This document shows positions 1 to 64,000 of a stretch of DNA of 64,000 bases, piece by piece. The position numbers and the translations under genes are program-made. The stretch's first letter is position 1. The number at the start of each line of letters is the position of its first letter. Source of the DNA: Pantoea stewartii subsp. stewartii (lineage in GTDB: Bacteria; Pseudomonadota; Gammaproteobacteria; Enterobacterales; Enterobacteriaceae); assembly GCF_008801695.1 (NCBI RefSeq), contig NZ_VZPF01000003.1:1-64000 (forward strand), read 5' to 3'. Under the pieces are notes generated by a model. It worked only from the letters and a program-made list of their open reading frames with translations. It had not been told where the DNA came from and made no database searches.

Positions 1-10
1 GGAAGTGATA

Positions 11-640
11 TCACCGCGAACTCCCCTGCATTTCCCGGATAAGCATCTGAAGCAGCTCTGGCGTCAGCTTTCCGCTGATACGAAGCGTGCCGGCGGGCAG
101 AACCAGCTCACAGCAGGGGGCATCGTCGCTCTGAACGGACGGTGGATGAGGCTGTCCGGGGCCTGATTCAGCAGCGAGCGTCACGGGCAACATGACCGGC
201 GCATCTGTCCGCGCAGCCAGCAGCCCCTGCTGATAAAGTCGCCGCCAGTTGAACAGGAGATTATCGTTAATGTTATTTTCGCGGGCAAGCTGTGCCACGC
301 TGACGCCGGGCTGCATCGACTGCTCCACCATGGCGATTTTGAAGTCGCGGGGGAAGTTGGGGCGTCGTGGTCGTTTGCGGGCGACAGGGATTTCACAGGG
401 AGCAGGGACGACGGGAAGAACGGACGATTTTCGGGATGCCTGTTGGTAAAGGCGCTTATCCAGAATTTTGGCGTTGATTCGTGGCGGCAAAGGCCAGGAG
501 AGACCGGCCTTCCTGAAGCGAACAAAGAGATCGCAGGCCGTGGTTTTGGGGATACCCAGCCTGCGCCCGGCCTCAATACGCGGCAGCTTTTCATCAAAAT
601 GGAGGCGAAGCGCCTCAAGGAGCCATGTCCGGTGTTTCAC
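11..640 (-). CDS. tnpA: IS66-family accessory protein TnpA with extra N-terminal helix-turn-helix
   Basis: The 209-residue product is the small accessory protein of IS66-type elements, thought to assist the TnpC transposase. Residues about 95-140 carry the typical IS66 TnpA helix-turn-helix, including FPRDFKIAMVEQS and NLLFNWRRLYQQG. An additional N-terminal segment (RRLGIPKTTACDLFVRFRKAG) looks like a second helix-turn-helix, as in longer IS66 TnpA variants. The start is GTG at 640, just inside the element's end, and a perfect inverted repeat lies in its upstream region. It is intact here; the rest of the transposition genes are beyond the edge. Confidence 0.85.
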   Translation of the reverse strand: MKHRTWLLEALRLHFDEKLPRIEAGRRLGIPKTTACDLFVRFRKAGLSWPLPPRINAKILDKRLYQQASRKSSVLPVVPAPCEIPVARKRPRRPNFPRDFKIAMVEQSMQPGVSVAQLARENNINDNLLFNWRRLYQQGLLAARTDAPVMLPVTLAAESGPGQPHPPSVQSDDAPCCELVLPAGTLRISGKLTPELLQMLIREMQGSSR

Positions 641-643
641 GCG

Positions 644-674
644 ATAGTGTCCATTAAAAAATGATGGACACTAT
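644..674. repeat. 11-bp perfect inverted repeat near the IS66 end
   Basis: ATAGTGTCCAT at 644-654 is matched by its complement at 664-674 with a 9-base A-rich spacer. It lies between the element's end and tnpA, so it can form a hairpin or act as an operator for tnpA expression. The function is inferred. Confidence 0.6.
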
Positions 675-1603
675 TTTCCCGGAACCGGAGCCCGCTGCAC
701 AGACGGTTTAAATGTGACGCTTACAGTCAGGACGATGATGATCAGAATAAACCAGAAGGCATTTCTGGCCGTATGCATCATCAGGCCATTTACCGTTTCT
801 GATGTACCGGACATAAAGATATTCCAGTCCGTTTTTTGCAGGCTGGCGTAACCGATAAGGTACTTTTTGCCCGCGTCCTGAACCATAAACTGGCCGCTCA
901 TCGTGGCCGCCAGGCGTTTCTGTAACGGCTGACTTAACGCCATGCGCGTCCCGACACGCGTCGGATCCTGACTGAAAATAATCGTGCCATCATCACTGAC
1001 AATACTGACCGATGTGCCATCACCGTAATAATGCTGGCTCAGGATGTCACTCAACATACTCTGTTTTTTCAGGTAAATCGTTCCCCCAATAAAGCCGAGA
1101 TAATGACCGTCATGCGCAAACAGGGGATGCGAGATAAAGACCACATAGTTGCCCGAGGGTGAGATAAAAGGCGAAGAAATAAACGGTTTTTGTAGCTTAT
1201 TCGCCTGTTCCGTTTCAGCGGTGTCCACCTTAACACCCAGCAGAGACAGGCTTTCAGGCGAGAGGGAGGCGATAATGGAATGGTTATCCAGCACGACTAC
1301 CGAGTTGAAAAAACCTGACTGTTGTAACAGGCGCGTAGTTTCGCGATGTAACAGCTGAACGTTATTCAGGTCAGCGATCTGATCGGCGCTCCAGGCCAGT
1401 TCACGTTGGGCAATGGCAAGATAGTGATCGGTGGTGTCCGCCAGCTTACGGGCATAGGCAATATTGCTGTCCAGCAGCGACTCTTCAATATTACTTTTTT
1501 GAAAAAGAAACAGCGCGCCCAGCAGCAAGCCGGAAGTCACAATGACACTTCCTATCGATAACGCGGTGAGTAACGTTCGAAGATGGATTTTTCTGCGATA
1601 CAT
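671..1603 (-). pseudogene. Membrane dCache-domain signalling protein, 3' end removed by IS66
   Basis: The preserved part is an N-terminal membrane segment (IGSVIVTSGLLLGALFLF), an extracytoplasmic double-Cache sensor of about 240 residues with FISSPFISPSGNYVVFISHP and a membrane-proximal DGTSVSIVSDDGTIIFS, and a second membrane segment (FWFILIIIVLT). The frame enters the IS at 724 and stops within it, so the cytoplasmic output domain is missing. Proteins of this layout in enterobacteria usually end in GGDEF or a chemotaxis domain. Diguanylate cyclase is the likelier original identity, which I infer. A longer GTG start at 1678 is possible, but MYRRKIHLRTLL at 1603 is the more usual N-terminus. 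Confidence 0.7.
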
Positions 1604-1678
1604 AACGGGATGTGCTGAGAATAAATTATGCAGATAGTAAACGCTAATCAGCCAGACAAAGGGCAGAATAAACGTCAC

Positions 1679-2111
1679 TTTTGTTCTCTACAGTACTGAA
1701 TGAGTGGCGGAATTCATCCGCAGGCAACAAGCGACACTTTTTTACCTGTGTGCAGATTCTCACCGTGTTGAGGCGTCATCTGAACCGGCATCAATCATAG
1801 TGGCCCCGCACGCAATACCGCTATAAGAGTAGTTAATTATTTTGCCTTAAACAAAATCAGCCAGTTATTCGATGACAGATTTTTTTGAATATACGTCAGT
1901 TCGTTAACCCCGTGTTGAGGAGTACGCTGAAGGAAATTCAGGCGCTACTCCTTGCGAGGTAATGAAGCGTCGCAACCGGTCTGAATCGCGTGTCTGCTCT
2001 TTTCTCTCCGACCTTGCCCGGCGTGCTGATCACGACGCACAACAGAAGGCGCTCACGTTCGTCCGGCTGTTTTTTATGACAATGCGCATGCTATGGTAGT
2101 GATTTGCGTTT
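1679..2111. other. Intergenic region without a recognisable gene
   Basis: This 430-bp gap separates the divergent start regions of the truncated sensor gene and ddlA. It should hold promoters for both. I see no coding frame with a credible ribosome binding site, no RNA gene and no repeat. Confidence 0.5.
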
Positions 2112-3224
2112 ATGTGGATACCTTTGATTAAAAAACAGCGGGTTGGCATCGTCTTTGGCGGGAAATCTTCAGAACATGAAGTGTCGTTGCAGTCAGCAAA
2201 AAATATCGTTGATGCCATTGATAAGACCCGGTTTGAGGTCGTGCTATTGGGTATCGACAAACAAGGGCAATGGCACCTCAATGACGCCTCCAGCTTCCTG
2301 CTGAATGCAGAAAATCCGTCACTGATTGCCCTCAATCGCACGGCAAAACAGATTGCCCTGATTCCCGGCGAACCTGAGCAGCCACTCATTGCCCGTGACG
2401 ATGCGCATTCCCTGTCACAGCTGGATGTCATTTTTCCGGTGGTTCACGGTACGCAAGGCGAAGATGGCGCGTTGCAGGGGTTACTGCGCATGGCGTCGCT
2501 GCCCTTTGTCGGGTCGGATGTGCTGGGGTCGGCGGTCAGCATGGACAAGGATTTCACCAAGCGCCTGTTACGCGATGCCGGCTTACAGGTTGCCCCCTGG
2601 CTGAGCGTCACGTCTTCACAACTGAACCAACTGGACACCGAAGCCGTCATCGCCCGCTTCGGCCTGCCGCTGTTTGTTAAGCCTGCCAATCAGGGCTCTT
2701 CGGTAGGCGTAAGTAAAGTGACCCATGCCGCAGCGCTCCTGCCCGCGCTGGAAATGGCGTTTACGTTCGATCGTAAGGCCCTGATTGAAAAAGCCATTAA
2801 AGGCCGGGAGATCGAATGTGCGGTGCTGGGTAACGAAGAGCCACAGGCCAGCCCGTGTGGCGAAGTGGTGGTGAAAGAAGGCTTCTATTCCTACGACACA
2901 AAGTACATCAGCGAAACCGGCGCACAAACAGTGATTCCTGCCGCCATCCCACCGGACGTCGATGCGGCGATTCGCCAGGTAGCGATTAAGGCATTTACCA
3001 CACTGGAATGCTTTGGCATGGCGCGTGTCGACGTGTTTTATACCGAGGAAGGCGAAATCGTGATCAACGAAGTGAATACACTACCCGGTTTCACCAATAT
3101 CAGCATGTATCCCAAACTGTGGCAGGCGGCGGGCCTGAGCTATCAGGACCTGATTACCCGACTGATTGAACTGACTATCGCACGCCATCAACAGAGCGCC
3201 CTGCTGAAAACCAGTATTCATTAA
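2112..3224 (+). CDS. ddlA: D-alanine--D-alanine ligase A
   Basis: This enzyme joins two D-alanines using ATP to make the dipeptide for the peptidoglycan stem, in the cytoplasm. The 370-residue product has the ATP-grasp layout: N-terminal [20 protein letters not shown], the ATP-grasp segment [16 protein letters not shown], the metal and substrate site [10 protein letters not shown], and the C-terminal [20 protein letters not shown]. Close agreement with enterobacterial DdlA rather than DdlB supports the symbol. The ATG at 2112 has only a weak upstream purine stretch, and the protein is a few residues longer at its N-terminus than E. coli DdlA. No operon partner is evident. Confidence 0.95.
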
Positions 3225-3243
3225 TGTGCGTCCAGCGACCTGC

Positions 3244-4674
3244 TCAGGCAACGTCGCTGGTCATTTCATTATGGGCTTTGCCCGGCGATGTCTGATTGCG
3301 GCCATTTCGCTTGGAAATATAGAGATTTTTGTCGGCTGCGGAGATCAGGTTGTTAATCGTCTCAGCCCAGGCCGTACCCGGTTGGGCTTCGCCGTTTGCC
3401 AGGCCCAGGCTCACCGTGACCGTGACCGTGACGGCATTGCCCTGCAGCACAAATTTCTCGCGGACAATGCTCTGCCGAATCCCCTCCGCCAGCGAATAGA
3501 TTTTCTCTGGAGACAGATCGAACTGCACCACCACAAATTCTTCTCCGCCAAAACGGCAAATGTGCCCTTTGCTGCCAACCAGCGGCGAAATGCGGCGGGC
3601 AATCTCTTCCAGCACGCTGTCGCCCGCATCATGGCCGAAATTGTCGTTGACTGATTTAAAGTAATCCACATCCAGCAGGATCACGCCGACCTGACGTTGC
3701 GCATAGCTGGGCTCGTTACGCAGTCTTTCATACAGGCCGGAGCGTGATAATAACTGGGTAAGAAAATCGTAATCGGCGCGCAGAGCCAGCCGCTCATTGA
3801 GCTGACGGATAGCATCCACGCTGACCGCCACAATCAGAGGACTGATGGCAAGCGTAGCCACGCCCAGTCGCGCTGACGTCAGATGACTGATGGGCAGCAG
3901 GCTTGAATCGCCCTGGATATGCATGACGCCATGGGAAACCAAAATGATCTGGCTGATGCCGGTTATCAGTGTCACCAGGCTGGTGAGCGGGATGGGCAAG
4001 ACAATGGCGCACCAGATTAACGCCGGCACCGGCAGCGTCAGGCTGCCTGCGCCGCCCATTAAGGCACCCGTCGTTAAGGACAGCCCCACGGCGATAAGCG
4101 GCAGAATCGTCCCCACCTTTACCCGTAGCCCTGAGAACATCACGCGCCAGTTTGGGGTCAACAGAAACGGCAACAGCATTAAGCCGGTCGAAAACTGTTC
4201 GCTGAACCAGTTCATCCAGGCATCGGCGAACACGGCATTGACACTGCCTACCTGTGCCAGTGCGCCCCAGGTGGCGCAACCGAACGCCGCCAGCAGGCAG
4301 GCGGGGAAGATCCGTAAGGCATTCGAGATGCGTTCACTGCTGGAATCATGCTGATACTGTTTTCCCATCACTAGTACGCATATCAGGATAAACAGAATAT
4401 TGGCGACATTGAGCGTAAATGCCGGTAACGTCCAGCCCGAAAAGACCGTATCGTTAAATACCATCGCACAAAAGCAAATAAGATAAAAACGGGTTCGGTG
4501 AAGGAAGGGATAACGCAGCATCATACCGGCAATAAACACGTTTACCGGCCAGAACAGGGATAAATCGTGGGGAATGCGCAGATGACCGCCAACGAAACAA
4601 AACATCAGCGTAATCATAAACAGCCAGAAGGCACTCTTTTTAGCATTATGCTCTTCAAACAGCTTAGCGCGCAT
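3244..4674 (-). CDS. Membrane diguanylate cyclase (MASE1-like sensor, GGDEF)
   Basis: The likely reaction is 2 GTP to cyclic di-GMP. About 300 N-terminal residues form repeated hydrophobic segments of MASE1-like character. The C-terminal GGDEF domain has ILLDVDYFKSVNDNFGHDAG and the active-site loop RFGGEEF at about residue 372. The RxxD inhibitory site is not present five residues upstream of the loop (SKGH instead), so product inhibition may be absent. The frame is open further upstream to 4959, but that extension crosses a strong terminator hairpin at 4875-4906. ATG 4674, with AAGG about a dozen bases before it, is therefore preferred, giving 476 residues. The final codons overlap an inverted repeat (3232-3260) shared with the ddlA 3' end. 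Confidence 0.85.
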   Translation of the reverse strand: MRAKLFEEHNAKKSAFWLFMITLMFCFVGGHLRIPHDLSLFWPVNVFIAGMMLRYPFLHRTRFYLICFCAMVFNDTVFSGWTLPAFTLNVANILFILICVLVMGKQYQHDSSSERISNALRIFPACLLAAFGCATWGALAQVGSVNAVFADAWMNWFSEQFSTGLMLLPFLLTPNWRVMFSGLRVKVGTILPLIAVGLSLTTGALMGGAGSLTLPVPALIWCAIVLPIPLTSLVTLITGISQIILVSHGVMHIQGDSSLLPISHLTSARLGVATLAISPLIVAVSVDAIRQLNERLALRADYDFLTQLLSRSGLYERLRNEPSYAQRQVGVILLDVDYFKSVNDNFGHDAGDSVLEEIARRISPLVGSKGHICRFGGEEFVVVQFDLSPEKIYSLAEGIRQSIVREKFVLQGNAVTVTVTVSLGLANGEAQPGTAWAETINNLISAADKNLYISKRNGRNQTSPGKAHNEMTSDVA

Positions 4675-4874
4675 ACGTCCGGACCTTGTCACAAAGAGGC
4701 TCACTATCTCGCCGCCCACAAAGTATGTGGCGTTATCATCATCATTAAAGCCTGATTCGTGTCTGCGCCATTCAGAGAAAAACAACAGTAAACAGGCGAA
4801 CGTCAGGGTATTGAAACAGGTTACCGGTAACGAATGGGCTGGCAGACATCCCTGCCTATTATTTCTTACAAATA

Positions 4875-4906
4875 AAAAAATCGGATATCCGAGATATCCG
4901 ATTTTT
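4875..4906. terminator. Strong hairpin terminator after the SulP gene
   Basis: AAAAATCGGATATC and its complement are separated by three bases, with A and T runs on both sides, so the structure can end transcription in either direction. It lies about 30 bp past the end of the leftward SulP/carbonic anhydrase operon and before the start of the GGDEF gene. Confidence 0.85.
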
Positions 4907-4937
4907 CTGCTGTAAATTCCAGAATACCGATGTCTGG

Positions 4938-6413
4938 TTATTTCACCGCCACCGGCCACTGACTCAGACGTATGTTTCGTTTATCAGCATTTTCACCAAA
5001 ATCTTTCAACACGGCTTTTACATCCGGATCGATGTATTCTGCATTATCGTTATCAACAATTACCACGCTATTTTCGGGAATTTTTTCCAGCAGGCCCTGA
5101 AGTTTAGGGTTGTGTAAAAACGTCAAATTTTGCTGAAAACGCAGCACATAGTGGTCGTCATAGCGCGTAAGCTGCAAGGCGTTGCGATGACTCTTGTAGA
5201 TGCTGTAGATAATTTGAGTGGCAATACCTATGCCGATTCCCACCAGCATTCCCAACGTGATAATTCCGATAATCGTCGCCAGGAACGGGACGTACTGCTG
5301 TGCGCCCATACGAAACTGTTCGATAAACAGTCGCGGTGCAGCCAGCTTATAACCGGTATAGAGCAGGACCGCAGCCAGACTGGCAAGCGGAATGGCATTC
5401 AGCATCTCACTAAACCACATACCGCAAATCAGCAACATCACACCATGAAGCAAAATGGACAATTTGGTTTGTGCGCCTGCGTTGACGTTTGCTGAGCTGC
5501 GAACAATAACCGCCGTGATAGGCATTGCACCCAAGAAGCCCGCCGTTATGTTACCAATGCCCTGAGCAAACATTTCTCTGTTGGGCGATGGCGCAGGATT
5601 TTGCGGACGTAGCTTTTTCAGGGCTTCCTGGCTCAGGAGCGTTTCCAGACTGGCCACCAGCGCCAGCGTCACCGCGACAACCCACACCTGCGGATTTTGC
5701 CAGGCCATCCAGTCCGGCGTTTCAAGTTCGGCTATCATCGCCGAAACGCTGTCAAAAGCGGGCAGTGAAATACGCGGTAAGGCGTCGGTGAGTGACGGGA
5801 ACAGTCGCGCCCCCAATACTGTCACCCCACAGCCAAACAGAACCGCAAAGAGCGGACCCGGGATCCAGGCTATCGCCTTGATGCGCTTGATGGGGCCGGT
5901 TGTCCACGCAAACAAAATGAACAAGCCCACCAACGACACCAACAGCGCCGAGAGCGAAAAGGTCATTTCACCGTTTACCAGCGACACCAGTTTTACGCTG
6001 CCGCCGGCTCCTAGCGCCACCGGTATTTGCTGCATGATCAGCAGCAGGCCAATCGCCGCCAGCATACCTTTAATCACGCTACCGGGCACGAGTGCAATAA
6101 AACGGCCAGCGCGCAGCAGACCAAACAGGCACTGTAAAAGCCCGGCGATGATCAGCGCAGTGAGAAACGCGGAAAAACTTCCCAGCGTGGCCATCGAGGC
6201 GACCACGATAGTGACCAGTCCTGCCGCAGGACCGCTGACGGCGAAGCGTGACGGACTGAGTGATGTCACGATTATCCCGCCAATCACACCGGTCAGTAAG
6301 CCGGCAAAAGGCGGTAAACCGCTGGCCTGAGCAATACCGAGGCAGAGCGGGAGTGCGACCAGAAACACAACCAGCCCTGCCGGCACATCGCGGCGTAACG
6401 TATCCAGATTCAT
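4938..6413 (-). CDS. SulP-family anion permease with STAS domain
   Basis: This is an inner-membrane transporter, most likely for bicarbonate or sulfate. The 491-residue product begins MNLDTLRRDVPAGLVVFLVALPLCLGIA, a typical SulP first helix, and keeps the second-helix SPSRFAVSGPAAGLVTIV. About a dozen hydrophobic segments follow, then a C-terminal STAS domain from about residue 400 with NSVVIVDNDNAEYIDPDV. Its start overlaps the end of a carbonic anhydrase gene by 4 bp. In many bacteria that pairing marks a bicarbonate transporter, so HCO3- is the better guess, though substrate cannot be read from sequence alone. Confidence 0.88.
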   Translation of the reverse strand: MNLDTLRRDVPAGLVVFLVALPLCLGIAQASGLPPFAGLLTGVIGGIIVTSLSPSRFAVSGPAAGLVTIVVASMATLGSFSAFLTALIIAGLLQCLFGLLRAGRFIALVPGSVIKGMLAAIGLLLIMQQIPVALGAGGSVKLVSLVNGEMTFSLSALLVSLVGLFILFAWTTGPIKRIKAIAWIPGPLFAVLFGCGVTVLGARLFPSLTDALPRISLPAFDSVSAMIAELETPDWMAWQNPQVWVVAVTLALVASLETLLSQEALKKLRPQNPAPSPNREMFAQGIGNITAGFLGAMPITAVIVRSSANVNAGAQTKLSILLHGVMLLICGMWFSEMLNAIPLASLAAVLLYTGYKLAAPRLFIEQFRMGAQQYVPFLATIIGIITLGMLVGIGIGIATQIIYSIYKSHRNALQLTRYDDHYVLRFQQNLTFLHNPKLQGLLEKIPENSVVIVDNDNAEYIDPDVKAVLKDFGENADKRNIRLSQWPVAVK

Positions 6414-7042
6414 GGTGAAGACTCCTCTGCAGATTGCTGAATCAACTCTTTAAGATGACCCGATTGCAGGTCGTAAACACAGCCAAACACATCCAGTTCC
6501 TGACCAGATTGCCAGGCCTGACGGACAGGGTCGGAAGCCACCAGCCTGGCAAACTGCACCCGCACGTTTGCCTCTACCAGACGGTTCAGTTTCTCACCCT
6601 CTGTTTCCTGCGCCGTCGGGTCGCCAAGATGGCTTGCCAGGCCGTCGCGCAAACAGGTAATACGACGCGCCAGTGCAGAATCCTCCGTCGCTAACGGACT
6701 GCCAGGCAGATTCAGAGCCGCCTGAACGCCGCCGCAACCATAATGACCGCTTAATACAATGCGCTTCACGCCAAGAAAGAAGACGGCATATTGCAGAACA
6801 CTCAGCAGGTTGTCGTCTTCCGCCACGACCATATTGGCGATATTACGATGAACAAACAGCTCGCCAGGATGGGAACCCGTTAACACCTCCTCCGGTACCC
6901 GACTGTCTGAGCAGCCAATCCATAATGAATGCGGTTTTTGCTGATAGAGCGATTTTTCAAAATAGGCGGGGTTACGTTGGCGGCGCTGTAAGGCCCAACT
7001 GCGATTTTTCGCTAATAAGGGTTTAAGTGTCGTCACAATCAT
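6410..7042 (-). CDS. Beta-class carbonic anhydrase
   Basis: Converts CO2 and water to bicarbonate in the cytoplasm. The 210-residue product has the zinc ligands and catalytic dyad of beta carbonic anhydrases: C-S-D-S-R in LWIGCSDSRVPEE, and H and C in SGHYGCGG. It is the first gene of a two-gene operon with the SulP permease, joined by a 4-bp overlap, which suggests that bicarbonate made or taken up is handled by one unit. It is of the Can/YadF type, but this paralogue is tied to the transporter, so I leave the symbol empty. Confidence 0.93.
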   Translation of the reverse strand: MIVTTLKPLLAKNRSWALQRRQRNPAYFEKSLYQQKPHSLWIGCSDSRVPEEVLTGSHPGELFVHRNIANMVVAEDDNLLSVLQYAVFFLGVKRIVLSGHYGCGGVQAALNLPGSPLATEDSALARRITCLRDGLASHLGDPTAQETEGEKLNRLVEANVRVQFARLVASDPVRQAWQSGQELDVFGCVYDLQSGHLKELIQQSAEESSP

Positions 7043-7613
7043 CTTCTCTTAACTACCGGGAATATCATTTCCAGGCGAACCACGGAGTGAACCCGCTCAC
7101 CTTATTTGGCCGAGGGGCTAATGAAACCTGAACTCCATCACATTAAAAGGTTATAGCCGCTTATCATTTTCAATGCACCCGGAATATTACACGCGCCAAA
7201 ATACTGCCTACCTGTGTAAGACTTTATTCAACTAACGTCATCAAAACGTAAATAAGATTAAGAGGTCACACCACCAAATTTTGCAGTTATTTTAATTTTA
7301 TTCATTTAAAATCAGGCACATAAAATTCACGTCATGATTTATAAATTGACAAATAAATACAAAACTTTCATAGCGAACTAAGTAATTAAAATAACAGCGA
7401 CGCCACAGACCAGGATTAGTCTTAAATGCATAATTTATGAATAGCACGATTAACCGCCTTTATTTAATGCAGGCAGTGAATCCGTCTTAATGAAGGGGTA
7501 AATTAAAGCGAGAGATAGTTAATTTAATTTGCGTGAAAATAGTGACGGATGTAAGTAAATATTTGAGCCAACGTGAAGGCGCCCGCCCAGTGCAGGCGCT
7601 TCATATTGACATT
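7043..7613. other. AT-rich intergenic region
   Basis: This 570-bp stretch is visibly richer in A and T than its neighbours and contains no credible gene. It must include the promoter of the carbonic anhydrase operon at its left end and the 3' end of the phosphatase transcript at its right end. Low GC suggests either a regulated upstream region or a scar of past insertion. Confidence 0.5.
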
Positions 7614-8423
7614 TTATTTACCGTTCCAGGCGTTGAGGCGCGCCTCACGAACGGAAAGCTGTTGTTGTGGTGTCAGCTTATTGTAATTTTCCGCCATGCC
7701 GCTTTCCCAGTCGCCATACAATGGATTGGGTAAAACAATAAATTGCGTACCGAAAAGCGCGTGATTATTGTCGACAAATGCCCGACGCTGCGCGTTACCC
7801 TGATGCCAGGTTGCGCCGCCAAAATCATTCAGGTTGTCACCGATATATAAAACGACATTGTAGCCCGCATTTTTAATGGCATCGAAACGCGCCTGCTTGT
7901 TTGAGGAGTCGGTTTTCAGGCTGACCGTTTTCTCACTGACTCCGCTGAAGCCAAGCTGCTGCAGGTTGGCCACCGTGGCGGCATAGTCTTTTTGATCGCG
8001 ATTGGAAACGTAAAAAACGGTGCCGCCATGGCTGTTGACGTAGCGGGCGAATTCCACCGCGCCGGGAACCGCTTTTGCCTGCCGCGCCTGTGTCCAGGCT
8101 GACCAGGTTTTGTCGCTGAAAGGCTGGCCATTCTTCACCTGCCACGCGCTATAGGCACTGTTGTCCAGCATAGTTTCATCTAAATCGACAATGACCGCTT
8201 TAGGCTTGCCCGCCAGCGAAGCCGATTGATCAAAGGCCAGACGGGCGCTGTTGAATGCCTGCCAGCAGAGGGCCTGATATTCGCCGGACTGCTGGAACCA
8301 GTTCAGGGCCAGGACCGTTTGTTGCCCCAGTTGCTGCTGTGCCTGCTGTCGGGCAGGTTGCGCGCAACCTGCCAGTGCCAGCGCAACCACCGCCGACAGC
8401 GCGAAATTCACTGAATGTTTCAT
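7614..8423 (-). CDS. Class C acid phosphatase / 5'-nucleotidase lipoprotein, e(P4) family
   Basis: An outer-membrane lipoprotein that removes phosphate from nucleotides such as NMN or AMP in the periplasm. The start MKHSVNFALSAVVALALAGC carries a signal peptide with lipobox LAGC, so the mature protein begins with a lipidated Cys. The HAD nucleophile motif is VDLDETMLDNS, followed by FYVSNRD and the acidic motif YIGDNLNDFGG. These are diagnostic of the class C / e(P4) family. A longer frame to 8495 exists but runs into IS-like sequence, so ATG 8423 is preferred. Its upstream region is occupied by a small element with IS903-like ends. Confidence 0.92.
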   Translation of the reverse strand: MKHSVNFALSAVVALALAGCAQPARQQAQQQLGQQTVLALNWFQQSGEYQALCWQAFNSARLAFDQSASLAGKPKAVIVDLDETMLDNSAYSAWQVKNGQPFSDKTWSAWTQARQAKAVPGAVEFARYVNSHGGTVFYVSNRDQKDYAATVANLQQLGFSGVSEKTVSLKTDSSNKQARFDAIKNAGYNVVLYIGDNLNDFGGATWHQGNAQRRAFVDNNHALFGTQFIVLPNPLYGDWESGMAENYNKLTPQQQLSVREARLNAWNGK

Positions 8424-8432
8424 CGTTTTATC

Positions 8433-8605
8433 GGCTTTGTTGAATAAATGGATTTTATGCTGTGGTACTATGAAAACGGTTGTTTCAGATAACATAAAAT
8501 CAATGCATTACATGCTTGCGTATGACGGTGTTCTGTCTGGCATCAGCGTTTTCTACCAAAACAGTGCAGACAAAACAGAATGATTACCTATTATTCAACA
8601 AAGCC
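8433..8605. repeat. 173-bp segment bounded by 15-bp IS903-like inverted repeats
   Basis: GGCTTTGTTGAATAA at 8433-8447 is perfectly repeated in inverse orientation at 8591-8605. This is the terminal sequence of the IS903 group of the IS5 family. The 143 bp between the ends have no transposase, so the unit has the form of a MITE or an internally deleted IS. No matching target duplication is visible in the flanks. It lies between the starts of the phosphatase and chemoreceptor genes and may affect both promoters. Confidence 0.65.
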
Positions 8606-8734
8606 ATTATTTTTATTAAAAATTCATAATTATCAATGAGTTGTTATTTTTTTTATTGCGGGCTTATTAATTTTTACTGTGGATTTTACTTTTTTAACCG
8701 ATACCTGTTTTTCACCATAAGCAGGGAGTCCATA

Positions 8735-10279
8735 ATGAAAATTTCAACGCGCCTGACGATGAGTTTTGGCCTTTTAATTACGCTGTTTATTATCTGTACC
8801 TCAGTGGCCTATACCGGTATGAATAATGCCCGTAACGGCATGGATGAAGCCGTAAATGTCAAAATGAAGAAATACCGTGTGGGGATGGACATGTACGGTG
8901 GGTTACGTGACATGGCCGTCATTGTGCGTAACCTTGCCCTGATTACGGATCCCGACCAAATGCAGCGAGAGTGGCAACGTATTGTCACGCAAAAAGCGAG
9001 CTATATAGAGAACCGTGAGCGTCTGGCTGCAATGGTTGCCAGAGATTCAACGCCAAAGGCCAGAGAGGCCTTTGATAAGATAGTAAGTAGCGAGGGCCCG
9101 GTGCTGGCGGCGCTGGAACATGCCGGCCAGCTTGGCTTACAAAACAAGCAGCAGGACGCGACGTCTTATCTGATAAAAACGGTTCGGCCATTGCAAGGGC
9201 AATTACTTGAGTCGCTGAAAGAGATGACCAGGCTGCAAATGGAAGACAGTGAAAAGTCCGTTGAAATCACCAGTCAAAATGTGCGCCGGGCCACGCTGAT
9301 TCTGTTGATTCTTGCCTCTCTGTCGGTGGTCGTTTCCGTCGCAGCGGGGTATATGATTATACGCGTGCTGATGCGTCAGCTCGGTGGTGAACCTGCTCAG
9401 GCGCAGGCATTATCTGCGGCGATTGCCGGCGGCAATTTAACCGCACCGGTCACCTTGCGTGCCAACGATTCAACCAGTCTGCTCGCCTCTCTGGCGAATA
9501 TGCAGACCAGTTTGCGTCGTCTGGTTAGCCAAATCAAAGAGACCGCCGGATCGGTCGCCTCGGCATCCGATGAAATCGCTCAGGGCAATACTGAGCTGTC
9601 ATCACGTACTGAACAGCAGGCTGCCGCCCTACAGGAAACGGCGGCCAGTATGGAACAGCTCACCGCCACGGTGAAGAGCAATACGGCCAGTGCACAACAC
9701 ACGGCTACCGTTGCCCGCGAGGCTGCAACCCTGGCGCGCAGCGGCGAGTCCGAAGTGCAGCGGATGTCTCATACCATGAATGACATCGCCCTGAGCGCGA
9801 CAAAAGTACGCGACATCACAGGCGTGATTGAAAGTATTGCATTTCAGACCAATATCCTGGCGTTAAATGCGGCGGTTGAGGCAGCGCGGGCGGGCGAGGG
9901 TGGGCGCGGTTTTGCCGTCGTCGCTGGCGAGGTCAGAATCCTGGCACAGCGTAGCGCCACTGCCGCAAAAGAGATCAAGGAACTGATTGAACATGCGGTG
10001 GAACAGGTGGATAGCGGCGTTCATGTCGCCGCCGGGACCGGAGAAAGTATTCTGAAGGTCGTTGGCATGGTCAATGCACTGGCGGGCGCGATGGATGAAA
10101 TATCAATGGCTTCGTCAGAGCAGATGCAGGGGATCTCGCAGGTCAGCGTTGCCGTCAGTCAGATGGATGGGGTCACCCAGAATAACGCGGCGCTGGTTGA
10201 AGAATCCTCATCCGCCTCGCACTCCCTGTCAGAGCAGGCGCACGCCTTACGCGGCATGGTTGAAGCATTTCAGGTTTGA
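8735..10279 (+). CDS. Methyl-accepting chemotaxis protein
   Basis: A chemoreceptor that relays a periplasmic signal to CheA/CheW. The 514-residue product has an N-terminal membrane helix ([20 protein letters not shown]), a four-helix-bundle type sensor of about 150 residues, a second helix ([20 protein letters not shown]), a HAMP linker and a long coiled-coil signalling domain. The conserved hairpin tip is [20 protein letters not shown]. The C-terminal NWETF-type CheR/CheB tether is absent, so this is likely a low-abundance type receptor needing assistance for methylation. ATG 8735 follows GCAGGGAG; the frame is open upstream, but that extension is AT-rich and unlike a receptor. Confidence 0.93.
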
Positions 10280-10289
10280 TCGCTTAGCA

Positions 10290-10312
10290 GGGGCGGTAAC
10301 GCCCCTTTTTTA
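10290..10312 (+). terminator. Rho-independent terminator of the chemoreceptor gene
   Basis: GGGGCG and CGCCCC are separated by four bases and followed by a run of T, 11 bp after the receptor stop codon. It also marks the last clearly chromosomal sequence before the small phage element. Confidence 0.9.
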
Positions 10313-10369
10313 TATCACAGAGTCTGGCTTCCCCAGCCTCACGACAGGACATCCCCGCGATCAGGCCTG

Positions 10370-10966
10370 TCACTGAATGGTCAGTACAACCCGGCCAATC
10401 AGTTTGATGTCATCAATCCCACAATCAAAGGCCACGCCAATCCCGCTGACGTGGACTTTCCTGACCGGAATACGCGTCAGCGTTCTGACGCTGGCTGTGC
10501 CTTCGATTTCGACCAACCAGACGCCGTCATGCATATCTTCGAAGTCAGTATCGATGATGTATTGCGTGGTTTCGGCCAACAGTAAAAAAGCGTTGCGCGG
10601 TTCCTGCTTCAGGGGCGCATATAAGGCTTTATCCAGCATCACATAACCCGCATCTTCGATTTTTCCGCTGATTAGTTTTTTTCTAATCAGTGTCGGTGTG
10701 TCAGGTTTGCTTTCTGAGAACTTGCTTCCTTTACCCGTAATCAACCATTGCAAGTCCGCCCCCGTTTCCATAACGCACTGCAAAACGATATCTGACGGAA
10801 AAACATCACGTTTATAGCGTGCAGACAGGCTGCTTGCGGCAATTCCAAGGTGATCTGCAAGCTGCATTTTCATGGTAAAGCCATAGGCATCGACAACGCG
10901 ATCCAGAGCTTCAGCGCTCGAGTTCGGAAATTTGAAATTAGTATAAACGCTCATTTTCATTGGCAC
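10370..10966 (-). CDS. CI-type repressor of the satellite-like element
   Basis: This should hold the element's lytic promoters off. The 198-residue protein aligns along its length with the CI repressor of the neighbouring 186-like prophage. The N-terminal helix-turn-helix includes FTMKMQLADHLGIAASSLSARY, and the C-terminal oligomerisation domain includes DGVWLVEIEGTASVRTLTRIP and GIDDIKLIGRVVLTIQ. DNA-contact residues differ from those of the prophage CI, so cross-immunity is unlikely. In P2 and 186 an integrase follows this gene; here the chemoreceptor terminator follows, so the usual int position is empty. Alternative starts exist at the clustered Met residues near the N-terminus. Confidence 0.88.
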   Translation of the reverse strand: MPMKMSVYTNFKFPNSSAEALDRVVDAYGFTMKMQLADHLGIAASSLSARYKRDVFPSDIVLQCVMETGADLQWLITGKGSKFSESKPDTPTLIRKKLISGKIEDAGYVMLDKALYAPLKQEPRNAFLLLAETTQYIIDTDFEDMHDGVWLVEIEGTASVRTLTRIPVRKVHVSGIGVAFDCGIDDIKLIGRVVLTIQ

Positions 10967-10983
10967 TTAGATTTAGTCTAAGT
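10965..10983. promoter_or_regulatory. Probable repressor operator, 7-bp inverted repeat
   Basis: ACTTAGA and its complement TCTAAGT are separated by five bases directly at the start of the repressor gene. The position suits an operator for autoregulation and control of the rightward early promoter. This is inferred from symmetry and position only. Confidence 0.5.
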
Positions 10984-11380
10984 ATCCTCCGGTTTTAGTT
11001 AGCCTTTGGTTGATGCAGCAGCAGGCGGCTTTATCAGATAACGAAAGATTTTGCCTGATGAGGCCCATTTTTACAATCGTCATGCCGGAACCTTATCGCG
11101 TCGCTCACCTGTCTGCGTGTAACGGTCAGCACCGGTGAGATAAGGCAACAAGGGCGATTGTGTCGGTAAGCGCCGCGATTGCACGCAAGATGTGAGTGAA
11201 AGTGGTTTAACGCCTTGTCGTGCTGACACTGAGGCCAGTTTTATTACCGTTTCGCTTAATGCTTAACAAAAGCCAGCGATGAGACAGGCGCGAATCCGTC
11301 ATCAGGTACAGACACCATGATGTCAGTGACGGTGGCGACTGGTCAGTCAAACCCGATGCAAACTTTATCGGAGGAAAACA
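10984..11380. other. Early control region without a visible Cox/Apl gene
   Basis: In P2 and 186 this interval contains a Cox or Apl excision/switch protein. Here nearly 400 bp between the repressor and the first early gene show no credible coding frame. It should contain the early promoter. The absence of a directionality-factor gene is notable for an integrated element. Confidence 0.45.
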
Positions 11381-11749
11381 ATGAGTCGCACCGTCCAGAT
11401 AAAAAGCCCGCTATCCGCTTCGCATGCTGAAGCGCGTTTTGACAACGGCAGCAGCGAAAAGATGACCTTTGATGAATTTCGTCAGCGCTGGCGCTTGCTG
11501 CGCGACCGCAACCGTAACCCTGCGTTGCGGTACTTCAATCACCAAAATGACGATTTCAAATTCTGTGTTTTAACGCTGGTCAATCGTGACTGGCCCGGCA
11601 GTTTCAGGCAGGAAGATATTGGCAAACCTTTCGAGTGTTTCGATCAGTTACGTCGTGAACGCATCATCAAGGCGATGAACAAGCTGGCGCGCTGGGGAAA
11701 GATATTGCCGCGACAGTTCTCAACGGCGGACTGCTTTTTGCCTGAATAA
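11381..11749 (+). CDS. Early protein of unknown function, positional counterpart of DUF5347
   Basis: A 122-residue protein starting at ATG 11381 after the ribosome binding site GGAGG. I do not recognise the family with certainty. It occupies the place held by the DUF5347 gene in the neighbouring 186-like prophage, just before the DUF2732 gene. Its C-terminus (RRERIIKAMNKLARWGKILP) resembles that protein's KRELVKAMNHFRAVVSLFP. It is basic, has no membrane segment and no signal peptide. An early, possibly DNA-replication-linked cytoplasmic role is inferred from position only. Confidence 0.6.
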   Translation: MSRTVQIKSPLSASHAEARFDNGSSEKMTFDEFRQRWRLLRDRNRNPALRYFNHQNDDFKFCVLTLVNRDWPGSFRQEDIGKPFECFDQLRRERIIKAMNKLARWGKILPRQFSTADCFLPE

Positions 11750-11767
11750 ACCACCTAATCGTAACGC

Positions 11768-11813
11768 AATGACGTAAACCCGTCGGGCATGACTTTGCCC
11801 AAAATCTGGAGAG
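11768..11813 (+). promoter_or_regulatory. Conserved leader element of the replication operon
   Basis: The sequence from GTAAACCCG through GGGC, a short spacer, TTTGCCC and the Shine-Dalgarno is nearly repeated before the homologous gene of the neighbouring prophage (23734-23778). GGGC and GCCC can pair to a small stem just ahead of the ribosome binding site. The surrounding coding sequences are much less similar, so the leader appears to be under selection, perhaps for translational control. Confidence 0.6.
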
Positions 11814-11815
11814 AA

Positions 11816-12034
11816 ATGATGAACAGCGAAACCCATTCACTGAATGACGCCACAACCTTTACCCTCAACAAACTGCTTGATAACGAAAGAAAAGCCTGCG
11901 CACTGGCGGTCGCCAGACGGCTGAATGTTATGGCGGCGCATATTACGCGTCAGACATTAAACGGCATTGAGGCTGCGGAACTGCTGCGCAACGAAGCTGA
12001 ACGTTATGAAAACGAATCAGGAGCGCTGCGCTGA
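11816..12034 (+). CDS. DUF2732-family phage protein
   Basis: A short protein of about 72 residues found in the replication operons of P2-like phages; function unknown. It matches the neighbouring prophage's DUF2732 protein over LLDNERKACALAVARRLNVMA and TLNGIEAAELLRNEAER. Two adjacent ATG codons, at 11816 and 11819, could start it, both placed well after CTGGAGAG. Its end overlaps the start of the next gene, so the two are probably translationally coupled. Confidence 0.8.
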   Translation: MMNSETHSLNDATTFTLNKLLDNERKACALAVARRLNVMAAHITRQTLNGIEAAELLRNEAERYENESGALR

Positions 12035-12261
12035 TGGCCGATACCATTGATGTCGCGCAGCAGCGCAGCGAAGAAATCCTGGCGCACAATATTGCCCAGG
12101 TCACGCAACGGCCCGTGGCAATCAGCGCTTCGTTTTGTGAAGAGTGTGATGCACCGATTCCCGAGGCGCGCCGTCGCGCCGTTCAGGGTGTCACCCGCTG
12201 CCTGTCCTGTCAGGAAGTCTGCGAGTTACGCACACGTCTTCACCACGGACAGGCGCGATGA
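12034..12261 (+). CDS. TraR/DksA-type zinc-finger protein
   Basis: A 75-residue protein of the short TraR/DksA family, which can bind in the secondary channel of RNA polymerase and modify promoter use. The four-cysteine zinc site is visible as CEECDAPIPEARR followed by CLSCQEVCE. The prophage next door has a homologue at the equivalent place. It overlaps the genes before and after by a few bases, so it belongs to the early operon. Confidence 0.85.
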   Translation: MADTIDVAQQRSEEILAHNIAQVTQRPVAISASFCEECDAPIPEARRRAVQGVTRCLSCQEVCELRTRLHHGQAR

Positions 12262-14558
12262 TGATTTTTGCTTACCCGTGGAATGCCCCCCGGCTGGCGA
12301 TTGCCAGCCCGTATCCCACTTATGACCAGCAGCAACACCGCGATCGCCTGATTGCGGCGTGGCTGCATGGGCAGAAAACCCTTAATGGCCCAGGCCAGGA
12401 TGGTGCAACTGGACGTCCGGCGTCGCATGGCGTTACTTGAAAAGCAACAGGGCACAGCCCGGGCTAATGCGTACTTAGCAAAAACCTTTATTGAGCGTAC
12501 ATTACCGCGTGTTGAGTCAGTCAACCAGCGCTACCAGTTGCATGCCATGCGTCCCGGCATCGTGGCGCAGCTATCCCGAACGCTGTCGTGCCCGCAAGGT
12601 GCAGCCAGAGCGGCCGGCACATTGTGGGAACTGATGAAGCGGTTTAACCGCCTGCCGGATATGTCCCGTGCTGATGTTGATTTACTCGCGGGCGATATTG
12701 CCAGCTTTATTCATGCAGAACTGGTGCAGTTGCATGCCAGCATCAGTGACAGGACGGATTACCGTTATGTCCATCACCTTTACACAACCGCGGCTATCAT
12801 CACCCGTGAGCTGGGACAAACGCCACCGCTCTGGGAAACAGTCAGTACTCGCTTCTTCTGTCCCGACGATGTTACCGCCGCCATCCTGCGTATGCAGGCA
12901 GAGAAATGGTGGAAAGGACAGTTGCGTCGTCTCAGCGCCTTCTGGCGAGAACATCTGCATATTGCCTTAGCCAACGTCAGCAAAAAGCGGTCACCTTATG
13001 CCAGTCCGATGGCGGTCGCGGAATGGCGGGAACAGCGTCGACGCACTCGTGACTTCCTGCAGAGTATGGATCTGGAAGATGAGGAGGGGAACCGAATCAG
13101 CCTGATCGAAAAATATGACGGCAGTGTGGCCAATCCAGCCATTCGTCGTGCGGAACTCATGACACGCATTCGTGGCTTTGAAACCCTTTGTCAAAATATG
13201 GGCTTCCGGGCGGAGTTTTATACTTTAACCGCCCCCTCTCGCTATCACGCCACCTTGCAAACGGGCCACCGCAATGCGAAATGGAACGGGGCCAGCCCGG
13301 CGGACACGCAGCGCTATCTTTGCACGCTCTGGCAGCGAGTCCGTGCCAAACTGCATCGAAATAACATCAGTATTTTTGGTCTGCGCGTTGCTGAGCCTCA
13401 TCACGATGGTACACCGCACTGGCACATGCTGATGTTTATGCGCCCTGAGGACGTCAGTCGGGTAAGTGAGATCCTGCGTGATTATGCCTGCCAGCAGGAC
13501 AGCGATGAGCTGAACAGCGCCCGCGCACGCAAAGCGCGTTTTCATGCGGAAGCCATTGATCCAGCAAAAGGCAGCGCGACAGGCTATATCGCTAAATACG
13601 TAGCAAAAAACATTGATGGCTATGCGCTCGAAGGCGAGCGGGATCATGAAAGCGGAAAGCCGCTGAAGGAAACGGCGATGGCCGTCTCGGCCTGGGCGGC
13701 CCGCTGGCGTATCCGCCAGTTTCAGTTTATTGGCGGTGCACCCGTCACGGTTTATCGCGAACTGCGCCGCCTGGCTGATCTGCAAAGCGCTCATGGTGCG
13801 GGCGAGGCGTTTGCTGCCGTACATGCTGCGGCTGATGCCGGTCAATGGGCTGCGTACACCGATGCCCAGGGCGGCCCCTTCGTTAAACGTGACGCACTTA
13901 CCGTGCGTGTCTGGTATCAGCCCGATGAAAATTGTAATGCCTTTGGCGAGGAAACGCAGTCGATTAAAGGCGTTTATGCCACGGCGACAGGGCCCGGTGC
14001 GCCCGTGTTGACCCGGCTGAAAACATGGAAAGTTGTGCCTAAACGCGCTGAAGAAGAGGGCGGCCAAAAACCGCAGCCGGCGTTGCGGCCCCTTGGACTC
14101 GTGGCAATAACTGTCCGCCTGATGAAAAAACAACCCACAGCCTGCCCGACTGGAGCACCCTGTCGCCACATCAGCGCAGGCAGTTAAGGCAGAAACTTCA
14201 CCGCATGCCGCCGCCAGATTTTGGCAGGCCAAAAGATGACCCGGAACGCCCGGGTAACAGGCCGTCTGAACTGCCCGTTTCAGAGACGCAGATGGCAATG
14301 CTGCGCTCCGCTATCAGGAAAATGTGTGAACTTAACGCAGTGATCTACAGCGACAGGCTGGCCGTGCTGCTGATTCGCGGTGAAGGCATTCGCCTGGGCA
14401 CGTACCGGCAAATGAAGATACGAAACGGCAATGAACTGGTGATTGTGCCAGCTGAAAGGTGCTGCCCATGGTGCGGAGTTGTTGTTGATGCGTGCAATCC
14501 AGTTCAGGGGCGCGGATGTTACCGCTGCACCGCGGCGGAAGATGATGAGTGGCTTTGA
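12258..14558 (+). pseudogene. gpA-type replication initiator, broken by two frameshifts
   Basis: P2 gpA nicks the phage origin and starts rolling-circle replication. The N-terminus (FAYPWNAPRLAI, as in P2 gpA) is in one frame from 12258. The main body is in the +1 frame from about 12352 to 14187. The C-terminus ([11 protein letters not shown] onward) returns to the first frame and ends at 14558. The body keeps the metal site EPHHDGTPHWHM and both catalytic tyrosines in GYIAKYVAKNIDGYALEG. The first shift lies between 12352 and 12440; the second is probably at the A5 run at 14065-14069. An internal start at ATG 12385 would give about 600 residues with the catalytic core, so partial function is possible. 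The shifts could be real, programmed, or assembly errors. Confidence 0.8.
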
Positions 14559-14595
14559 TGCCGCCCTGATGACGGTCTTATCAAAGGAGAACTTT

Positions 14596-15576
14596 ATGGG
14601 GATTATCAAGCAGGAAGACGGTCGCTATCTTGTCGATCTTCGCCCAAAAGGCATAAGCGGCAGGCGAATAAGGCGTATTTTTCAGCGCAAATCTGAGGCC
14701 GTCGCTTTTCAGCGTCACGTTCAGGCGCACGCAGAAAGCCTGGAATGGGCAGGGGGCCCGTCAGACCGCCGCCTGCTGTCTGGCCTGCTGGATGCATGGT
14801 GGCTCCTGCACGGTCAGACTATGGAGAACGGCGCGACTGAACGTCGCCACCTGCAAAAAACGGTGCGGCATCTGGGCAACCTGCCGGTGAACCGGTTAAA
14901 CAGAAAAATGCTCGCCGCGCATCGCAGTGATCGGCTTGCTGCCGGGATAAGTGCTGCAACCATCAACCGTGATTTATATCGCCTGTCGGGGGTGTTCAGT
15001 ACACTGATTCGCCTGGGTGAGTTGCGGTGCGGGAATCCCTGTAAAGGCCTCACCCCCTTGCAGGAGCGGCCGCCTGCGATGACTTATCTTTCCAGGCAGG
15101 AAATAGCAGCACTTCTTCAAACGATGAACGGTGACGATCGCCGGGTGGCTCTGCTGTGTCTCAGCACAGGTGCGCGCTGGAGTGAGGCGAGCACACTTCA
15201 TGCCGGGCAGGTTATTAACGGCCGGGTGACGTTTCTTAAAACCAAAAACGGGAAGAAGAGAACGGTGCCGGTATCGCCAGCCGTTGAGCGGGAGATCAAA
15301 ACCTGCGAAAGCGGCCCGCTATTTAGCGTGGACTATGAGCGTTTTTGCAGGAAGCTCAGGGAAGTGAAGCCGGATCTCCCGCGCGGTCAGGCAACGCATG
15401 TGCTGCGGCACACGTTCGCCAGCTGGTTCATGATGAATGGCGGAAATATCCTGGCGCTACAGCGCATCATGGGGCATGCCTCTGTCCGGCAGACGATGGC
15501 CTACGCTCACCTCGCGCCGGACTTTTTACAGGAAGCCATAACACTGAACCCAGTTGCACAGGAGGTGGGACCGTGA
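14596..15576 (+). CDS. Tyrosine recombinase (P2-type integrase) in an unusual position
   Basis: A 326-residue site-specific recombinase. The N-terminal arm-binding part begins MGIIKQEDGRYLVDLRPKG. The catalytic domain has the first arginine in STGARWSEASTL, the box HVLRHTFASWFMMNGG, GHASVRQT and the nucleophile in MAYAHLAPDF, so all active-site positions are present. ATG 14596 follows AAAGGAGA. In P2-like phages the integrase lies next to the repressor at attP; here it lies after the replication gene, next to a cos-like site. Its TGA overlaps the GTG of a second, incomplete integrase. Confidence 0.9.
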   Translation: MGIIKQEDGRYLVDLRPKGISGRRIRRIFQRKSEAVAFQRHVQAHAESLEWAGGPSDRRLLSGLLDAWWLLHGQTMENGATERRHLQKTVRHLGNLPVNRLNRKMLAAHRSDRLAAGISAATINRDLYRLSGVFSTLIRLGELRCGNPCKGLTPLQERPPAMTYLSRQEIAALLQTMNGDDRRVALLCLSTGARWSEASTLHAGQVINGRVTFLKTKNGKKRTVPVSPAVEREIKTCESGPLFSVDYERFCRKLREVKPDLPRGQATHVLRHTFASWFMMNGGNILALQRIMGHASVRQTMAYAHLAPDFLQEAITLNPVAQEVGP

Positions 15577-15875
15577 GCATTGCCTGGCTGGAAGATGGTC
15601 GCTATCGGGTTGATGTGCGACCGCGCGGCCGCAACGGTAAGCGGTTCTGCAAAATCTTTGACCGCAAGGCTGACGCATATGTTTCGCAGCGCGGCATGAT
15701 GGCGCGTCACTTTTTCCGGTGCACGTCAGTGCACAAAATCGCAAGTAAAATTTATCTGCTGAGTTGCCCGCCGCGCCAGAGCTGGCGCGGTATCGCTACA
15801 TTTGAAAGCTGCACAATTTCATGCATAAACCGCGTGCGGGTGTGGTGGGGGACACGCGCCCGTTACGGGGGCTGA
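15573..15875 (+). pseudogene. Truncated second integrase (N-terminal domain only)
   Basis: The GTG at 15573 overlaps the stop of the complete integrase. The first 45 or so residues (MSIAWLEDGRYRVDVRPRG and KRFCKIFDRKADAYVSQR) match the arm-binding N-terminus of the preceding integrase. After about 15710 the similarity ends; the frame continues through unrelated sequence and over the cos-like site. It is best read as the remnant of an integrase whose catalytic part was deleted or replaced. Confidence 0.7.
15839..15857 (+). other. Cos-like site of the satellite-like element
   Basis: GGTGTGGTGGGGGACACG lines up with the helper prophage's cos GGCGTGGCGGGGATACG, with two C-to-T changes and one extra G. 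Similarity extends upstream (CATAAACCGCG against CACAAAGCGGG) and downstream (ACGGGG followed by GAATGG or AAATGG). Its place between replication gene and late operon is where P2-type cos lies. If real, helper terminase could cut and package this element. Confidence 0.5.
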
Positions 15876-15879
15876 ATGG

Positions 15880-16197
15880 CAGGTTTTAGCTTGCGCCAGA
15901 ATGCGCGCTTCTACCATGCAGGCGGCGCTATGTCGCCCTCGAAGTGGTGTGTTCGTGATGGCGGATGGCCTGAGCGGGGAGCCCTCACAGCGCCTTACAG
16001 GCGGTGTGAGGGCGAGGAGGATTAGTGCGGAAGCAGAGGCGGGCGGGCAGGTCATCAGTGCAGGAGCCAGCCCGGCGAGAAGTTAACCGGCACCGCTTAA
16101 GTGTCACGGGTGAGGCGGAGCACAGCGTAGCGAGCACCGAACAGCCGGGGCACTTCAGCGGGTCATGCACTCTGCCGGCCGTTACTTCTTTGCTGCG
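15880..16197. other. Region after the cos-like site without a clear gene
   Basis: About 320 bp between the cos-like site and the small leftward gene. Open frames exist on both strands, but none has a convincing start or recognisable sequence. In P4 and P2 this zone contains packaging-related DNA, which could be its role here. Confidence 0.4.
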
Positions 16198-16371
16198 TTA
16201 TGGCTCACTACGCATCAGGGCTTCCCGTGCAGCCCGCCTGAGCAGAACTTTGGCGCAGGCTGCCCACGACTCCCCCGACTGCTGACTGAGAAGGGTAATG
16301 ATCTGGTCAGTTTCATGCGGGATGCGTATCGATTTCATGATGGTTTTCCGGGTGCGGCGGGGTGCGGACAT
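16198..16371 (-). CDS. Small ribbon-helix-helix-like protein
   Basis: A 57-residue basic protein starting at ATG 16371 after CAGGAG. The core IMKSIRIPHETDQIITLLS followed by WAACAKVLLRRAAREALM has the beta-strand then helix pattern of ribbon-helix-helix or YlcI/YnfO-like small proteins. It is divergent from the Psu-like gene, and the symmetrical activator site at 16444-16461 lies between them about 80 bp from each start. It could therefore be expressed late and act as a DNA-binding regulator. The family assignment is tentative. Confidence 0.6.
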   Translation of the reverse strand: MSAPRRTRKTIMKSIRIPHETDQIITLLSQQSGESWAACAKVLLRRAAREALMRSEP

Positions 16372-16443
16372 AAGGACTCCTGAATGATGGTTGCCAGCGC
16401 ACATCATAGAGAACCCGCCCATAAGTGAATGTCACTTTTTCGT

Positions 16444-16461
16444 TGTCGGAGAGCGGCGACA
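16444..16461. promoter_or_regulatory. Ogr/Delta-type late activator site of the satellite-like operon
   Basis: TGTCGGAGAGCGGCGACA fits the TGT-N12-ACA pattern of P2/P4 late promoters and has a 5-bp half-site, TGTCG/CGACA. A start site about 55 bp from its centre would fall near 16508, just before the Psu-like gene. By symmetry a leftward start would serve the small ribbon-helix-helix-like gene. The helper sites begin TGTG, so the half-site differs. Confidence 0.7.
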
Positions 16462-16536
16462 CCGTAAAGCCCGCGCCTTCGCCTTCCGGCTGTGACACCC
16501 TTTCAGGCGTAAAGACTACATCTGAAGGAGTAAACC

Positions 16537-17196
16537 GTGGATAAAAGCACTCTGGCCGATAATGCACAGCCGCAAAATGAACCTCACCTTTCAGGCGTCC
16601 GGCAGCTTGATGAGACACGCCAGGCTTTTGAACAGGCCTGGCAGATTCTGACTGAGGCAGAAAAGACCCTGCATAACTTTGAAGCCTCACGGGACAGGGC
16701 TAAATCAAAGTCAGCAGAAGCCAGCCGCCAATGGGAGGCCGCAATGACGGCCGGTAAAGGTATAGTGACGGAAGAAGCAGAAGCGCTTGAAAACGTTATT
16801 GCCCAGGCTGAACGGCAGGTCGAACGCCTCGGACCAATGATTGAGGCGCAGGCGCTGGAAGTTCTGGATTACCGGGTGTCGGCTTCCCGCGCCGCCCACG
16901 CCCATCACCATACGCACCGGCAGCTTGTCGGACTCTATCAGCTGGCGGGCCTGCCCGAGCGTGAAGCGGTGGATATGCTTACCCGCACTTTTAGCGCATT
17001 CGCACGCGGCGATCATCAGGCGCTGGCGCTGGCAGCTGTTGAGCAGAACGCGGACGCCAGCCCGGCGCTGGCCGCTTTTCCCGGCAGGCTGCCATTTGAA
17101 GTCACGAAGGCGATCCGCCACGTTCCCTCTCCGATTCAGCAGTCCATGATGGAGAAAAACCCCCGAACTCAAACGCCGCCTTGCGCTGGGCCTTGA
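16537..17196 (+). CDS. Psu-like (polarity suppression) protein, C-terminus possibly frameshifted
   Basis: P4 Psu inhibits Rho termination and also decorates the P4 capsid. The helical core TRQAFEQAWQILTEAEKTLH through ENVIAQAERQVERLG, then AARHHTH-like HAHHHTHRQLVGLYQ, follows the pattern of Psu (LQQAFDTCQNNKAAWLQRKN and onward). The start is GTG 16537 after AAGGAG, about 75 bp past the activator site. The last 14 residues look unnatural: a shift at the A5C5 tract (17154-17163) gives EKTPELKRRLALGLEPMKHS, which runs into the next frame. The protein may therefore really be about 300 residues. Psu identity rests on pattern and context, not on an alignment score. Confidence 0.6.
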   Translation: MDKSTLADNAQPQNEPHLSGVRQLDETRQAFEQAWQILTEAEKTLHNFEASRDRAKSKSAEASRQWEAAMTAGKGIVTEEAEALENVIAQAERQVERLGPMIEAQALEVLDYRVSASRAAHAHHHTHRQLVGLYQLAGLPEREAVDMLTRTFSAFARGDHQALALAAVEQNADASPALAAFPGRLPFEVTKAIRHVPSPIQQSMMEKNPRTQTPPCAGP

Positions 17197-17200
17197 ACCC

Positions 17201-17461
17201 ATGAAACACAGCCATTCAGGAATGTCATTTCTGAGTAAAACAGTCACGATTAACTTAAAGGGGCAGTGCTTCACCCTGACCTGTGCTGAACTACAGCAGC
17301 ACGTACTGGCCTGCTGTGACGCCGGTCTGATGCATTTTGGCACGCCGGCGCACGCAGCCTCGTTTGTTGACCGGACGCAGGGTCACCGTGGCGGCCATTT
17401 TTTCTCAGGGCAGCGCGACGGCGGCGAAAACGAGCCGGACACCGTTTATGTTGACTACTGA
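17201..17461 (+). CDS. Small protein of unknown function, or C-terminus of the Psu-like gene
   Basis: An 86-residue frame beginning MKHSHSGMSFLSKTVTINLK, with a His- and Gly-rich middle and an acidic end. I do not recognise a family. It starts 5 bp after the Psu-like stop without a clear ribosome binding site of its own, and is open upstream across that stop. It may be the true C-terminal part of the Psu-like protein, separated by a one-base indel at the A5C5 tract. Its stop is 8 bp before the capsid gene start, so they form one operon. Confidence 0.5.
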   Translation: MKHSHSGMSFLSKTVTINLKGQCFTLTCAELQQHVLACCDAGLMHFGTPAHAASFVDRTQGHRGGHFFSGQRDGGENEPDTVYVDY

Positions 17462-17469
17462 GGCCCGGC

Positions 17470-18519
17470 ATGAAAAACCAGACACGGCACCGGTTTCAGA
17501 ATTGGGTGCTGCATCAGCAAAATGGCAGTGAAGAAGCGGACGCATGCCCCGCGCAGCATTTCAGCGTTGAGCCTTCAGCCAGCCAGCGTGCGGTAAGCCG
17601 CATGCAGGAGAGTTCGGCACTGCTTGGCCGGATTAATATTGTCGCCGTTGATGAGCAGCAGTCGGAAAAGCTGGGGCTGGGTGTGGGTTCACCCCTTGCG
17701 GCGACAGGAACGGCCAGCCAGGCGCGGCGCGAGCCGCGTCCGGTTGTCACCCTTGATTCTGATGATTACCGATGCGAGCAGGTCAATACCGATACTTTCA
17801 TCAGTTTCAGCCAGCTGGACAGCTGGGCCTGCCTTGATGGTTTTGAAGAGCGGATAGAAAGCCAGATTACGATCCGAAAAGCGCTGCATCGCATCATGAC
17901 TGGGTTCAATGGGGTTACACATGCCGCCAAATCCGACATTGATAAAAATCCGCTGCTTCAGGACGTCAACACGGGCTGGCTTCAGCATATGCGCAGTAAC
18001 GCCTCACAACGGATTATCAGCGGCGTCTCGGTGTCCCGGCGAGACGCGGATAACCGCATCGTAAGCCCTGGCGACTACGGTACGATAGATTCTCTGCTGA
18101 TGGAGGCGTACAGGTCATTGCTCGATCCCTGGTATGTGGACTCGGAAGAGCTTGTAGTGATCTGTGGCCGTGACATGCTCACCCGCAAATATTTTCCTCT
18201 GATTAATGGCCTCGGCACCGTTCCGGCACCTAACCGGGAGATACTGAGCTGGATGGTACTGGATAAAAACCAGACGCTGGGCGGGCTTCCTGCTTTCGGT
18301 GTGCCGTTCTTCCCGGCAGATGCAGCACTGATTACCACGTTTGAAAATCTGTCAATGTACTGGCAGCGGAACACGGATCGCCGCCTCGTTGCTGATGAAT
18401 CGCCGTATAACCGGGTGGCGATCTATGATTCGCGCAATGAAGCGTACGTGGTTGAAGACTACGGGTGTGCGTGTCTGGTCGAGGGCATTAAATGGGGGAA
18501 TGACGGAAAAGCGTCCTGA
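17470..18519 (+). CDS. P2 gpN-type major capsid protein encoded by the satellite-like element
   Basis: A full-length (349 residues; helper N is 353) capsid protein of the P2 gpN family. Shared blocks with the helper N include GLGVGS, NPLLQDVN-GWLQ, ELVVICGRDML-KYFPL, GGLPAFGVPFFPADAALIT and EAYVVEDYGCACLVE. The N-terminus keeps F31 followed by SVEPS, the same position at which P2 gpN is cut (F31, TVEPS). No scaffold, protease or portal gene accompanies it, so assembly would need helper gpO and gpQ. MQESSALLGRINIV resembles P2 N more than the local helper N. It may replace the P4 Sid function by building or forcing a smaller shell; that is inference. Confidence 0.88.
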   Translation: MKNQTRHRFQNWVLHQQNGSEEADACPAQHFSVEPSASQRAVSRMQESSALLGRINIVAVDEQQSEKLGLGVGSPLAATGTASQARREPRPVVTLDSDDYRCEQVNTDTFISFSQLDSWACLDGFEERIESQITIRKALHRIMTGFNGVTHAAKSDIDKNPLLQDVNTGWLQHMRSNASQRIISGVSVSRRDADNRIVSPGDYGTIDSLLMEAYRSLLDPWYVDSEELVVICGRDMLTRKYFPLINGLGTVPAPNREILSWMVLDKNQTLGGLPAFGVPFFPADAALITTFENLSMYWQRNTDRRLVADESPYNRVAIYDSRNEAYVVEDYGCACLVEGIKWGNDGKAS

Positions 18520-18522
18520 CTG

Positions 18523-18557
18523 AGAGCGGGCTGGCCGGGTTGCCGGGCCGCTCTTTT
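18523..18557 (+). terminator. Terminator after the capsid gene
   Basis: AGAGCGG pairs with CCGCTCT across an inner GC-rich region and is followed by TTT. It lies directly after the capsid stop. Read-through into the activator gene is possible because the following inverted repeat overlaps its 3' end. Confidence 0.65.
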
Positions 18558-18616
18558 CCGGCATAAAATACGCGCCGGTGAGATAATCCTCACATAATGG
18601 CCTTTATGCCGGAAAA
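18554..18616. repeat. 14-bp perfect inverted repeat before the activator gene
   Basis: TTTTCCGGCATAAA at 18554-18567 is matched by its complement at 18603-18616 with a 35-bp spacer. The right arm ends 20 bp before the activator ATG. It could be a paired operator, or an RNA structure that controls the activator. Its left arm overlaps the terminator tail of the capsid gene, so alternative folding is possible. Confidence 0.6.
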
Positions 18617-18635
18617 GATGCGGAGGCAGTAATTT

Positions 18636-18851
18636 ATGACTTACCGTTGCCCAAAGTGCGGTTGTTCAGCGCGTGATCGTTACTCGGATATTGGTGAAAA
18701 CTGCGTCCGCACCGCGTTTCATCAGTGCAACAACCTTTACTGCGGGATTTCGTTTCGTACCCGGACAGAAATTGATGCCATTATCAGCCAGGAAAACGAC
18801 GCTCTATCCACGAAGCGGAAAGCGCATCGTCCGCCTGCATGCCTGCCATGA
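18636..18851 (+). CDS. Ogr/Delta-family late transcription activator
   Basis: Such zinc-binding proteins bind TGT-N12-ACA sites and contact the RNA polymerase alpha subunit. The 71-residue product has the four-cysteine site CPKC and CNNLYC with the family spacing, and the GISFRTRTEID motif matching Ogr's ATFVTHETV. It corresponds to P4 Delta in position, downstream of the late genes. It is clearly diverged from the helper's Ogr (49907-50125), which fits the different half-site of this element's late promoter. GGAGG lies about 10 bp before the ATG. Confidence 0.88.
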   Translation: MTYRCPKCGCSARDRYSDIGENCVRTAFHQCNNLYCGISFRTRTEIDAIISQENDALSTKRKAHRPPACLP

Positions 18852-18870
18852 TGCCCGTACAGGGTGAGCA

Positions 18871-19215
18871 TCAGGCGAGTAAATGCTCTCCGCCCATTAA
18901 TGGAATAACCCGCATCAGTACTTCATCGAAAAGCCCGGGTTCAGATCGTGTTAACAGCTTCGCTTTACGTTCGCGCCAGTCGAGAGTATGGATTAGCGTT
19001 GTCGCCACGACGCAGGGCTTGTCGAGATTGGTCACCGGCACCTCAGTTGGTGCGCCTCTGATGCTGGTGCTAATTGGAATGCATATCACCAGCCCTGTTA
19101 ACCTGTTGTAGGTGGCATGCGACAGAATAAGGGTTGGGCGGTATTTCCCTATTTCCTTCCCTTTGACCGGCTCAAAATCGAGCCAGCAAATATCACCCCG
19201 TTCAGGAACATACAT
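18871..19215 (-). CDS. MazF/PemK-family toxin (endoribonuclease)
   Basis: The expected activity is sequence-specific mRNA cleavage in the cytoplasm. The 114-residue product begins MYVPERGDICWLDFEPVKGK and has RPTLILSHATYNRLTGLVI followed by CIPISTSIRG, the conserved core of the PemK/MazF fold. Its ATG overlaps the stop of the upstream antitoxin gene, so the pair is coupled. Such modules stabilise mobile elements. Alternative names (ChpB, PemK) cannot be separated by eye. Confidence 0.9.
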   Translation of the reverse strand: MYVPERGDICWLDFEPVKGKEIGKYRPTLILSHATYNRLTGLVICIPISTSIRGAPTEVPVTNLDKPCVVATTLIHTLDWRERKAKLLTRSEPGLFDEVLMRVIPLMGGEHLLA

Positions 19216-19463
19216 CAGTATTCCGTCTCCCTGTTGCCCGGCGCTGCCATTTCGTCCGCATGCGCAGTATAGGCGCTGAGGCCTTCAAGAAGGCTGGCCT
19301 CAGTCGGGCGAGCTTTAGGCATCTTTTGGATAATCAGCCCCTTATCGCTGACTTCAACAGCAACCGTTTCACCCGCGCTAAAGCCCGGAATAGTCCTCAG
19401 ATTGCCGGAGATACGCAGAGCGATGCAGTTTCCCCATCGCTGCAGAATAGCTTGAGTGCGCAT
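19215..19463 (-). CDS. MazE/PemI-family antitoxin
   Basis: An 82-residue AbrB-fold DNA-binding antitoxin with a disordered toxin-binding tail. The N-terminus MRTQAILQRWGNCIALRISG and AGETVAVEVSDKGLIIQ show the swapped-hairpin AbrB/MazE fold; the C-terminal part (EGLSAYTAHADEMAA) should wrap the toxin. ATG 19463 follows AGAGG. The frame is open a little further to 19505, but that part overlaps the promoter region. It is first in the operon with the toxin and probably represses its own promoter. Confidence 0.88.
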   Translation of the reverse strand: MRTQAILQRWGNCIALRISGNLRTIPGFSAGETVAVEVSDKGLIIQKMPKARPTEASLLEGLSAYTAHADEMAAPGNRETEY

Positions 19464-19502
19464 AACATTACCTCTGTTTATTGAGTATCCAATGAGTATA
19501 CG

Positions 19503-19519
19503 CACCCTGTGACAGGGTG
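19503..19519. promoter_or_regulatory. Inverted repeat upstream of the antitoxin
   Basis: CACCCTG and CAGGGTG with a 3-base spacer lie about 40 bp before the antitoxin start. The position suits an operator for MazE/PemI autoregulation, although terminator-like pairing cannot be excluded. Confidence 0.5.
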
Positions 19520-19601
19520 TCTATTTCTGATGCAACTGCCATCGGTAACTGTGGCAGCCCGGCACTGTTGATAATATTTCAGTACCGGGCAAAGGGGAGG
19601 G

Positions 19602-20051
19602 TCAGGGGTAAGGTAACGTGTTATCGGCTTTGATTATTTTCAGGCCGTCTTTTGACTGATGAAGGAAAAGCACAATATCAGTTTTGTCTTTTTTGCCGAA
19701 ACTGACAGCAACAACTGAAACGCCATTATTCAGCCATAATGCCCGATGAATATCCATGCTGGAAAGCCATTCTGCCGGATCGTAATCCTGCACTTTAGTG
19801 AAGTAAGCGACATTATCCGGCAGGCTGCCTCGCCTGATTTCTTCCCTGATCCTGTCAGCCGTGCCTTTTGCAACAAACCGGTACATTCCCGGGCTGTTTT
19901 CGGCAGGCGTTGCGCTCTTGTCTGCGCCGATGTACCACTCATAGAACTGTCTGACGAAAGTTTCAGGATTTTGTGGCGTGGCCGATGAAGTGGTCGGGAG
20001 CATTGCGCAAATGAGTGAGACGCCCAGAGCTAATACAAGTCTGAATCTCAT
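19602..20051 (-). CDS. Secreted DUF3828-like protein, probable immunity protein
   Basis: The 149-residue product has a clear Sec signal peptide (MRFRLVLALGVSLICAMLP, cut near SSA-TP), then a small domain with FVRQFYEWYIGADK and a C-terminal KDGLKIIKADN, matching the DUF3828-type fold used by several periplasmic immunity proteins. It follows the amidase gene by 11 bp on the same strand. A periplasmic partner encoded right after a peptidoglycan amidase without a signal peptide is the classic arrangement of an antibacterial effector and its immunity protein. That role is inferred. Confidence 0.7.
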   Translation of the reverse strand: MRFRLVLALGVSLICAMLPTTSSATPQNPETFVRQFYEWYIGADKSATPAENSPGMYRFVAKGTADRIREEIRRGSLPDNVAYFTKVQDYDPAEWLSSMDIHRALWLNNGVSVVAVSFGKKDKTDIVLFLHQSKDGLKIIKADNTLPYP

Positions 20052-20062
20052 GATGGCCTGCC

Positions 20063-20428
20063 TTATGGGTGCCGGTAAAATTTACACGGGGGCTGAATGG
20101 TTCTGTAAGAGGGGCCGGGATAGTAACCGTGATATTGCCTGAAATCCGATATCCACAGGTGCCCGTCATACATAGCCATATGACCATGCGGGTGATTAGG
20201 TATCGGCTGAATAATCACAACGTCACCAGCCCGCGGGAACATGCCGTCAGGCAGTGGGCGAAAACCGGCAGATTCCAGGCGGGCACCATAATCCTTTGCG
20301 CTATGCGTAGGAGTCAGACGTATTCCGCCTGCCTGAATTGCTTCACGCACAGCTCTTGCACAATTACCGGTACTGGCTGAGAACGCGTGGCTGCGCAAAT
20401 GCGCCACGGCTTTAGATACATCCCACAT
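20063..20428 (-). CDS. CHAP/NlpC-P60-like peptidoglycan amidase, probable antibacterial effector
   Basis: A 121-residue enzyme with the papain-like hydrolase layout: catalytic Cys in STGNCARAVREAIQAGG, the strand segment FPRAGDVVIIQPI, and the catalytic His in PHGHMAMYDG. There is no signal peptide, so delivery across a membrane must come from another system, such as type VI secretion or a phage lysis route. ATG 20428 follows AAGGA. It is the first gene of a two-gene operon with a secreted immunity-type protein. No type VI secretion genes are in the window, so the delivery route is unknown. Confidence 0.72.
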   Translation of the reverse strand: MWDVSKAVAHLRSHAFSASTGNCARAVREAIQAGGIRLTPTHSAKDYGARLESAGFRPLPDGMFPRAGDVVIIQPIPNHPHGHMAMYDGHLWISDFRQYHGYYPGPSYRTIQPPCKFYRHP

Positions 20429-20538
20429 CAGCTAATCCTTCTATGACTCAGTCACGTCTACAGGCTACTGAAAGTATCCTATAGGTATCCTTGATGAAGC
20501 AGCTTAAGCGATGGGTCTTATGTAAGTTATTGATTTGA

Positions 20539-20585
20539 TTGGTGGCCCCTGCTGGGTTTGAACCAGCGACCAAGCGATTATGAGT
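20539..20585. other. attL, 47-bp core of the 186-like prophage
   Basis: The 47 bp match 50641-50687 exactly and correspond to the 3' part of tRNA-Ile2 including CCA and the anticodon arm up to TGAGT. Beyond it the 5' part of the tRNA is missing, so this copy is not a tRNA gene. The integrase gene begins about 75 bp inside. Confidence 0.95.
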
Positions 20586-20659
20586 TCATACGGTAACAAC
20601 CGAAAATCAATAGTTTGCATTATTTATCATTGACATAGGTTGTCATTGTTTGCCACCAA

Positions 20660-21694
20660 TTACCCATTATGCGCCATTTCTACCGCCACTTTATCGCCAC
20701 TCACCGCCAATGGGTTTAGCTTAACAGCATCTTCTAAATGGTCAGGGGCAAAGTGGGCATATCGCATCGTCATTTTAATATCGGTATGGCCGAGAACGCG
20801 TTGCAGGACCAGAATATTACCACCATTCATCATAAAGTGACTGGCGAATGTGTGGCGCAGAACGTGGGTCAGTTGCCCTGCCGGTAATTCGATACCTGTT
20901 CTCTCAAGAGCAGACCTAAACGCGCCATAACAATCACTAAATAGCCGACCTGTTCGGTCATCTGGTAGCGTGTTAAATAGCTCCTTGCTAATAGGAACGG
21001 TGCGGTTTTTTTTACCCTTCGTGTTGATATAAGTGATTTTGAAATTTGTGAGCTGGCTTTTTTTCAATTGCTCGGCTTCAGACCAACGTGCGCCAGTCGC
21101 AAGGCAAATTTTGACCACATTGACCAAATCCTGATTTTCATGGCGATGGCATTCAGCAAGTAGCACGGCGATCTGTTCCTGATTTAGCCAGGCCATTTCC
21201 ATTTCTTCCGTGCGGAAAGGGCGCATATTTTTTAGCGGGTTTTCTCCTTTCCATTCGCCAAGCCGATTAAGCTCATTGAACACTGCGCGAAAGTAGGCCA
21301 GCTCAAGATTAAGCGTCCGAGGCGATACCTCTTTAACCCTATTTGAACGTGCATATTCACCCTTTAGCCTCTTTTCCCGGTAGCGGGAAAACATCTGCGC
21401 ATCAAAATCGCGTGCGAGCGGTTCGCCCATACACTCAAAAGCATGATGCATCGCTAACTGGCGTTTGAGACCGTCTTTCAGGGTAATACCGTGAGCGCTA
21501 TACCATGAGTCAATTAGGTCTTTTAACGTGCGTCTGTCTTCCTTTTCTTCCTGCCACGGGTTTTGAACAGTGTACTGTTCGAACGCCAGCGCCTCGCCCT
21601 TGGTGGCGAATTTCTTTCTGATGCGTTTGCCTTTTGCCCCGTTCGGATAAAGCTCACAAATCCAGCCGCCAGCAGGGTTTTTACGGATCGCCAT
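20660..21694 (-). CDS. int: Prophage integrase (tyrosine recombinase)
   Basis: A 344-residue integrase that recombines attP with the 3' end of tRNA-Ile2. The N-terminal arm-binding domain begins MAIRKNPAGGWICELYPNGA. The catalytic domain shows ATGARWSEAEQL, HVLRHTFASHFMMNGG, GHTDIKMTMRYAHFAPDHL, with R, H, R and the final Tyr all in place. Its ATG overlaps the stop of cI, so repressor and integrase are in one leftward operon as in 186. The end lies about 75 bp from attL. Confidence 0.96.
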   Translation of the reverse strand: MAIRKNPAGGWICELYPNGAKGKRIRKKFATKGEALAFEQYTVQNPWQEEKEDRRTLKDLIDSWYSAHGITLKDGLKRQLAMHHAFECMGEPLARDFDAQMFSRYREKRLKGEYARSNRVKEVSPRTLNLELAYFRAVFNELNRLGEWKGENPLKNMRPFRTEEMEMAWLNQEQIAVLLAECHRHENQDLVNVVKICLATGARWSEAEQLKKSQLTNFKITYINTKGKKNRTVPISKELFNTLPDDRTGRLFSDCYGAFRSALERTGIELPAGQLTHVLRHTFASHFMMNGGNILVLQRVLGHTDIKMTMRYAHFAPDHLEDAVKLNPLAVSGDKVAVEMAHNG

Positions 21695-22272
21695 CAGTTA
21701 ACCTCGCTGTAGATACCCACCACACGACCAATCAGTTTTATCTCATCAAAGCCGCATTCAAAGGGCACTTTCCCACCTGCAACGTGGAGTTTCCTGCCGG
21801 GGAGAATGGTTAACTCGCGAATGCTGTTTGCTCCTTCAATATCTACCAACCATAGGCCATCGGAATGCGGGGAATCTTGATCAACGAAATGCAACTTTCC
21901 TTCTGCTCGAACAGCAATCCCTTTTGATAACTGCTTACTCAAAATATTAGGGTCAATGCTCAATGTGGAATTTTTTTCTAAAACACCATCATCGAGAATA
22001 TAAAGGTCCATTTTTTTAGAATCAGTGATTGAAGGGCTGTTCTCGAATCGTTCCCCCTCTCCGGTCAGAATCCATCTGAGACTTGCACCAGTTTCAAGCG
22101 AACAGAACGCCGCTAGATCGTAAGAGATAGTTCCGCGTGTGTATCGGTTCTGCAGGGAACTTGGTGACATTTCAAAGTGATTTGCGAGCTGCAATTTTTG
22201 GCTGAAGCCATAAACAGAGATGATCCTGTCAAGGATAGTTAGAGGCTCAAAAGTGTTTTTGTTTATGCTCAT
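21694..22272 (-). CDS. cI: 186-type CI repressor
   Basis: The lysogeny repressor. The 192-residue product has an N-terminal helix-turn-helix (YGFSQKLQLANHFEMSPSSL) and the C-terminal domain DGLWLVDIEGANSIRELTILP and PGRKLHVAGGKVPFECGFDE, close to 186 CI including its ending GIYSEVN. In 186 this protein forms large oligomers and is released by an SOS-induced antirepressor rather than by RecA cleavage. The SOS box further along this prophage fits the same logic. Confidence 0.93.
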   Translation of the reverse strand: MSINKNTFEPLTILDRIISVYGFSQKLQLANHFEMSPSSLQNRYTRGTISYDLAAFCSLETGASLRWILTGEGERFENSPSITDSKKMDLYILDDGVLEKNSTLSIDPNILSKQLSKGIAVRAEGKLHFVDQDSPHSDGLWLVDIEGANSIRELTILPGRKLHVAGGKVPFECGFDEIKLIGRVVGIYSEVN

Positions 22273-22401
22273 TAGTGTTTTCCATGTTGACCAATGCTCA
22301 AAAGTTAATTACATTGCTCATCAGTGAGGTGTGTATGTTGGCAAACATTGGGGAATGAGAGGCCAACATTGTCTAAAACAGTAAATAGGGAATCATGCAT
22401 C
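22273..22401. promoter_or_regulatory. Lysis-lysogeny switch region
   Basis: The 130 bp between divergent cI and apl should contain the facing lytic and lysogenic promoters and CI/Apl sites. A 7-bp inverted repeat, TGTTGGC (22336-22342) with GCCAACA (22362-22368), is visible, as are repeated ATGCTCA/TTGCTCA motifs. Confidence 0.6.
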
Positions 22402-22665
22402 ATGGCTTCTGAAATCGCAATCATCAAAGTACCTGCACCCATCGTTACCCTGCAGCAGTTTGCTGAGCTGGAAGGTGTCTCCGAGCGTACTGCTTATCGC
22501 TGGACAACTGGTGATAATCCTTGCGTGCCAATTGAACCGCGCACAATACGAAAGGGTTGTAAAAAAGCCGGTGGTCCCATCCGTATTTACTACTTTCGCT
22601 GGAAAGAAGAGCAAATGCGTAAAGCCCTGGGTCATTCACGTTTTCAACTTGTTATTGGTTCGTAA
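22402..22665 (+). CDS. apl: Apl/Cox-type excision and switch protein
   Basis: In 186, Apl directs excision and also represses promoters at the switch. The 87-residue product MASEIAIIKVPAPIVTLQQF, with the helix-turn-helix LEGVSERTAYRWTTGDNPCV, matches Apl closely. ATG 22402 has a weak GGGA upstream. It is divergent from cI and is the first lytic gene. The satellite-like element lacks a counterpart. Confidence 0.88.
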   Translation: MASEIAIIKVPAPIVTLQQFAELEGVSERTAYRWTTGDNPCVPIEPRTIRKGCKKAGGPIRIYYFRWKEEQMRKALGHSRFQLVIGS

Positions 22666-22695
22666 TTCACTTTATGGCAATGGTAAGGATGAATC

Positions 22696-23205
22696 ATGTT
22701 TGATTATCGTATTTCCAAACATCCGCACTTTGACGAAGCCTGTAGGGCTTTTGCGCTGCGTCACAACATGGCGAAGCTGGCAGAACGTGCGGGAATGAAC
22801 GTCCAGACGCTGCGTAACAAACTGAACCCGGAGCAACCGCATCAGCTCACGCCGTCGGAAATCTGGCTACTTACCGATCTTACTGAGGACTCCACGCTGG
22901 TTGACGGCTTTCTGGCTCAGATTCACTGCCTGCCATGCGTACCGATGAACGAAGTGGCAAAAGAGAAGCTGCCGCACTACGTCATGAGCGCGACTGCTGA
23001 AATCGGACGTGTTGCTGCCGGTGCCGTATCGGGTGATGTGAAAACCACCGCAGGCCGCCGGGATGTTATCAGCAGCATTAACTCCGTTATGCGTCTTATG
23101 TCACTGGCTGCTATCTCCATGCAGGCGCGTTTGCAGGCCAACCCTGCGATGGCAAATGCGGTGGATACCGTGACGGGCCTCGGCGCTTCGTTCGGTCTGA
23201 TCTGA
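22696..23205 (+). CDS. cII: 186-type CII establishment regulator
   Basis: In 186, CII activates the establishment promoter for cI. The 169-residue product starts MFDYRISKHPHFDEACRAFA and has the helix-turn-helix MAKLAERAGMNVQTLRNKLN, then a conserved C-terminus with AEIGRVAAGAVSGDVKT. It is essentially the 186 CII sequence pattern. Note that it is unrelated to lambda CII in detail. It follows apl by 30 bp. Confidence 0.92.
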   Translation: MFDYRISKHPHFDEACRAFALRHNMAKLAERAGMNVQTLRNKLNPEQPHQLTPSEIWLLTDLTEDSTLVDGFLAQIHCLPCVPMNEVAKEKLPHYVMSATAEIGRVAAGAVSGDVKTTAGRRDVISSINSVMRLMSLAAISMQARLQANPAMANAVDTVTGLGASFGLI

Positions 23206-23212
23206 GGTGGTT

Positions 23213-23413
23213 ATGCTGACTAAAGAACCCTCTTTCGCGTCACTTCTCGTAAAGCAAAGCCCGGCAATGCACTACGGTCACGGCTGGATCATGGGGAAGG
23301 ATGGCAAGCGCTGGCACCCGTGCCACTCTCAGGATGCACTGCTGGTCGACCTGTCCGCTACCAAACAGGGGAAATCATGGCTATTGAAGGTGCTGCGGCG
23401 ACTGTTCCATTAA
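23213..23413 (+). CDS. DUF2724-family early protein, Fil-like
   Basis: A 66-residue protein with SLLVKQSPAMHYGHGWIMGK and GKRWHPCHSQDALLVDL, conserved after cII in 186-like phages. In 186 the gene at this place is fil, whose product blocks cell division. I recognise the family and position but cannot confirm activity. ATG 23213 is preferred over GTG 23207 because TGAGGTGG is then correctly placed. It overlaps the next gene. Confidence 0.75.
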   Translation: MLTKEPSFASLLVKQSPAMHYGHGWIMGKDGKRWHPCHSQDALLVDLSATKQGKSWLLKVLRRLFH

Positions 23414-23718
23414 GCCCCGGTAAAAGACTGGAAGCATTGAATCATATTGCGGAATTGAGGGCTAAAGTGTTTGGTCTGAATATTGAGCCGGAGCTTGAAA
23501 GGTTTATTAATGATATGCGCGATCCGCGCGACGTAAATAATAAACAGAATGAGCGGGCACTGGCAGCCATTTTTTATATGGCAAAAATTCCGGCAGAACG
23601 TCACGGCGTCAATATTAGTGATCTGACTACTGACGAAAAGCGGGAACTGGTGAAAGCAATGAATCATTTTCGTGCAGTGGTGAGCTTATTTCCCAAACGG
23701 CTAACCATGCCGAATTAA
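23377..23718 (+). CDS. DUF5347-family early phage protein
   Basis: A 113-residue soluble protein starting MAIEGAAATVPLSPGKRLEA, with ELERFINDMRDPRDVNNKQN and EKRELVKAMNHFRAVVSLFP. The family is common in P2/186-like early operons but has no established function. In 186 the corresponding place is near dhr, which depresses host replication; that link is positional only. ATG 23377 follows CAGGGGA and overlaps the Fil-like gene. Confidence 0.72.
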   Translation: MAIEGAAATVPLSPGKRLEALNHIAELRAKVFGLNIEPELERFINDMRDPRDVNNKQNERALAAIFYMAKIPAERHGVNISDLTTDEKRELVKAMNHFRAVVSLFPKRLTMPN

Positions 23719-23733
23719 TCCACAACAGAAATT

Positions 23734-23778
23734 AATGGCGTAAACCCGCCGGGCTTCTTATTGCCCAAATTCAGGAGA
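23734..23778 (+). promoter_or_regulatory. Conserved leader element of the prophage replication operon
   Basis: GTAAACCCGCCGGGC, a spacer, TTGCCCAAA and AGGAGA form a short stem and ribosome binding site before the DUF2732 gene. A near copy precedes the homologous gene in the satellite-like element at 11768-11813. Confidence 0.6.
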
Positions 23779-23785
23779 AACAACT

Positions 23786-24019
23786 ATGCGAAATATCGAA
23801 ACCCGTACCACTAAAACCGGACCAGATGATGCTGGACTCAACCTGTTGCTGACTGAGGCACGCAAAGAAGAACGCCGGGGACGCGCAGATGTGATGGCTG
23901 CACGTCTGGATTCTTTAGCTGCTCGTATCGTGTCACGTCAGCTTAACCACACGGAAGCGGCTGAGCTGCTGCGTCAGGAAGCTGTGAAGATTCAGAACGA
24001 AGCGCAGGAGATCCACTGA
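23786..24019 (+). CDS. DUF2732-family phage protein
   Basis: A 77-residue protein of unknown function found before the replication genes of P2-like phages. GLNLLLTEARKEERRGRADV and QLNHTEAAELLRQEAVKIQN define the family. ATG 23786 follows AGGAGA and the stop overlaps the next start, indicating coupling. The satellite-like element has a homologue. Confidence 0.82.
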   Translation: MRNIETRTTKTGPDDAGLNLLLTEARKEERRGRADVMAARLDSLAARIVSRQLNHTEAAELLRQEAVKIQNEAQEIH

Positions 24020-24246
24020 TGGCTGATTCAATGGACCTCGTACAGCAGCGCGGTGAAGAAGAACGCCAGCGCCACATCCACACCGCCCGCAATAAAGCGC
24101 CGGGCGTTTCCCGTGTTCTCTGCATTGATTGCGATGCGCCGATCCCGCCAGCTAGCCGCCGCGCCATTCCGGGCGTGCAGTGCTGCGTCACTTGTCAGGA
24201 AATTTCAGAGCTTAAAGGCAAACACTATAACGGAGGTGCGGTGTGA
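24019..24246 (+). CDS. TraR/DksA-type zinc-finger protein
   Basis: A 75-residue protein with the four-cysteine site CIDCDAPIPPASRR and CCVTCQEISE of the short TraR/DksA family, which can act on RNA polymerase directly. It overlaps the preceding and following genes. Phage early operons of this group nearly always carry one. Confidence 0.88.
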   Translation: MADSMDLVQQRGEEERQRHIHTARNKAPGVSRVLCIDCDAPIPPASRRAIPGVQCCVTCQEISELKGKHYNGGAV

Positions 24247-25091
24247 TTAATGACTTAGAAACTCTTAGCCAGCCGGTTAAGCATCCAGCTATCCGTTATC
24301 ACGGCGGTAAATTCCGCCTTGCGTCATGGATTATCGAGCGTATGCCGGGGCATGTTTGTTACGTCGAACCTTTCGGGGGCGCAGCGGGCGTTTTGCTGCA
24401 AAAGCCGCGTAGCTACTCAGAAGTCTATAACGACTTGGACGGCGAAGTAGTGAACCTTTTCCGTGTGCTGCGTGACCCGGCAATGAATCAGCGACTGCAA
24501 GATGCTTGCTCGCTCACACCGTATTCACGCGATGAGTTTTGCGCGGCCCAAGAACAAACCGACGATCCGATTGAACGTGCGCGTCGTATGGTTGTTCGTG
24601 CCTGCATGGGGTTCGGTTCGGCGGCAGGCATTGGCGGTAACTCAGGCTTCCGCAGCGACAGCAAACGCAAATACGCCACCGCCGCGCATTTGTGGGAGCG
24701 TTACCCAGGGAATCTGGCAGCGGTGTGTCAGCGCCTGCAGGGCGTCATCATTGAGAACAAAGACGCACTGGCCATAATGCGCGCCCACGATGCTGATACC
24801 ACTTTGCACTACATCGATCCGCCATATGTGCCGGAAACCCGCGTACAGGGCAACCGCTACTACAACCACGAAATGACCATTGAAGGACATGAACAGCTGT
24901 TGTCCGTCGCAAGGACGCTCGGCGGAATGGTGATGATTAGCGGCTACGAAAGCGAGCTATATAACGACATGCTGTGCGGATGGAAGAAAGAGACGAAGGG
25001 TTCCCGTATTAGTGCCGGACGCGGCACGAAGGTTCGCACCGAATGCCTGTGGATAAATGATCTGTGTATGAAAAATAAGGGGGTTGCATGA
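24243..25091 (+). CDS. Dam-type adenine methyltransferase, first of a tandem pair
   Basis: A 282-residue adenine-N6 DNA methyltransferase of the D12 class. The AdoMet-binding segment is YVEPFGGAAGVLLQKPRS, preceded by HGGKFRLASWIIERMPG, and the catalytic motif is YIDPPYVPE. The likely role is modification of phage DNA to evade host restriction or to alter gene control. It overlaps the zinc-finger gene and the second methyltransferase by a few bases. Target specificity cannot be read from sequence; GATC is only a family-based guess. Confidence 0.88.
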   Translation: MINDLETLSQPVKHPAIRYHGGKFRLASWIIERMPGHVCYVEPFGGAAGVLLQKPRSYSEVYNDLDGEVVNLFRVLRDPAMNQRLQDACSLTPYSRDEFCAAQEQTDDPIERARRMVVRACMGFGSAAGIGGNSGFRSDSKRKYATAAHLWERYPGNLAAVCQRLQGVIIENKDALAIMRAHDADTTLHYIDPPYVPETRVQGNRYYNHEMTIEGHEQLLSVARTLGGMVMISGYESELYNDMLCGWKKETKGSRISAGRGTKVRTECLWINDLCMKNKGVA

Positions 25092-25948
25092 GCACCATCC
25101 TTAAATGGGCGGGAAATAAAACCGCCATCATGCCTGAACTTATTAAGCACCTTCCTGCTGGTCCGCGACTGGTTGAACCTTTCGCGGGTTCGTGCGCTGT
25201 GATGATGGCGACAGACTATCCTCATTATCTTGTCGCGGATATTAATCCAGACCTGATAAATCTTTATAAGCATATTGCATTTGACTGCGATAAATTCATT
25301 TCAAATGCAAAAGGATTCTTTGCCAGCACAAATAGCGCAGAGTCTTATTACAACATCCGTCAGGATTTTAATCATTCTGCTGAAACTACCGATTTCTGGA
25401 AAGCTGTATTTTTCCTTTATCTTAATCGCCATGGTTATCGTGGATTGTGCCGCTATAACCTGAGCGGTCATTTTAATGTCCCTTACGGTAATTATAAAAA
25501 TCCGTATTTTCCTGAAAGTGAAATACGCGCTTTTGCAGAAAAGGCTCAACGCGCAACGTTTATCTGCGCCAGCTATGATGAAACACTGGCGCTGCTGCAG
25601 GCTGGTGATGTTGTTTATTGTGATCCGCCATACGATGGCACATTTAGCGGTTATCACACTGCCGGTTTTACAGAAGACGATCAGTATCATCTGGCGTCTA
25701 TTCTTGAGCGCCGGTCATCAGAAGGTCATCCGGTTATCGTGTCCAACAGCGACACGTCCCTGACCCGTTCGCTTTATCGTAATTTTACCCGCCATCGCAT
25801 CACTGCAAAGCGCAGCATGGGGGGGGCTGCCGGTGAGAGTAAATCTGCAGCAGAAATCATCGCCACAAAATCAGCAGGCTGGTTTGGTGTCGATTTGGCG
25901 TCCGGTCCAGATATCTCGGTGGAAACTGAGGTGCGGGCGTGGCAGTGA
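25088..25948 (+). CDS. Dam-type adenine methyltransferase, second of a tandem pair
   Basis: A 286-residue enzyme with [40 protein letters not shown] and the catalytic [12 protein letters not shown], the layout of Dam itself. It is visibly more AT-rich in its middle (25240-25560) than its neighbours, which suggests separate acquisition. It overlaps the first methyltransferase by 4 bp and gpA by 10 bp. The two enzymes are only distantly alike, so they probably differ in target or use. Confidence 0.88.
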
Positions 25949-28347
25949 GTAAATTCACATTACATAATGCACCAACCACCGGCGGCTCGAATGAGGCCGC
26001 CGTGGCCTTTTCATGGAGTAACCCCAAAAAAGCGGTTAACCCATATCTGGACCCGGCGGAAGTTGCGCCGGAGTCTGCGCTTTCAAACCTGATCGCTCTT
26101 TACGCTGCGGATAACGAGCAGGAGCAGCTGCGCCGTGAGGCGCTGAGCGATGAGGTCTGGGAACGCTATTTCTTCAATGAATCCCGTGATCCTGTCCAGC
26201 GCGAAATGGAGCAGGACCGGTTGATTAGTCGTGCCAAAATGGCGCGCGAGCAGCAGTGTTTTAATCCCGATCTGGTCATTCTGGCTGACGTTAACGCCAT
26301 GCCGTCCCATATCAGCAAGCCTCTGCTGGAGCGGATTAAATATTTCCATAGTCTGGGCAGAACAAAAGCCTATTCCCGCTACCTGCGCGAAACCATCAGG
26401 CCCTGTCTTGAGCGGCTGGAGCGCGTGCGTGACAGTCAGGTGTCTGCGTCTTTCCGGTTCATGGCGAGCCACGACGGGCTGGAAGGGCTGCTGGTACTAC
26501 CTGAAATGAATCAGGATCAGGTCAAGCGCCTTTCAACGCTGGTAGCGGCACATATGAGCATGTGTCTTGATACAGCTTGCGGTGATCTGTTTGTCAGCGA
26601 CGATGTTAAACCAGAAGAAATCCGCCAGGCATGGGAAAGGGTTGCCGCAGAAGTCATGCGCCTTGAGGTCATCCCGCCTGCCTTTGAGCAGCTGCGCCGC
26701 AAGAAGCGCCGCCGCAAGCCGGTGCCTTATGAACTGATCCCAGCGTCGCTGGCGCGTATGCTGTGCGCGGACTGGTGGTATCGCAAACTGTGGCAGATGC
26801 GCTGCGAGTGGCGGGAGGAGCAACTGCGCGCCGTCTGCCTTGTCAACAAAAAAGCGTCCCCGTATGTCAGCTATGAAGCCGTGATCCACAAACGCGAGCA
26901 GCGCCGCAAATCGCTGGAGTTCTTCCGCTCGCATGAGCTGGTCAACGAAGACGGCGACACACTGGACATGGAAGACGTGGTGAACGCCAGCAACAGCAAC
27001 CCGGCACACCGCCGTAATGAAATGATGGCCTGTGTTAAGGGACTGGAGCTGATAGCGGAAATGCGCGGCGACTGCGCGGTGTTTTATACCATCACCTGTC
27101 CGTCACGATTCCACGCAACCCTCAACAACGGCAGACCTAATCCGAAATGGACCAGCGCCACTGTCCGGCAGAGCAGTGATTATCTGGTTGATACCTTCGC
27201 CGCTTTCCGCAAGGCAATGCACAAAGCCGGGCTGCGCTGGTATGGCGTCCGCGTTGCAGAGCCGCACCATGACGGCACCGTGCACTGGCATCTGTTGTGC
27301 TTCATGCGCAAAAAAGACCGCCGTTCCATCACCGCACTGCTGCGTAAGTTTGCCATCCGTGAAGACCGCGAGGAGCTGGGCACCAATACCGGGCCGCGCT
27401 TCAAGTCCGAGCTTATCAACCCGCGCAAGGGTACGCCGACCAGCTATATCGCCAAATACATCAGCAAGAACATCGACGGGCGCGGGCTGGCTAAAGAAAT
27501 CAGCAAAGAAACAGGCAGATCACTGCGTGACAGCGCCGAGCATGTCAGCGCCTGGGCGTCACTGCACCGTGTCCAACAGTTCCGTTTCTTTGGTATTCCG
27601 GGGCGTCAGGCATACCGCGAGCTGCGCTTGCTGGCTGGTCAGGCGGCCAGAGTGCAGGGCGAACGCAAAGCGGGTGCGCCGGTACTGGATAACCCGCGTC
27701 TGGATGCGGTACTGGCGGCGGCTGATGCGGGCTGCTTTGCCACCTACATCATGAAGCAGGGCGGTGTGCTGGTTCCCCGCAAACATCACCTTGTCCGCAC
27801 GGCATATGAGCTTAACGACGAGCCGAGCGCCTACGGCGATCACGGTATCCGTATCTATGGCATCTGGTCCCCGATTGTGGAGGGCAAGATTTGCACGCAC
27901 GCGGTGAAGTGGAAAAAGGTTCGCAAGGCCGTTGACGTTCAGGAGGCGGCAGCCGACCAGGGCGCTTGCGCCCCTTGGACTCGTGGCAATAACTGTCCCC
28001 CTGTTGAAAATCTGAACAAATCAGGGGGTGATTTACCCGATATAAAAACCATGGATGAGAAGGAGCTGCAGGAATATCTCCACAGCATGGGCCAGAAGGA
28101 ACGGCGGGAGCTGACAGCCAGGTTAAGGCTGGTAAAACCGAAGCGGAAAAAAGCATATAAACAGACTATTTCGGATCAGCAGCGCCTGCAGCTTGAGGCA
28201 GAACTGAGTTCCAGAGGGTTCGATGGTAGCGAGTCAGAGATTGACCTGCTTCTGCGCGGTGGCAGTATTCCGTCAGGTGCCGGGCTGCGTATTTTTTACC
28301 GCAACCACCGTCTGCAGGAAGATGACAAATGGCGTCAGTGGTACTGA
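25939..28347 (+). CDS. A: P2 gpA-type replication endonuclease
   Basis: Nicks the origin within its own gene and starts rolling-circle replication. The 802-residue protein has the metal-binding [15 protein letters not shown] and the two catalytic tyrosines in [16 protein letters not shown], four residues apart. The C-terminal part includes [11 protein letters not shown], the marker also seen in the frameshifted satellite copy. Starts at GTG 25939 or GTG 25945 are both possible. It ends the early operon and is followed by an SOS-controlled gene pair. Confidence 0.94.
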
Positions 28348-28441
28348 TGCCGCAGCTTTAACAATTCTTGCTCTTATTGATCCGCATCAGAGCGATCTAA
28401 TTGACAGATAAAAAACGTTTTACATTCATCAAATCCTACTA

Positions 28442-28476
28442 TACTGTGTTTATAACCAGTGGATATACATACAGTT
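28442..28476 (+). promoter_or_regulatory. LexA box with a second, overlapping degenerate box
   Basis: TACTGTGTTTATAACCAGTG fits the LexA consensus (CTG-N10-CAG at 28444-28459). A second near-match ends in ACAG at 28474 and lacks only the C of its first CTG. They lie 30-65 bp before the small gene at 28509. In 186 the equivalent promoter is LexA-controlled and drives the Tum antirepressor. Confidence 0.78.
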
Positions 28477-28508
28477 ATTGTGTGTCCGTAGTAGTGATAG
28501 GAGGGAAA

Positions 28509-28697
28509 ATGCAGGATTATCTTTTGGAGTCGTTGAAACTCCAGCGCATTGATTTTTTTATCAAGCTTGTAGCGGCTAGTGAGTGTAGCGACGAAGAAAA
28601 GCGGCTGGCTATCCAGTGGGTTTCTGAGCTGACCGATGAGCTGATGGAGAAAATCAGAAATCATGAGTACAGCCGAGCCATGGGCGTTTCAAGTTAG
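28509..28697 (+). CDS. Small SOS-controlled protein, possible antirepressor part
   Basis: A 62-residue acidic helical protein, MQDYLLESLKLQRIDFFIKL and onward, starting at ATG 28509 after GGAGGG. It is the first gene downstream of the LexA boxes, so it should be made on DNA damage. In 186 the gene at this place encodes Tum, which inactivates CI; here the corresponding sequence appears as two small genes. I do not recognise the family with certainty. Confidence 0.6.
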   Translation: MQDYLLESLKLQRIDFFIKLVAASECSDEEKRLAIQWVSELTDELMEKIRNHEYSRAMGVSS

Positions 28698-28709
28698 AGG
28701 GGAATCTAT

Positions 28710-28943
28710 ATGCGCATTGAAATAATGATCGATAAAGAGCAGAAGATTAGCCAGGCTACACTGGACGCCCTTGAATCCGAGCTTTACCGTAATTTGCGCC
28801 CTCTGTATCCCAAAACAGCAATTCGTATCCGCAAGGGCAGCGCCAACGGCGTTGAGCTGAGCGGGTTAAAACTGGATGAAGATAAAAAGCGAGTGATGGA
28901 AATAATGCAGCAGGTCTGGGAGGACGACAGCTGGTTACATTAG
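28710..28943 (+). CDS. DinI-like protein
   Basis: A 77-residue protein starting MRIEIMIDKEQKISQATLDA, with YPKTAIRIRKGSANGVELSG and KRVMEIMQQVWEDDSWL, matching the DinI family. Chromosomal DinI binds RecA filaments and tunes the SOS response. It follows GAGGGG and is 12 bp after the preceding small gene, so both belong to the LexA-controlled unit. Together they may provide the induction switch; the C-terminal part of 186 Tum is DinI-like, which supports this. Confidence 0.85.
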   Translation: MRIEIMIDKEQKISQATLDALESELYRNLRPLYPKTAIRIRKGSANGVELSGLKLDEDKKRVMEIMQQVWEDDSWLH

Positions 28944-29077
28944 CAAACGTTGCGGGCGATAAAACTGGTTTTTACCGTCCGCAAGGTTGAACAACGAGCC
29001 ACGCGAGGCGTTAGTGCTGTTGTGCATGACTATGCCGCATGAAATCGCATGATCGTTTGAGGATCGTTTTTGCTGAG

Positions 29078-29100
29078 GCCCGCCAGAACTGGCGGGCTTT
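29078..29100 (+). terminator. Terminator of the early/SOS operon
   Basis: GCCCGCCAG and CTGGCGGGC with a 2-base loop, followed by TTTTGCTT. It closes the rightward transcript just before cos. Confidence 0.9.
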
Positions 29101-29146
29101 TGCTTATGTCATGCAGGTGCATGAAAACCACTACACAAAGCGGGCA

Positions 29147-29165
29147 GGCGTGGCGGGGATACGAG
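29147..29165 (+). other. cos site of the prophage
   Basis: GGCGTGGCGGGGATACGAG matches the 19-nt cohesive ends of 186 (GGCGTGGCGGGGAAAGCAT) and P2 (GGCGAGGCGGGGAAAGCAC) over the first 13 bases. It lies between gene A and gene Q, exactly as in P2-group genomes. Confidence 0.8.
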
Positions 29166-29250
29166 CGCGCGCAACGGGGTGAAATGGTGAAAATCCGGCG
29201 CAACCTCCGGCACGCTGGCGGCTTCAATCGGTGAGGGTGAGGGATCGGCA

Positions 29251-29289
29251 GCAAAAAAGAAGCGCCCCGCAGAATGCTGCCGGGGCGCT
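29251..29289 (-). terminator. Terminator of the leftward P-Q operon
   Basis: On the minus strand, AGCGCCCCG and its complement close a hairpin with a further GCAG/CTGC inner stem, followed by a T-rich run (29251-29259). It sits 35 bp past the end of gene Q. Confidence 0.88.
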
Positions 29290-29323
29290 GTGAGAGGCGG
29301 TCTTGTTGTCGTGGTGCGGTGGG

Positions 29324-30379
29324 TCAGTCGTTGCGCTTGTCTTCTGTCAGTCCCAGCGTGTACGGCTCAAAGCGGATCACTTCTTCGCCCAGCCAGTCGT
29401 TAAGCTCCTGCAGTCGCTTCTGCAGCGGCATCAGCTCGTTGCGGACAAAGACGCGGCTGGCCTTTTCCACATCACCAAAGCCGCCGGTATTGTTGGGAAT
29501 AATGCCCATCATCTGCGGCGGTACGCGGTGTGCTGCCATCATGTCATCGCGGCTCACGTTCTTGATGTTCAGAAACTCATCCTTCGCCGCAACCTCCGAT
29601 AACGGGATGATCTGGATGCCGTCCTTTTTGCCGTTGGGTGAATACATAAACAGGTTGCGGAAGTTGCCCGGTCCTTTGGCGCTTTTCATTGCCTGGCGGA
29701 TATTGTTCACGTCCTCCTGATTCTGCGCTGCATCGGTGATGTACATGATGAAACCTGCGTGGCTGCCGTTGATGTAATACTTCCGGCGGAACAGCGTTGC
29801 GGACTCGTTGAGCAGGGTTGACGGAATGGCGGAGAGATAGCCGGGCAGCCCGTAAATCTCCTGGTTAATATCCGGCTCCAGCAGATGGAAGATGTTGCCC
29901 TGCGTAAATTCATAGGGCTGCGTGGTCAGGCCATACTGCACAAACCAGTAGGTGTCGAGGTCCACGCCTCGCCGTGTGTACTTCGCCAGTGCTGGCTCAA
30001 GTGAGAGAACGCCGCCGAGCCGGTTGGTGCGCTTTTCCAGATAGGCGTTACCGAACACCAGATAGTCCTGAACGAAACGGGCGAAAGCCTGCTGGCTGAG
30101 CAGACGGTGCGGGATGTAGGTGCTGCTGAGAATGTCACGCTTAACGGCAATCGGTGAGCTGTGATGTACGGCGGCGCGATAGGTCCGCGCCAGTCCGTCA
30201 AAACTCACCGGCGGCTCATACCAGCGGTCCATCTGCACGCATTCCACGTAGTCCAGTAATTCGCGCCGGTCTAACACCGGCACCGGGTCGCCAAAGCTGA
30301 ACACTTCCGCCGCAGCGCCGCCTGATTTAGCGTTGTGATCTACCGCTGCGCGGTTATTCTTGTTTTTACGTTTGCTCAT
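29324..30379 (-). CDS. Q: Portal protein (P2 gpQ)
   Basis: Forms the dodecameric portal through which DNA enters the head. The 351-residue product has the family sequence DRRELLDYVECVQMDRWYEP, PPQMMGIIPNNTGGFGDVEK and a C-terminal FVRNELMPLQKRLQELNDWL. Its ATG overlaps the stop of the terminase paralogue (ATGA), so it is coupled to the P operon. The gene is last in the leftward late operon driven from the site at 32914. Confidence 0.95.
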   Translation of the reverse strand: MSKRKNKNNRAAVDHNAKSGGAAAEVFSFGDPVPVLDRRELLDYVECVQMDRWYEPPVSFDGLARTYRAAVHHSSPIAVKRDILSSTYIPHRLLSQQAFARFVQDYLVFGNAYLEKRTNRLGGVLSLEPALAKYTRRGVDLDTYWFVQYGLTTQPYEFTQGNIFHLLEPDINQEIYGLPGYLSAIPSTLLNESATLFRRKYYINGSHAGFIMYITDAAQNQEDVNNIRQAMKSAKGPGNFRNLFMYSPNGKKDGIQIIPLSEVAAKDEFLNIKNVSRDDMMAAHRVPPQMMGIIPNNTGGFGDVEKASRVFVRNELMPLQKRLQELNDWLGEEVIRFEPYTLGLTEDKRND

Positions 30380-31101
30380 GCCGCCTGCTCCTTATCAGCC
30401 TGGGGCCATTCGCACATAAACAGCATTTTCCAGTCCTTTGCTGATAATTCTTTTTTCATGTCATTCAGCCATCCATCATCAAAAAGCGCGGCTCCGGTTG
30501 CGAGCGTTGCCCCGGATGATGCAGCGTCATCGGCGGTGAAGGTCATGCTGGTTGTGCTGTTGCGGGCGATCAGCTTCTTGTATTCCTGCCATGCTTCCGG
30601 GCTGGGGCTTGGGGTGGTGTAATAGGTGGCGTGATAGCGCGCGTGCATGGACAGGCTTTTGGCGAGCGCAATCATATTTTTCGGGGAGTCCGCCCAGGCG
30701 TACTCTGACACGTAGACGTTTCCATGGAGCGCGGCGGCGAGGCTTTCCGGGCCGATAAAATAAATGACCGCACCGTTTGGGAGTTCCAGATGCGCTTTAC
30801 CTGATTTTATTTTTCCAAGGTGTGTCCAGGCTGCGGCCTGATCTAAAAAGGCTGACATATAGGTTTTGACTGTCAGGGCTGATGCCGGGGTGCAGCCCAG
30901 AAAAATCTGGTTGCGTCCGGTATGCAGTGCATCATTCAGGGCTTCGTAGGCGAAAAAGAAATCCGCGCCAGCCTGACGCATTTTTGTTAGCACGCGGTTT
31001 CTGCCGTGTGCGCCACTGTTCCATTCATGCTGGTAAGCAAAGAAAGGGCGATCTACAGGCAGGCTGGCGGTAGTCATGAGGTTAGTTGGGGTTGAGTGCA
31101 T
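30376..31101 (-). CDS. Terminase ATPase-domain paralogue without catalytic residues
   Basis: A 241-residue protein that aligns with residues about 145-375 of gpP, the ATPase domain, and lacks the nuclease domain. The P Walker A region LLKSRQIGATYFFAREAL is here LTKMRQAGADFFFAYEAL, with the final Thr changed to Asp. The Walker B YLDEYFW is YVSEYAW, with Asp lost. GRNQIFLGCTPASALTVKTY, PNGAVIYFIGP and LFMCEW confirm the relationship. Its ATG overlaps the P stop and its stop overlaps the Q start, so it is kept as a coupled gene. A regulatory or structural role in packaging is inferred. Confidence 0.85.
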   Translation of the reverse strand: MHSTPTNLMTTASLPVDRPFFAYQHEWNSGAHGRNRVLTKMRQAGADFFFAYEALNDALHTGRNQIFLGCTPASALTVKTYMSAFLDQAAAWTHLGKIKSGKAHLELPNGAVIYFIGPESLAAALHGNVYVSEYAWADSPKNMIALAKSLSMHARYHATYYTTPSPSPEAWQEYKKLIARNSTTSMTFTADDAASSGATLATGAALFDDGWLNDMKKELSAKDWKMLFMCEWPQADKEQAA

Positions 31102-32867
31102 CAGAAAATCTCCACAATGTTGCTGGTATTGGCGGCTTCGCCCTGCAGCGGTTCGTTAAACAGTGCGTGCATCGTTGCCCAGGCCAAATCTGCGTGGCTG
31201 GCTTCTTCGCTGCGGCTGGCTTCGTAGGTAGGGCGGTTGCCGCTGGCGGTAGTGGCGCGGCGGATAGCCATAAAGGACTGCGCAATGTCAGTGTGTCCTG
31301 CGTCAAACTCCAGACGGCGGTGGCTGATAATGTCGTATGCCTTGAGCACCAGGGCGTTTTTGACGTTAGGGTTGTAGACAAACTCCCGCACGGCAGGAAA
31401 GAACGCTTTCACGTTCTCGTAGACACCGTGACCGACGCCGGTTGAGTCGATGCCGATATAAGTCACGTTGTACTGCTGCGTCAGTTTTTTAATGGCGTCA
31501 GCCTGGGCGCGGAAATCCATCCCGCGCCACTGGTGCCGCTCAAGAATGCGGAACTTGCCACCCGGCACGGTTGGCGGTGCCACCACCACGCACCCGGCGC
31601 TGTCACCGTTCTGCGTGCCTTTCGCCGGGTCGTATCCGATCCAGACTTCGCGCCAGCCAAAAGGGCGCAGCGCCAGCGCCTGAAAATCGGACCAGACTTC
31701 CCAGCTGTCCACCATGCACGCCTGCAGCTCGCTGAGCGGGAACACTGACGCCAGATCGTCAATAAATTCGCACATCAGCAGGTTCTGGTATTCGTCCGGG
31801 CTGTACTCCATGCGCAGCTGGTCCAGGTCGAACAGATTACAGCCGCCGCGCACCGCATCCTCCACGGTGACGATCTGGCGGTACTGCCCGTCCGGGCAGA
31901 GCACGCCGCGCGCAAGATTGCTGTGGGTCAGGTCAATATCCACCTTGTCCGCTTTGGCGCGGCCCCGGTTGAACAGCGCACCGGACCAGAACGGATAGGC
32001 GCTGTGGGTCAGGCTGGACGGCGTGGAGAAGTAGGTTTGTCGCCATTTCTTGTGAATGGCCATGCCGGAGGCAACCTTGCGCAGCTCCTGGAATTTCGGT
32101 ATCCAGAAATATTCATCAAGGTACAGGTTGCCATGGTAGCTCTGCGCCGTGCGGGCGTTGGTGCCGAGAAAGTACAGGCACGCGCCGTTGCTGAGCGTCA
32201 TCGGGTCGCCTTTCAGCTCAACATCCACCTCTTTTGCAAAGTCGATGATGTACTGCTTAAAGACGTGCGCCTGCGCCTTACTGGCTGAGAGAAAAATCTG
32301 GTTGCGCCCTGTGGTGATGGCGTCAATCAGCGCCTCACGGGCAAAAAAGTATGTTGCCCCGATCTGGCGTGATTTAAGCAGGTTGCGAATGCGGTGTTTT
32401 ACGCCTGCCTGCCACCAGTGGCGCTGATATTCAAACATGCCGTTACGGAAGATTTCTTCCAGCTTTTCGGTCTGCTCATCAGTGAAAACATTTTTTTCGG
32501 GCTGGCGTCGTGGCCCTTTGTTACGATTGGCGACGTTCGGGTTTAAGTCAGCTTCGTTCCCGCCATCGTTAAATTTACCGATCCGGGCGTGGCGCTCTGA
32601 CTGGCGCGCCAGCAGGTCAATTTCCTTGAAGTCTTTCCCTTCTTTCTGCTCCTTCATGATGAGCTGGCAGTAACGTGCGGCGGTGGTGAGCTGCATCTGA
32701 TCCAGCGGCCCATAGTCGCCCCACTTGTCGCGCTTTTTCCAGCTGTGAACGGTTGCAACTTTCTCGCCCAGCATTTCAGCAATGCGGGCTACGCGGTATC
32801 CCTGAAAGTACAGCAGCATGGCCTGCCTACGGGGATCGAGGTCTGCGGGGGTCAGTGTCGTGTTCAT
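31101..32867 (-). CDS. P: Terminase large subunit (P2 gpP)
   Basis: The ATP-driven packaging motor and cos-cutting complex partner. The 588-residue protein starts with a helix-turn-helix (ARIAEMLGEKVATVHSWKKR). The ATPase has Walker A KSRQIGAT at about 165-172 and Walker B LYLDE. The C-terminal nuclease has WIGYDPAKGTQNGDSAGCVV and IGIDSTGVGHGVYENV. It is the first gene of the leftward late operon, diverging from O with a shared activator site between them. Confidence 0.96.
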   Translation of the reverse strand: MNTTLTPADLDPRRQAMLLYFQGYRVARIAEMLGEKVATVHSWKKRDKWGDYGPLDQMQLTTAARYCQLIMKEQKEGKDFKEIDLLARQSERHARIGKFNDGGNEADLNPNVANRNKGPRRQPEKNVFTDEQTEKLEEIFRNGMFEYQRHWWQAGVKHRIRNLLKSRQIGATYFFAREALIDAITTGRNQIFLSASKAQAHVFKQYIIDFAKEVDVELKGDPMTLSNGACLYFLGTNARTAQSYHGNLYLDEYFWIPKFQELRKVASGMAIHKKWRQTYFSTPSSLTHSAYPFWSGALFNRGRAKADKVDIDLTHSNLARGVLCPDGQYRQIVTVEDAVRGGCNLFDLDQLRMEYSPDEYQNLLMCEFIDDLASVFPLSELQACMVDSWEVWSDFQALALRPFGWREVWIGYDPAKGTQNGDSAGCVVVAPPTVPGGKFRILERHQWRGMDFRAQADAIKKLTQQYNVTYIGIDSTGVGHGVYENVKAFFPAVREFVYNPNVKNALVLKAYDIISHRRLEFDAGHTDIAQSFMAIRRATTASGNRPTYEASRSEEASHADLAWATMHALFNEPLQGEAANTSNIVEIF

Positions 32868-32913
32868 GGCCCAAACATACGGCCTTGCCTGACGGCTTTC
32901 CCCGGCTGCGGTT

Positions 32914-32931
32914 TGTGTGGTTTACCGTACA
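32914..32931. promoter_or_regulatory. Late promoter activator site between P and O
   Basis: TGTGTGGTTTACCGTACA is TGT-N12-ACA. It lies about midway between divergent P and O, so Ogr could drive both operons. A rightward start near 32978 would precede O. Confidence 0.78.
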
Positions 32932-33009
32932 AGTGCCGCGCGTTGTTTCACTCCCCCCATCACCGCAAACATAAGGCTCCAGTAAGTTATTTCTAACGGA
33001 GCACGGCTC

Positions 33010-33843
33010 ATGACAGTGAAAGCAAAGCGTTTCCGTATTGGGGTGGAAGGTGCCACCACTGACGGGCGCGAAATCCAGCGTGAATGGCTGGTACAGATGG
33101 CTGCCAGCTACAACCCGACGGTCTATACCGCGCTGATTAACCTTGAGCACATCAAGTCTTATCTGCCGGACAGCACCTTTAACCGCTACGGCAGGGTGAC
33201 GGGGCTGGTTGCAGAAGAAATCAAGGACGGGCCGCTGGCGGGCAAGATGGCGCTTTATGCCGATATCGAACCCACGGACGCCCTGGTGGAGCTGGTGAAG
33301 AAAGGCCAGAAGCTTTTCACCTCCATGGAGGTCAGCACGAAGTTTGCCGACACCGGCAAAGCCTACCTTGTGGGGCTGGGGGCGACGGACGATCCGGCGA
33401 GCCTTGGCACCGAAATGCTGGCATTCAGCGCCAGCGCCGCGCATAACCCGCTGGCGAACCGTAAGCAGAACCCTGAAAACCTGTTTTCGGAAGCGGTTGA
33501 AGCGCTGATCGAACTGGAAGAAGCCCAGGACGAAAAGCCGTCCCTCTTTGCCCGCGTCACTGCGCTGTTCACCAAAAAAGAGCAGACCGATGAGGCGCGT
33601 TTCTCCGACGTGCATAAAGCCGTGGAACTGGTCGCCACCGAGCAGCAGAACCTGAGCGAGCGCACGGATAAATCCCTGACCGGACAGGACAAGCGCCTTT
33701 CTGAGCTGGAGTCCTCCCTGCAGGAACAGCAGGCCGCCTTTGCCGAACTTGAGCAGAAGCTGAGCAGCGAAGACAGCCGTAAAGACTACCGCCAGCGCGC
33801 GCCGGGCGGTGACGCACCGGCAGGCACCCTGACCAATTGCTGA
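33010..33843 (+). CDS. O: Capsid scaffold with serine protease (P2 gpO)
   Basis: The internal scaffold that also cleaves itself, N and Q during head maturation. The 277-residue product has the N-terminal protease part with the expected Asp in TTDGREI, His in NLEHIKSY and Ser in LFTSMEVSTKF, then a helical scaffold tail rich in Glu, Gln and Lys (ELEQKLSSEDSRKDYRQRAP). The satellite-like element has no counterpart, so any processing of its capsid protein must use this enzyme. Confidence 0.94.
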   Translation: MTVKAKRFRIGVEGATTDGREIQREWLVQMAASYNPTVYTALINLEHIKSYLPDSTFNRYGRVTGLVAEEIKDGPLAGKMALYADIEPTDALVELVKKGQKLFTSMEVSTKFADTGKAYLVGLGATDDPASLGTEMLAFSASAAHNPLANRKQNPENLFSEAVEALIELEEAQDEKPSLFARVTALFTKKEQTDEARFSDVHKAVELVATEQQNLSERTDKSLTGQDKRLSELESSLQEQQAAFAELEQKLSSEDSRKDYRQRAPGGDAPAGTLTNC

Positions 33844-33859
33844 TGGAGCATAAAACCCG

Positions 33860-34921
33860 ATGAAAAAGAAAACCCGCTTTGCCTTTAACGCTTACCTGCA
33901 GCAGCTGGCGCGCCTGAACGGTGTGGAGGTGGAAGAACTCTCCAGTAAGTTCACTGTAGAGCCGTCCGTGCAGCAGACGCTGGAAGACCAGATCCAGCAG
34001 TCCGCCGCTTTCCTGACACTGGTTAACATCACGCCGGTCACTGAGCAGTCCGGGCAGTTGCTGGGGCTGGGTGTTGGCAGCACCATTGCCGGAACCACCG
34101 ATACCACCACCAAAGAGCGCGAGCCTACCGATCCGACGCTGATGGAAGACGTGGAATACAAATGCGAGCAGACCAACTTTGATACGGTACTGACCTACGC
34201 AAAACTGGACCTGTGGGCGAAATTCCAGGACTTCCAGGTGCGTATCCGCAACGCCATCGTCAAGCGTCAGGCGCTGGACCGCATCATGATCGGCTTTAAC
34301 GGCGTGAAGCGCGCCAAAACCTCCAATCGTGCTGAAAACCCGCTGCTGCAGGACGTCAATAAAGGCTGGCTGCAGAAAATCCGCGAAGACGCGCCGGATC
34401 ATGTCATGGGCAGCACAACAAAAGACGGCGCAACAACTGCAGGCGCGGTCAAGGTGGGTAAGGGGGGTGACTATGCCAACCTGGACGCCGTGGTGATGGA
34501 TGCCGTCAACGAGCTGATCGACGCGGTTTATCAGGATGATGACGATCTGGTTGTCGTCTGCGGACGTGAACTGCTGTCTGACAAGTATTTCCCGCTGGTC
34601 AACAAAGAGCAGGACAACAGCGAGAAAATCGCCGCCGATCTGATCATCAGCCAGAAACGTATGGGTGGCCTGCAGGCAGTGCGCGCGCCTTACTTCCCGG
34701 CAAATGCCCTGCTGATCACCCGTCTGGATAACCTGTCCATCTACTGGCAGGAAGACACCCGCCGCCGTTCTGTTATCGACAACCCGAAACGTGACCGGAT
34801 TGAAAACTTTGAATCCGTCAACGAGGCGTATGTGGTCGAGGACTACCGCTGCGCGGCGCTGGTTGAAAACATCGAAATCGGTGATTTCAGCGCGCCTGCC
34901 GCACCGGAAGGTGGGGAATAA
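33860..34921 (+). CDS. N: Major capsid protein (P2 gpN)
   Basis: The 353-residue HK97-fold shell protein. KKTRFAFNAYLQQLARLNG and the cleavage context F31-TVEPS match P2 N, which loses 31 residues during maturation. Further family blocks are NPLLQDVNKGWLQKI, DLVVVCGRELLSDKYFPLVN and RAPYFPANALLITRLDNLSI. A second gpN-type gene is in the neighbouring element at 17470. It follows O by 16 bp and precedes M. Confidence 0.96.
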   Translation: MKKKTRFAFNAYLQQLARLNGVEVEELSSKFTVEPSVQQTLEDQIQQSAAFLTLVNITPVTEQSGQLLGLGVGSTIAGTTDTTTKEREPTDPTLMEDVEYKCEQTNFDTVLTYAKLDLWAKFQDFQVRIRNAIVKRQALDRIMIGFNGVKRAKTSNRAENPLLQDVNKGWLQKIREDAPDHVMGSTTKDGATTAGAVKVGKGGDYANLDAVVMDAVNELIDAVYQDDDDLVVVCGRELLSDKYFPLVNKEQDNSEKIAADLIISQKRMGGLQAVRAPYFPANALLITRLDNLSIYWQEDTRRRSVIDNPKRDRIENFESVNEAYVVEDYRCAALVENIEIGDFSAPAAPEGGE

Positions 34922-34924
34922 CGC

Positions 34925-35575
34925 ATGAGCCTGAGTCCCGCACGGCAGCACCGCCTGCGCATTCAGGCCGAACAGGCCGCCCGTGAGGGCGGCAGTGTTC
35001 GCCATGCGTCGGGCTATGACCTGATGCTGCTGCAGCTGGCAGAAGACCGCCGCCGCCTCAAGGGCGTACAGTCCACGGTGAAAAAGGCGGAAATCAAGGT
35101 AGAGCTGCTGCCGAAATATTCCGCCTGGGCGGAGGGCGTGCTGACAGCTGGAGGTGCGCAGCAGGATGACGTGCTGATGTACGTGATGCTGTGGCGTATC
35201 GACGCCGGTGATTATGCCGGTGCGCTCGAAATCGGGCGTCATGCGCTGCGCCATGGCTGGGTGATGCCGCTGGGCAACCGTAACGTGCAGACCGTGCTGG
35301 CAGAAGAAATGGCAGACGCGGCGCAAAGCGCTCTGCTAGCCGCAGCCGGTTTTGATGCCGATCTGCTTTTGCAGACGCTGGACCTGACAACCGATATGGA
35401 TATGCCGGACCAGTCGCGGGCGCGTCTGCATAAAGCCATCGGCGCTGTACTGAGCGAAAGCAACCCGGCATCTGCCCTGAATCACCTTACCCATGCGCTG
35501 CAGCTCGATCCCCGCTGCGGTGTAAAAAAAGAAAAACAGCAGCTGGAGCGCAGACTGCGCAATGACAGCCGCTAA
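34925..35575 (+). CDS. M: Terminase small subunit / endonuclease (P2 gpM)
   Basis: Recognises and cuts cos with gpP. The 216-residue product starts MSLSPARQHRLRIQAEQAAR, has YDLMLLQLAEDRRRLKGVQS and HALRHGWVMPLGNRNVQTVL, and keeps the usual P2 M length. It follows N by 3 bp. The C-terminal SRARLHKAIGAVL and ASALNHLTHALQLDPRCGVK complete the family pattern. Confidence 0.95.
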   Translation: MSLSPARQHRLRIQAEQAAREGGSVRHASGYDLMLLQLAEDRRRLKGVQSTVKKAEIKVELLPKYSAWAEGVLTAGGAQQDDVLMYVMLWRIDAGDYAGALEIGRHALRHGWVMPLGNRNVQTVLAEEMADAAQSALLAAAGFDADLLLQTLDLTTDMDMPDQSRARLHKAIGAVLSESNPASALNHLTHALQLDPRCGVKKEKQQLERRLRNDSR

Positions 35576-35668
35576 AGAACGTGCCCCGCGCACGGGCGGC
35601 ACGGGGTGGCGAAAGGCACTGCCACATCAAAACCCCGTCCACCGCCCACTTATTCAGGAGAAAGCCGC

Positions 35669-36133
35669 ATGAAGTTTGTTGCGCCCGAACAGGCACCGGA
35701 ACAGGCGGAGGTCATCAAAAATACGCCGTTCTGGCCTGATGTGGACCTGTCGGAATTTCGCAGTGTGATGCGCACTGACGGCACGGTGACGCAGCCGCGT
35801 TTAAAGCAGGTTGTGCTGACGGCTATTTCTGAGGTTAACGCTGAGCTATACGACTTCCGCAACCGTCAGCAGATGCTGGGCTGGCGGACACTTGCAGATG
35901 TACCGGCGGAAATGCTGGACGGCAAAAGCGAGCGTATCCAGCACTACCACAACGCCGTTTTTTGCTGGGCGCGCGCTGTGCTCAATGAGCGTTATCAGGA
36001 CTATGACGCCACAGCGTCAGGCGTGAAGCGAGGGGAGGAGCTGGCGGAGGCCAGCGGCGATCTGTGGCGTGATGCCCGCTGGGCTATCAGCCGGGTGCAG
36101 GATGCACCGCACTGTACGGTGGAGCTTATCTGA
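35669..36133 (+). CDS. L: Head completion protein (P2 gpL)
   Basis: A 154-residue protein added after DNA filling to stabilise the head and allow tail joining. Family sequence includes FWPDVDLSEFRSVMRTDGTV and LLGWRTL-like MLGWRTLADVPAEMLDGKSE. ATG 35669 after CAGGAG is preferred to an upstream open frame. It overlaps X. Confidence 0.94.
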   Translation: MKFVAPEQAPEQAEVIKNTPFWPDVDLSEFRSVMRTDGTVTQPRLKQVVLTAISEVNAELYDFRNRQQMLGWRTLADVPAEMLDGKSERIQHYHNAVFCWARAVLNERYQDYDATASGVKRGEELAEASGDLWRDARWAISRVQDAPHCTVELI

Positions 36134-36336
36134 TGAAAGTGCGTGCGCATCAGTATGACACGGTGGACGCGCTTTGCTGGCGTCATTACGGGCGCACGCA
36201 GGGTGTCACTGAGCAGGTTCTGCAGGCAAATCCGGGGCTGGCTGAGTACGGCCCATTTTTACCGCACGGGCTGCAGGTGGAGCTGCCGGACATTACGGCG
36301 TCAACCACGGCGCAGACCGTCCAGCTATGGGACTGA
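36133..36336 (+). CDS. X: Tail protein X
   Basis: A 67-residue LysM-like tail protein of P2-group phages, found between L and the lysis genes. MKVRAHQYDTVDALCWRHYG and LEYGPFLP-like LAEYGPFLPHGLQVELPDI are diagnostic. It is essential for tail formation in P2. Overlaps L by one codon's edge and precedes the holin by 3 bp. Confidence 0.93.
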   Translation: MKVRAHQYDTVDALCWRHYGRTQGVTEQVLQANPGLAEYGPFLPHGLQVELPDITASTTAQTVQLWD

Positions 36337-36339
36337 ATT

Positions 36340-36555
36340 ATGACGCTTGAACGAATCAGCGCCTTTATCACTTACTGCATCGCCGTGCTGCTGGCATGGC
36401 TGGGCGATCTGTCGCTCAAGGATGCGTCAACGGTTGGCGGCGTACTGATTGGTGTGCTGATGCTGGCTATCAACTGGTACTACAAACACCAGTCTTTCAA
36501 ATTGTTACGTGGTGGCAAGATTTCGCGGGGGGAATATGAATCCTTCAATCGTTAA
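36340..36555 (+). CDS. Holin
   Basis: A 71-residue membrane protein with two hydrophobic helices (ISAFITYCIAVLLAWLGDL and GGVLIGVLMLAINWYYK) and a charged C-terminus (KLLRGGKISRGEYESFNR). The position immediately before and overlapping the endolysin gene supports the role: it forms inner-membrane lesions that time lysis. It is closer to 186 or class II holins than to P2 Y. Confidence 0.85.
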   Translation: MTLERISAFITYCIAVLLAWLGDLSLKDASTVGGVLIGVLMLAINWYYKHQSFKLLRGGKISRGEYESFNR

Positions 36556-37045
36556 GCGCTGCCTTGTCGGGGCGGTGCTGGCTATCGCCGCCACGTTGCC
36601 CGGATTTCAGTCGCTTCATACCTCTGTTGAGGGGCTGAAACTGATCGCCGATTACGAGGGATGCCGCCTGCAGCCTTATCAGTGCAGCGCGGGCATTTGG
36701 ACTGACGGGATCGGTAATACGTCCGGTGTGGTGCCGGGAAAAACCATAACAGAACGGCAGGCGGCGCAGGGACTTATCACCAACGTGCTGCGCGTGGAGC
36801 GGGCACTGGATAAATGTGTGGTGCAGCCGATGCCGCAAAAGGTCTATGACGCGGTGGTGTCGTTTGCTTTCAACGTGGGCACCGGCAACGCCTGCAGCTC
36901 CACGCTGGTTAAGTTGCTGAACCAGCGGCGCTGGGCGGATGCCTGCCATCAGCTGCCGCGCTGGGTATATGTCAAAGGTGTGTTTAATCAGGGGCTGGAC
37001 AACCGCCGCGCGCGGGAAATGGCCTGGTGCTTAAAAGGAGCATAA
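36536..37045 (+). CDS. Endolysin, lysozyme with signal-anchor N-terminus
   Basis: A 169-residue muramidase. The catalytic region starts at the Glu of ADYEGCRLQPY and continues with the Asp-x5-Thr type GIWTDGIGNT. The N-terminus (CLVGAVLAIAATLPGFQSL) is a hydrophobic segment of the signal-arrest-release kind, which would let it reach the periplasm by Sec and be activated when the membrane collapses. ATG 36536 overlaps the holin end. RrrD/R21-like lysozymes are the closest type. Confidence 0.9.
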   Translation: MNPSIVKRCLVGAVLAIAATLPGFQSLHTSVEGLKLIADYEGCRLQPYQCSAGIWTDGIGNTSGVVPGKTITERQAAQGLITNVLRVERALDKCVVQPMPQKVYDAVVSFAFNVGTGNACSSTLVKLLNQRRWADACHQLPRWVYVKGVFNQGLDNRRAREMAWCLKGA

Positions 37046-37049
37046 CGGA

Positions 37050-37427
37050 ATGAAAAAGAAAGTCATGAGCGTTTTTTTCCAGCTGGCATGGGCTGCGCTG
37101 TTGGTTATCAGTCTGCTGTATCCGCGCAGCGGTGCGCCGGTTCTGGTTGGTGCGTCTGTCTGGGTGTCATGCTTCCTCGCCTGGCTGCTCGCTGCGCTGT
37201 GCGCTGTCGGGTGGTTCGCCGGAGATCGTGTGCGCGATGAGGTCAGGGCGGCACTGCTGAAATTCAGGGCGCACCCCGTAAAACCCGTGCGTACATGGGT
37301 AATCAGGCTGCTTATTGTTCTGTGCCTGGCGTTTTCGGGATGGGTGATCACCCTGGTGTTTTACCTGCTGACGCTGGTTTTGTATCAGATTGCCCGCGCG
37401 CAGCTTCATGAGCCGATGGCGGCCTGA
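37050..37427 (+). CDS. Membrane protein in lysis cassette, possible antiholin
   Basis: A 125-residue protein with three to four hydrophobic helices (VFFQLAWAALLVISLLYP, WLLAALCAVGWFAG, LLIVLCLAFSGWVITLVFYL). It stands in the place of P2 lysA, between endolysin and spanins; LysA modulates holin timing. Sequence similarity to LysA is not obvious to me, so the antiholin role is inferred from position and topology. The stop overlaps the next start. Confidence 0.65.
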   Translation: MKKKVMSVFFQLAWAALLVISLLYPRSGAPVLVGASVWVSCFLAWLLAALCAVGWFAGDRVRDEVRAALLKFRAHPVKPVRTWVIRLLIVLCLAFSGWVITLVFYLLTLVLYQIARAQLHEPMAA

Positions 37428-37852
37428 TGCGTGCGCTGGCGGTAGTGCTGGCGCTGGCACTTGCGGCGCTGGGCTGGCAGTCGTGGCGGCTTAACAATGC
37501 CAGCCACACCATCGAAACGCAGGGCGCGGCGCTGAAAAGCAAAACGCAGGAGCTGACGAAGAAAAACAGCCAGCTGATCGGCCTGTCCATTCTGACCGAA
37601 ACCAACAGCCGGGAGCAGACGCGGCTTTATGCAGCAGCGGAACAGACCACCGCACTGCTGCGCAGCCGCCAGCACCGGATCGAGGAACTGAAACGTGAAA
37701 ATGAGGATTTGCGCCGCTGGGCTGATACTCCTTTGCCTGCTGACATTATCCGGCTGCGGGAGCGTCCGGCTCTCGCCGGAGGTGCAGCTTACCGTGAGTG
37801 GCTGTCCCAGAGTGACGCAGTGCCGCCTGGAAAGGTCAGCGCCGCGCAGTAA
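37427..37852 (+). CDS. lysB: Inner-membrane spanin (LysB, Rz-like)
   Basis: A 141-residue protein with an N-terminal membrane anchor (ALAVVLALALAALGWQSW) and a long periplasmic coiled coil (HTIETQGAALKSKTQELTKK and onward), the form of an i-spanin that pairs with an outer-membrane lipoprotein to fuse the two membranes in lysis. The partner LysC is encoded inside its 3' half in another frame, as in P2. Confidence 0.92.
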   Translation: MRALAVVLALALAALGWQSWRLNNASHTIETQGAALKSKTQELTKKNSQLIGLSILTETNSREQTRLYAAAEQTTALLRSRQHRIEELKRENEDLRRWADTPLPADIIRLRERPALAGGAAYREWLSQSDAVPPGKVSAAQ

Positions 37853-37985
37853 CGGCGATCTGAATGCGGTGCTGGATGAAACCGAGGCCGCCTGGGCGGT
37901 CTGTGCTGACAAAGTGGACACGATTATTGCGTGTCAGGAGCGAGACAGTGAACAAACCGCAGTCCTTACGCAGCGCCCTGAATAA
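37695..37985 (+). CDS. lysC: Outer-membrane spanin (LysC, Rz1-like lipoprotein)
   Basis: A 96-residue lipoprotein embedded in and extending beyond lysB. The signal CAAGLILLCLLTLSGCGSV contains lipobox LSGC. It pairs with LysB across the periplasm. GTG 37695 or ATG 37701 may start it. The nested arrangement matches the P2 lysB/lysC pair; the C-terminus is longer than in the shortest Rz1 proteins. Confidence 0.88.
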   Translation: MKMRICAAGLILLCLLTLSGCGSVRLSPEVQLTVSGCPRVTQCRLERSAPRSNGDLNAVLDETEAAWAVCADKVDTIIACQERDSEQTAVLTQRPE

Positions 37986-38379
37986 AGCGGTTGCCTATGT
38001 CCGCGACAACCCGGACAAGCTGCACCTTTTCGTTGATAACGGCTCACTGGTGGCAACAGGAGCCAGCTCCATGTCATGGGAATACCGCTACACCCTGAAC
38101 GTGGTGATCGAGGATTTCAGCGGCGACCAGAATCTGCTGATGGCTCCTGTGCTGCTGTGGCTCAGTACCAGCCAGCCGGACGCCATCAACAACCCGGATC
38201 TGCGCGAAAAACTGTTTACCTTTGAAGTGGATATCCTGCGCAACGATGTGTGCGATATCAGCCTGAACCTGCAACTGACGGAGCGCGTGCTGGTCAGCAC
38301 TGACGGCAGCGTGTCGAGCGTTGAAGCGGTGCCGGAGCCGGACGAACCCGAAGAAATGTGGACGGTGAAACGTGGATGA
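37948..38379 (+). CDS. R: Tail completion protein (P2 gpR)
   Basis: A 143-residue protein required for tail completion and head-tail joining. VNKPQSLRSALNKAVAYVRD and KLHLFVDNGSLVATGASSMS match gpR. GTG 37948 follows CAGGAG and is preferred to the longer open frame. It overlaps S by 8 bp. Confidence 0.93.
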   Translation: MNKPQSLRSALNKAVAYVRDNPDKLHLFVDNGSLVATGASSMSWEYRYTLNVVIEDFSGDQNLLMAPVLLWLSTSQPDAINNPDLREKLFTFEVDILRNDVCDISLNLQLTERVLVSTDGSVSSVEAVPEPDEPEEMWTVKRG

Positions 38380-38818
38380 GCTGCAGAGGGTGGACGACTG
38401 GCTGACGGCGCTGCTGGCAAATCTGGAGCCTGCTGCACGCAGCCGTATGATGCGGCAACTGGCGCAACAGCTGCGCCGGACGCAGCAGCAGAACATCAGG
38501 CTGCAGCGAAATCCTGACGGCAGCGGTTATGAGCCGCGCCGGGTGACAGCCCGCAGCAAGAAGGGGCGCATCAAACGCCAGATGTTTGCAAAGCTTCGCA
38601 CCGCAAAATACCTGAAAACCACCGCCAGTGCGGACTCTGCCAGCGTGCAGTTTGATGGCAAGGTGCAGCGTATTGCCCGTGTTCACCATTACGGCCTGCG
38701 CGATCGCGTCAGCCGAAAAGGCCCGGAGGTCCGCTACGCTGAGCGCCGCCTGCTGGGCGTGAATGATGAGGTGGAAACCGTCACCCGTGACACCCTGCTG
38801 CGCTGGCTGGCGGGGTGA
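38372..38818 (+). CDS. S: Tail completion protein (P2 gpS)
   Basis: A 148-residue basic protein, acting with R. MDELQRVDDWLTALLANLEP, MMRQLAQQLRRTQQQNIRLQ and GLRDRVSRKGPEVRYAERRL are family marks. It ends just before the V late promoter, closing the head/lysis operon. Confidence 0.93.
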   Translation: MDELQRVDDWLTALLANLEPAARSRMMRQLAQQLRRTQQQNIRLQRNPDGSGYEPRRVTARSKKGRIKRQMFAKLRTAKYLKTTASADSASVQFDGKVQRIARVHHYGLRDRVSRKGPEVRYAERRLLGVNDEVETVTRDTLLRWLAG

Positions 38819-38822
38819 TCTT

Positions 38823-38840
38823 TGTGTCACCGCTGGTACA
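38823..38840 (+). promoter_or_regulatory. Late promoter activator site before V
   Basis: TGTGTCACCGCTGGTACA is TGT-N12-ACA, 46 bp before the V start, the known place of the P2 V promoter. Confidence 0.75.
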
Positions 38841-38886
38841 AGCGCCCGCGCTGCCACCCTTTTCCCTCTGATGGCAACCTTTCGTT

Positions 38887-39465
38887 ATGAATGCACAACT
38901 GACCGAAATCATGCGCCTTATCACCAACCTGATCCGCACCGGCACCGTGACCGAAGTGGACCGGGAAAACTGGCTGTGCCGGGTGAGAGTGGGCGAGCTT
39001 GAAACCAACTGGATTAACTGGCTGACGTTGCGTGCCGGTGGTGCCCGTACATGGTGGTGCCCGTCGCCGGATGAGCAGGTGGTGGTGCTGAGCATGGGCG
39101 GCAATCTGGAAACTGCTTTTGCGTTGCCAGCCATCTATTCCAGTCAGTTTGCGCCGCCGTCTGATTCCGTGGACGGCTGCGTGACGGAGTACCCGGACGG
39201 GGGCTGGTTTGAGTATGAACCCGCCACCGGGCGGTGGCATGTCCGGGGTATCAAATCCATGGTGATCGAGGCGGCGGACAATATCACCCTCAAAACCGGT
39301 GAGTTTGTGGTGGAGGCTGACACCACGCGCATTAACAGTGAGGTTGTGATCAATGGCGGCGTCACCCAGGGCGGCGGCGCGATGAGTTCCAACGGGATCG
39401 TGGTGGATAAACACGGTCACACCGGCGTGAAGTCCGGCGGCGATACGTCAGGAGGCCCGGTATGA
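38887..39465 (+). CDS. V: Baseplate spike protein (P2 gpV)
   Basis: The trimeric membrane-piercing spike at the baseplate. The 192-residue product has an N-terminal OB-type domain (RTGTVTEVDRENWLCRVRVG), a beta-helix middle with DNITLKTGEFVVEADTTRIN, and the metal-binding HGHTGVKSGGDTSGGPV apex with HxH. It overlaps W by 4 bp. Confidence 0.95.
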   Translation: MNAQLTEIMRLITNLIRTGTVTEVDRENWLCRVRVGELETNWINWLTLRAGGARTWWCPSPDEQVVVLSMGGNLETAFALPAIYSSQFAPPSDSVDGCVTEYPDGGWFEYEPATGRWHVRGIKSMVIEAADNITLKTGEFVVEADTTRINSEVVINGGVTQGGGAMSSNGIVVDKHGHTGVKSGGDTSGGPV

Positions 39466-39821
39466 CGCTGTATATCGGCATGGGCCAGGGCAACGGCAAG
39501 ACCATTACTGATACGGATCATCTGCGCCAGTCAGTGCGGGATATTCTGCTGACCCCGCAGGGTAGTAGGATTGCCCGCCGGGAATATGGTTCCCTGCTGT
39601 CCGCCCTGATTGACCAGCCGCAGAACCCGGCGCTACGCCTGCAGGTCATGTCTGCAGTGTATGTGGCGCTGAGTCGCTGGGAGCCACGACTTACGCTGGA
39701 TTCCATCACCATCAGCAGCAATTTTGACGGCTCCATGGTGGTTGAGCTTACCGGGCAGCGCAACAACGGCGCGCCGGTTTCCCTTTCGGTAACTACAGGA
39801 GCAGACAATGGCAGTGATTGA
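39462..39821 (+). CDS. W: Baseplate wedge protein (P2 gpW, gp25-like)
   Basis: A 119-residue gp25/lysozyme-like fold wedge protein. ITDTDHLRQSVRDILLTPQG and RIARREYGSLLSALIDQPQN match the gp25 family, including the conserved R-E-Y-G-S/C motif. It overlaps J by 14 bp. Confidence 0.95.
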   Translation: MTLYIGMGQGNGKTITDTDHLRQSVRDILLTPQGSRIARREYGSLLSALIDQPQNPALRLQVMSAVYVALSRWEPRLTLDSITISSNFDGSMVVELTGQRNNGAPVSLSVTTGADNGSD

Positions 39822-40716
39822 CCTTTCCCAGCTGCCCGCGCCGCAGATAGTGGACGTGCCGGATTTTGAGACGCTGCTTGCTGAGCGCAAGGCTGCTTTT
39901 GTGGCTCTTTATCCGGTTGATGAGCAGGACGCGGTGCGGCGCACGCTGGCGCTGGAATCTGAACCCGTCACCAAGCTGCTGCAGGAAAGCACCTACCGCG
40001 AAATTCTTTTGCGCCAACGTATCAATGAGGCCGCGCAGGCGGTCATGGTGGCGTATGCCCTCGGTGGCGATCTCGATCAACTGGCAGCCAACTACAACGT
40101 GAAGCGCCTGACGGTAACGCCTGCTGACAACGACGCGGTGACGCCGGTTGCTGCCGTCATGGAAAGCGATGAGGCGCTGCGCCTGCGTGTTCCGGCTGCG
40201 TTTGAAGGATTATCCGTTGCAGGACCGACGGCGGCCTATGAGTTTCACGCCAAAAGCGCGGACGGGCGCGTGGCAGATGCCAGCGCAACCAGCCCGGCAC
40301 CGGCGGAGGTGGTGCTTACCGTGCTGAGCCGTGAGGGTGACGGTACGGCAGGGGCTGATTTGCTGGCGGTGGTGGAGCTGGCGCTTAACAGCGAGAACGT
40401 GCGCCCGGTGGCAGACCGCCTGACGGTGCGCAGCGCCGAAATAATCCCGTACAGCGTCGATGCGACGATCTTTCTTTATCCGGGGCCGGAAGCTGAGCCG
40501 GTGATGGCGGCAGCAAAAGCCAGCCTGCAGAAGTACATCGCCAGTCAGACGCGGCTGGGCCGTGATATCCGCCGCAGCGCCATTTATGCCGCGCTGCATG
40601 TAGAGGGTGTCCAGCGTGTGGAGCTGGCCTCCCCGCTTGCAGATGTTGTGCTGGATAAGACGCAGGCGGCGTCCTGTACGGAATGGAGCGTAACCAACGG
40701 GGGCACGGATGAATAG
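39808..40716 (+). CDS. J: Baseplate wedge protein (P2 gpJ)
   Basis: A 302-residue baseplate assembly protein of the gp6/J family. LPAPQIVDVPDFETLLAERK, LRQRINEAAQAVMVAYALGG and SADGRVADASATSPAPAEVV are family marks. It overlaps W and I. Confidence 0.95.
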   Translation: MAVIDLSQLPAPQIVDVPDFETLLAERKAAFVALYPVDEQDAVRRTLALESEPVTKLLQESTYREILLRQRINEAAQAVMVAYALGGDLDQLAANYNVKRLTVTPADNDAVTPVAAVMESDEALRLRVPAAFEGLSVAGPTAAYEFHAKSADGRVADASATSPAPAEVVLTVLSREGDGTAGADLLAVVELALNSENVRPVADRLTVRSAEIIPYSVDATIFLYPGPEAEPVMAAAKASLQKYIASQTRLGRDIRRSAIYAALHVEGVQRVELASPLADVVLDKTQAASCTEWSVTNGGTDE

Positions 40717-41314
40717 CCTGCTGCCGCCCGGTTCATCGCCGCTTGAGCGCCGACTGGCGCAGACCTGCAGCGGGATTTCCGATCTGCAGGTGCCGCTGCG
40801 CGACTTGTGGAACCCGGCAACGTGTCCGGTCAGCTTCCTGCCGTATCTGGCGTGGGCGTTTTCCGTTGACCGCTGGGACGAAAGCTGGACGGAGAGCGTC
40901 AAGCGCCGTGTAGTGCAGGATGCTTTCTATATCCATCAGCACAAGGGAACAACCAGCGCCGTGCGGCGCGTGGTGGAGCCGTTCGGCTTCCTGATCCGCA
41001 TCATTGAGTGGTGGCAGACCGGCGAGACGCCGGGCACGTTTCGCCTGGACATTGGCGTGCAGGACCAGGGCATCACGGAAGAAACCTATCTGGAGCTGGA
41101 GCGCCTGATCGGTGACGCCAAGCCGTGCAGCCGCCATCTGATCGGCATGTCCATTAACCTGCAGACCAGCGGCCCCTATTTTGTGGGCGCAGCTACCTAC
41201 ACCGGCGAAGAAATCACGATCTACCCGTATATCAACGAAACCATTATTTCCGGCGGCACCGCTTACGAGGGCGGGGCGGTCAATGTTATTGACACAATGA
41301 GAGTGAATCCATGA
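40709..41314 (+). CDS. I: Tail protein I
   Basis: A 201-residue baseplate component of the P2 gpI family, linking wedge and tail fibre. LLPPGSSPLERRLAQTCSGI and WNPATCPVSFLPYLAWAFSV with the DRWDESWTE box are typical. Overlaps J and H by a few bases. Confidence 0.95.
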   Translation: MNSLLPPGSSPLERRLAQTCSGISDLQVPLRDLWNPATCPVSFLPYLAWAFSVDRWDESWTESVKRRVVQDAFYIHQHKGTTSAVRRVVEPFGFLIRIIEWWQTGETPGTFRLDIGVQDQGITEETYLELERLIGDAKPCSRHLIGMSINLQTSGPYFVGAATYTGEEITIYPYINETIISGGTAYEGGAVNVIDTMRVNP

Positions 41315-42654
41315 GCGCAAAATTTTATACCCTGCTGACGGATATCGGCGCGGCTAAACTGGCAAGCGCTGCCGCGCTCGGTGCCCCGTTGAAAATTACC
41401 CAGATGGCGGTGGGTGACGGTGGCGGCGTGCTACCAACTCCAAGCGCGCAGCAGACAGCGCTGGTTGCTGAAAAACGCCGCGCTTCCCTCAATATGTTGT
41501 ACATCGATCCGCAGAACAGCAGTCAGATTATTGCTGAGCAGGTGATCCCCGAAACTGAGGGCGGTTGGTGGATTCGTGAGGTTGGTTTGTTCGACGAAAC
41601 CGGCGCACTGATTGCCGTGGGTAACTGCCCGGAGAGCTACAAGCCGCAGCTGGCTGAGGGGAGCGGACGCACGCAGACCGTGCGCATGGTGATGATTACC
41701 AGCAGCACCGACAATATCACCCTGAAAATTGACCCGGCAGTGGTGCTGGCAACCCGCAAATACGTGGATGACAAGGTGCTGGAGCTAAAGGTGTATGTGG
41801 ATGACATGATGGCTAAACACCTTGCTGCAGCAGACCCACACCCTCAGTATGCACCAAAAGAAAGTCCAGTGCTGACGGGTACGCCGAAAGCGCCAACCGC
41901 ACCGGCAGGAACTAATACCACGCAGATTGCCAGCACCGCGTTTGTGCAGGCTGTGGTCACTGTGCTAAATAACGCACTGGCGCTTAAGGCCCCACTGGCA
42001 AGCCCAGCCCTGACCGGAACGCCAACGGCACCCACTGCTGCGCAGACAGTCAACAATACGCAGATTGCCACCACGGCATTTGTGAAATCGGCTATTGCTG
42101 CACTGGTGGCATCATCCCCGGCGGCGCTGGACACGCTGAATAAACTGGCGGCTGCGTTGGGTAACGATCCTAATTTCGCCACAACCATGACGAATGCACT
42201 GGCAGGCAAGCAACCGCTGGATAGCACACTTACGAATTTGTCAGGAAAGTCAGTGGCAGGATTGCTTGATTATCTGGGGTTGAGTGATGTTAACGCGGCG
42301 GGTGTTGCGACAGGTAGTCTGGGCGGATCCGGATATGCCATATTTCCGATGATGATTGGCGGAGCACGCAAGACATTTATTATGCAATGGGGATCTCTGT
42401 CTCCTTTGAAATCAGGCGGCACCATAGATATTAACCTGCCTATTGCGTTTCCTACTATTGTGATGCAGGCATATGCAACACATGATAATGCGACACAATC
42501 CACACGCCCGACGGTGTATGCAATTTCTACAACAAGCCGAACCACTATCACTGCGACGGCAACATGCTTAAGTGCTGGCTCAGTGGGAGCTACAGTGACA
42601 CGCAGTAGTGACGATACAGCGTGCTACGGTCGATATTTAGCAATAGGGTGCTGA
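41311..42654 (+). CDS. H: Tail fibre protein (P2 gpH)
   Basis: The receptor-binding fibre. The N-terminal 150 residues (FYTLLTDIGAAKLASAAALG and GWWIREVGLFDETGALIAVG) attach to the baseplate and are conserved. The middle has repeats of the type PxLTGTPxAPTA with TTQIA(S/T)TAFV. The C-terminal part from about residue 320 is variable and determines host range; its GC content drops around 42300-42650, as expected of exchanged tip sequence. At 447 residues it is shorter than P2 H. Confidence 0.93.
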   Translation: MSAKFYTLLTDIGAAKLASAAALGAPLKITQMAVGDGGGVLPTPSAQQTALVAEKRRASLNMLYIDPQNSSQIIAEQVIPETEGGWWIREVGLFDETGALIAVGNCPESYKPQLAEGSGRTQTVRMVMITSSTDNITLKIDPAVVLATRKYVDDKVLELKVYVDDMMAKHLAAADPHPQYAPKESPVLTGTPKAPTAPAGTNTTQIASTAFVQAVVTVLNNALALKAPLASPALTGTPTAPTAAQTVNNTQIATTAFVKSAIAALVASSPAALDTLNKLAAALGNDPNFATTMTNALAGKQPLDSTLTNLSGKSVAGLLDYLGLSDVNAAGVATGSLGGSGYAIFPMMIGGARKTFIMQWGSLSPLKSGGTIDINLPIAFPTIVMQAYATHDNATQSTRPTVYAISTTSRTTITATATCLSAGSVGATVTRSSDDTACYGRYLAIGC

Positions 42655-42655
42655 A

Positions 42656-43090
42656 ATGAATCTGAAATATTTCTCTCCATCTGAAAATGCGTTTTATGCC
42701 GGGGAGCTTAAAGAAAGCTATATCGCTGCAGGCTCATGGCCTTCTGATGCCTCGGTGGTTGATGAAATTCTGTATCTTGAGTTTATCGATGAGCCGCCAG
42801 CAGGTAAGTATCGTGGAGTGGATGATGCAGGTATGCCCTGCTGGCTTGAAATTCCTCCACCCACCACAGAGGAAATGGCATCGAATGCAGAGAATATGAG
42901 ACAGCAGCTCATTGATGAGGCAAATGCCTATATCAACAGTCGCCAGTGGCCTGGAAAAGCGGCTATTGGGCGATTAAAAGGTGATGATCTGACACAGTAC
43001 AATATCTGGCTTGATTATCTGGATGCTCTGGAGGCGATTAATACCTCTGAACCGCAGAAAATTATCTGGCCTGAAATCCCGGACGCATAA
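42656..43090 (+). CDS. Tail fibre assembly protein
   Basis: A 144-residue chaperone for fibre trimerisation, P2 gpG / Tfa type. The N-terminus [20 protein letters not shown] and C-terminal [20 protein letters not shown] followed by [14 protein letters not shown] are typical of the family. It follows H by 1 bp and is matched to the H tip in sequence and AT content. A hairpin-like GCGGGG segment follows the stop. Confidence 0.9.
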
Positions 43091-43131
43091 TCACACCCCC
43101 GCACCTGCGGGGATTTTTTTATCCCTTCCAT

Positions 43132-43149
43132 TGTGCCATTCCCCACACA
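43132..43149 (+). promoter_or_regulatory. Late promoter activator site before FI
   Basis: TGTGCCATTCCCCACACA is TGT-N12-ACA, with its centre about 83 bp before the FI start, corresponding to the P2 F promoter. Confidence 0.75.
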
Positions 43150-43223
43150 TAGCCCGGCGCGTGCGCCGCGCGCATATCAACCAGAACATAGGCACACCCC
43201 CTGTAAACCGGAGAGACTGCCTT

Positions 43224-44396
43224 ATGGCTCAGGATTACCACCACGGGGTGCGCGTTGTTGAAATCAACGAGGGCACCCGATCCATTACCACAGTGAGCAC
43301 CGCCATCGTGGGCATGGTCTGCACCGGCGATGATGCTGATGCGTCCATGTTTCCCCTCAATAAGCCGGTCCTGCTGACCGACGTGCTGACCGCAAGCGGC
43401 AAAGCGGGCGAGTCCGGCACGCTGGCCCGTTCACTGGATGCGATTGCAGACCAGGCTAAACCCGTGACCGTCGTTGTGCGCGTGGCGCAGGGCGAAACCG
43501 AAGCGGAAACCACCTCTAACATTATCGGCGGCGTGACTGCTGACGGTAAAAAAACGGGCATGAAAGCGTTGTTATCGGCGCAGTCGCAGCTGGGCGTCAA
43601 GCCGCGTATTCTCGGCGTGCCGGGACATGACACGCAGGCGGTTGCCACTGAGCTGCTGAGCGTGGCGCAGAGTCTGCGCGGGTTTGCCTACCTGTCCGCC
43701 TATGGCTGTAAAACGGTGGCAGAAGCGATTGCCTACCGCGCGAATTTCAGCCAGCGCGAGGGGATGCTGATCTGGCCTGACTTCATCAACTTTGACACCG
43801 TGCTGAATGCAGATGCGACGGCTTACGCCTCTGCCCGTGCGCTCGGCCTGCGTGCCAAAATTGACGAGCAGACCGGCTGGCACAAAACCCTGTCCAACGT
43901 GGGCGTGAACGGCGTTACCGGCATTTCCGCTGATGTGTTCTGGGATCTGCAGGACCCGGCAACCGATGCGGGACTGCTCAACCAGAACGACGTTACGACG
44001 CTTATCCGCAAAGACGGCTTTCGCTTCTGGGGTTCCCGCTGCCTCAGTGACGATCCGCTGTTTGCCTTTGAGAACTACACCCGCACGGCGCAGGTGCTGG
44101 CTGACACCATCGCAGAAGCGCACATGTGGGCGGTGGATGGCGTGCTTAACCCGTCGCTGGCCCGTGACATTATCGAAGGTATCCGCGCCAAGCTGCGCAG
44201 CCTGAAAACGCAGGGCTACATCATCGGCGCAGACTGCTGGCTGGATGAGTCGGTGAACGATAAAGACTCCCTGAAAGCCGGGAAACTCACTATCGACTAC
44301 GACTACACGCCGGTGCCGCCGCTTGAAAACCTGATGCTGCGCCAGCGCATCACCGATCAGTATCTGCTGGATTTCTCCAGCCAGGTCAGCGCGTAA
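43224..44396 (+). CDS. FI: Tail sheath protein (P2 gpFI)
   Basis: The contractile sheath subunit, 390 residues. [39 protein letters not shown] and the C-terminal LSLKAGKL-like [20 protein letters not shown] match the family. ATG 43224 after GGAGAG is preferred over a much longer open frame that starts inside the preceding gene. Confidence 0.96.
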
Positions 44397-44405
44397 GGGG
44401 ACACC

Positions 44406-44921
44406 ATGGCTTTACCACGCAAGTTAAAACACCTGAACCTGTTCAACGACGGGAACAACTGGCAGGGGATCGTTGAATCTCTGACCCTGCCGAAATTCAC
44501 CCGCAAGTTTGAGAAGTATCGCGGCGGCGGCATGGCTGGCGCGGTGGACGTGGATATGGGGCTGGATGATGGCGCGCTGGATACGGAGTTTTCAATCGGC
44601 GGCACCGAACTGCTGTTATTCAAGCAGATGGGCAAAGCCACAGTTGACGGCATCCAGCTGCGTTTCACCGGCTCTATTCAGCGTGACGATACCGGCGAAG
44701 TGCAGGCCGTAGAGCTGGTTGTGCGCGGGCGTCATAAAGAAGTGGATTCCGGCGAGTGGAAAACCGGCGAGAGCAGCACAACCAAAGTCAGCAGCACCAA
44801 CAGCTACGCGAAGCTGACCATTAACGGCGAAGTGCTCTATGAGGTTGATGTGGTCAACATGGTTGAAATTGTTGGCGGCGTGGATCTGATGGAAGCGCAC
44901 CGTAATGCCCTCGGCCTCTGA
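44406..44921 (+). CDS. FII: Tail tube protein (P2 gpFII)
   Basis: The inner tube subunit, 171 residues. ALPRKLKHLNLFNDGNNWQG and LTLPKFTRKFEKYRGGGMAG are diagnostic of FII. It follows FI by 9 bp with GGGGAC upstream. Confidence 0.96.
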   Translation: MALPRKLKHLNLFNDGNNWQGIVESLTLPKFTRKFEKYRGGGMAGAVDVDMGLDDGALDTEFSIGGTELLLFKQMGKATVDGIQLRFTGSIQRDDTGEVQAVELVVRGRHKEVDSGEWKTGESSTTKVSSTNSYAKLTINGEVLYEVDVVNMVEIVGGVDLMEAHRNALGL

Positions 44922-44975
44922 TTAACCTTAACGGCGCGGGCAGCCGCGCCAGTAATTCATTAACAGGAAAAGAAC

Positions 44976-45278
44976 ATGAGCGACAAACCAACTGAAAAAA
45001 CCGTGACGCTGGATACCCCAATTGTGCGTGGTAAAACCGAAATCACCGAAATTGTGCTGCGTAAGCCTCAATCCGGCGCACTGCGCGGCACCCGCCTGCA
45101 GGCCATCATGGATATGGACGTGGGCGCGATGATGACCGTTATCCCGCGTATCTCAACCCCGACGCTGACCGCGCAGGAAATGGCAGAGCTGGACCCTGCC
45201 GATCTCACCTCGCTTTCAGTGGAGGTGGTGACTTTTTTGTTACCGAAGTCGGTGCTTGCCGGTTTACCGACAGCCTGA
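44976..45278 (+). CDS. E: Tail assembly protein E
   Basis: A 100-residue tail assembly chaperone. TVTLDTPIVRGKTEITEIVL and RGTRLQAIMDMDVGAMMTVI match P2 E. Near its 3' end is the slippery sequence T-TTT-TTG (45233-45239), from which a fraction of ribosomes shifts into the E' frame, as in P2. Confidence 0.93.
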   Translation: MSDKPTEKTVTLDTPIVRGKTEITEIVLRKPQSGALRGTRLQAIMDMDVGAMMTVIPRISTPTLTAQEMAELDPADLTSLSVEVVTFLLPKSVLAGLPTA

Positions 45279-45412
45279 CGGTTGATGATCTGGTGGCAGA
45301 TATTGCCACCATTTTTCACTGGCCGCCGTCCGTCACTGACGTTATGCCGCTGACTGAGGTGCTGGAGTGGCGGCATAAAGCAATTCAGCGAAGCGGGGCC
45401 AGCGATGAGTGA
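44976..45412 (+). CDS. E+E' fusion by -1 ribosomal frameshift
   Basis: A -1 shift on T-TTT-TTG at 45233-45239 continues the E protein into TDSLTVDDLVADIATIFHWP and ends with EWRHKAIQRSGASDE at 45412. E' alone has no good start. This mirrors the P2 E+E' and lambda G/GT arrangement, in which the longer product helps load the tape measure. It overlaps the T start by 8 bp. Confidence 0.85.
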
Positions 45413-48272
45413 TAATAACCTGCGTCTGCAGGTGGTTCTTGGGGCGGTGGATAAACTCACCCGCCCGTTCAAAAATGCACAGGCTGGCTCTAAGGCGCTG
45501 GCAAGCGCACTGAAAGCCAGCAAGGACAATCTCAGAAATCTCAACGAGCAATCAGCCCGCATTGATGGTTTTCGTAAACTGCGAACCCAGCTTGAGGGCA
45601 CAAAAAACGACCTTACCTCCGCGCGCCAGAAAGTTGCGGCGCTGGCGAAGGAATTTGCAGCGACCAGCAACCCCACCAAAAAACAGGCGAAAGAATTAGA
45701 GCAGGCTAAGCGACAGGCCAGCCAGCTAAAAGATGCCTATAACGGTCTGCAGCAGTCGGTGCAGCGTCAACGTGGGGCGCTGAATGCTGCCGGTATTGAT
45801 ACAAAGCAGTTAAGCTCTGCACAGCGCAGACTGCGCACGGATGCTCAGGCGGCGACGGGGGCAATTGCGCGTCAACAGGCGGAGTTGCGAAAGCTCGGTG
45901 AGCGTCAGCAAAAACTGGCTGCTATCCGGTCACGCTATGAAAAAACACAGGCTTTGCGCGGCAGAATGGCAGGGGCTGGTGTATCAATGGTGGCTCATGG
46001 TGGGGCCGCGCTGCTGGGTATCCGTTCAACGGTTAATGAAGCCTCGCGCTACGATATGGAGTTAGCCGGATTTAAAGCCCTGGGCGTTGGTGACAGTACG
46101 CTGAAAGAAGCGGATAAATTTGCCCGTGGCATGAATATTATCGGCAACAGCGCAACAGATAACCTTAAAACTCTGAAAGAAGCTCACGCCGTTCTGCGTG
46201 ATTTCCATGAAGCAAAAATTGTTGCCCCTGAACTGGCGAGGCTGCAATACGCTACCCGTTTTATGGCATCTCATGGTGTGTCAGATGATGCCGCTGAGCA
46301 TTTACGGGACCAGGCTCCGGCGGTGCTGAAAATTGCTGAATTGCGTAACCAGATAAATAACCCGGAAGATTTCAAAAAATCAGTGAATATGTCCGCCCAG
46401 GCGATGGCTGCCAGCGGCGGGATGGTTCTGCCGGAGGATTATCTGGCGATGATGAAAACCGGGGGAATTGCCGCCAAGCAGCTTGATAATAAATCTTTCT
46501 ATTTTGGCATGTCGCATATTATCCAGCAGATAGGCGGTAATCGGGCGGGTACGCAGTTATCCAGCGCTTATCAAAACCTGATGATGGGGAGAACAACTCA
46601 GGGGGCTGCGACTGAATTAATGGATTTAGGGTTATTAGATAAAGGTGCAGTGGAATACGGCAAAACGGGTCATATTAAAAAAATCAAGCCGGGGGCACTG
46701 ACAAATAATGAGCTTTATTTAAATGACCCGTTTAGTTATCTGATGCAGGAAATTGTTCCACGTATTCAGAAAAAACATCCAAAACTTGATGAGCGCGGGA
46801 TGGAAACAGCCATTGCAAAACTGTTTTCAAACCGTACCGCCGGTGATTTGTTTGTCACCATGTTCCGTGAGCGCGCCAATATTGGTAAGCAGATTAAGGC
46901 GGGTCAGGAAGCCTACAGCGTTGATCAGCTTGTCAGCACCGGGAAAAACACGGCTCAGGGGCAGGGGATTGATCTGGAGGCCAAAAAACGGGACCTCTAT
47001 CTGCAGATGGGGCAGGACGTGCTGCCGCTGTACGTTTCCGCGCTGGAGAAAGTGTCTTCGGTACTGTCGCGTGTCACGGCTTTCATGCGTGAACATGCCA
47101 GTGCGGCAAAGGCAATTACGCTGAGTCTTACCGGGTTTGCATTGCTGACTACAGGTGTGGGCGCACTGGCGTTAGCGGCGACTTCGGTAATGGGGCCAAT
47201 GGCGCTGTTACGTCTGTCTCTCGGTGTATTTAATGTAAAACTGCCGGGGATTGGCGCGGCGGTGATGAAGTTTGGAGGTGTTTTAGCTGCCGCTTTCCGT
47301 ATGGCGGGTAACGCGGTTTTGATATTGGGGCGCGCAATGCTGGCAAACCCCATACTGGCGATTATAGGGTTGATCGCCGCTGGTGCTATTTATATCTGGC
47401 GAAACTGGGATACGTTGGGGCCGAAGTTTAAATCCATGTGGGATGCTGTATGTAATGCAGCGTCTGCAGCGTGGGAGTGGATTAAAAACACAGCAAGTAC
47501 GGCATGGGAAGGGATTAAGTCTCTGTTCTTTAATTATACTCTTCCGGGATTAATAGCTAAAAATTGGGATGCAATAAAAACGGGCGTTTCTGAGGCGTGG
47601 GCGAGTATCAGGCAATCTATTAGTGATAAATGGAATTCTATTCTGGATGATGTTGCCGCGCTTCCTGCGAAATTCCAGGACATGGGCAGTGCCATTATTG
47701 ACAGCATACTCAACGGGATTAATTCAAAATGGGAGGCATTGAAAAACAAGCTTTCCTCTGTCACCGATTATCTGCCTGACTGGATGACCGGAAATAATAA
47801 AACACAATACAAGGCTAAGGTGCAGGTGGTTGGTGGCGCTGCGGCGGCTGCAGTCCCGTTTGCCGGAATGTATGACAGTGGTGGCGCTATCCCGCGAGGT
47901 CAGTTTGGCATCGTTGGGGAGAACGGCCCAGAAATAGTGAACGGTCCGGCAAATGTGACCAGCAGACGGCGTACTGCCGCGCTGGCTTCTGTCGTTGCGG
48001 GCGTCATGGGTGTAGCAGCAGCGCCAGCAGAGGCCGCGCCATTACATCCGTACAGTCTGCCGACTACGGCATATAACCAACGCCAGCCTGCGAAATCTGC
48101 CAGCGTGCCACCGGTGATCCATTATGAGATTAACGCGCCCATTCAGATCACTGCCCAGCCAGGACAGAGTGCGCAGGATATTGCCCGCGAAGTTGCGCGG
48201 CAGCTTGATGAGCGGGAGCGGAGAGCCAGAGCTAAAGCGCGCAGTAATTTCAGCGATCAAGGGGGATATTAA
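45405..48272 (+). CDS. T: Tail tape measure protein (P2 gpT)
   Basis: Sets tail length and sits inside the tube. The 955-residue product has a long N-terminal coiled coil (SARIDGFRKLRTQLEGTKND and onward), a middle conserved region (SAQAMAASGGMVLPEDYLAM), hydrophobic segments around residues 560-660 and a C-terminal part with GIVGENGPEIVNGPANV. P2 T is 815 residues, so this tail may be somewhat longer. Confidence 0.95.
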   Translation: MSDNNLRLQVVLGAVDKLTRPFKNAQAGSKALASALKASKDNLRNLNEQSARIDGFRKLRTQLEGTKNDLTSARQKVAALAKEFAATSNPTKKQAKELEQAKRQASQLKDAYNGLQQSVQRQRGALNAAGIDTKQLSSAQRRLRTDAQAATGAIARQQAELRKLGERQQKLAAIRSRYEKTQALRGRMAGAGVSMVAHGGAALLGIRSTVNEASRYDMELAGFKALGVGDSTLKEADKFARGMNIIGNSATDNLKTLKEAHAVLRDFHEAKIVAPELARLQYATRFMASHGVSDDAAEHLRDQAPAVLKIAELRNQINNPEDFKKSVNMSAQAMAASGGMVLPEDYLAMMKTGGIAAKQLDNKSFYFGMSHIIQQIGGNRAGTQLSSAYQNLMMGRTTQGAATELMDLGLLDKGAVEYGKTGHIKKIKPGALTNNELYLNDPFSYLMQEIVPRIQKKHPKLDERGMETAIAKLFSNRTAGDLFVTMFRERANIGKQIKAGQEAYSVDQLVSTGKNTAQGQGIDLEAKKRDLYLQMGQDVLPLYVSALEKVSSVLSRVTAFMREHASAAKAITLSLTGFALLTTGVGALALAATSVMGPMALLRLSLGVFNVKLPGIGAAVMKFGGVLAAAFRMAGNAVLILGRAMLANPILAIIGLIAAGAIYIWRNWDTLGPKFKSMWDAVCNAASAAWEWIKNTASTAWEGIKSLFFNYTLPGLIAKNWDAIKTGVSEAWASIRQSISDKWNSILDDVAALPAKFQDMGSAIIDSILNGINSKWEALKNKLSSVTDYLPDWMTGNNKTQYKAKVQVVGGAAAAAVPFAGMYDSGGAIPRGQFGIVGENGPEIVNGPANVTSRRRTAALASVVAGVMGVAAAPAEAAPLHPYSLPTTAYNQRQPAKSASVPPVIHYEINAPIQITAQPGQSAQDIAREVARQLDERERRARAKARSNFSDQGGY

Positions 48273-48274
48273 TC

Positions 48275-48760
48275 ATGATGATGGTGCTGGGTTTATATGT
48301 TTTTATGCTGCGTACAGTGCCGTATCAGGAGCTGCAGTACCAGCGCAGCTGGCGACACGCCGCTAACAGCCGGGTGAACCGCCGCCCGTCAACGCAGTTT
48401 CTTGGCCCGGATAGCGACTCGCTGACGCTATCTGGCGTACTGCTGCCGGAAGTCACCGGCGGCAGGCTGTCATTACTCGCGCTGGAGCAAATGGCAGAGC
48501 TGGGCAAGGCATGGCCTTTGATTGAGGGAAGCGGGACCATTTACGGCATGTTTGTGATCGAGAGCCTGAGCCAGACAAAAACGGAATTTTTTGAAAGCGG
48601 AATGCCTCGACGTATTGAATTTACGCTGACCCTGAAACGGGTTGATGAGTCGCTGTCTGACATGTTCGGCAGCCTCAGCGATCAGCTAAGCAATCTGCAG
48701 GACTCTGCAGCGACTGCGATAGGTAATATTAAAAATACGGTTGGAGGGGGGCTGCAGTGA
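48275..48760 (+). CDS. U: Tail protein U
   Basis: A 161-residue tail terminator/assembly protein of the P2 gpU family. MVLGLYVFMLRTVPYQELQY, FLGPDSDSLTLSGVLLPEVT and PRRIEFTLTLKRVDESL are family marks. ATG 48275 or 48278 may start it. It overlaps D. Confidence 0.94.
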   Translation: MMMVLGLYVFMLRTVPYQELQYQRSWRHAANSRVNRRPSTQFLGPDSDSLTLSGVLLPEVTGGRLSLLALEQMAELGKAWPLIEGSGTIYGMFVIESLSQTKTEFFESGMPRRIEFTLTLKRVDESLSDMFGSLSDQLSNLQDSAATAIGNIKNTVGGGLQ

Positions 48761-49857
48761 ATTTTAGTTCTGATCTTTTTGACTTGAACAGCAAAAGCCC
48801 GGCTATCAATATCACAATTGAAGGTAAGGATGTGACTACCGCGCTGGATGCGCGCCTGATGAGTCTGACGCTCACGGATAACCGGGGTTTTGAGGCTGAC
48901 CAGCTTGATCTGGAGTTGGACGACGCCGACGGGCAAATCGTCATGCCCCGACGTGGTGCCGTTATTCAGCTGGCGCTGGGCTGGAAGGGCCAGCCGCTTT
49001 TCCCAAAAGGAGCATTCACCGTAGATGAGATTGAGCACAGCGGTACGCCTGATAAGCTGACGATTCGTGCCCGTAGCGCTGATTTTCGTGAAACCCTCAA
49101 TATCCGGCGTGAAAAGTCATGGCATCAGACAACCGTGGGAGCGGTGGTAAAGGAAATAGCGACCCGCCAAAATCTTAAGTCAGCGCTGGACAAGGGTATG
49201 GCAGACAGAGTGCTGGAGCATATAGACCAGACAAATGAAAGCGATGCCAGTTTCCTGATGAGGCTGGCGCGGCAGTATGGGGCGATAGCTTCCGTTAAGG
49301 ATGGACACCTGCTGTTTATCCGGCAGGGACAGGGAAGAACGGCAAGCGGAAAACCGTTGCCGGTAATCATCATCACGCGCAAGGCTGGCGATGGTCACAG
49401 TTTTACCCTGGCAGATCGTGGTGCTTATACCGGAGTGACTGCGCACTGGTTAAACACAAGGGAGCCAAAGAAAAAAGAAGCCACACAAGTCAGACGGCGC
49501 AGAAAAAAACAAACCTCAACAAAGACGCCGGAAGCAAAGGAAGGGGACTATCTGGTGGGGACAGATGAAAATGTCCTGGTGCTAAACCACACCTACGCTA
49601 ACCGTGCGAACGCAGAGCGTCAGGCCAAAATTGTCTGGGAACGGCTGCAGCGTGGTGTTGCGTCATTTTCCCTGCAGCTCGCTGAGGGCCGGGCAGATCT
49701 CTACACCGAAATGCCGGTAAAGATGAGCGGCTTTAAGCAGCCTATCGACGATGCCGAATGGACCATAACAATGTTGACGCATACGGTCAGCCCGGATAAT
49801 GGTTTTACTACCAGTCTGGAGCTTGAGGTTAAAATTGATGATTTAGAACTCGAATAG
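48757..49857 (+). CDS. D: Tail protein D (baseplate hub)
   Basis: A 366-residue hub protein of the P2 gpD / gp27-like family. The sequence has VTTALDARLMSLTLTDNRGF, EIEHSGTPDKLTIRARSADF and LLMRLARQYGA-type FLMRLARQYGAIASVKDGHL. It is the last structural gene and is followed by ogr after about 50 bp. Confidence 0.95.
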   Translation: MNFSSDLFDLNSKSPAINITIEGKDVTTALDARLMSLTLTDNRGFEADQLDLELDDADGQIVMPRRGAVIQLALGWKGQPLFPKGAFTVDEIEHSGTPDKLTIRARSADFRETLNIRREKSWHQTTVGAVVKEIATRQNLKSALDKGMADRVLEHIDQTNESDASFLMRLARQYGAIASVKDGHLLFIRQGQGRTASGKPLPVIIITRKAGDGHSFTLADRGAYTGVTAHWLNTREPKKKEATQVRRRRKKQTSTKTPEAKEGDYLVGTDENVLVLNHTYANRANAERQAKIVWERLQRGVASFSLQLAEGRADLYTEMPVKMSGFKQPIDDAEWTITMLTHTVSPDNGFTTSLELEVKIDDLELE

Positions 49858-49906
49858 TAGTAAATTCACCAAAGTGAATTAAGAAACGTCAAATGAGGTT
49901 CTGATT

Positions 49907-50125
49907 ATGATGAATTGCCCTAAATGTGGACATGCAGCGCATACAAGAAGCAGCTTTAGGGTATCGGACCAGACAAAAGAACGTTATTGCCAGTGCCAAA
50001 ATATTAACTGTGGTGCTACTTTTGTTACTCATGAAACCGTTGTGAGATACATTACTACTCCCAACCTAATTGATCATGCCCCACCACACCCATCAACGGG
50101 AGGGCAGGGCCATATGAACTTTTAA
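49907..50125 (+). CDS. ogr: Ogr late transcription activator
   Basis: A 72-residue zinc protein that turns on the P, O, V and F promoters. CPKCGHAAHTRSSFRVSDQT, KERYCQCQNINCGATFVTHE carries the four cysteines with the P2 Ogr spacing. It has two adjacent ATG codons at the start. It is the counterpart of the more divergent activator at 18636. Confidence 0.95.
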   Translation: MMNCPKCGHAAHTRSSFRVSDQTKERYCQCQNINCGATFVTHETVVRYITTPNLIDHAPPHPSTGGQGHMNF

Positions 50126-50140
50126 AACCACTGATTAGGT

Positions 50141-50515
50141 TTACATTTTTTCGATTAAACTGGTTCTGTATTCTTCAGCTTGCTTGAAGTCCATGGAACC
50201 AGTTTTTTTACACTCAATCCCACCGCCATCGATTTTATAACCCTGATCGGACGTGACATTCCATAGAGTGATTTTTTTGATTTTCTCAGGATTCCACTTG
50301 TTCATAAAGTAGTCATCACATATCGCACTGAACATGGATTTTGCAGCATCTATCATTAGTGCTTGCTTGTTGTATCTGACGGTCAGCTCACCATCTTCCA
50401 GTACATGAGTCCTAGTATCATAACCTGCTATCAGATTGTCGATAGAGTTGGGTATTTTGTCCGCGAATGCGCTCTGAGATGTGATTAGTAACAGAGCTAA
50501 TAAAGGTTTTTTCAT
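50141..50515 (-). CDS. Secreted protein of unknown function (prophage cargo)
   Basis: A 124-residue protein with a Sec signal peptide (MKKPLLALLLITSQSAFADK). The mature part has two cysteines (AICDDYF and GIECKKTG) that could form a disulfide. I do not recognise the family. It lies between ogr and attR, on the opposite strand, and is richer in A and T than the phage genes, so it is probably a cargo gene expressed from the lysogen. Periplasmic location is likely. Confidence 0.7.
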   Translation of the reverse strand: MKKPLLALLLITSQSAFADKIPNSIDNLIAGYDTRTHVLEDGELTVRYNKQALMIDAAKSMFSAICDDYFMNKWNPEKIKKITLWNVTSDQGYKIDGGGIECKKTGSMDFKQAEEYRTSLIEKM

Positions 50516-50593
50516 GAGAGATCGCCCTTTAAAAGTAAAAGTACGTGAAAAACTACCGCCATTTCATCGCCACTAAAAAATTAATCAACAAAA

Positions 50594-50615
50594 AAGCCAC
50601 TCTTTCGAGTGGCTT
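50594..50615 (-). terminator. Terminator after the tRNA, within prophage DNA
   Basis: AAGCCACTC and GAGTGGCTT pair with a 4-base loop; on the minus strand a run of T follows (50588-50595). It is 26 bp past the tRNA 3' end and inside the prophage, so the prophage supplies the stop signal for the tRNA transcript. Confidence 0.85.
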
Positions 50616-50640
50616 AATCATATGATTTTAAAGCTAAAAT

Positions 50641-50687
50641 TTGGTGGCCCCTGCTGGGTTTGAACCAGCGACCAAGCGATTATGAGT
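50641..50687. other. attR, 47-bp core
   Basis: Identical to 20539-20585 and diverges at the next base. It forms the 3' part of the intact tRNA-Ile2 gene. Confidence 0.95.
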
Positions 50688-50717
50688 CGCCTGCTCTAAC
50701 CACTGAGCTAAGGGGCC
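50642..50717 (-). tRNA. ileX: tRNA-Ile2 (anticodon CAT), prophage attachment site
   Basis: The 76-nt minus-strand sequence starts GGCCCCTTAGCTCAGTGGTT and ends GGGGCCACCA with encoded CCA. The stems pair fully: acceptor GGCCCCT/AGGGGCC, anticodon loop CTCATAA, T-arm GGTTCAAACC. The CAT anticodon in this sequence context, next to mug and rpoD, is the minor isoleucine tRNA whose C34 becomes lysidine and reads AUA. The 3' 46 nt come from the phage att core and restore the gene. Confidence 0.92.
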
Positions 50718-51019
50718 AATGGAGCGGGGATTATAAAGTATCTGTTCGGGGCAATCCAGCGTTGTTCGGCTGGTTGCTGAAATAAGCAGCAATGTTTTAC
50801 TTGCTGATAACTATGATAAAACCGCCAAAAACGCTACGCTGATACGCAGCGTCGTCGCATGCGCGGTGAAGCGCTATTGTCTTATCGGGCTTAACAGTAG
50901 GAAAGACAGCCGCGATCACGACATTGCTCCGCAAATAAGCGTTAACCACTGGCAAGATTATGACGAATACGGATTCTTTGCGTGAGCGGCCAGGACGCAG
51001 CGCAAAGCCAGGAGGCCTC

Positions 51020-51535
51020 ATGAGCGAACACAACATCACCGATATCATTGCACCGGACCTGAACGTCCTCTTCTGCGGCATTAATCCCGGTCAGTCGACC
51101 GCGCACACCGGCTATCATTTTGCCCATCCCGGCAATCGCTTCTGGAAGGTGATTCACCTGGCAGGGTTTACGGTGCAGCAACTGAAGCCGGAAGAGGAGC
51201 AGCGCTTACTGGAGACCGGCTGTGGTATTACAATGCTGGTCGAGCGTCCGACCATTCAGGCAAATGAACTGGCCAGTGATGAGCTACGTGATGGCGGTCA
51301 GCGGCTGATGGACAAGGTTCTATGCTATCAGCCTGCCGCGCTGGCTATCCTGGGCAAAGATGCCTTTAAACGCGCGTTTCGTCAGAGCAAAGTGGAATGG
51401 GGCGAGCAGCCGATCTACATGGGGAAAACCCAGGTGTGGGTGTTGCCGAATCCCAGCGGATTAAACCGGGCCTCACTGGAAGAGATGGTGGCGCTATATC
51501 GCCAGATGTACGAGGCGTTACAGCTGCGGCGTTAA
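51020..51535 (+). CDS. mug: G/U mismatch-specific DNA glycosylase
   Basis: Removes uracil, thymine adducts and ethenocytosine opposite G in double-stranded DNA. The 171-residue product has the active-site CGINPGQSTAHTGYHFAHPG and the second motif LPNPSGLNRA. ATG 51020 follows AGGAGG. It faces rpoD, with a shared terminator between them, as in related enterobacteria. Confidence 0.96.
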   Translation: MSEHNITDIIAPDLNVLFCGINPGQSTAHTGYHFAHPGNRFWKVIHLAGFTVQQLKPEEEQRLLETGCGITMLVERPTIQANELASDELRDGGQRLMDKVLCYQPAALAILGKDAFKRAFRQSKVEWGEQPIYMGKTQVWVLPNPSGLNRASLEEMVALYRQMYEALQLRR

Positions 51536-51573
51536 TGGTGGCGGTTTGCGGGAAAAGGGCAGAGCAGCAGACA

Positions 51574-51600
51574 TAAAAAACCCCGGCGAACCGGGGTTTT
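51574..51600. terminator. Bidirectional terminator between mug and rpoD
   Basis: AAAAAACCCCGG and CCGGGGTTTT with a 4-base loop work for both converging transcripts. Confidence 0.93.
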
Positions 51601-51607
51601 AAGGGAC

Positions 51608-53437
51608 TTAGTCGTCGAGGAAGCTACGCAGCACTTCCGAGCGGCTCGGGTGGCGCAGTTTACGCAGGGCTTTCGCTTCAATCTGACGAATACGCTCACG
51701 GGTAACGTCAAACTGTTTGCCCACTTCTTCTAACGTGTGGTCGGTGTTCATATCGATACCGAAACGCATGCGCAGCACTTTGGCTTCACGCGCGGTCAGG
51801 CCAGCCAGCACGTCGTGGGTCGCAGAACGCAGGCTCTCAGAGGTCGCAGAGTCCAGCGGCAGCTCCAGCGTGGTGTCTTCGATAAAATCACCCAGATGTG
51901 AATCTTCATCATCACCAATCGGCGTCTCCATAGAGATAGGCTCTTTGGCAATCTTCAGCACTTTGCGGATCTTATCTTCTGGCATCAGCATACGCTCAGC
52001 CAGTTCTTCTGGCGTCGGCTCACGGCCCATCTCCTGCAGCATCTGGCGCGAAATACGGTTGAGTTTGTTGATGGTCTCAATCATATGCACCGGAATACGG
52101 ATGGTACGCGCCTGGTCAGCGATAGAACGGGTAATCGCCTGACGAATCCACCATGTGGCGTAGGTCGAGAACTTGTAGCCGCGACGGTATTCAAACTTAT
52201 CAACCGCTTTCATCAGACCGATGTTACCTTCCTGAATCAGATCCAGGAACTGCAGACCACGGTTGGTGTATTTCTTGGCGATGGAAATCACCAGACGCAG
52301 GTTAGCTTCAACCATCTCTTTCTTCGCGCGGCGGGCTTTCGCTTCACCGATCGACATCCGACGGTTGATGTCTTTCACCTGCTCGATGGTCAGGCCGGTT
52401 TCTTCTTCAATCTGTGCCAGCTTCTGCAGCGAACGCATCACGTCATCCTGCACGTCCAGCAGTTTTTCAGACCATGGCTTGTTCATCGCCAGTGCGGCTT
52501 TGAACCAGCTCTCGTTGGTCTCGTTACCGGTGAACAGCGTAATGAAGTTTTTCTTCGGCATTTTGCACACTTCAATACAGAGCTTCATGATCAAACGCTC
52601 CTGGGTACGGACACGTTCCATCATTTCGCGCATATTGTTCACCAGATAGTCGAACTGCTTCGGTACCAGGCGGAACTGTTTGAAGACGTCAGACAGGTTC
52701 TGGATCTCAGCGACAGAGGCCGCATGGCTGCGTCCTTTGCTCTTGATCACATCGCGCGTCGTTTCGTATTGCGTACGCAGGTCAGAGAACTTCTCGCGCG
52801 CCAGTTCCGGGTCGATAGAGCAGTCGTCGTCGCTCTCTTCGTCGTCATCGTCGTCGTCATTACGATCTTCTTCGGACAACTCAGAACCGACGTGGGTGGC
52901 GGTCGGTGCCAGGTCTTCTTCTGCGTTAGGATCGACAAAGCCAGTGATAAGGTCTGACAGACGCGACTCACCGGCTTCAACACGATCGTACTGATCCAGC
53001 AGGTAGGTAATGGCTTCCGGATATTCAGCAACGGAACACTGAACCTGGTTGATACCGTCTTCAATACGCTTCGCGATGTCGATTTCGCCTTCGCGGGTCA
53101 GCAGTTCAACGGTACCCATTTCACGCATGTACATGCGAACCGGGTCGGTGGTGCGGCCAATTTCAGATTCAACGCTGGATAATACCTGAGCGGCAGCTTC
53201 CGCGGCATCTTCGTCAGTATCGGAGCTGTTTTCATTCAGCATCAGATCGTCGGCGTCCGGGGCTTCTTCAACCACCTGGATGCCCATGTCGTTAATCATC
53301 TGGATGATGTCTTCGATCTGATCGGAGTCGACGATATCTTCCGGCAGATGGTCATTGACCTCAGCATAGGTCAGATAGCCTTGCTCCTTACCACGGGTGA
53401 CAAGAAGCTTGAGCTGTGACTGCGGGTTTTGCTCCAT
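51608..53437 (-). CDS. rpoD: RNA polymerase sigma-70 (housekeeping sigma factor)
   Basis: Directs RNA polymerase to most promoters. The 609-residue product has region 1.1 at the start ([20 protein letters not shown]), an acidic Asp/Glu-rich insert around residues 190-210, region 2 with [20 protein letters not shown], and region 4 with [20 protein letters not shown]. It is the last gene of the rpsU-dnaG-rpoD operon; here 551 bp with tandem repeats separate it from dnaG. Confidence 0.98.
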
Positions 53438-53592
53438 AAGACGGTATCCACACTTCTGTTAATTAGATTGGTGTCGGTCGGCAGCGAGCCAACAATAACA
53501 TTGAAGGCATTTCGTTCTCGCCGCTGCCTTCGTCGCGGCCTGGGCTTTGCCCATTAGTAATCGGCACTTAAGCCGCAAATTTTATGTCGGGC

Positions 53593-53945
53593 CTGGCTTA
53601 CTCGCCATTTTTGCCTCTGACAGTGCTCGTCATCCTCACGTACATCAGTACGCTCCGGTGACTGCGCGCTTTCAGCGACAAAACCTGCTTCGACGCCAAT
53701 AGCCCGAGGACGGAAGCTGGCTTACTCGCCATTTTTGCCTCTGTCAGTGCTCGTCATCCTCACGTACGTCAGTACGCTCCGGTGACTGCGCGCTTTCAGC
53801 GACAAAACCTGCTTCGACGCCAATAGCCCGAGGGCGGAAGCTGGCTTTCACAACATTTTTGCCACTGGCGGTACTCGTCATCCTCACATAGCGGAGGTAA
53901 CGGTTCGCTTACCGCGACAAAACCTGCTTCGCCCTGAATAACTAA
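53593..53945. repeat. 124-bp tandem repeat between rpoD and dnaG
   Basis: Two nearly identical 124-bp units start at 53593 and 53717, each beginning CTGGCTTACTCGCC; a third, diverged and shortened unit starts at 53841. The units contain ACGTAC-TCAGTACG symmetry and a shared end around ACAAAACCTGCTTCG. The whole intergenic stretch 53438-53988 has no gene. The repeats lie within the operon's transcribed region. Confidence 0.85.
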
Positions 53946-53988
53946 ACCTGCCGCTCCGGTTACGGACAGCAGCAGGTAGGGTAACCTG

Positions 53989-55734
53989 TTACTTTTTCGC
54001 GAAGGCCTGGCTCAGTGTCCAGAGCTCGCGACGTTCGTCGGTGCTGAGTCCATGGGTGCGTTCTCGCGCAATCAGGAACTCCAGTCGTTCTTCCAGAGCC
54101 GCGTCATAAATACTGGCCAGGGAATCCTGGAACACCGCTTCGCTCTCTTCATCCACTATCATGTGGTTCCACACGGCCAGTGTTTCAAGCGTTTGGCTAA
54201 AATTTGTTCCGCGATATAACTCTAGTAGCTGACCGGTGGTCAATCCAGGATTCTCGTTACAGCGCTTCACTAATTCAATAAATAGCGGTAAACCGGCTAT
54301 TTTTGACTCGGCCAGCCCATCCAGTGCAGGGACCAGGCTTGCCAGTTGTGGATTCTGAATCAGCAACGCCACCAGAACGCGCATTGTGGTGCGTTTCAGC
54401 GGCGGAGCAACCGGTGCGCTTGCGCCCTGTGCCTGTTTAGGCATCAGCTTTTCAAGCTGCGCATCATCCAGAATACCGAGTTTGTTTCCCAGTTCCTGAC
54501 GCAGATAAATGCGTAACGTTTCACCAGGAATCTGCGTGATCAGTGGCAATGCCAGTGTACTTAAACGCGCTTTGCCGTCACGAGAGCTTAAATCGACCTG
54601 CGGCAACAGGCTGTCGAACAAAAACGAAGAGAACGGCATAGCCTGCTCCATCCTCGCTTCGAATGCGGCTTTACCTTCTTTGCGAACCAACGTATCCGGG
54701 TCTTCGCCGTCAGGTAAAAACATAAAGCGTAGTTGACGACCGTCATTCATGTAAGGCAATGCGGTTTCAAGCGCTCGCCAAGCGGCTTCACGTCCGGCGC
54801 GATCGCCGTCGTAACAGCAAATTACGTTATCCGTACTGCGAAACAGCAACTGAATATGTTCAGCCGTGGTCGATGTACCCAGTGAGGCAACCGCGTAGTC
54901 CACGCCGTATTGCGCCAGGGCAACGACATCCATATAGCCTTCCACCACTAACAGGCGTTTCGGTTCAGGATGATTTTTTAAGGCTTCATACAGGCCATAC
55001 AGCTGACGACCTTTATGAAAAACAGGCGTTTCGGGCGAGTTCAGATACTTCGGCGTATCATTACCCAGCACGCGGCCGCCAAAGCCGATAACGCGGCCTC
55101 GCTTATCGCGGATGGGAAACATCACGCGCTCGCGAAAGCGATCGTAAACCCGGCCTTTGTCATTACTGACCAGCATGCCCGCTTCCATTAATGACTCGCG
55201 ATCTTCCGGCTGCTTACCAAAGCGTTTGAGAACATTGTCCCAACCGGCGGGGGCATAACCTATCGCGAAATGATTAATGATATCGGCGCTCAGGCCGCGA
55301 TGTTGAAGATAATCGCGCGCTGACTGGGCACTGGATTGCTGCAAACTCTGCTGATAAAAACCGTTAAGGTTGTCCATCAGTTGGTACAGGCTCTGGCGCT
55401 GATGGCGTTCCATCGGGCTGGGCCCGTTACCCGCTTCGTAAGGGACATCTAACCCGTGAGAAGTGGCTAACTCTTCGATACTTTCAACAAACTCCAGACG
55501 ATCGTAGTTCATCAGAAAGTCGATGGCATTACCGTGCGCACCACAACCAAAACAGTGATAAAACTGTTTTTCGCCATTTACGGTAAAAGAGGGGGTTTTC
55601 TCATTATGAAAAGGACAGCACGCATGATAATTCTTTCCCTGCTTTTTTAGCTTTACGCGAGCATCGATCAACTCCACGATGTCCGTGCGGGCAAGTAAGT
55701 CATTGATAAATACGCGTGGAATTCGTCCTGCCAT
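53989..55734 (-). CDS. dnaG: DNA primase
   Basis: Makes RNA primers at the replication fork. The 581-residue protein has the N-terminal zinc site CCPFHNEKTPSFTVN with HCFGCG, the RNA polymerase core with EGYMDVVALAQYG and DGDRAGREAA (Toprim acidic residues), and a C-terminal helicase-binding domain. It is the middle gene of the rpsU-dnaG-rpoD macromolecular synthesis operon. Confidence 0.98.
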   Translation of the reverse strand: MAGRIPRVFINDLLARTDIVELIDARVKLKKQGKNYHACCPFHNEKTPSFTVNGEKQFYHCFGCGAHGNAIDFLMNYDRLEFVESIEELATSHGLDVPYEAGNGPSPMERHQRQSLYQLMDNLNGFYQQSLQQSSAQSARDYLQHRGLSADIINHFAIGYAPAGWDNVLKRFGKQPEDRESLMEAGMLVSNDKGRVYDRFRERVMFPIRDKRGRVIGFGGRVLGNDTPKYLNSPETPVFHKGRQLYGLYEALKNHPEPKRLLVVEGYMDVVALAQYGVDYAVASLGTSTTAEHIQLLFRSTDNVICCYDGDRAGREAAWRALETALPYMNDGRQLRFMFLPDGEDPDTLVRKEGKAAFEARMEQAMPFSSFLFDSLLPQVDLSSRDGKARLSTLALPLITQIPGETLRIYLRQELGNKLGILDDAQLEKLMPKQAQGASAPVAPPLKRTTMRVLVALLIQNPQLASLVPALDGLAESKIAGLPLFIELVKRCNENPGLTTGQLLELYRGTNFSQTLETLAVWNHMIVDEESEAVFQDSLASIYDAALEERLEFLIARERTHGLSTDERRELWTLSQAFAKK

Positions 55735-55764
55735 AAGCCCCGTTTTTTCAGCTCATAAACGACA

Positions 55765-55801
55765 ACAAGCCGCGCTTCCTTTCGGAAAGCACGGCCTTTT
55801 A
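55765..55801 (-). terminator. Partial terminator/processing hairpin between rpsU and dnaG
   Basis: On the minus strand GGCCGTGCTTTCC pairs with GGAAGCGCGGCTT around a GAAA loop, without a long T-run after it. In E. coli this place has an internal terminator and RNase E site that lower dnaG relative to rpsU; the structure here fits that. Confidence 0.75.
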
Positions 55802-55850
55802 CTTGACTCGGTCTGCGTTTATCACGCTGTGGAGGCGAACCTCCGGGATA

Positions 55851-56078
<228 letters not shown>

Positions 56079-56344
56079 TCAATAAAATTCGGTTTTTCTG
56101 CTGACTGCGGCGCCAGCACATTTCAAAATGGTGCAGCATTTTACTCCAACTCGCGTCGGCTTGTAAAGCACCATGGATAATTAAGAACCAACAGGAGCGT
56201 ATGCCTGTGCGGCTGCCGTTTTTTTCCAGGTGCGGGAGTATAGCGCACTCTTTAGGCAGCAGAAAATGACTTTTTGCGTGGATTGAGTCCTCTTTTTGCA
56301 CAGTGGCTATGCTAAACTGCGCGCCGCAAGAATGAGGTGAAGCA

Positions 56345-57358
56345 ATGCGAATTCTGGGTATTGAAACATCGTGCGATGAAACCGGCATCGCAATCTATGA
56401 TGACGAGGCTGGCTTAGTCGCGAACCAGCTCTACAGCCAGGTAAAACTGCATGCCGATTACGGCGGCGTGGTACCGGAACTGGCTTCGCGCGATCACGTA
56501 CGTAAAACGGTGCCCCTGATTCAGGCGGCGCTGAAACAGGCGGATTTAGCGCCGCAGCAGATTGATGCGGTGGCCTATACGGCGGGGCCGGGCCTGGTCG
56601 GCGCGTTGCTGGTGGGCGCGACGATTGGGCGCGCGCTGGCCTTTGCGTGGAAGGTGCCTGCGGTGCCCGTGCATCATATGGAAGGTCATCTGCTGGCGCC
56701 GATGCTGGAAGACAATCCACCCGCCTTCCCGTTTGTGGCCTTGCTGGTTTCTGGCGGCCACACGCAGCTGATCAGCGTTACCGGCATTGGTGAATATGTA
56801 CTGCTGGGCGAGTCAATTGACGATGCCGCAGGCGAAGCCTTCGATAAAACCGCCAAATTGCTGGGGCTGGATTATCCCGGCGGTCCCATGCTGTCGAAAA
56901 TGGCGCAGCAGGGCACGGCTGGACGCTTCACGTTCCCGCGTCCGATGACCGATCGTCCGGGGCTGGATTTCAGTTTCTCGGGCCTGAAGACCTTTGCGGC
57001 GAATACCATTCGTGGCCATGACGATGACGCGCAAACCCGTGCCGACATCGCCCGTGCGTTTGAAGATGCGGTGGTGGATACGTTGGCCATCAAATGCAAA
57101 CGCGCCCTGGATGAAACCGGTTTTAAGCGGCTGGTGATTGCGGGCGGCGTGAGTGCCAACCGTACGCTGCGCGAGCAAATGGCGGTCATGATGCAGAAGC
57201 GCGGTGGTGAGGTATTTTATGCCCGTCCTGAATTTTGCACCGATAACGGCGCCATGATTGCCTACGCGGGCATGGTGCGTCTGAAAGGCGGTACGCGGGG
57301 AGAGCTGGGCGTAAGCGTCAGGCCGCGCTGGCCGCTGGCCGAACTGCCTGCCATCTGA
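56345..57358 (+). CDS. tsaD: tRNA threonylcarbamoyladenosine synthase subunit TsaD
   Basis: Transfers threonylcarbamoyl to A37 of ANN-reading tRNAs with TsaB and TsaE. The 337-residue product has [20 protein letters not shown], the metal-binding HHMEGH, and the ATP-site [11 protein letters not shown] and [11 protein letters not shown]. It is a cytoplasmic Kae1/ASKHA-fold enzyme. ATG 56345 follows GAGGTGA. Confidence 0.98.
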
Positions 57359-57361
57359 CAG

Positions 57362-57388
57362 AAAAAAGCCGGTCAACCGGCTTTTTTT
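57362..57388. terminator. Terminator between tsaD and plsY
   Basis: AAAAAAGCCGG and CCGGCTTTTTT with a TCAA loop; bidirectional between converging genes. Confidence 0.93.
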
Positions 57389-57392
57389 ACGC

Positions 57393-57992
57393 TTACTGTT
57401 TCTTTTTGCGCTTCCAGATTTTACTTTCCTGACGACGCCACAGACGTTGGATGTTGTCATGATGTCGCAGCAAAATCAGGCAGGAGAGCATGGAAACCGG
57501 GAACGTAAACTGCGGTTTAAACCACCAGACATAGAACGGCGCAATCAGGGCGCTGACAATCGCCCCAAGCGATGAGTAACCGCTGAGCAGGACGGTCAAC
57601 AGCCAGGTGCCGGTCATCAGCCCGGTCAGATCCCAGCCGATCGGCGCGATAGCACCAAACGCGGTCGCCACGCCTTTCCCGCCTCTGAAGCGGAAAAACA
57701 CCGGATAAATATGGCCCAGACAGGCGGCAATAGCGGTTAAGCCCAGGTAAAGCGGGGGCACGTGAAGCAGGTACGCCAGCCAGACAGGCACCATACCTTT
57801 CAGAATATCGAATACCAGCACCGTTGCTGCCGCCGCTTTGCCGCCAAGGCGCAGCACATTGGTGGCACCCGGGTTGCCTGAACCGTGGGTGCGGGGATCG
57901 GGTAGCCCGGCGAGTTTGCATACCAGAATCGCACTGGAGATGGACCCACACAGATACGCGAAAATAATCATACCAAGCGCGAAAGCACTCAT
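57393..57992 (-). CDS. plsY: Acyl-phosphate glycerol-3-phosphate acyltransferase
   Basis: An inner-membrane enzyme that puts the first acyl chain on glycerol-3-phosphate, using acyl phosphate. The 199-residue product has about five helices and the conserved loops [28 protein letters not shown] and the substrate site around HIYPVFFRF. The C-terminus is very basic (KIWKRKKKQ). Confidence 0.96.
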
Positions 57993-58100
57993 AACACCGT
58001 CCCGTTTCCTTTGGGGTCGTTTTGATCACGTCAACTATGGATAATACGCACAATCTGCCGGAAGTGGTATCCGGCCTGGCCAAAAACAGAGAGCACCGTC

Positions 58101-58460
58101 ATGGATATCGTCTTTATAGAACAACTCACCGTCTTCACTACAATTGGCGTTTACGACTGGGAGCAGGGGATTCAGCAGAAGCTGGTGATCGATATCGAAA
58201 TGGCCTGGGATAACCGCCAGGCGGCCGCCAGTGACGATGTTAAGGATTGTCTGAGCTACGCTGACGTCTCTGAGGCGATCCTGACACATCTGACGGGCGG
58301 ACGTTTTGCACTGGTCGAACGCGTTGCCGAAGAAATTGCGGATCTGTTGATGAACCGTTTCAATTCGCCCGGTGTGCGTATAAAGGTAGCAAAACCGGGC
58401 GCTGTAGCGCAGGCCGCGCAGGTTGGCGTGCGAATTGAGCGCGGGACTATTCCTAAATAG
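58101..58460 (+). CDS. folB: Dihydroneopterin aldolase
   Basis: Folate pathway enzyme that cleaves dihydroneopterin to hydroxymethyl-dihydropterin. The 119-residue product has MDIVFIEQLTVFTTIGVYDW with the family YDWEQ motif, DVKDCLSYADVSEAI and the catalytic Lys in RIKVAKPGAV. It diverges from plsY; ATG 58101 follows a purine-rich stretch. Confidence 0.95.
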   Translation: MDIVFIEQLTVFTTIGVYDWEQGIQQKLVIDIEMAWDNRQAAASDDVKDCLSYADVSEAILTHLTGGRFALVERVAEEIADLLMNRFNSPGVRIKVAKPGAVAQAAQVGVRIERGTIPK

Positions 58461-58653
58461 TGATGATGTGATTGCCATCACAATGAAACCAAACCAAATT
58501 ATGGTCTGTCTCAGCAGGTGCCGTTTCGTTATAACAAACTCAATGGCAAGCGAGCTTAATGTTATATTCAGGCTGGACAGATAAGATTCAAGGCGATAGC
58601 GCGACTGCTAGCGCCTTTTTCATGGTTTTAAAACGGACAGAGGGAATACATTG

Positions 58654-59472
58654 ATGGCAGATATTCATCAGCTGTGGGTAGCTGCAATCCTGGGCGTGGT
58701 AGAAGGGCTGACCGAGTTTTTACCGGTCTCTTCCACCGGGCACATGATTATAGTGGGGCATTTGCTTGGCTTTGAGGGTGACAAAGCCGAAACCTTTGAA
58801 GTCGTGATTCAGCTAGGCTCCATTCTGGCGGTAGTCGTGATGTTTTGGCGGCGTTTGTTTGGCCTGATCGGCATCCACTTTGGCGAAGTCAAACACGAAG
58901 GGACAGGAACCGGTCGCTTAACGCTGATTCATATCCTGCTGGGCATGATTCCTGCTGTCGTGATAGGGCTGGTCTTACACGATCAAATTAAAACGCTGTT
59001 TAATCCGATAAATGTTATGTATGCGCTGGTGGTCGGCGGTTTGCTGCTGTTAGCGGCGGAATTCCTGAAGCCAAAACAGCCAAAATCCGTTGGCGTGGAT
59101 GACATTACTTATCGTCAGGCGTTTATGATCGGCTGCTTCCAGTGTCTGGCGCTGTGGCCGGGCTTCTCGCGTTCAGGTGCCACGATTTCAGGCGGGATGC
59201 TGATGGGCGTGAGTCGCTATGCGGCGTCCGAGTTCTCCTTTATCCTCGCCGTACCGATGATGATGGGGGCGACCGGGCTGGATCTGTACAAGAGCCTGGG
59301 CTTCCTGAGCATGGCCGACTTCCCGATGTTTGCAGTGGGTTTTATCACTGCCTTTGTCGTCGCGATGATTGCGATCAAAGTGTTCCTGGAGCTGATCAAA
59401 CGCATCTCTTTCGTATCGTTTGCGGTCTACCGCTTTATCGTAGCGACTGCGGTTTACATGCTGTTCACGTAA
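58654..59472 (+). CDS. uppP: Undecaprenyl-diphosphatase UppP
   Basis: An inner-membrane phosphatase recycling the undecaprenyl carrier for cell wall synthesis; it also gives bacitracin resistance (bacA). The 272-residue product has [20 protein letters not shown] and the second motif [14 protein letters not shown], both catalytic, and eight or so helices. ATG 58654 after GAGGGAA is chosen over the TTG one codon upstream. Confidence 0.97.
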
Positions 59473-59500
59473 ACCCAACGCGGCCAGGTCACTGGCCGCG

Positions 59501-60718
59501 TTAACCTCTGCCTTCGGCAACGGCGTCGATGCGGCGCCGCGTCAGCTCTTCCCGCACCGCACTCCCTTTAAAGCCCGCCTCAACCACCGCTTTCGATGAC
59601 ACGGCCTGCGCCCGCGCAAATGCGCGCCGCAGATAGTCGCCCTGTGGATACGGCATGCTGGCGAGCCCACCGCGCCCACGGGCATCGGCTTCGCTACACA
59701 GCGCCAGTTGATGCACGCGTTCAGGTTTACGCCAGGCGTCGAGACGGTCAAATAACGCCACAATCGCCTCAGAAGGCAACTGCTCAATGGTGTGCATCGT
59801 GTCGTGGAATTCGGTTACCAGCAGGGCTAAATCGCGAATGGCATTCGGCACGCGCAAACGCTCACAGAGTGCGGCAACCAGCGGCACGCCGGCGGGGCCA
59901 TGACCGCGATGGCTGGGCCACTTTTCAACGGGCGTTAACGCTTTGCCTACATCGTGAAACAGCGTGGCAAAACGTACATCAATGGCCTCACTTAAGGCGG
60001 CGGAGAGCGTCAATGCCATCAGCGTATGCACGCCCGTGTCAATTTCAGGATGCCATCTGGCGGGGGCGGGGATGCCATAAAGGTTATCGATTTCCGGGAA
60101 CAGCACCTTCAGGGCACCGCAGTCACGCAGCACCTGAAAATAGACCTGAGGATTATGCGAGGACAGCGCTTTTTCGGTCTCTTTCCACACGCGCTCAGCG
60201 GTAAGATCGGCCAGCTCGCCGCTCTCCACCATTTGCCGCATCAGCGCCTGGGTTTCATCGGCAATGCGAAAGTTAAGGTGGGCAAAGCGCGCAGCAAATC
60301 GCGCCACGCGCAGCACGCGCAGCGGATCTTCACTAAAGGCTTCTGAAACGTGGCGCAGCAGTCGGTCAGCAATATCCTGTTGCCCCTGGTAGGGATCATA
60401 GAGCGTGCCGTTTTCATCGCGGGCGATGGCGTTGATCGTCAGATCGCGGCGTTGTAAATCCTGCTCCAGCGTGACGTCCGGGGCCGACCAGGTGGTAAAA
60501 CCGGTATAGCCTTTGCCGTTTTTGCGTTCGGTGCGCGCCAGTGCATATTCTTCGCGGCTGTCAGGATGCAGAAACACCGGAAAATCGCGGCCCACCTGAT
60601 GATAGCCCTGTTCCAGCATGCTTTCTGGCGTTGCGCCCACGACCACCCAGTCTTTGTCTTTAACCGGCAATTTCAACAACGCATCACGCACCGCACCGCC
60701 AACAAGAAACGTCTTCAC
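59501..60718 (-). CDS. cca: CCA-adding tRNA nucleotidyltransferase
   Basis: Adds or repairs the 3' CCA of tRNAs. The 405-residue product begins [20 protein letters not shown] with the DxD metal site (DKDWVVVGA), then [12 protein letters not shown] and an HD domain ([11 protein letters not shown]) with phosphatase/phosphodiesterase activity in enterobacterial Cca. GTG 60718 follows TGGAG and matches known N-termini; the frame is open upstream to 60790. The C-terminus is shorter than in E. coli. Confidence 0.96.
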
Positions 60719-60877
60719 GCACCACTCCAGAGATAAATAAGCGACCTGCGCGTCTGCGGGCGTCCTGCACCTGAATTCAGACGGGCACAACCCTTATTGT
60801 TACACAAATTCGACATATTGCAGACAGGCCAAAAAGGGCATCTTACGATCCCCTTTTGCAGCGAGCGGTGGAAAAGG

Positions 60878-61498
60878 TTAGTTCATCCAGCGATCGTTTT
60901 TCTTGCGACGCGGCACCATATGCGGCAGCAACAGACCCAGCAGCAGGCCCACGCCGAGCACGCCGCCACCGTACATAAACCACTGCATGATGATCGTGCG
61001 CTGTTTGTCATCCAGCTGAACGTTAGCGGCATTGACCTTCTTCTGGGCCACAATCAGTTCGTTCTTCAGCTTCTGATTTTGCTCTTTCAGCCCATTGATG
61101 ACGCTGTCGCTGCTGGCCACTTTATTCTGCATCTCGGCCGTGCGCTGGTTCCAGCTGTTGTCAATGTTCGCTAACTTAGCTGTCAGGTCTTTAACCTGTT
61201 GTTCTAACTGAGGCACCCGGGTGCGCAGGCTGGGATTTTCACTCAACTGCGACAGGGGAATCCAGACGGTGCGGCCTTCCGCATCGCGCACCTGGCCATA
61301 TTTGGTGGCGTCATTGGTTTGTAGCAGTTCGACCTGTTCACCCGCGTTCAGCTTACCGAGCAGGCGAAACTGGTCGCCGGGGCCGCTGCGAACCCAGGTG
61401 GATAATTCGTCAGAAACATAGCGTTTTTGATCGGCATGAGCAGGTGTAAGGGCGCTGAGGGCCAGCAAAGTGATTCCAGCAAGTGTGATTTTTTTCAT
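60878..61498 (-). CDS. ygiM: SH3-domain membrane protein YgiM
   Basis: A 206-residue protein with signal peptide (MKKITLAGITLLALSALTPA-HA), a bacterial SH3 domain (YVSDELSTWVRSGPGDQFRL), a coiled coil (VPQLEQQVKDLTAKLANI) and a C-terminal membrane helix (GGGVLGVGLLLGLLLPHM) with basic tail. This is the TIGR04211 type. The function is unknown; the gene is paired divergently with ygiF as in E. coli. Confidence 0.95.
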   Translation of the reverse strand: MKKITLAGITLLALSALTPAHADQKRYVSDELSTWVRSGPGDQFRLLGKLNAGEQVELLQTNDATKYGQVRDAEGRTVWIPLSQLSENPSLRTRVPQLEQQVKDLTAKLANIDNSWNQRTAEMQNKVASSDSVINGLKEQNQKLKNELIVAQKKVNAANVQLDDKQRTIIMQWFMYGGGVLGVGLLLGLLLPHMVPRRKKNDRWMN

Positions 61499-61762
61499 TC
61501 GATTTCGTTTTGTTTAAAAATAAAGATAATTTACCGGCACAGTCTGTAGAGGCTTCGCATAAATCTGAATGAGAACTATCCTGGTCTCATAAGAGTGCGA
61601 AAAGGCGAGCGAAAGCAGAAAGAAACCAGAGACAGCAAGGCTTCTGTGCATTACTCTTCGCCTGAAAACCCGCATCTTCGGCTCAGTGGATGCAGCAGAA
61701 GATAACCTTAAACGGGCAGGGAATATATCCTCAAGTGCCAGCGACGTAGTGAATAAAAAAAT

Positions 61763-63073
61763 ATGACCATTGAGATTGAGCTTAAGTTCATTGCAAAACC
61801 CAACGCTGCCGGGAAACTGGCAGAGAGGCTGGCGGCTTTTCCGCATCAGCATCAGGCAGCGCGCCAGCTGACCAATATCTATTTTGAAACCGACGATAAC
61901 CAGTTACGACGGTGGAACATGGGCTTACGTATTCGCGGCGTGGACCAGCGTTACGAAATGACGCTGAAAACGGCCGGCAGTACGCTGGGCGGTTTACATC
62001 AGCGCGGCGAATACAACGTTGACCTGACGGAACCTACGCTGGATATCAGCCGTCTGCCCGCCGACATCTGGCCAGAGGGAACGGATATCGCGGCCTTGCA
62101 GCAGCGCCTGAACCCGCTGTTCAGCACGCATTTTGACCGTGAAATCTGGCTGGTGACGGCAGGTAAGAGCGAAGTGGAAATCGCGTTCGATAAAGGCGAG
62201 GTCGCGGCCGGTGAGCATCAGGACGCGCTGTCAGAAGTCGAACTGGAGTTAAAAAGCGGTGAGCGCAGCGATATGCTGGCGTTTGCGCAGCAGCTGATTG
62301 CCGTGGGCGACCTGCGTATGGGCAGCCTGAGCAAAGCGGCACGCGGCTATCAGCTGGCGAAAGGTAACCTTCCACGTGAATTACGTGCTTTTCCGCTTTT
62401 GAAAGCCGGACCGAAGGCGACGGTGGAAGCTGGCATGGTGGCGGCAATGGCCGCTGGCCTGGAGCACTGGCAATATCATGAAGAAGTGTGGTTACGGGGC
62501 AATAAGCGCGCGCGGGAATCAGTACGTGAAGCGCTGGACGTGCTGCGCCAGGCCTTTGCGCTCTTTGGTGCGTTAGTGCCGCGTAAGGCCAGTAGCGATC
62601 TGCGTCAGAAGCTGACGACGCTGGAAGAAACGCTGCTGAATGAAGACGTGGATGCAGACAGCTTCTGCTTCTCTACTCGCTCCGTAGAAACCCAGTTAGC
62701 ACTTACTCACTGGCTGGCTGAGGCACAATGGACGCCGTGGATTGATCAGAAGGGGCAAGCCAAGCTGCAAGGTTCCTTCAAGCGCTTCGGCGATATCATG
62801 CTGGGCCGCATTAATGCCGATCTGAAAGAAACCTTTGCCACCATTCATCAGGCGAATGAATATCAGGACAAAGCCACGCGTCTCGATCGACAATTACTGG
62901 CCGTTCATTTGCTGGCGGGCGCTTACTCGCCGGACGCGGTAGAGCACTGGCTGGCCCCGTGGCAGCAGCTACAGCGCGCCATACACGAAAAGCAGCACGT
63001 CAGCTTAGACGGCTTAACCGCGCAGGCAATGAAACAACCGCCGTTCTGGTTAACCAGCAGCTCGCCGCGCTGA
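61763..63073 (+). CDS. ygiF: Inorganic triphosphatase YgiF (CYTH-CHAD)
   Basis: Hydrolyses tripolyphosphate. The CYTH domain occupies residues 1-200, with the signature [10 protein letters not shown] (ExExK) and [11 protein letters not shown]; a CHAD domain of basic helices fills the rest ([20 protein letters not shown]). ATG 61763 has no strong Shine-Dalgarno, only an A-run. It precedes glnE by 29 bp, as in E. coli, so they may be cotranscribed. Confidence 0.95.
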
Positions 63074-63102
63074 ATCTAACAGCACGCTATCAGGGAGAGA
63101 AC

Positions 63103-64000
63103 ATGTTGCCAGCCTTACCTACCGTATTGCGTACTCAGGCCGAGCGGGCGGTCGAACAGTCAGGTCTTACCGGTTCTGCTCTTACGGAAGAGCAACTTGC
63201 CGGTCTGGCCTTCAGCGATTTCGTGCTCGACAACCTGCAGCAGAACCCGGACTGGTGGCAGGCGATCGCTGACCGCTCGCCTCAGCATGAAGAGTGGCGG
63301 CACTACGCGCAGTGGCTAAGTGGTGACATGGCGGCGGCAGACAGCGAAGCCAGTCTGATGCGCGTGCTGCGCCTGTTTCGGCGTCGGATGCTGGTGCGCA
63401 TTGCCTGGATGCAGTGCCTGCATCACGCCAGCACAGAACAGACGTTGCAACAGCTGAGTGTACTGGCGGAGGTCCTGATCAGTGCGGCGCGTGACTGGGT
63501 TTATCAGGACTGCTGTCGTGAGTTTGGCACGCCCTGTAATGCCGCGGGTGAGCCTCAGCCGCTGCTGATCCTGGGCATGGGAAAACTGGGCGGCGGCGAG
63601 CTGAATTTCTCCTCTGATATCGATTTAATTTTTGTCTGGCCCGATAACGGCAGTACCCGTGGCGGTCGGCGTGAACTCGACAATGCGCAATTTTTTACCC
63701 GTATGGGGCAGCGCCTGATCAAGGTGCTCGATCAGCCCACCGCGGACGGGTTTGTTTACCGGGTGGATATGCGTTTACGGCCCTTTGGCGACAGTGGGCC
63801 GCTGGTGATGAGCTTTGCCGCGCTGGAAGATTATTACCAGGAGCAGGGGCGCGACTGGGAACGCTATGCCATGGTGAAAGCCCGACTGATGGGCGATGAT
63901 CAGGATCGCTGGAGCCAGGAGTTGCAGCAGATGCTGCGGCCGTTTGTCTATCGCCGCTATATTGATTTCAGCGTGATTCAGTCGTTACGTAACATGAAGG
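63103..64000 (+). CDS. glnE: Glutamine synthetase adenylyltransferase, 5' part
   Basis: A bifunctional enzyme that adenylylates and deadenylylates glutamine synthetase in response to nitrogen. The first 299 codons are in the window; the frame runs off the right edge. [20 protein letters not shown] with DLIF is the N-terminal nucleotidyltransferase (deadenylylation) site, and FRRYIDF-like [18 protein letters not shown] is at the edge. ATG 63103 follows CAGGGAGAG. Confidence 0.97.

Follow-up and report, generated by a model that had tools for sequence, protein, structure and literature searches.

A satellite-like element of Pantoea stewartii that encodes a P2-type major capsid protein with a predicted helper-type maturation site

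A satellite-like element next to a P2-like prophage

The window, i.e., the whole stretch of 64,000 nucleotides from Pantoea stewartii subsp. stewartii analyzed here, contains a P2-like prophage and, to its left and outside its bounds, a separate small element at about 10.3 to 19 kb (Table 1). The reading frames of the element are complete, and one of them encodes a paralogue of the P2 major capsid protein gpN whose Phage_cap_P2 match is full-length (residues 16 to 340 of 349). The first-pass annotation had taken the element to be satellite-like and the gene to be a capsid gene of P2 type, and this assignment holds up. The same gpN and Sid-like proteins, 100% identical to those of the window, are encoded by an IMG/VR viral contig of 10,059 bases (L001), which presumably represents the same locus.

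Table 1. Features of the satellite-like element and of the adjoining helper prophage (window positions; a slash between residues marks the cleaved bond)
Feature	Position	Strand	Evidence
CI-type repressor	10370..10966	-	Pfam Phage_CI_C 1.5e-31, Phage_CI_repr 3.7e-24
P2-type rolling-circle replication protein A (GPA)	12352..14187	+	Pfam Phage_GPA E 7.9e-120
Probable shared replication origin	14079..14128	+	51-column alignment, 92% identical to helper 27961-28010
Tyrosine integrase, P2-type	14596..15576	+	Pfam Int_N 2e-27, Phage_integrase 5.6e-19 for 14605-15576; start 14596 by eye
cos-like site matching the helper's cos	15824..15879	+	score 38 over 10.2-kb element; 200 shuffles: 95% 33, maximum 36
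Small protein (ribbon-helix-helix a guess by eye); counterpart ahead of the Sid-like gene in other gpN satellites	16198..16422	-	PHROG 949 E 2.2e-4
Divergent Sid-like protein (Sid/Psu superfamily, 219 aa)	16537..17196	+	PHROG 6165 E 1.9e-6; own HMMs: Sid 23.6 bits, Psu 3.1 bits
86-aa ORF between sid-like and N genes	17201..17461	+	no Pfam or PHROG match at E 0.01
Satellite gpN paralogue (P2-family major capsid protein, 349 aa)	17470..18519	+	Pfam Phage_cap_P2 E 3.7e-104; PHROG 70 major head protein E 1.4e-110; PDB 7jw1 gpN E 1.5e-81
F31-S32 codons, predicted gpO maturation cleavage site	17560..17565	+	bond between 17562 and 17563
V33-E34-P35-S36, start of mature N-arm	17566..17577	+	conserved in helper-type gpN
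Ogr/Delta-type late-gene activator	18636..18851	+	Pfam Ogr_Delta E 2e-9
Helper P2-like prophage	20539..50687	+	47-bp repeat in tRNA-Met at both bounds
Helper cos	29118..29172	+	score 54 to P2 core vs shuffled 95% of 26
Helper gpQ portal	29324..30379	-	own F27/S28 site
Helper gpO protease/scaffold	33010..33843	+	PHROG 73 E 9.6e-111; PF05929 match; D, H and S at P2 triad positions
Helper gpN	33860..34921	+	F31-TVEPS

The element was searched with 22 queries (21 helper proteins, namely gpQ, gpP, gpO, gpN, gpM, gpL and 15 later ORFs, plus P2 gpO). At an E value of 0.01, gpN alone found a match, both here and in the three related gpN elements described below. Pfam and PHROG scans of 10 element ORFs detected neither a protease family nor an alpha-type primase/helicase, Phage_GPA being present instead of the latter. 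Processing of the satellite gpN would therefore need a helper's gpO. The earlier statement that the element has no protease of its own is borne out by these searches, and a gpO with the D, H and S triad is encoded next door.

The protein encoded upstream of the capsid gene was assigned with separate profiles for Sid (25 Sid-like rows plus P4 Sid) and Psu (P4 Psu and 9 Psu-like rows, of which 4 are shorter than 100 aa). The Sid profile gave 23.6 bits for the window protein and 15.6 to 16.7 bits for its relatives, with an alignment over the N-terminal part only, while the Psu profile matched no ORF in any of the four gpN elements at E 0.1. The label “Psu-like,” taken from PHROG 6165, was dropped because the P4 record gives Sid and Psu the same product name, while the separate profiles favor Sid. 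Further Sid/Psu-superfamily genes of genome G000, to which the window belongs, on contigs C60 (26010-27697) and C110 (5431-6150), probably belong to two more conventional P4-like satellites.

Two DNA features link the element to the helper. The cos-like site reaches significance only when the core of the helper's cos is the query; P2 cos alone also scores highest there, but not significantly (32 vs a shuffled 95% of 34), and a long comparison of the satellite and helper cos regions was likewise not significant (27 vs shuffled values up to 30.5). In the three related gpN elements, P2 cos located no cos site. The 51-column stretch lies within the A genes of both the element (14079-14128) and the helper (27961-28010) in different reading phases, so that it appears to be conserved as DNA; we take it to be a probable nick site/origin. 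Together, these features favor a satellite that would be packaged and replicated alongside the window's helper.

Att repeats at the ends of the satellite were sought and not found, nor was an empty site in a comparison of three loci. Since att was not found, the element could be partly decayed. By eye, a second integrase start at 15573-15700 shares a 4-base overlap (GTGA) with the stop of the first integrase and is truncated after about 40 codons. A PemK/MazF-like toxin gene (PF02452; 18871-19505, minus strand), with a likely antitoxin gene ahead of it by eye, lies at the right side of the satellite. Just outside the helper's att, a small ORF on the minus strand (20063-20428) matches endolysin family PHROG 38472 (E 2.1e-10), and a 199-aa ORF outside both elements (57393-57992, minus strand) matches PHROG 36754, of unknown function (E 1.1e-104).

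The predicted maturation site of the satellite capsid protein

In P2, the first 31 residues of gpN are removed by gpO according to a portion of PMC7552001, which agrees with the cleavage position given by the first-pass annotation. Codon by codon, the satellite gene encodes F31 at 17560-17562 and S32, V33, E34, P35 and S36 at 17563-17577, and the helper gene encodes F31, T32, V33, E34, P35 and S36. The reported occurrence of F31-SVEPS and F31-TVEPS at the same residue is thereby confirmed. The two proteins are 42% identical over 350 aligned positions, and because the BLAST alignment opens two compensating 2-residue gaps ahead of the site, “same residue” holds by count. A second P2-like gpN/gpO pair of genome G000 (contig C8; gpN L074:10317-11363) has the gpN site F/AVDPT, so that the satellite VEPS is closer to the adjacent helper than to the second one. 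A gpN N terminus near-identical to that of L074 also occurs in the Izhakiella genome (L088).

The residue preceding the cleaved bond (P1) was examined in helper-type proteins. The gpN set started from 87 translations, of which 8 were excluded as satellite copies, as duplicates of these or, in one case, for an internal stop; 7 more were excluded as divergent, their loci lacking a PF05929 match. Merging identical sequences then left 67. P1 is Phe in 65 of them (31 F/T, 26 F/S, 4 F/A and 4 F/N); the two exceptions, V/E and Y/T, indicate that a helper-type gpN can have another P1. Counted per locus with near-copies included, Phe occupies P1 of the gpO self-site in all 72 mapped loci (43 F/S, 23 F/C, 6 F/A) and of the gpQ site in 11 of 11 (9 F/T, 2 F/S). 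The residue that follows P1 Phe in the mapped sites of the three proteins is T, S, C, A or N. With P1 Phe near-universal in helper-type sites, the F/S of the satellite fits the helper's protease.

When residues 1 to 160 of the satellite gpN were scored with a matrix derived from the N, O and Q sites of helpers, F31/S32 came out far ahead of any other position (17.9 bits; next best -0.7; shuffled 95% 7.7), a score that descent alone would also produce, since the matrix takes in N sites. A matrix of gpO and gpQ sites only, meant as a gpN-independent test, was set aside as uninformative because 31 of 32 genuine helper N sites also scored negative with it.

How far the site has been retained was judged on columns conserved at >=75% in 41 representative helper-type gpN proteins. 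The satellite protein keeps 4 of 12 such columns at P2 residues 1 to 30, 5 of 5 at 31 to 36 and 7 of 12 at 37 to 60. The low first count bears out the earlier remark that the 30 residues ahead of the site are diverged. Protein-wide, 107 of 178 conserved columns are kept vs 50 of 167 variable ones, as expected for a constrained protein. With columns taken as independent, all five at the site would be kept with a probability of 0.020 if the two flanks set the rate (11/24) and of 0.071 if the remainder of the protein does (102/173). Fully kept runs of five successive conserved columns number 16 of 178 over the whole protein and 1 of 30 among those starting at or before residue 60; six-residue windows with at least five consensus matches number 48 of 341, one of which starts at residue 31. 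Thus, the site stands out against its neighborhood and not against the whole protein, and its retention is moderately beyond chance.

Which residues bear on the protease is a separate matter. V33 to S36 are part of the mature N-arm, and two related satellites without F31 still have P-S; these positions are therefore weak evidence for protease recognition, on which mainly F31 and S32 bear. The claim of the first-pass annotation that retention implies selection goes further than these data, given a chance probability of 0.02 to 0.07, the place of V33-S36 in the N-arm and the persistence of P-S in two satellites lacking F31. The window lineage, moreover, is known from one sequence only, as L001 appears to be the same locus.

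A comparison with four helper-type gpN proteins that have gpO beside them (L003, L006, L021 and L030) separates the region ahead of the site from the rest of the protein. Against a consensus that excludes a protein's own clade, the window gpN keeps 4 of 13 prodomain columns, the other satellites 1 or 2 and the four helper-type proteins 7 to 9. In the core, divergence is similar, with 90 of 152 columns kept by the window gpN and 83 to 102 by the helper-type four. The prodomain of the satellite proteins is thus eroded, while the window copy retains the cut site.

Related elements that pair Sid-like and gpN genes

Three more elements pair Sid-like and gpN genes without gpO, in Izhakiella australiensis (L068/L090), an Enterobacteriaceae MAG (L069/L092) and Klebsiella spallanzanii (L091). 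They came from a Sid-like protein search, a by-eye comparison of PF05125 and PF05929 matches in 295 family genomes and a pattern scan of an 84,980-species collection. All three carry an alpha-type primase (PHROG 1139) in place of A, and the order small gene, Sid-like gene, N is common to the window element and these three genomes (the small gene matches PHROG 949 in L091 at 0.002 and was recognized by eye only in L068 and L069).

Such pairs are rare in the collections searched, with 3 among the 295 family genomes including the window's own. Genome G372 has a Sid-like match (E 8.1e-5) and no gpN match among its PF05125 matches. No gpN was found beside ordinary Sid/Psu loci in 1.9 to 3.7 kb around each of 30 loci (30 of 44 matches; a 31st is a duplicate). 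An alpha-type N profile found no more members in 394 order genomes at E 1e-100, a cutoff that could not register the window copy, and a Sid-like profile returned only G000 from 375 order genomes. Of two scans of genome contigs, one found nothing and the other the two known loci and the Klebsiella one. Among viral contigs, the proteins of the window element matched only L001, the K. spallanzanii Sid-like protein matched none, and the alpha-type N proteins matched eight and nine loci at 38 to 42% identity, the eight of which look like ordinary gpN. In phage, plasmid and E. coli collections, the matches listed are all either gpN proteins below 60% identity or, at the DNA level, short stretches of annotated P2-family capsid genes.

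These searches also brought up seven divergent gpN proteins of about 330 aa (L070, L071, L072 and L075 to L078) with F/S, F/A or F/F near residue 30 and no PF05929 match nearby, which we read as another phage type, and gpN fragments without a nearby gpO match in G356 and G222.

The gpO-type site, i.e., F at residue 31 followed by a small residue, is present in the window copy and absent at the aligned position in the three relatives. There, the F31 column holds S, followed by N in Izhakiella, S in the MAG and D in K. spallanzanii. The region is rearranged in K. spallanzanii, where F/S lies 1 residue and again 10 residues upstream of the aligned position, and the site matrix gives one candidate, AMNF/SATPG (9.3 vs a shuffled 95% of 8.0). 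It gives none in Izhakiella (6.5 vs 8.4) or the MAG (4.5 vs 8.2); these two are close kin, so that their loss of the site is perhaps one event. The relatives' gpN genes are under purifying selection (dN/dS of 0.24 for Izhakiella/MAG and 0.10 for Izhakiella/Klebsiella, the latter with saturated dS). The alignment of site against flanks proposed in the first-pass annotation gives a divided answer: the window copy keeps 5 of 5 conserved columns at 31 to 36, and none of the relatives has Phe there. The same annotation had counted relatives with a lost or shifted site as evidence against its view, and all three relatives found are of this kind, which tells against it for the gene type and not for the window copy.

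An N-terminal extension of about 80 to 90 residues occurs in the Izhakiella (L068:2819-4117, minus strand) and Klebsiella (L091:8758-10020) proteins and not in the MAG copy. In a model of the Izhakiella protein (mean pLDDT 57.9), the extension forms a helical hairpin (helices 3-18 and 23-41; pLDDT 82 to 88 by blocks of ten) on a low-confidence linker, the hairpin and the HK97 core being usable with care and the linker not. The core aligns with 7oz4 (Z 13.1, rmsd 8.1, 216 aligned residues) and 7jw1 (Z 12.5, rmsd 8.1, 215 aligned), and a sequence search of the PDB with the hairpin gave no match below E 1.2. The AlphaFold model of the window gpN (mean pLDDT 37.5) was left unused. Because the N-terminal region has been rebuilt in the other three gpN satellites, gpO cleavage would here be a property of the window copy and not of the type.

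In the gpN phylogeny, the four satellite proteins group with L003, L006, L021 and L030 (group of eight, 100/100), and the three alpha-type satellite proteins form one clade (100/100). The window gpN, on a branch of 1.3 changes per column, is nearest to L003, whose own site is F/AIAPS, in an unsupported pair (71/2). The best tree has two origins of satellite gpN, with long branches, and a single clade of all four is not rejected (AU p 0.297). A shortened sir loop and a longer A-domain loop were considered as satellite inventions and rejected as such, since the gpO-flanked L003, L006, L021 and L030 share these length differences.

Possible roles of the satellite gpN and comparison with known systems

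We favor a reading, to which we give a probability of about 0.5, in which the satellite makes a capsid subunit that assembles with helper parts and, in the window element, is trimmed by the helper's gpO. The element would then be a satellite of the P2/P4 world encoding its own P2-type major capsid protein beside a divergent Sid-like size-determination protein. Upon induction, Ogr/Delta would switch on expression of the sid-like/N operon, and the satellite gpN would enter helper assembly together with the gpO scaffold-protease, the gpQ portal, the terminase and the tail. Mixed assembly would give a capsid of a size that suits the satellite, and helper gpO would cut the satellite gpN between F31 and S32, as it does helper gpN. 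From expression through co-assembly and size effect to cleavage itself, these steps are predictions drawn from the sequence.

A possible but less probable explanation of the site is descent without selection on it, in which the satellite gpN is, or recently was, functional and has kept F31-SVEPS by chance and through the needs of the N-arm. The chance probability of 0.02 to 0.07, the P-S retained in two relatives that lack the Phe and the fact that relatives manage without the site yet are under purifying selection all agree with it; survival of F31 and a small residue 32 on a branch as long as that of the window gpN, where most of the preceding conserved columns are lost, speaks against it. 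We consider it improbable that the satellite gpN is no building block of satellite particles and instead poisons helper capsid assembly or diverts gpO, to the indirect gain of the satellite. Such interference would suit the long branch of the window gpN and the presence of a Sid-like partner, owing to which size redirection need not rest on N, but the relatives show purifying selection over N, and the sir-loop and A-domain differences recur in helper-type L003, L006, L021 and L030. Least probable, and in our judgment very unlikely, is a decayed P2-type prophage with added fragments, the N gene being a leftover. The truncated second integrase, the missing att repeats and the P2 type of the CI and A genes are in line with such a remnant. 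It is at odds with the complete reading frames, the cos-like site, the failure of the other queried helper proteins to match any of the four elements and the recurrence of the small-gene, Sid-like, N order in three further genomes whose replication gene is alpha-type.

If the preferred reading of a satellite-made capsid subunit is extended to the relatives, the four elements might belong to a rare type of P2/P4-world satellite that brings both a major capsid protein and a divergent Sid of its own. Capsid size would then be independent of the helper's gpN, and “sir” escape mutations of the helper would be of no help to it. In the alpha-type gpN proteins, the gpO site is gone from its usual place. 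The N-terminal extension of two of the three, which in the one modeled is a helical hairpin followed by a long flexible linker, may be a built-in scaffold, and the window element would be the form still matured by helper gpO. This wider picture is rather doubtful, and we offer it tentatively.

A 2024 review states, in a portion of its text, that P4-like satellites have very few helper homologues and none among the helper-subverting proteins (PMC11389934). Satellites with Sid-like and helper-type capsid genes side by side look like exceptions to that statement. The terms “major capsid” and “gpN” do not occur in the main text, as available, of a survey of P4-like satellites (PMC8628076), and a literature search, to which most subscription journals are external, listed among its matches no report of a helper-type capsid gene in P4-like satellites. 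Satellite-encoded capsid homologues are already known; the Sid-like/gpN pairing around P2 is not known from the literature searched. With one satellite copy that has a helper-type site and three that have none at the usual place, dependence on the helper's protease is directly testable.

cf-PICIs carry a whole capsid and packaging module. As in the part of PMC11389934 that describes them (PDB 9gyi), an HK97-fold capsid protein is encoded by the satellite itself, but only N was found in the window element by the 22 helper/P2 queries at E 0.01, a set to which unrelated capsid modules do not belong. P4 (NC_001609; PMC7552001, in part) resembles the window element in helper type, Ogr/Delta activator, Sid-superfamily protein and a cos shared with the helper. 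P4 has no annotated capsid gene, whereas the window element has a P2-type A in place of alpha and no recognizable Psu. With the gpN of the P2 family itself (PDB 7jw1 and 7oz4), the satellite protein shares full-length homology and the cleavage site; it differs in its long branch, its eroded prodomain and an element in which gpO, gpQ, gpP, gpM and gpL were not detected.

The closest analogue of the window gpN is Ccm of SaPIbov5. Parts of PMC8569155 describe Ccm as a satellite homologue of the helper capsid protein that occupies pentamers, redirects capsid size and is cleaved in SaPIbov5 particles; since the Ccm and CP cleavage sites share little, its authors leave the protease of Ccm open. The window gpN is likewise a satellite-encoded homologue of a helper's major capsid protein. 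It differs in having a site of the helper's type and in being encoded beside a Sid-like protein, while the helper of SaPIbov5 is the HK97-like phi12, which has no separate scaffold. Satellites that combine Sid-like and gpN genes would show that the capsid-homologue strategy represented by Ccm in Staphylococcus arose around P2, too.
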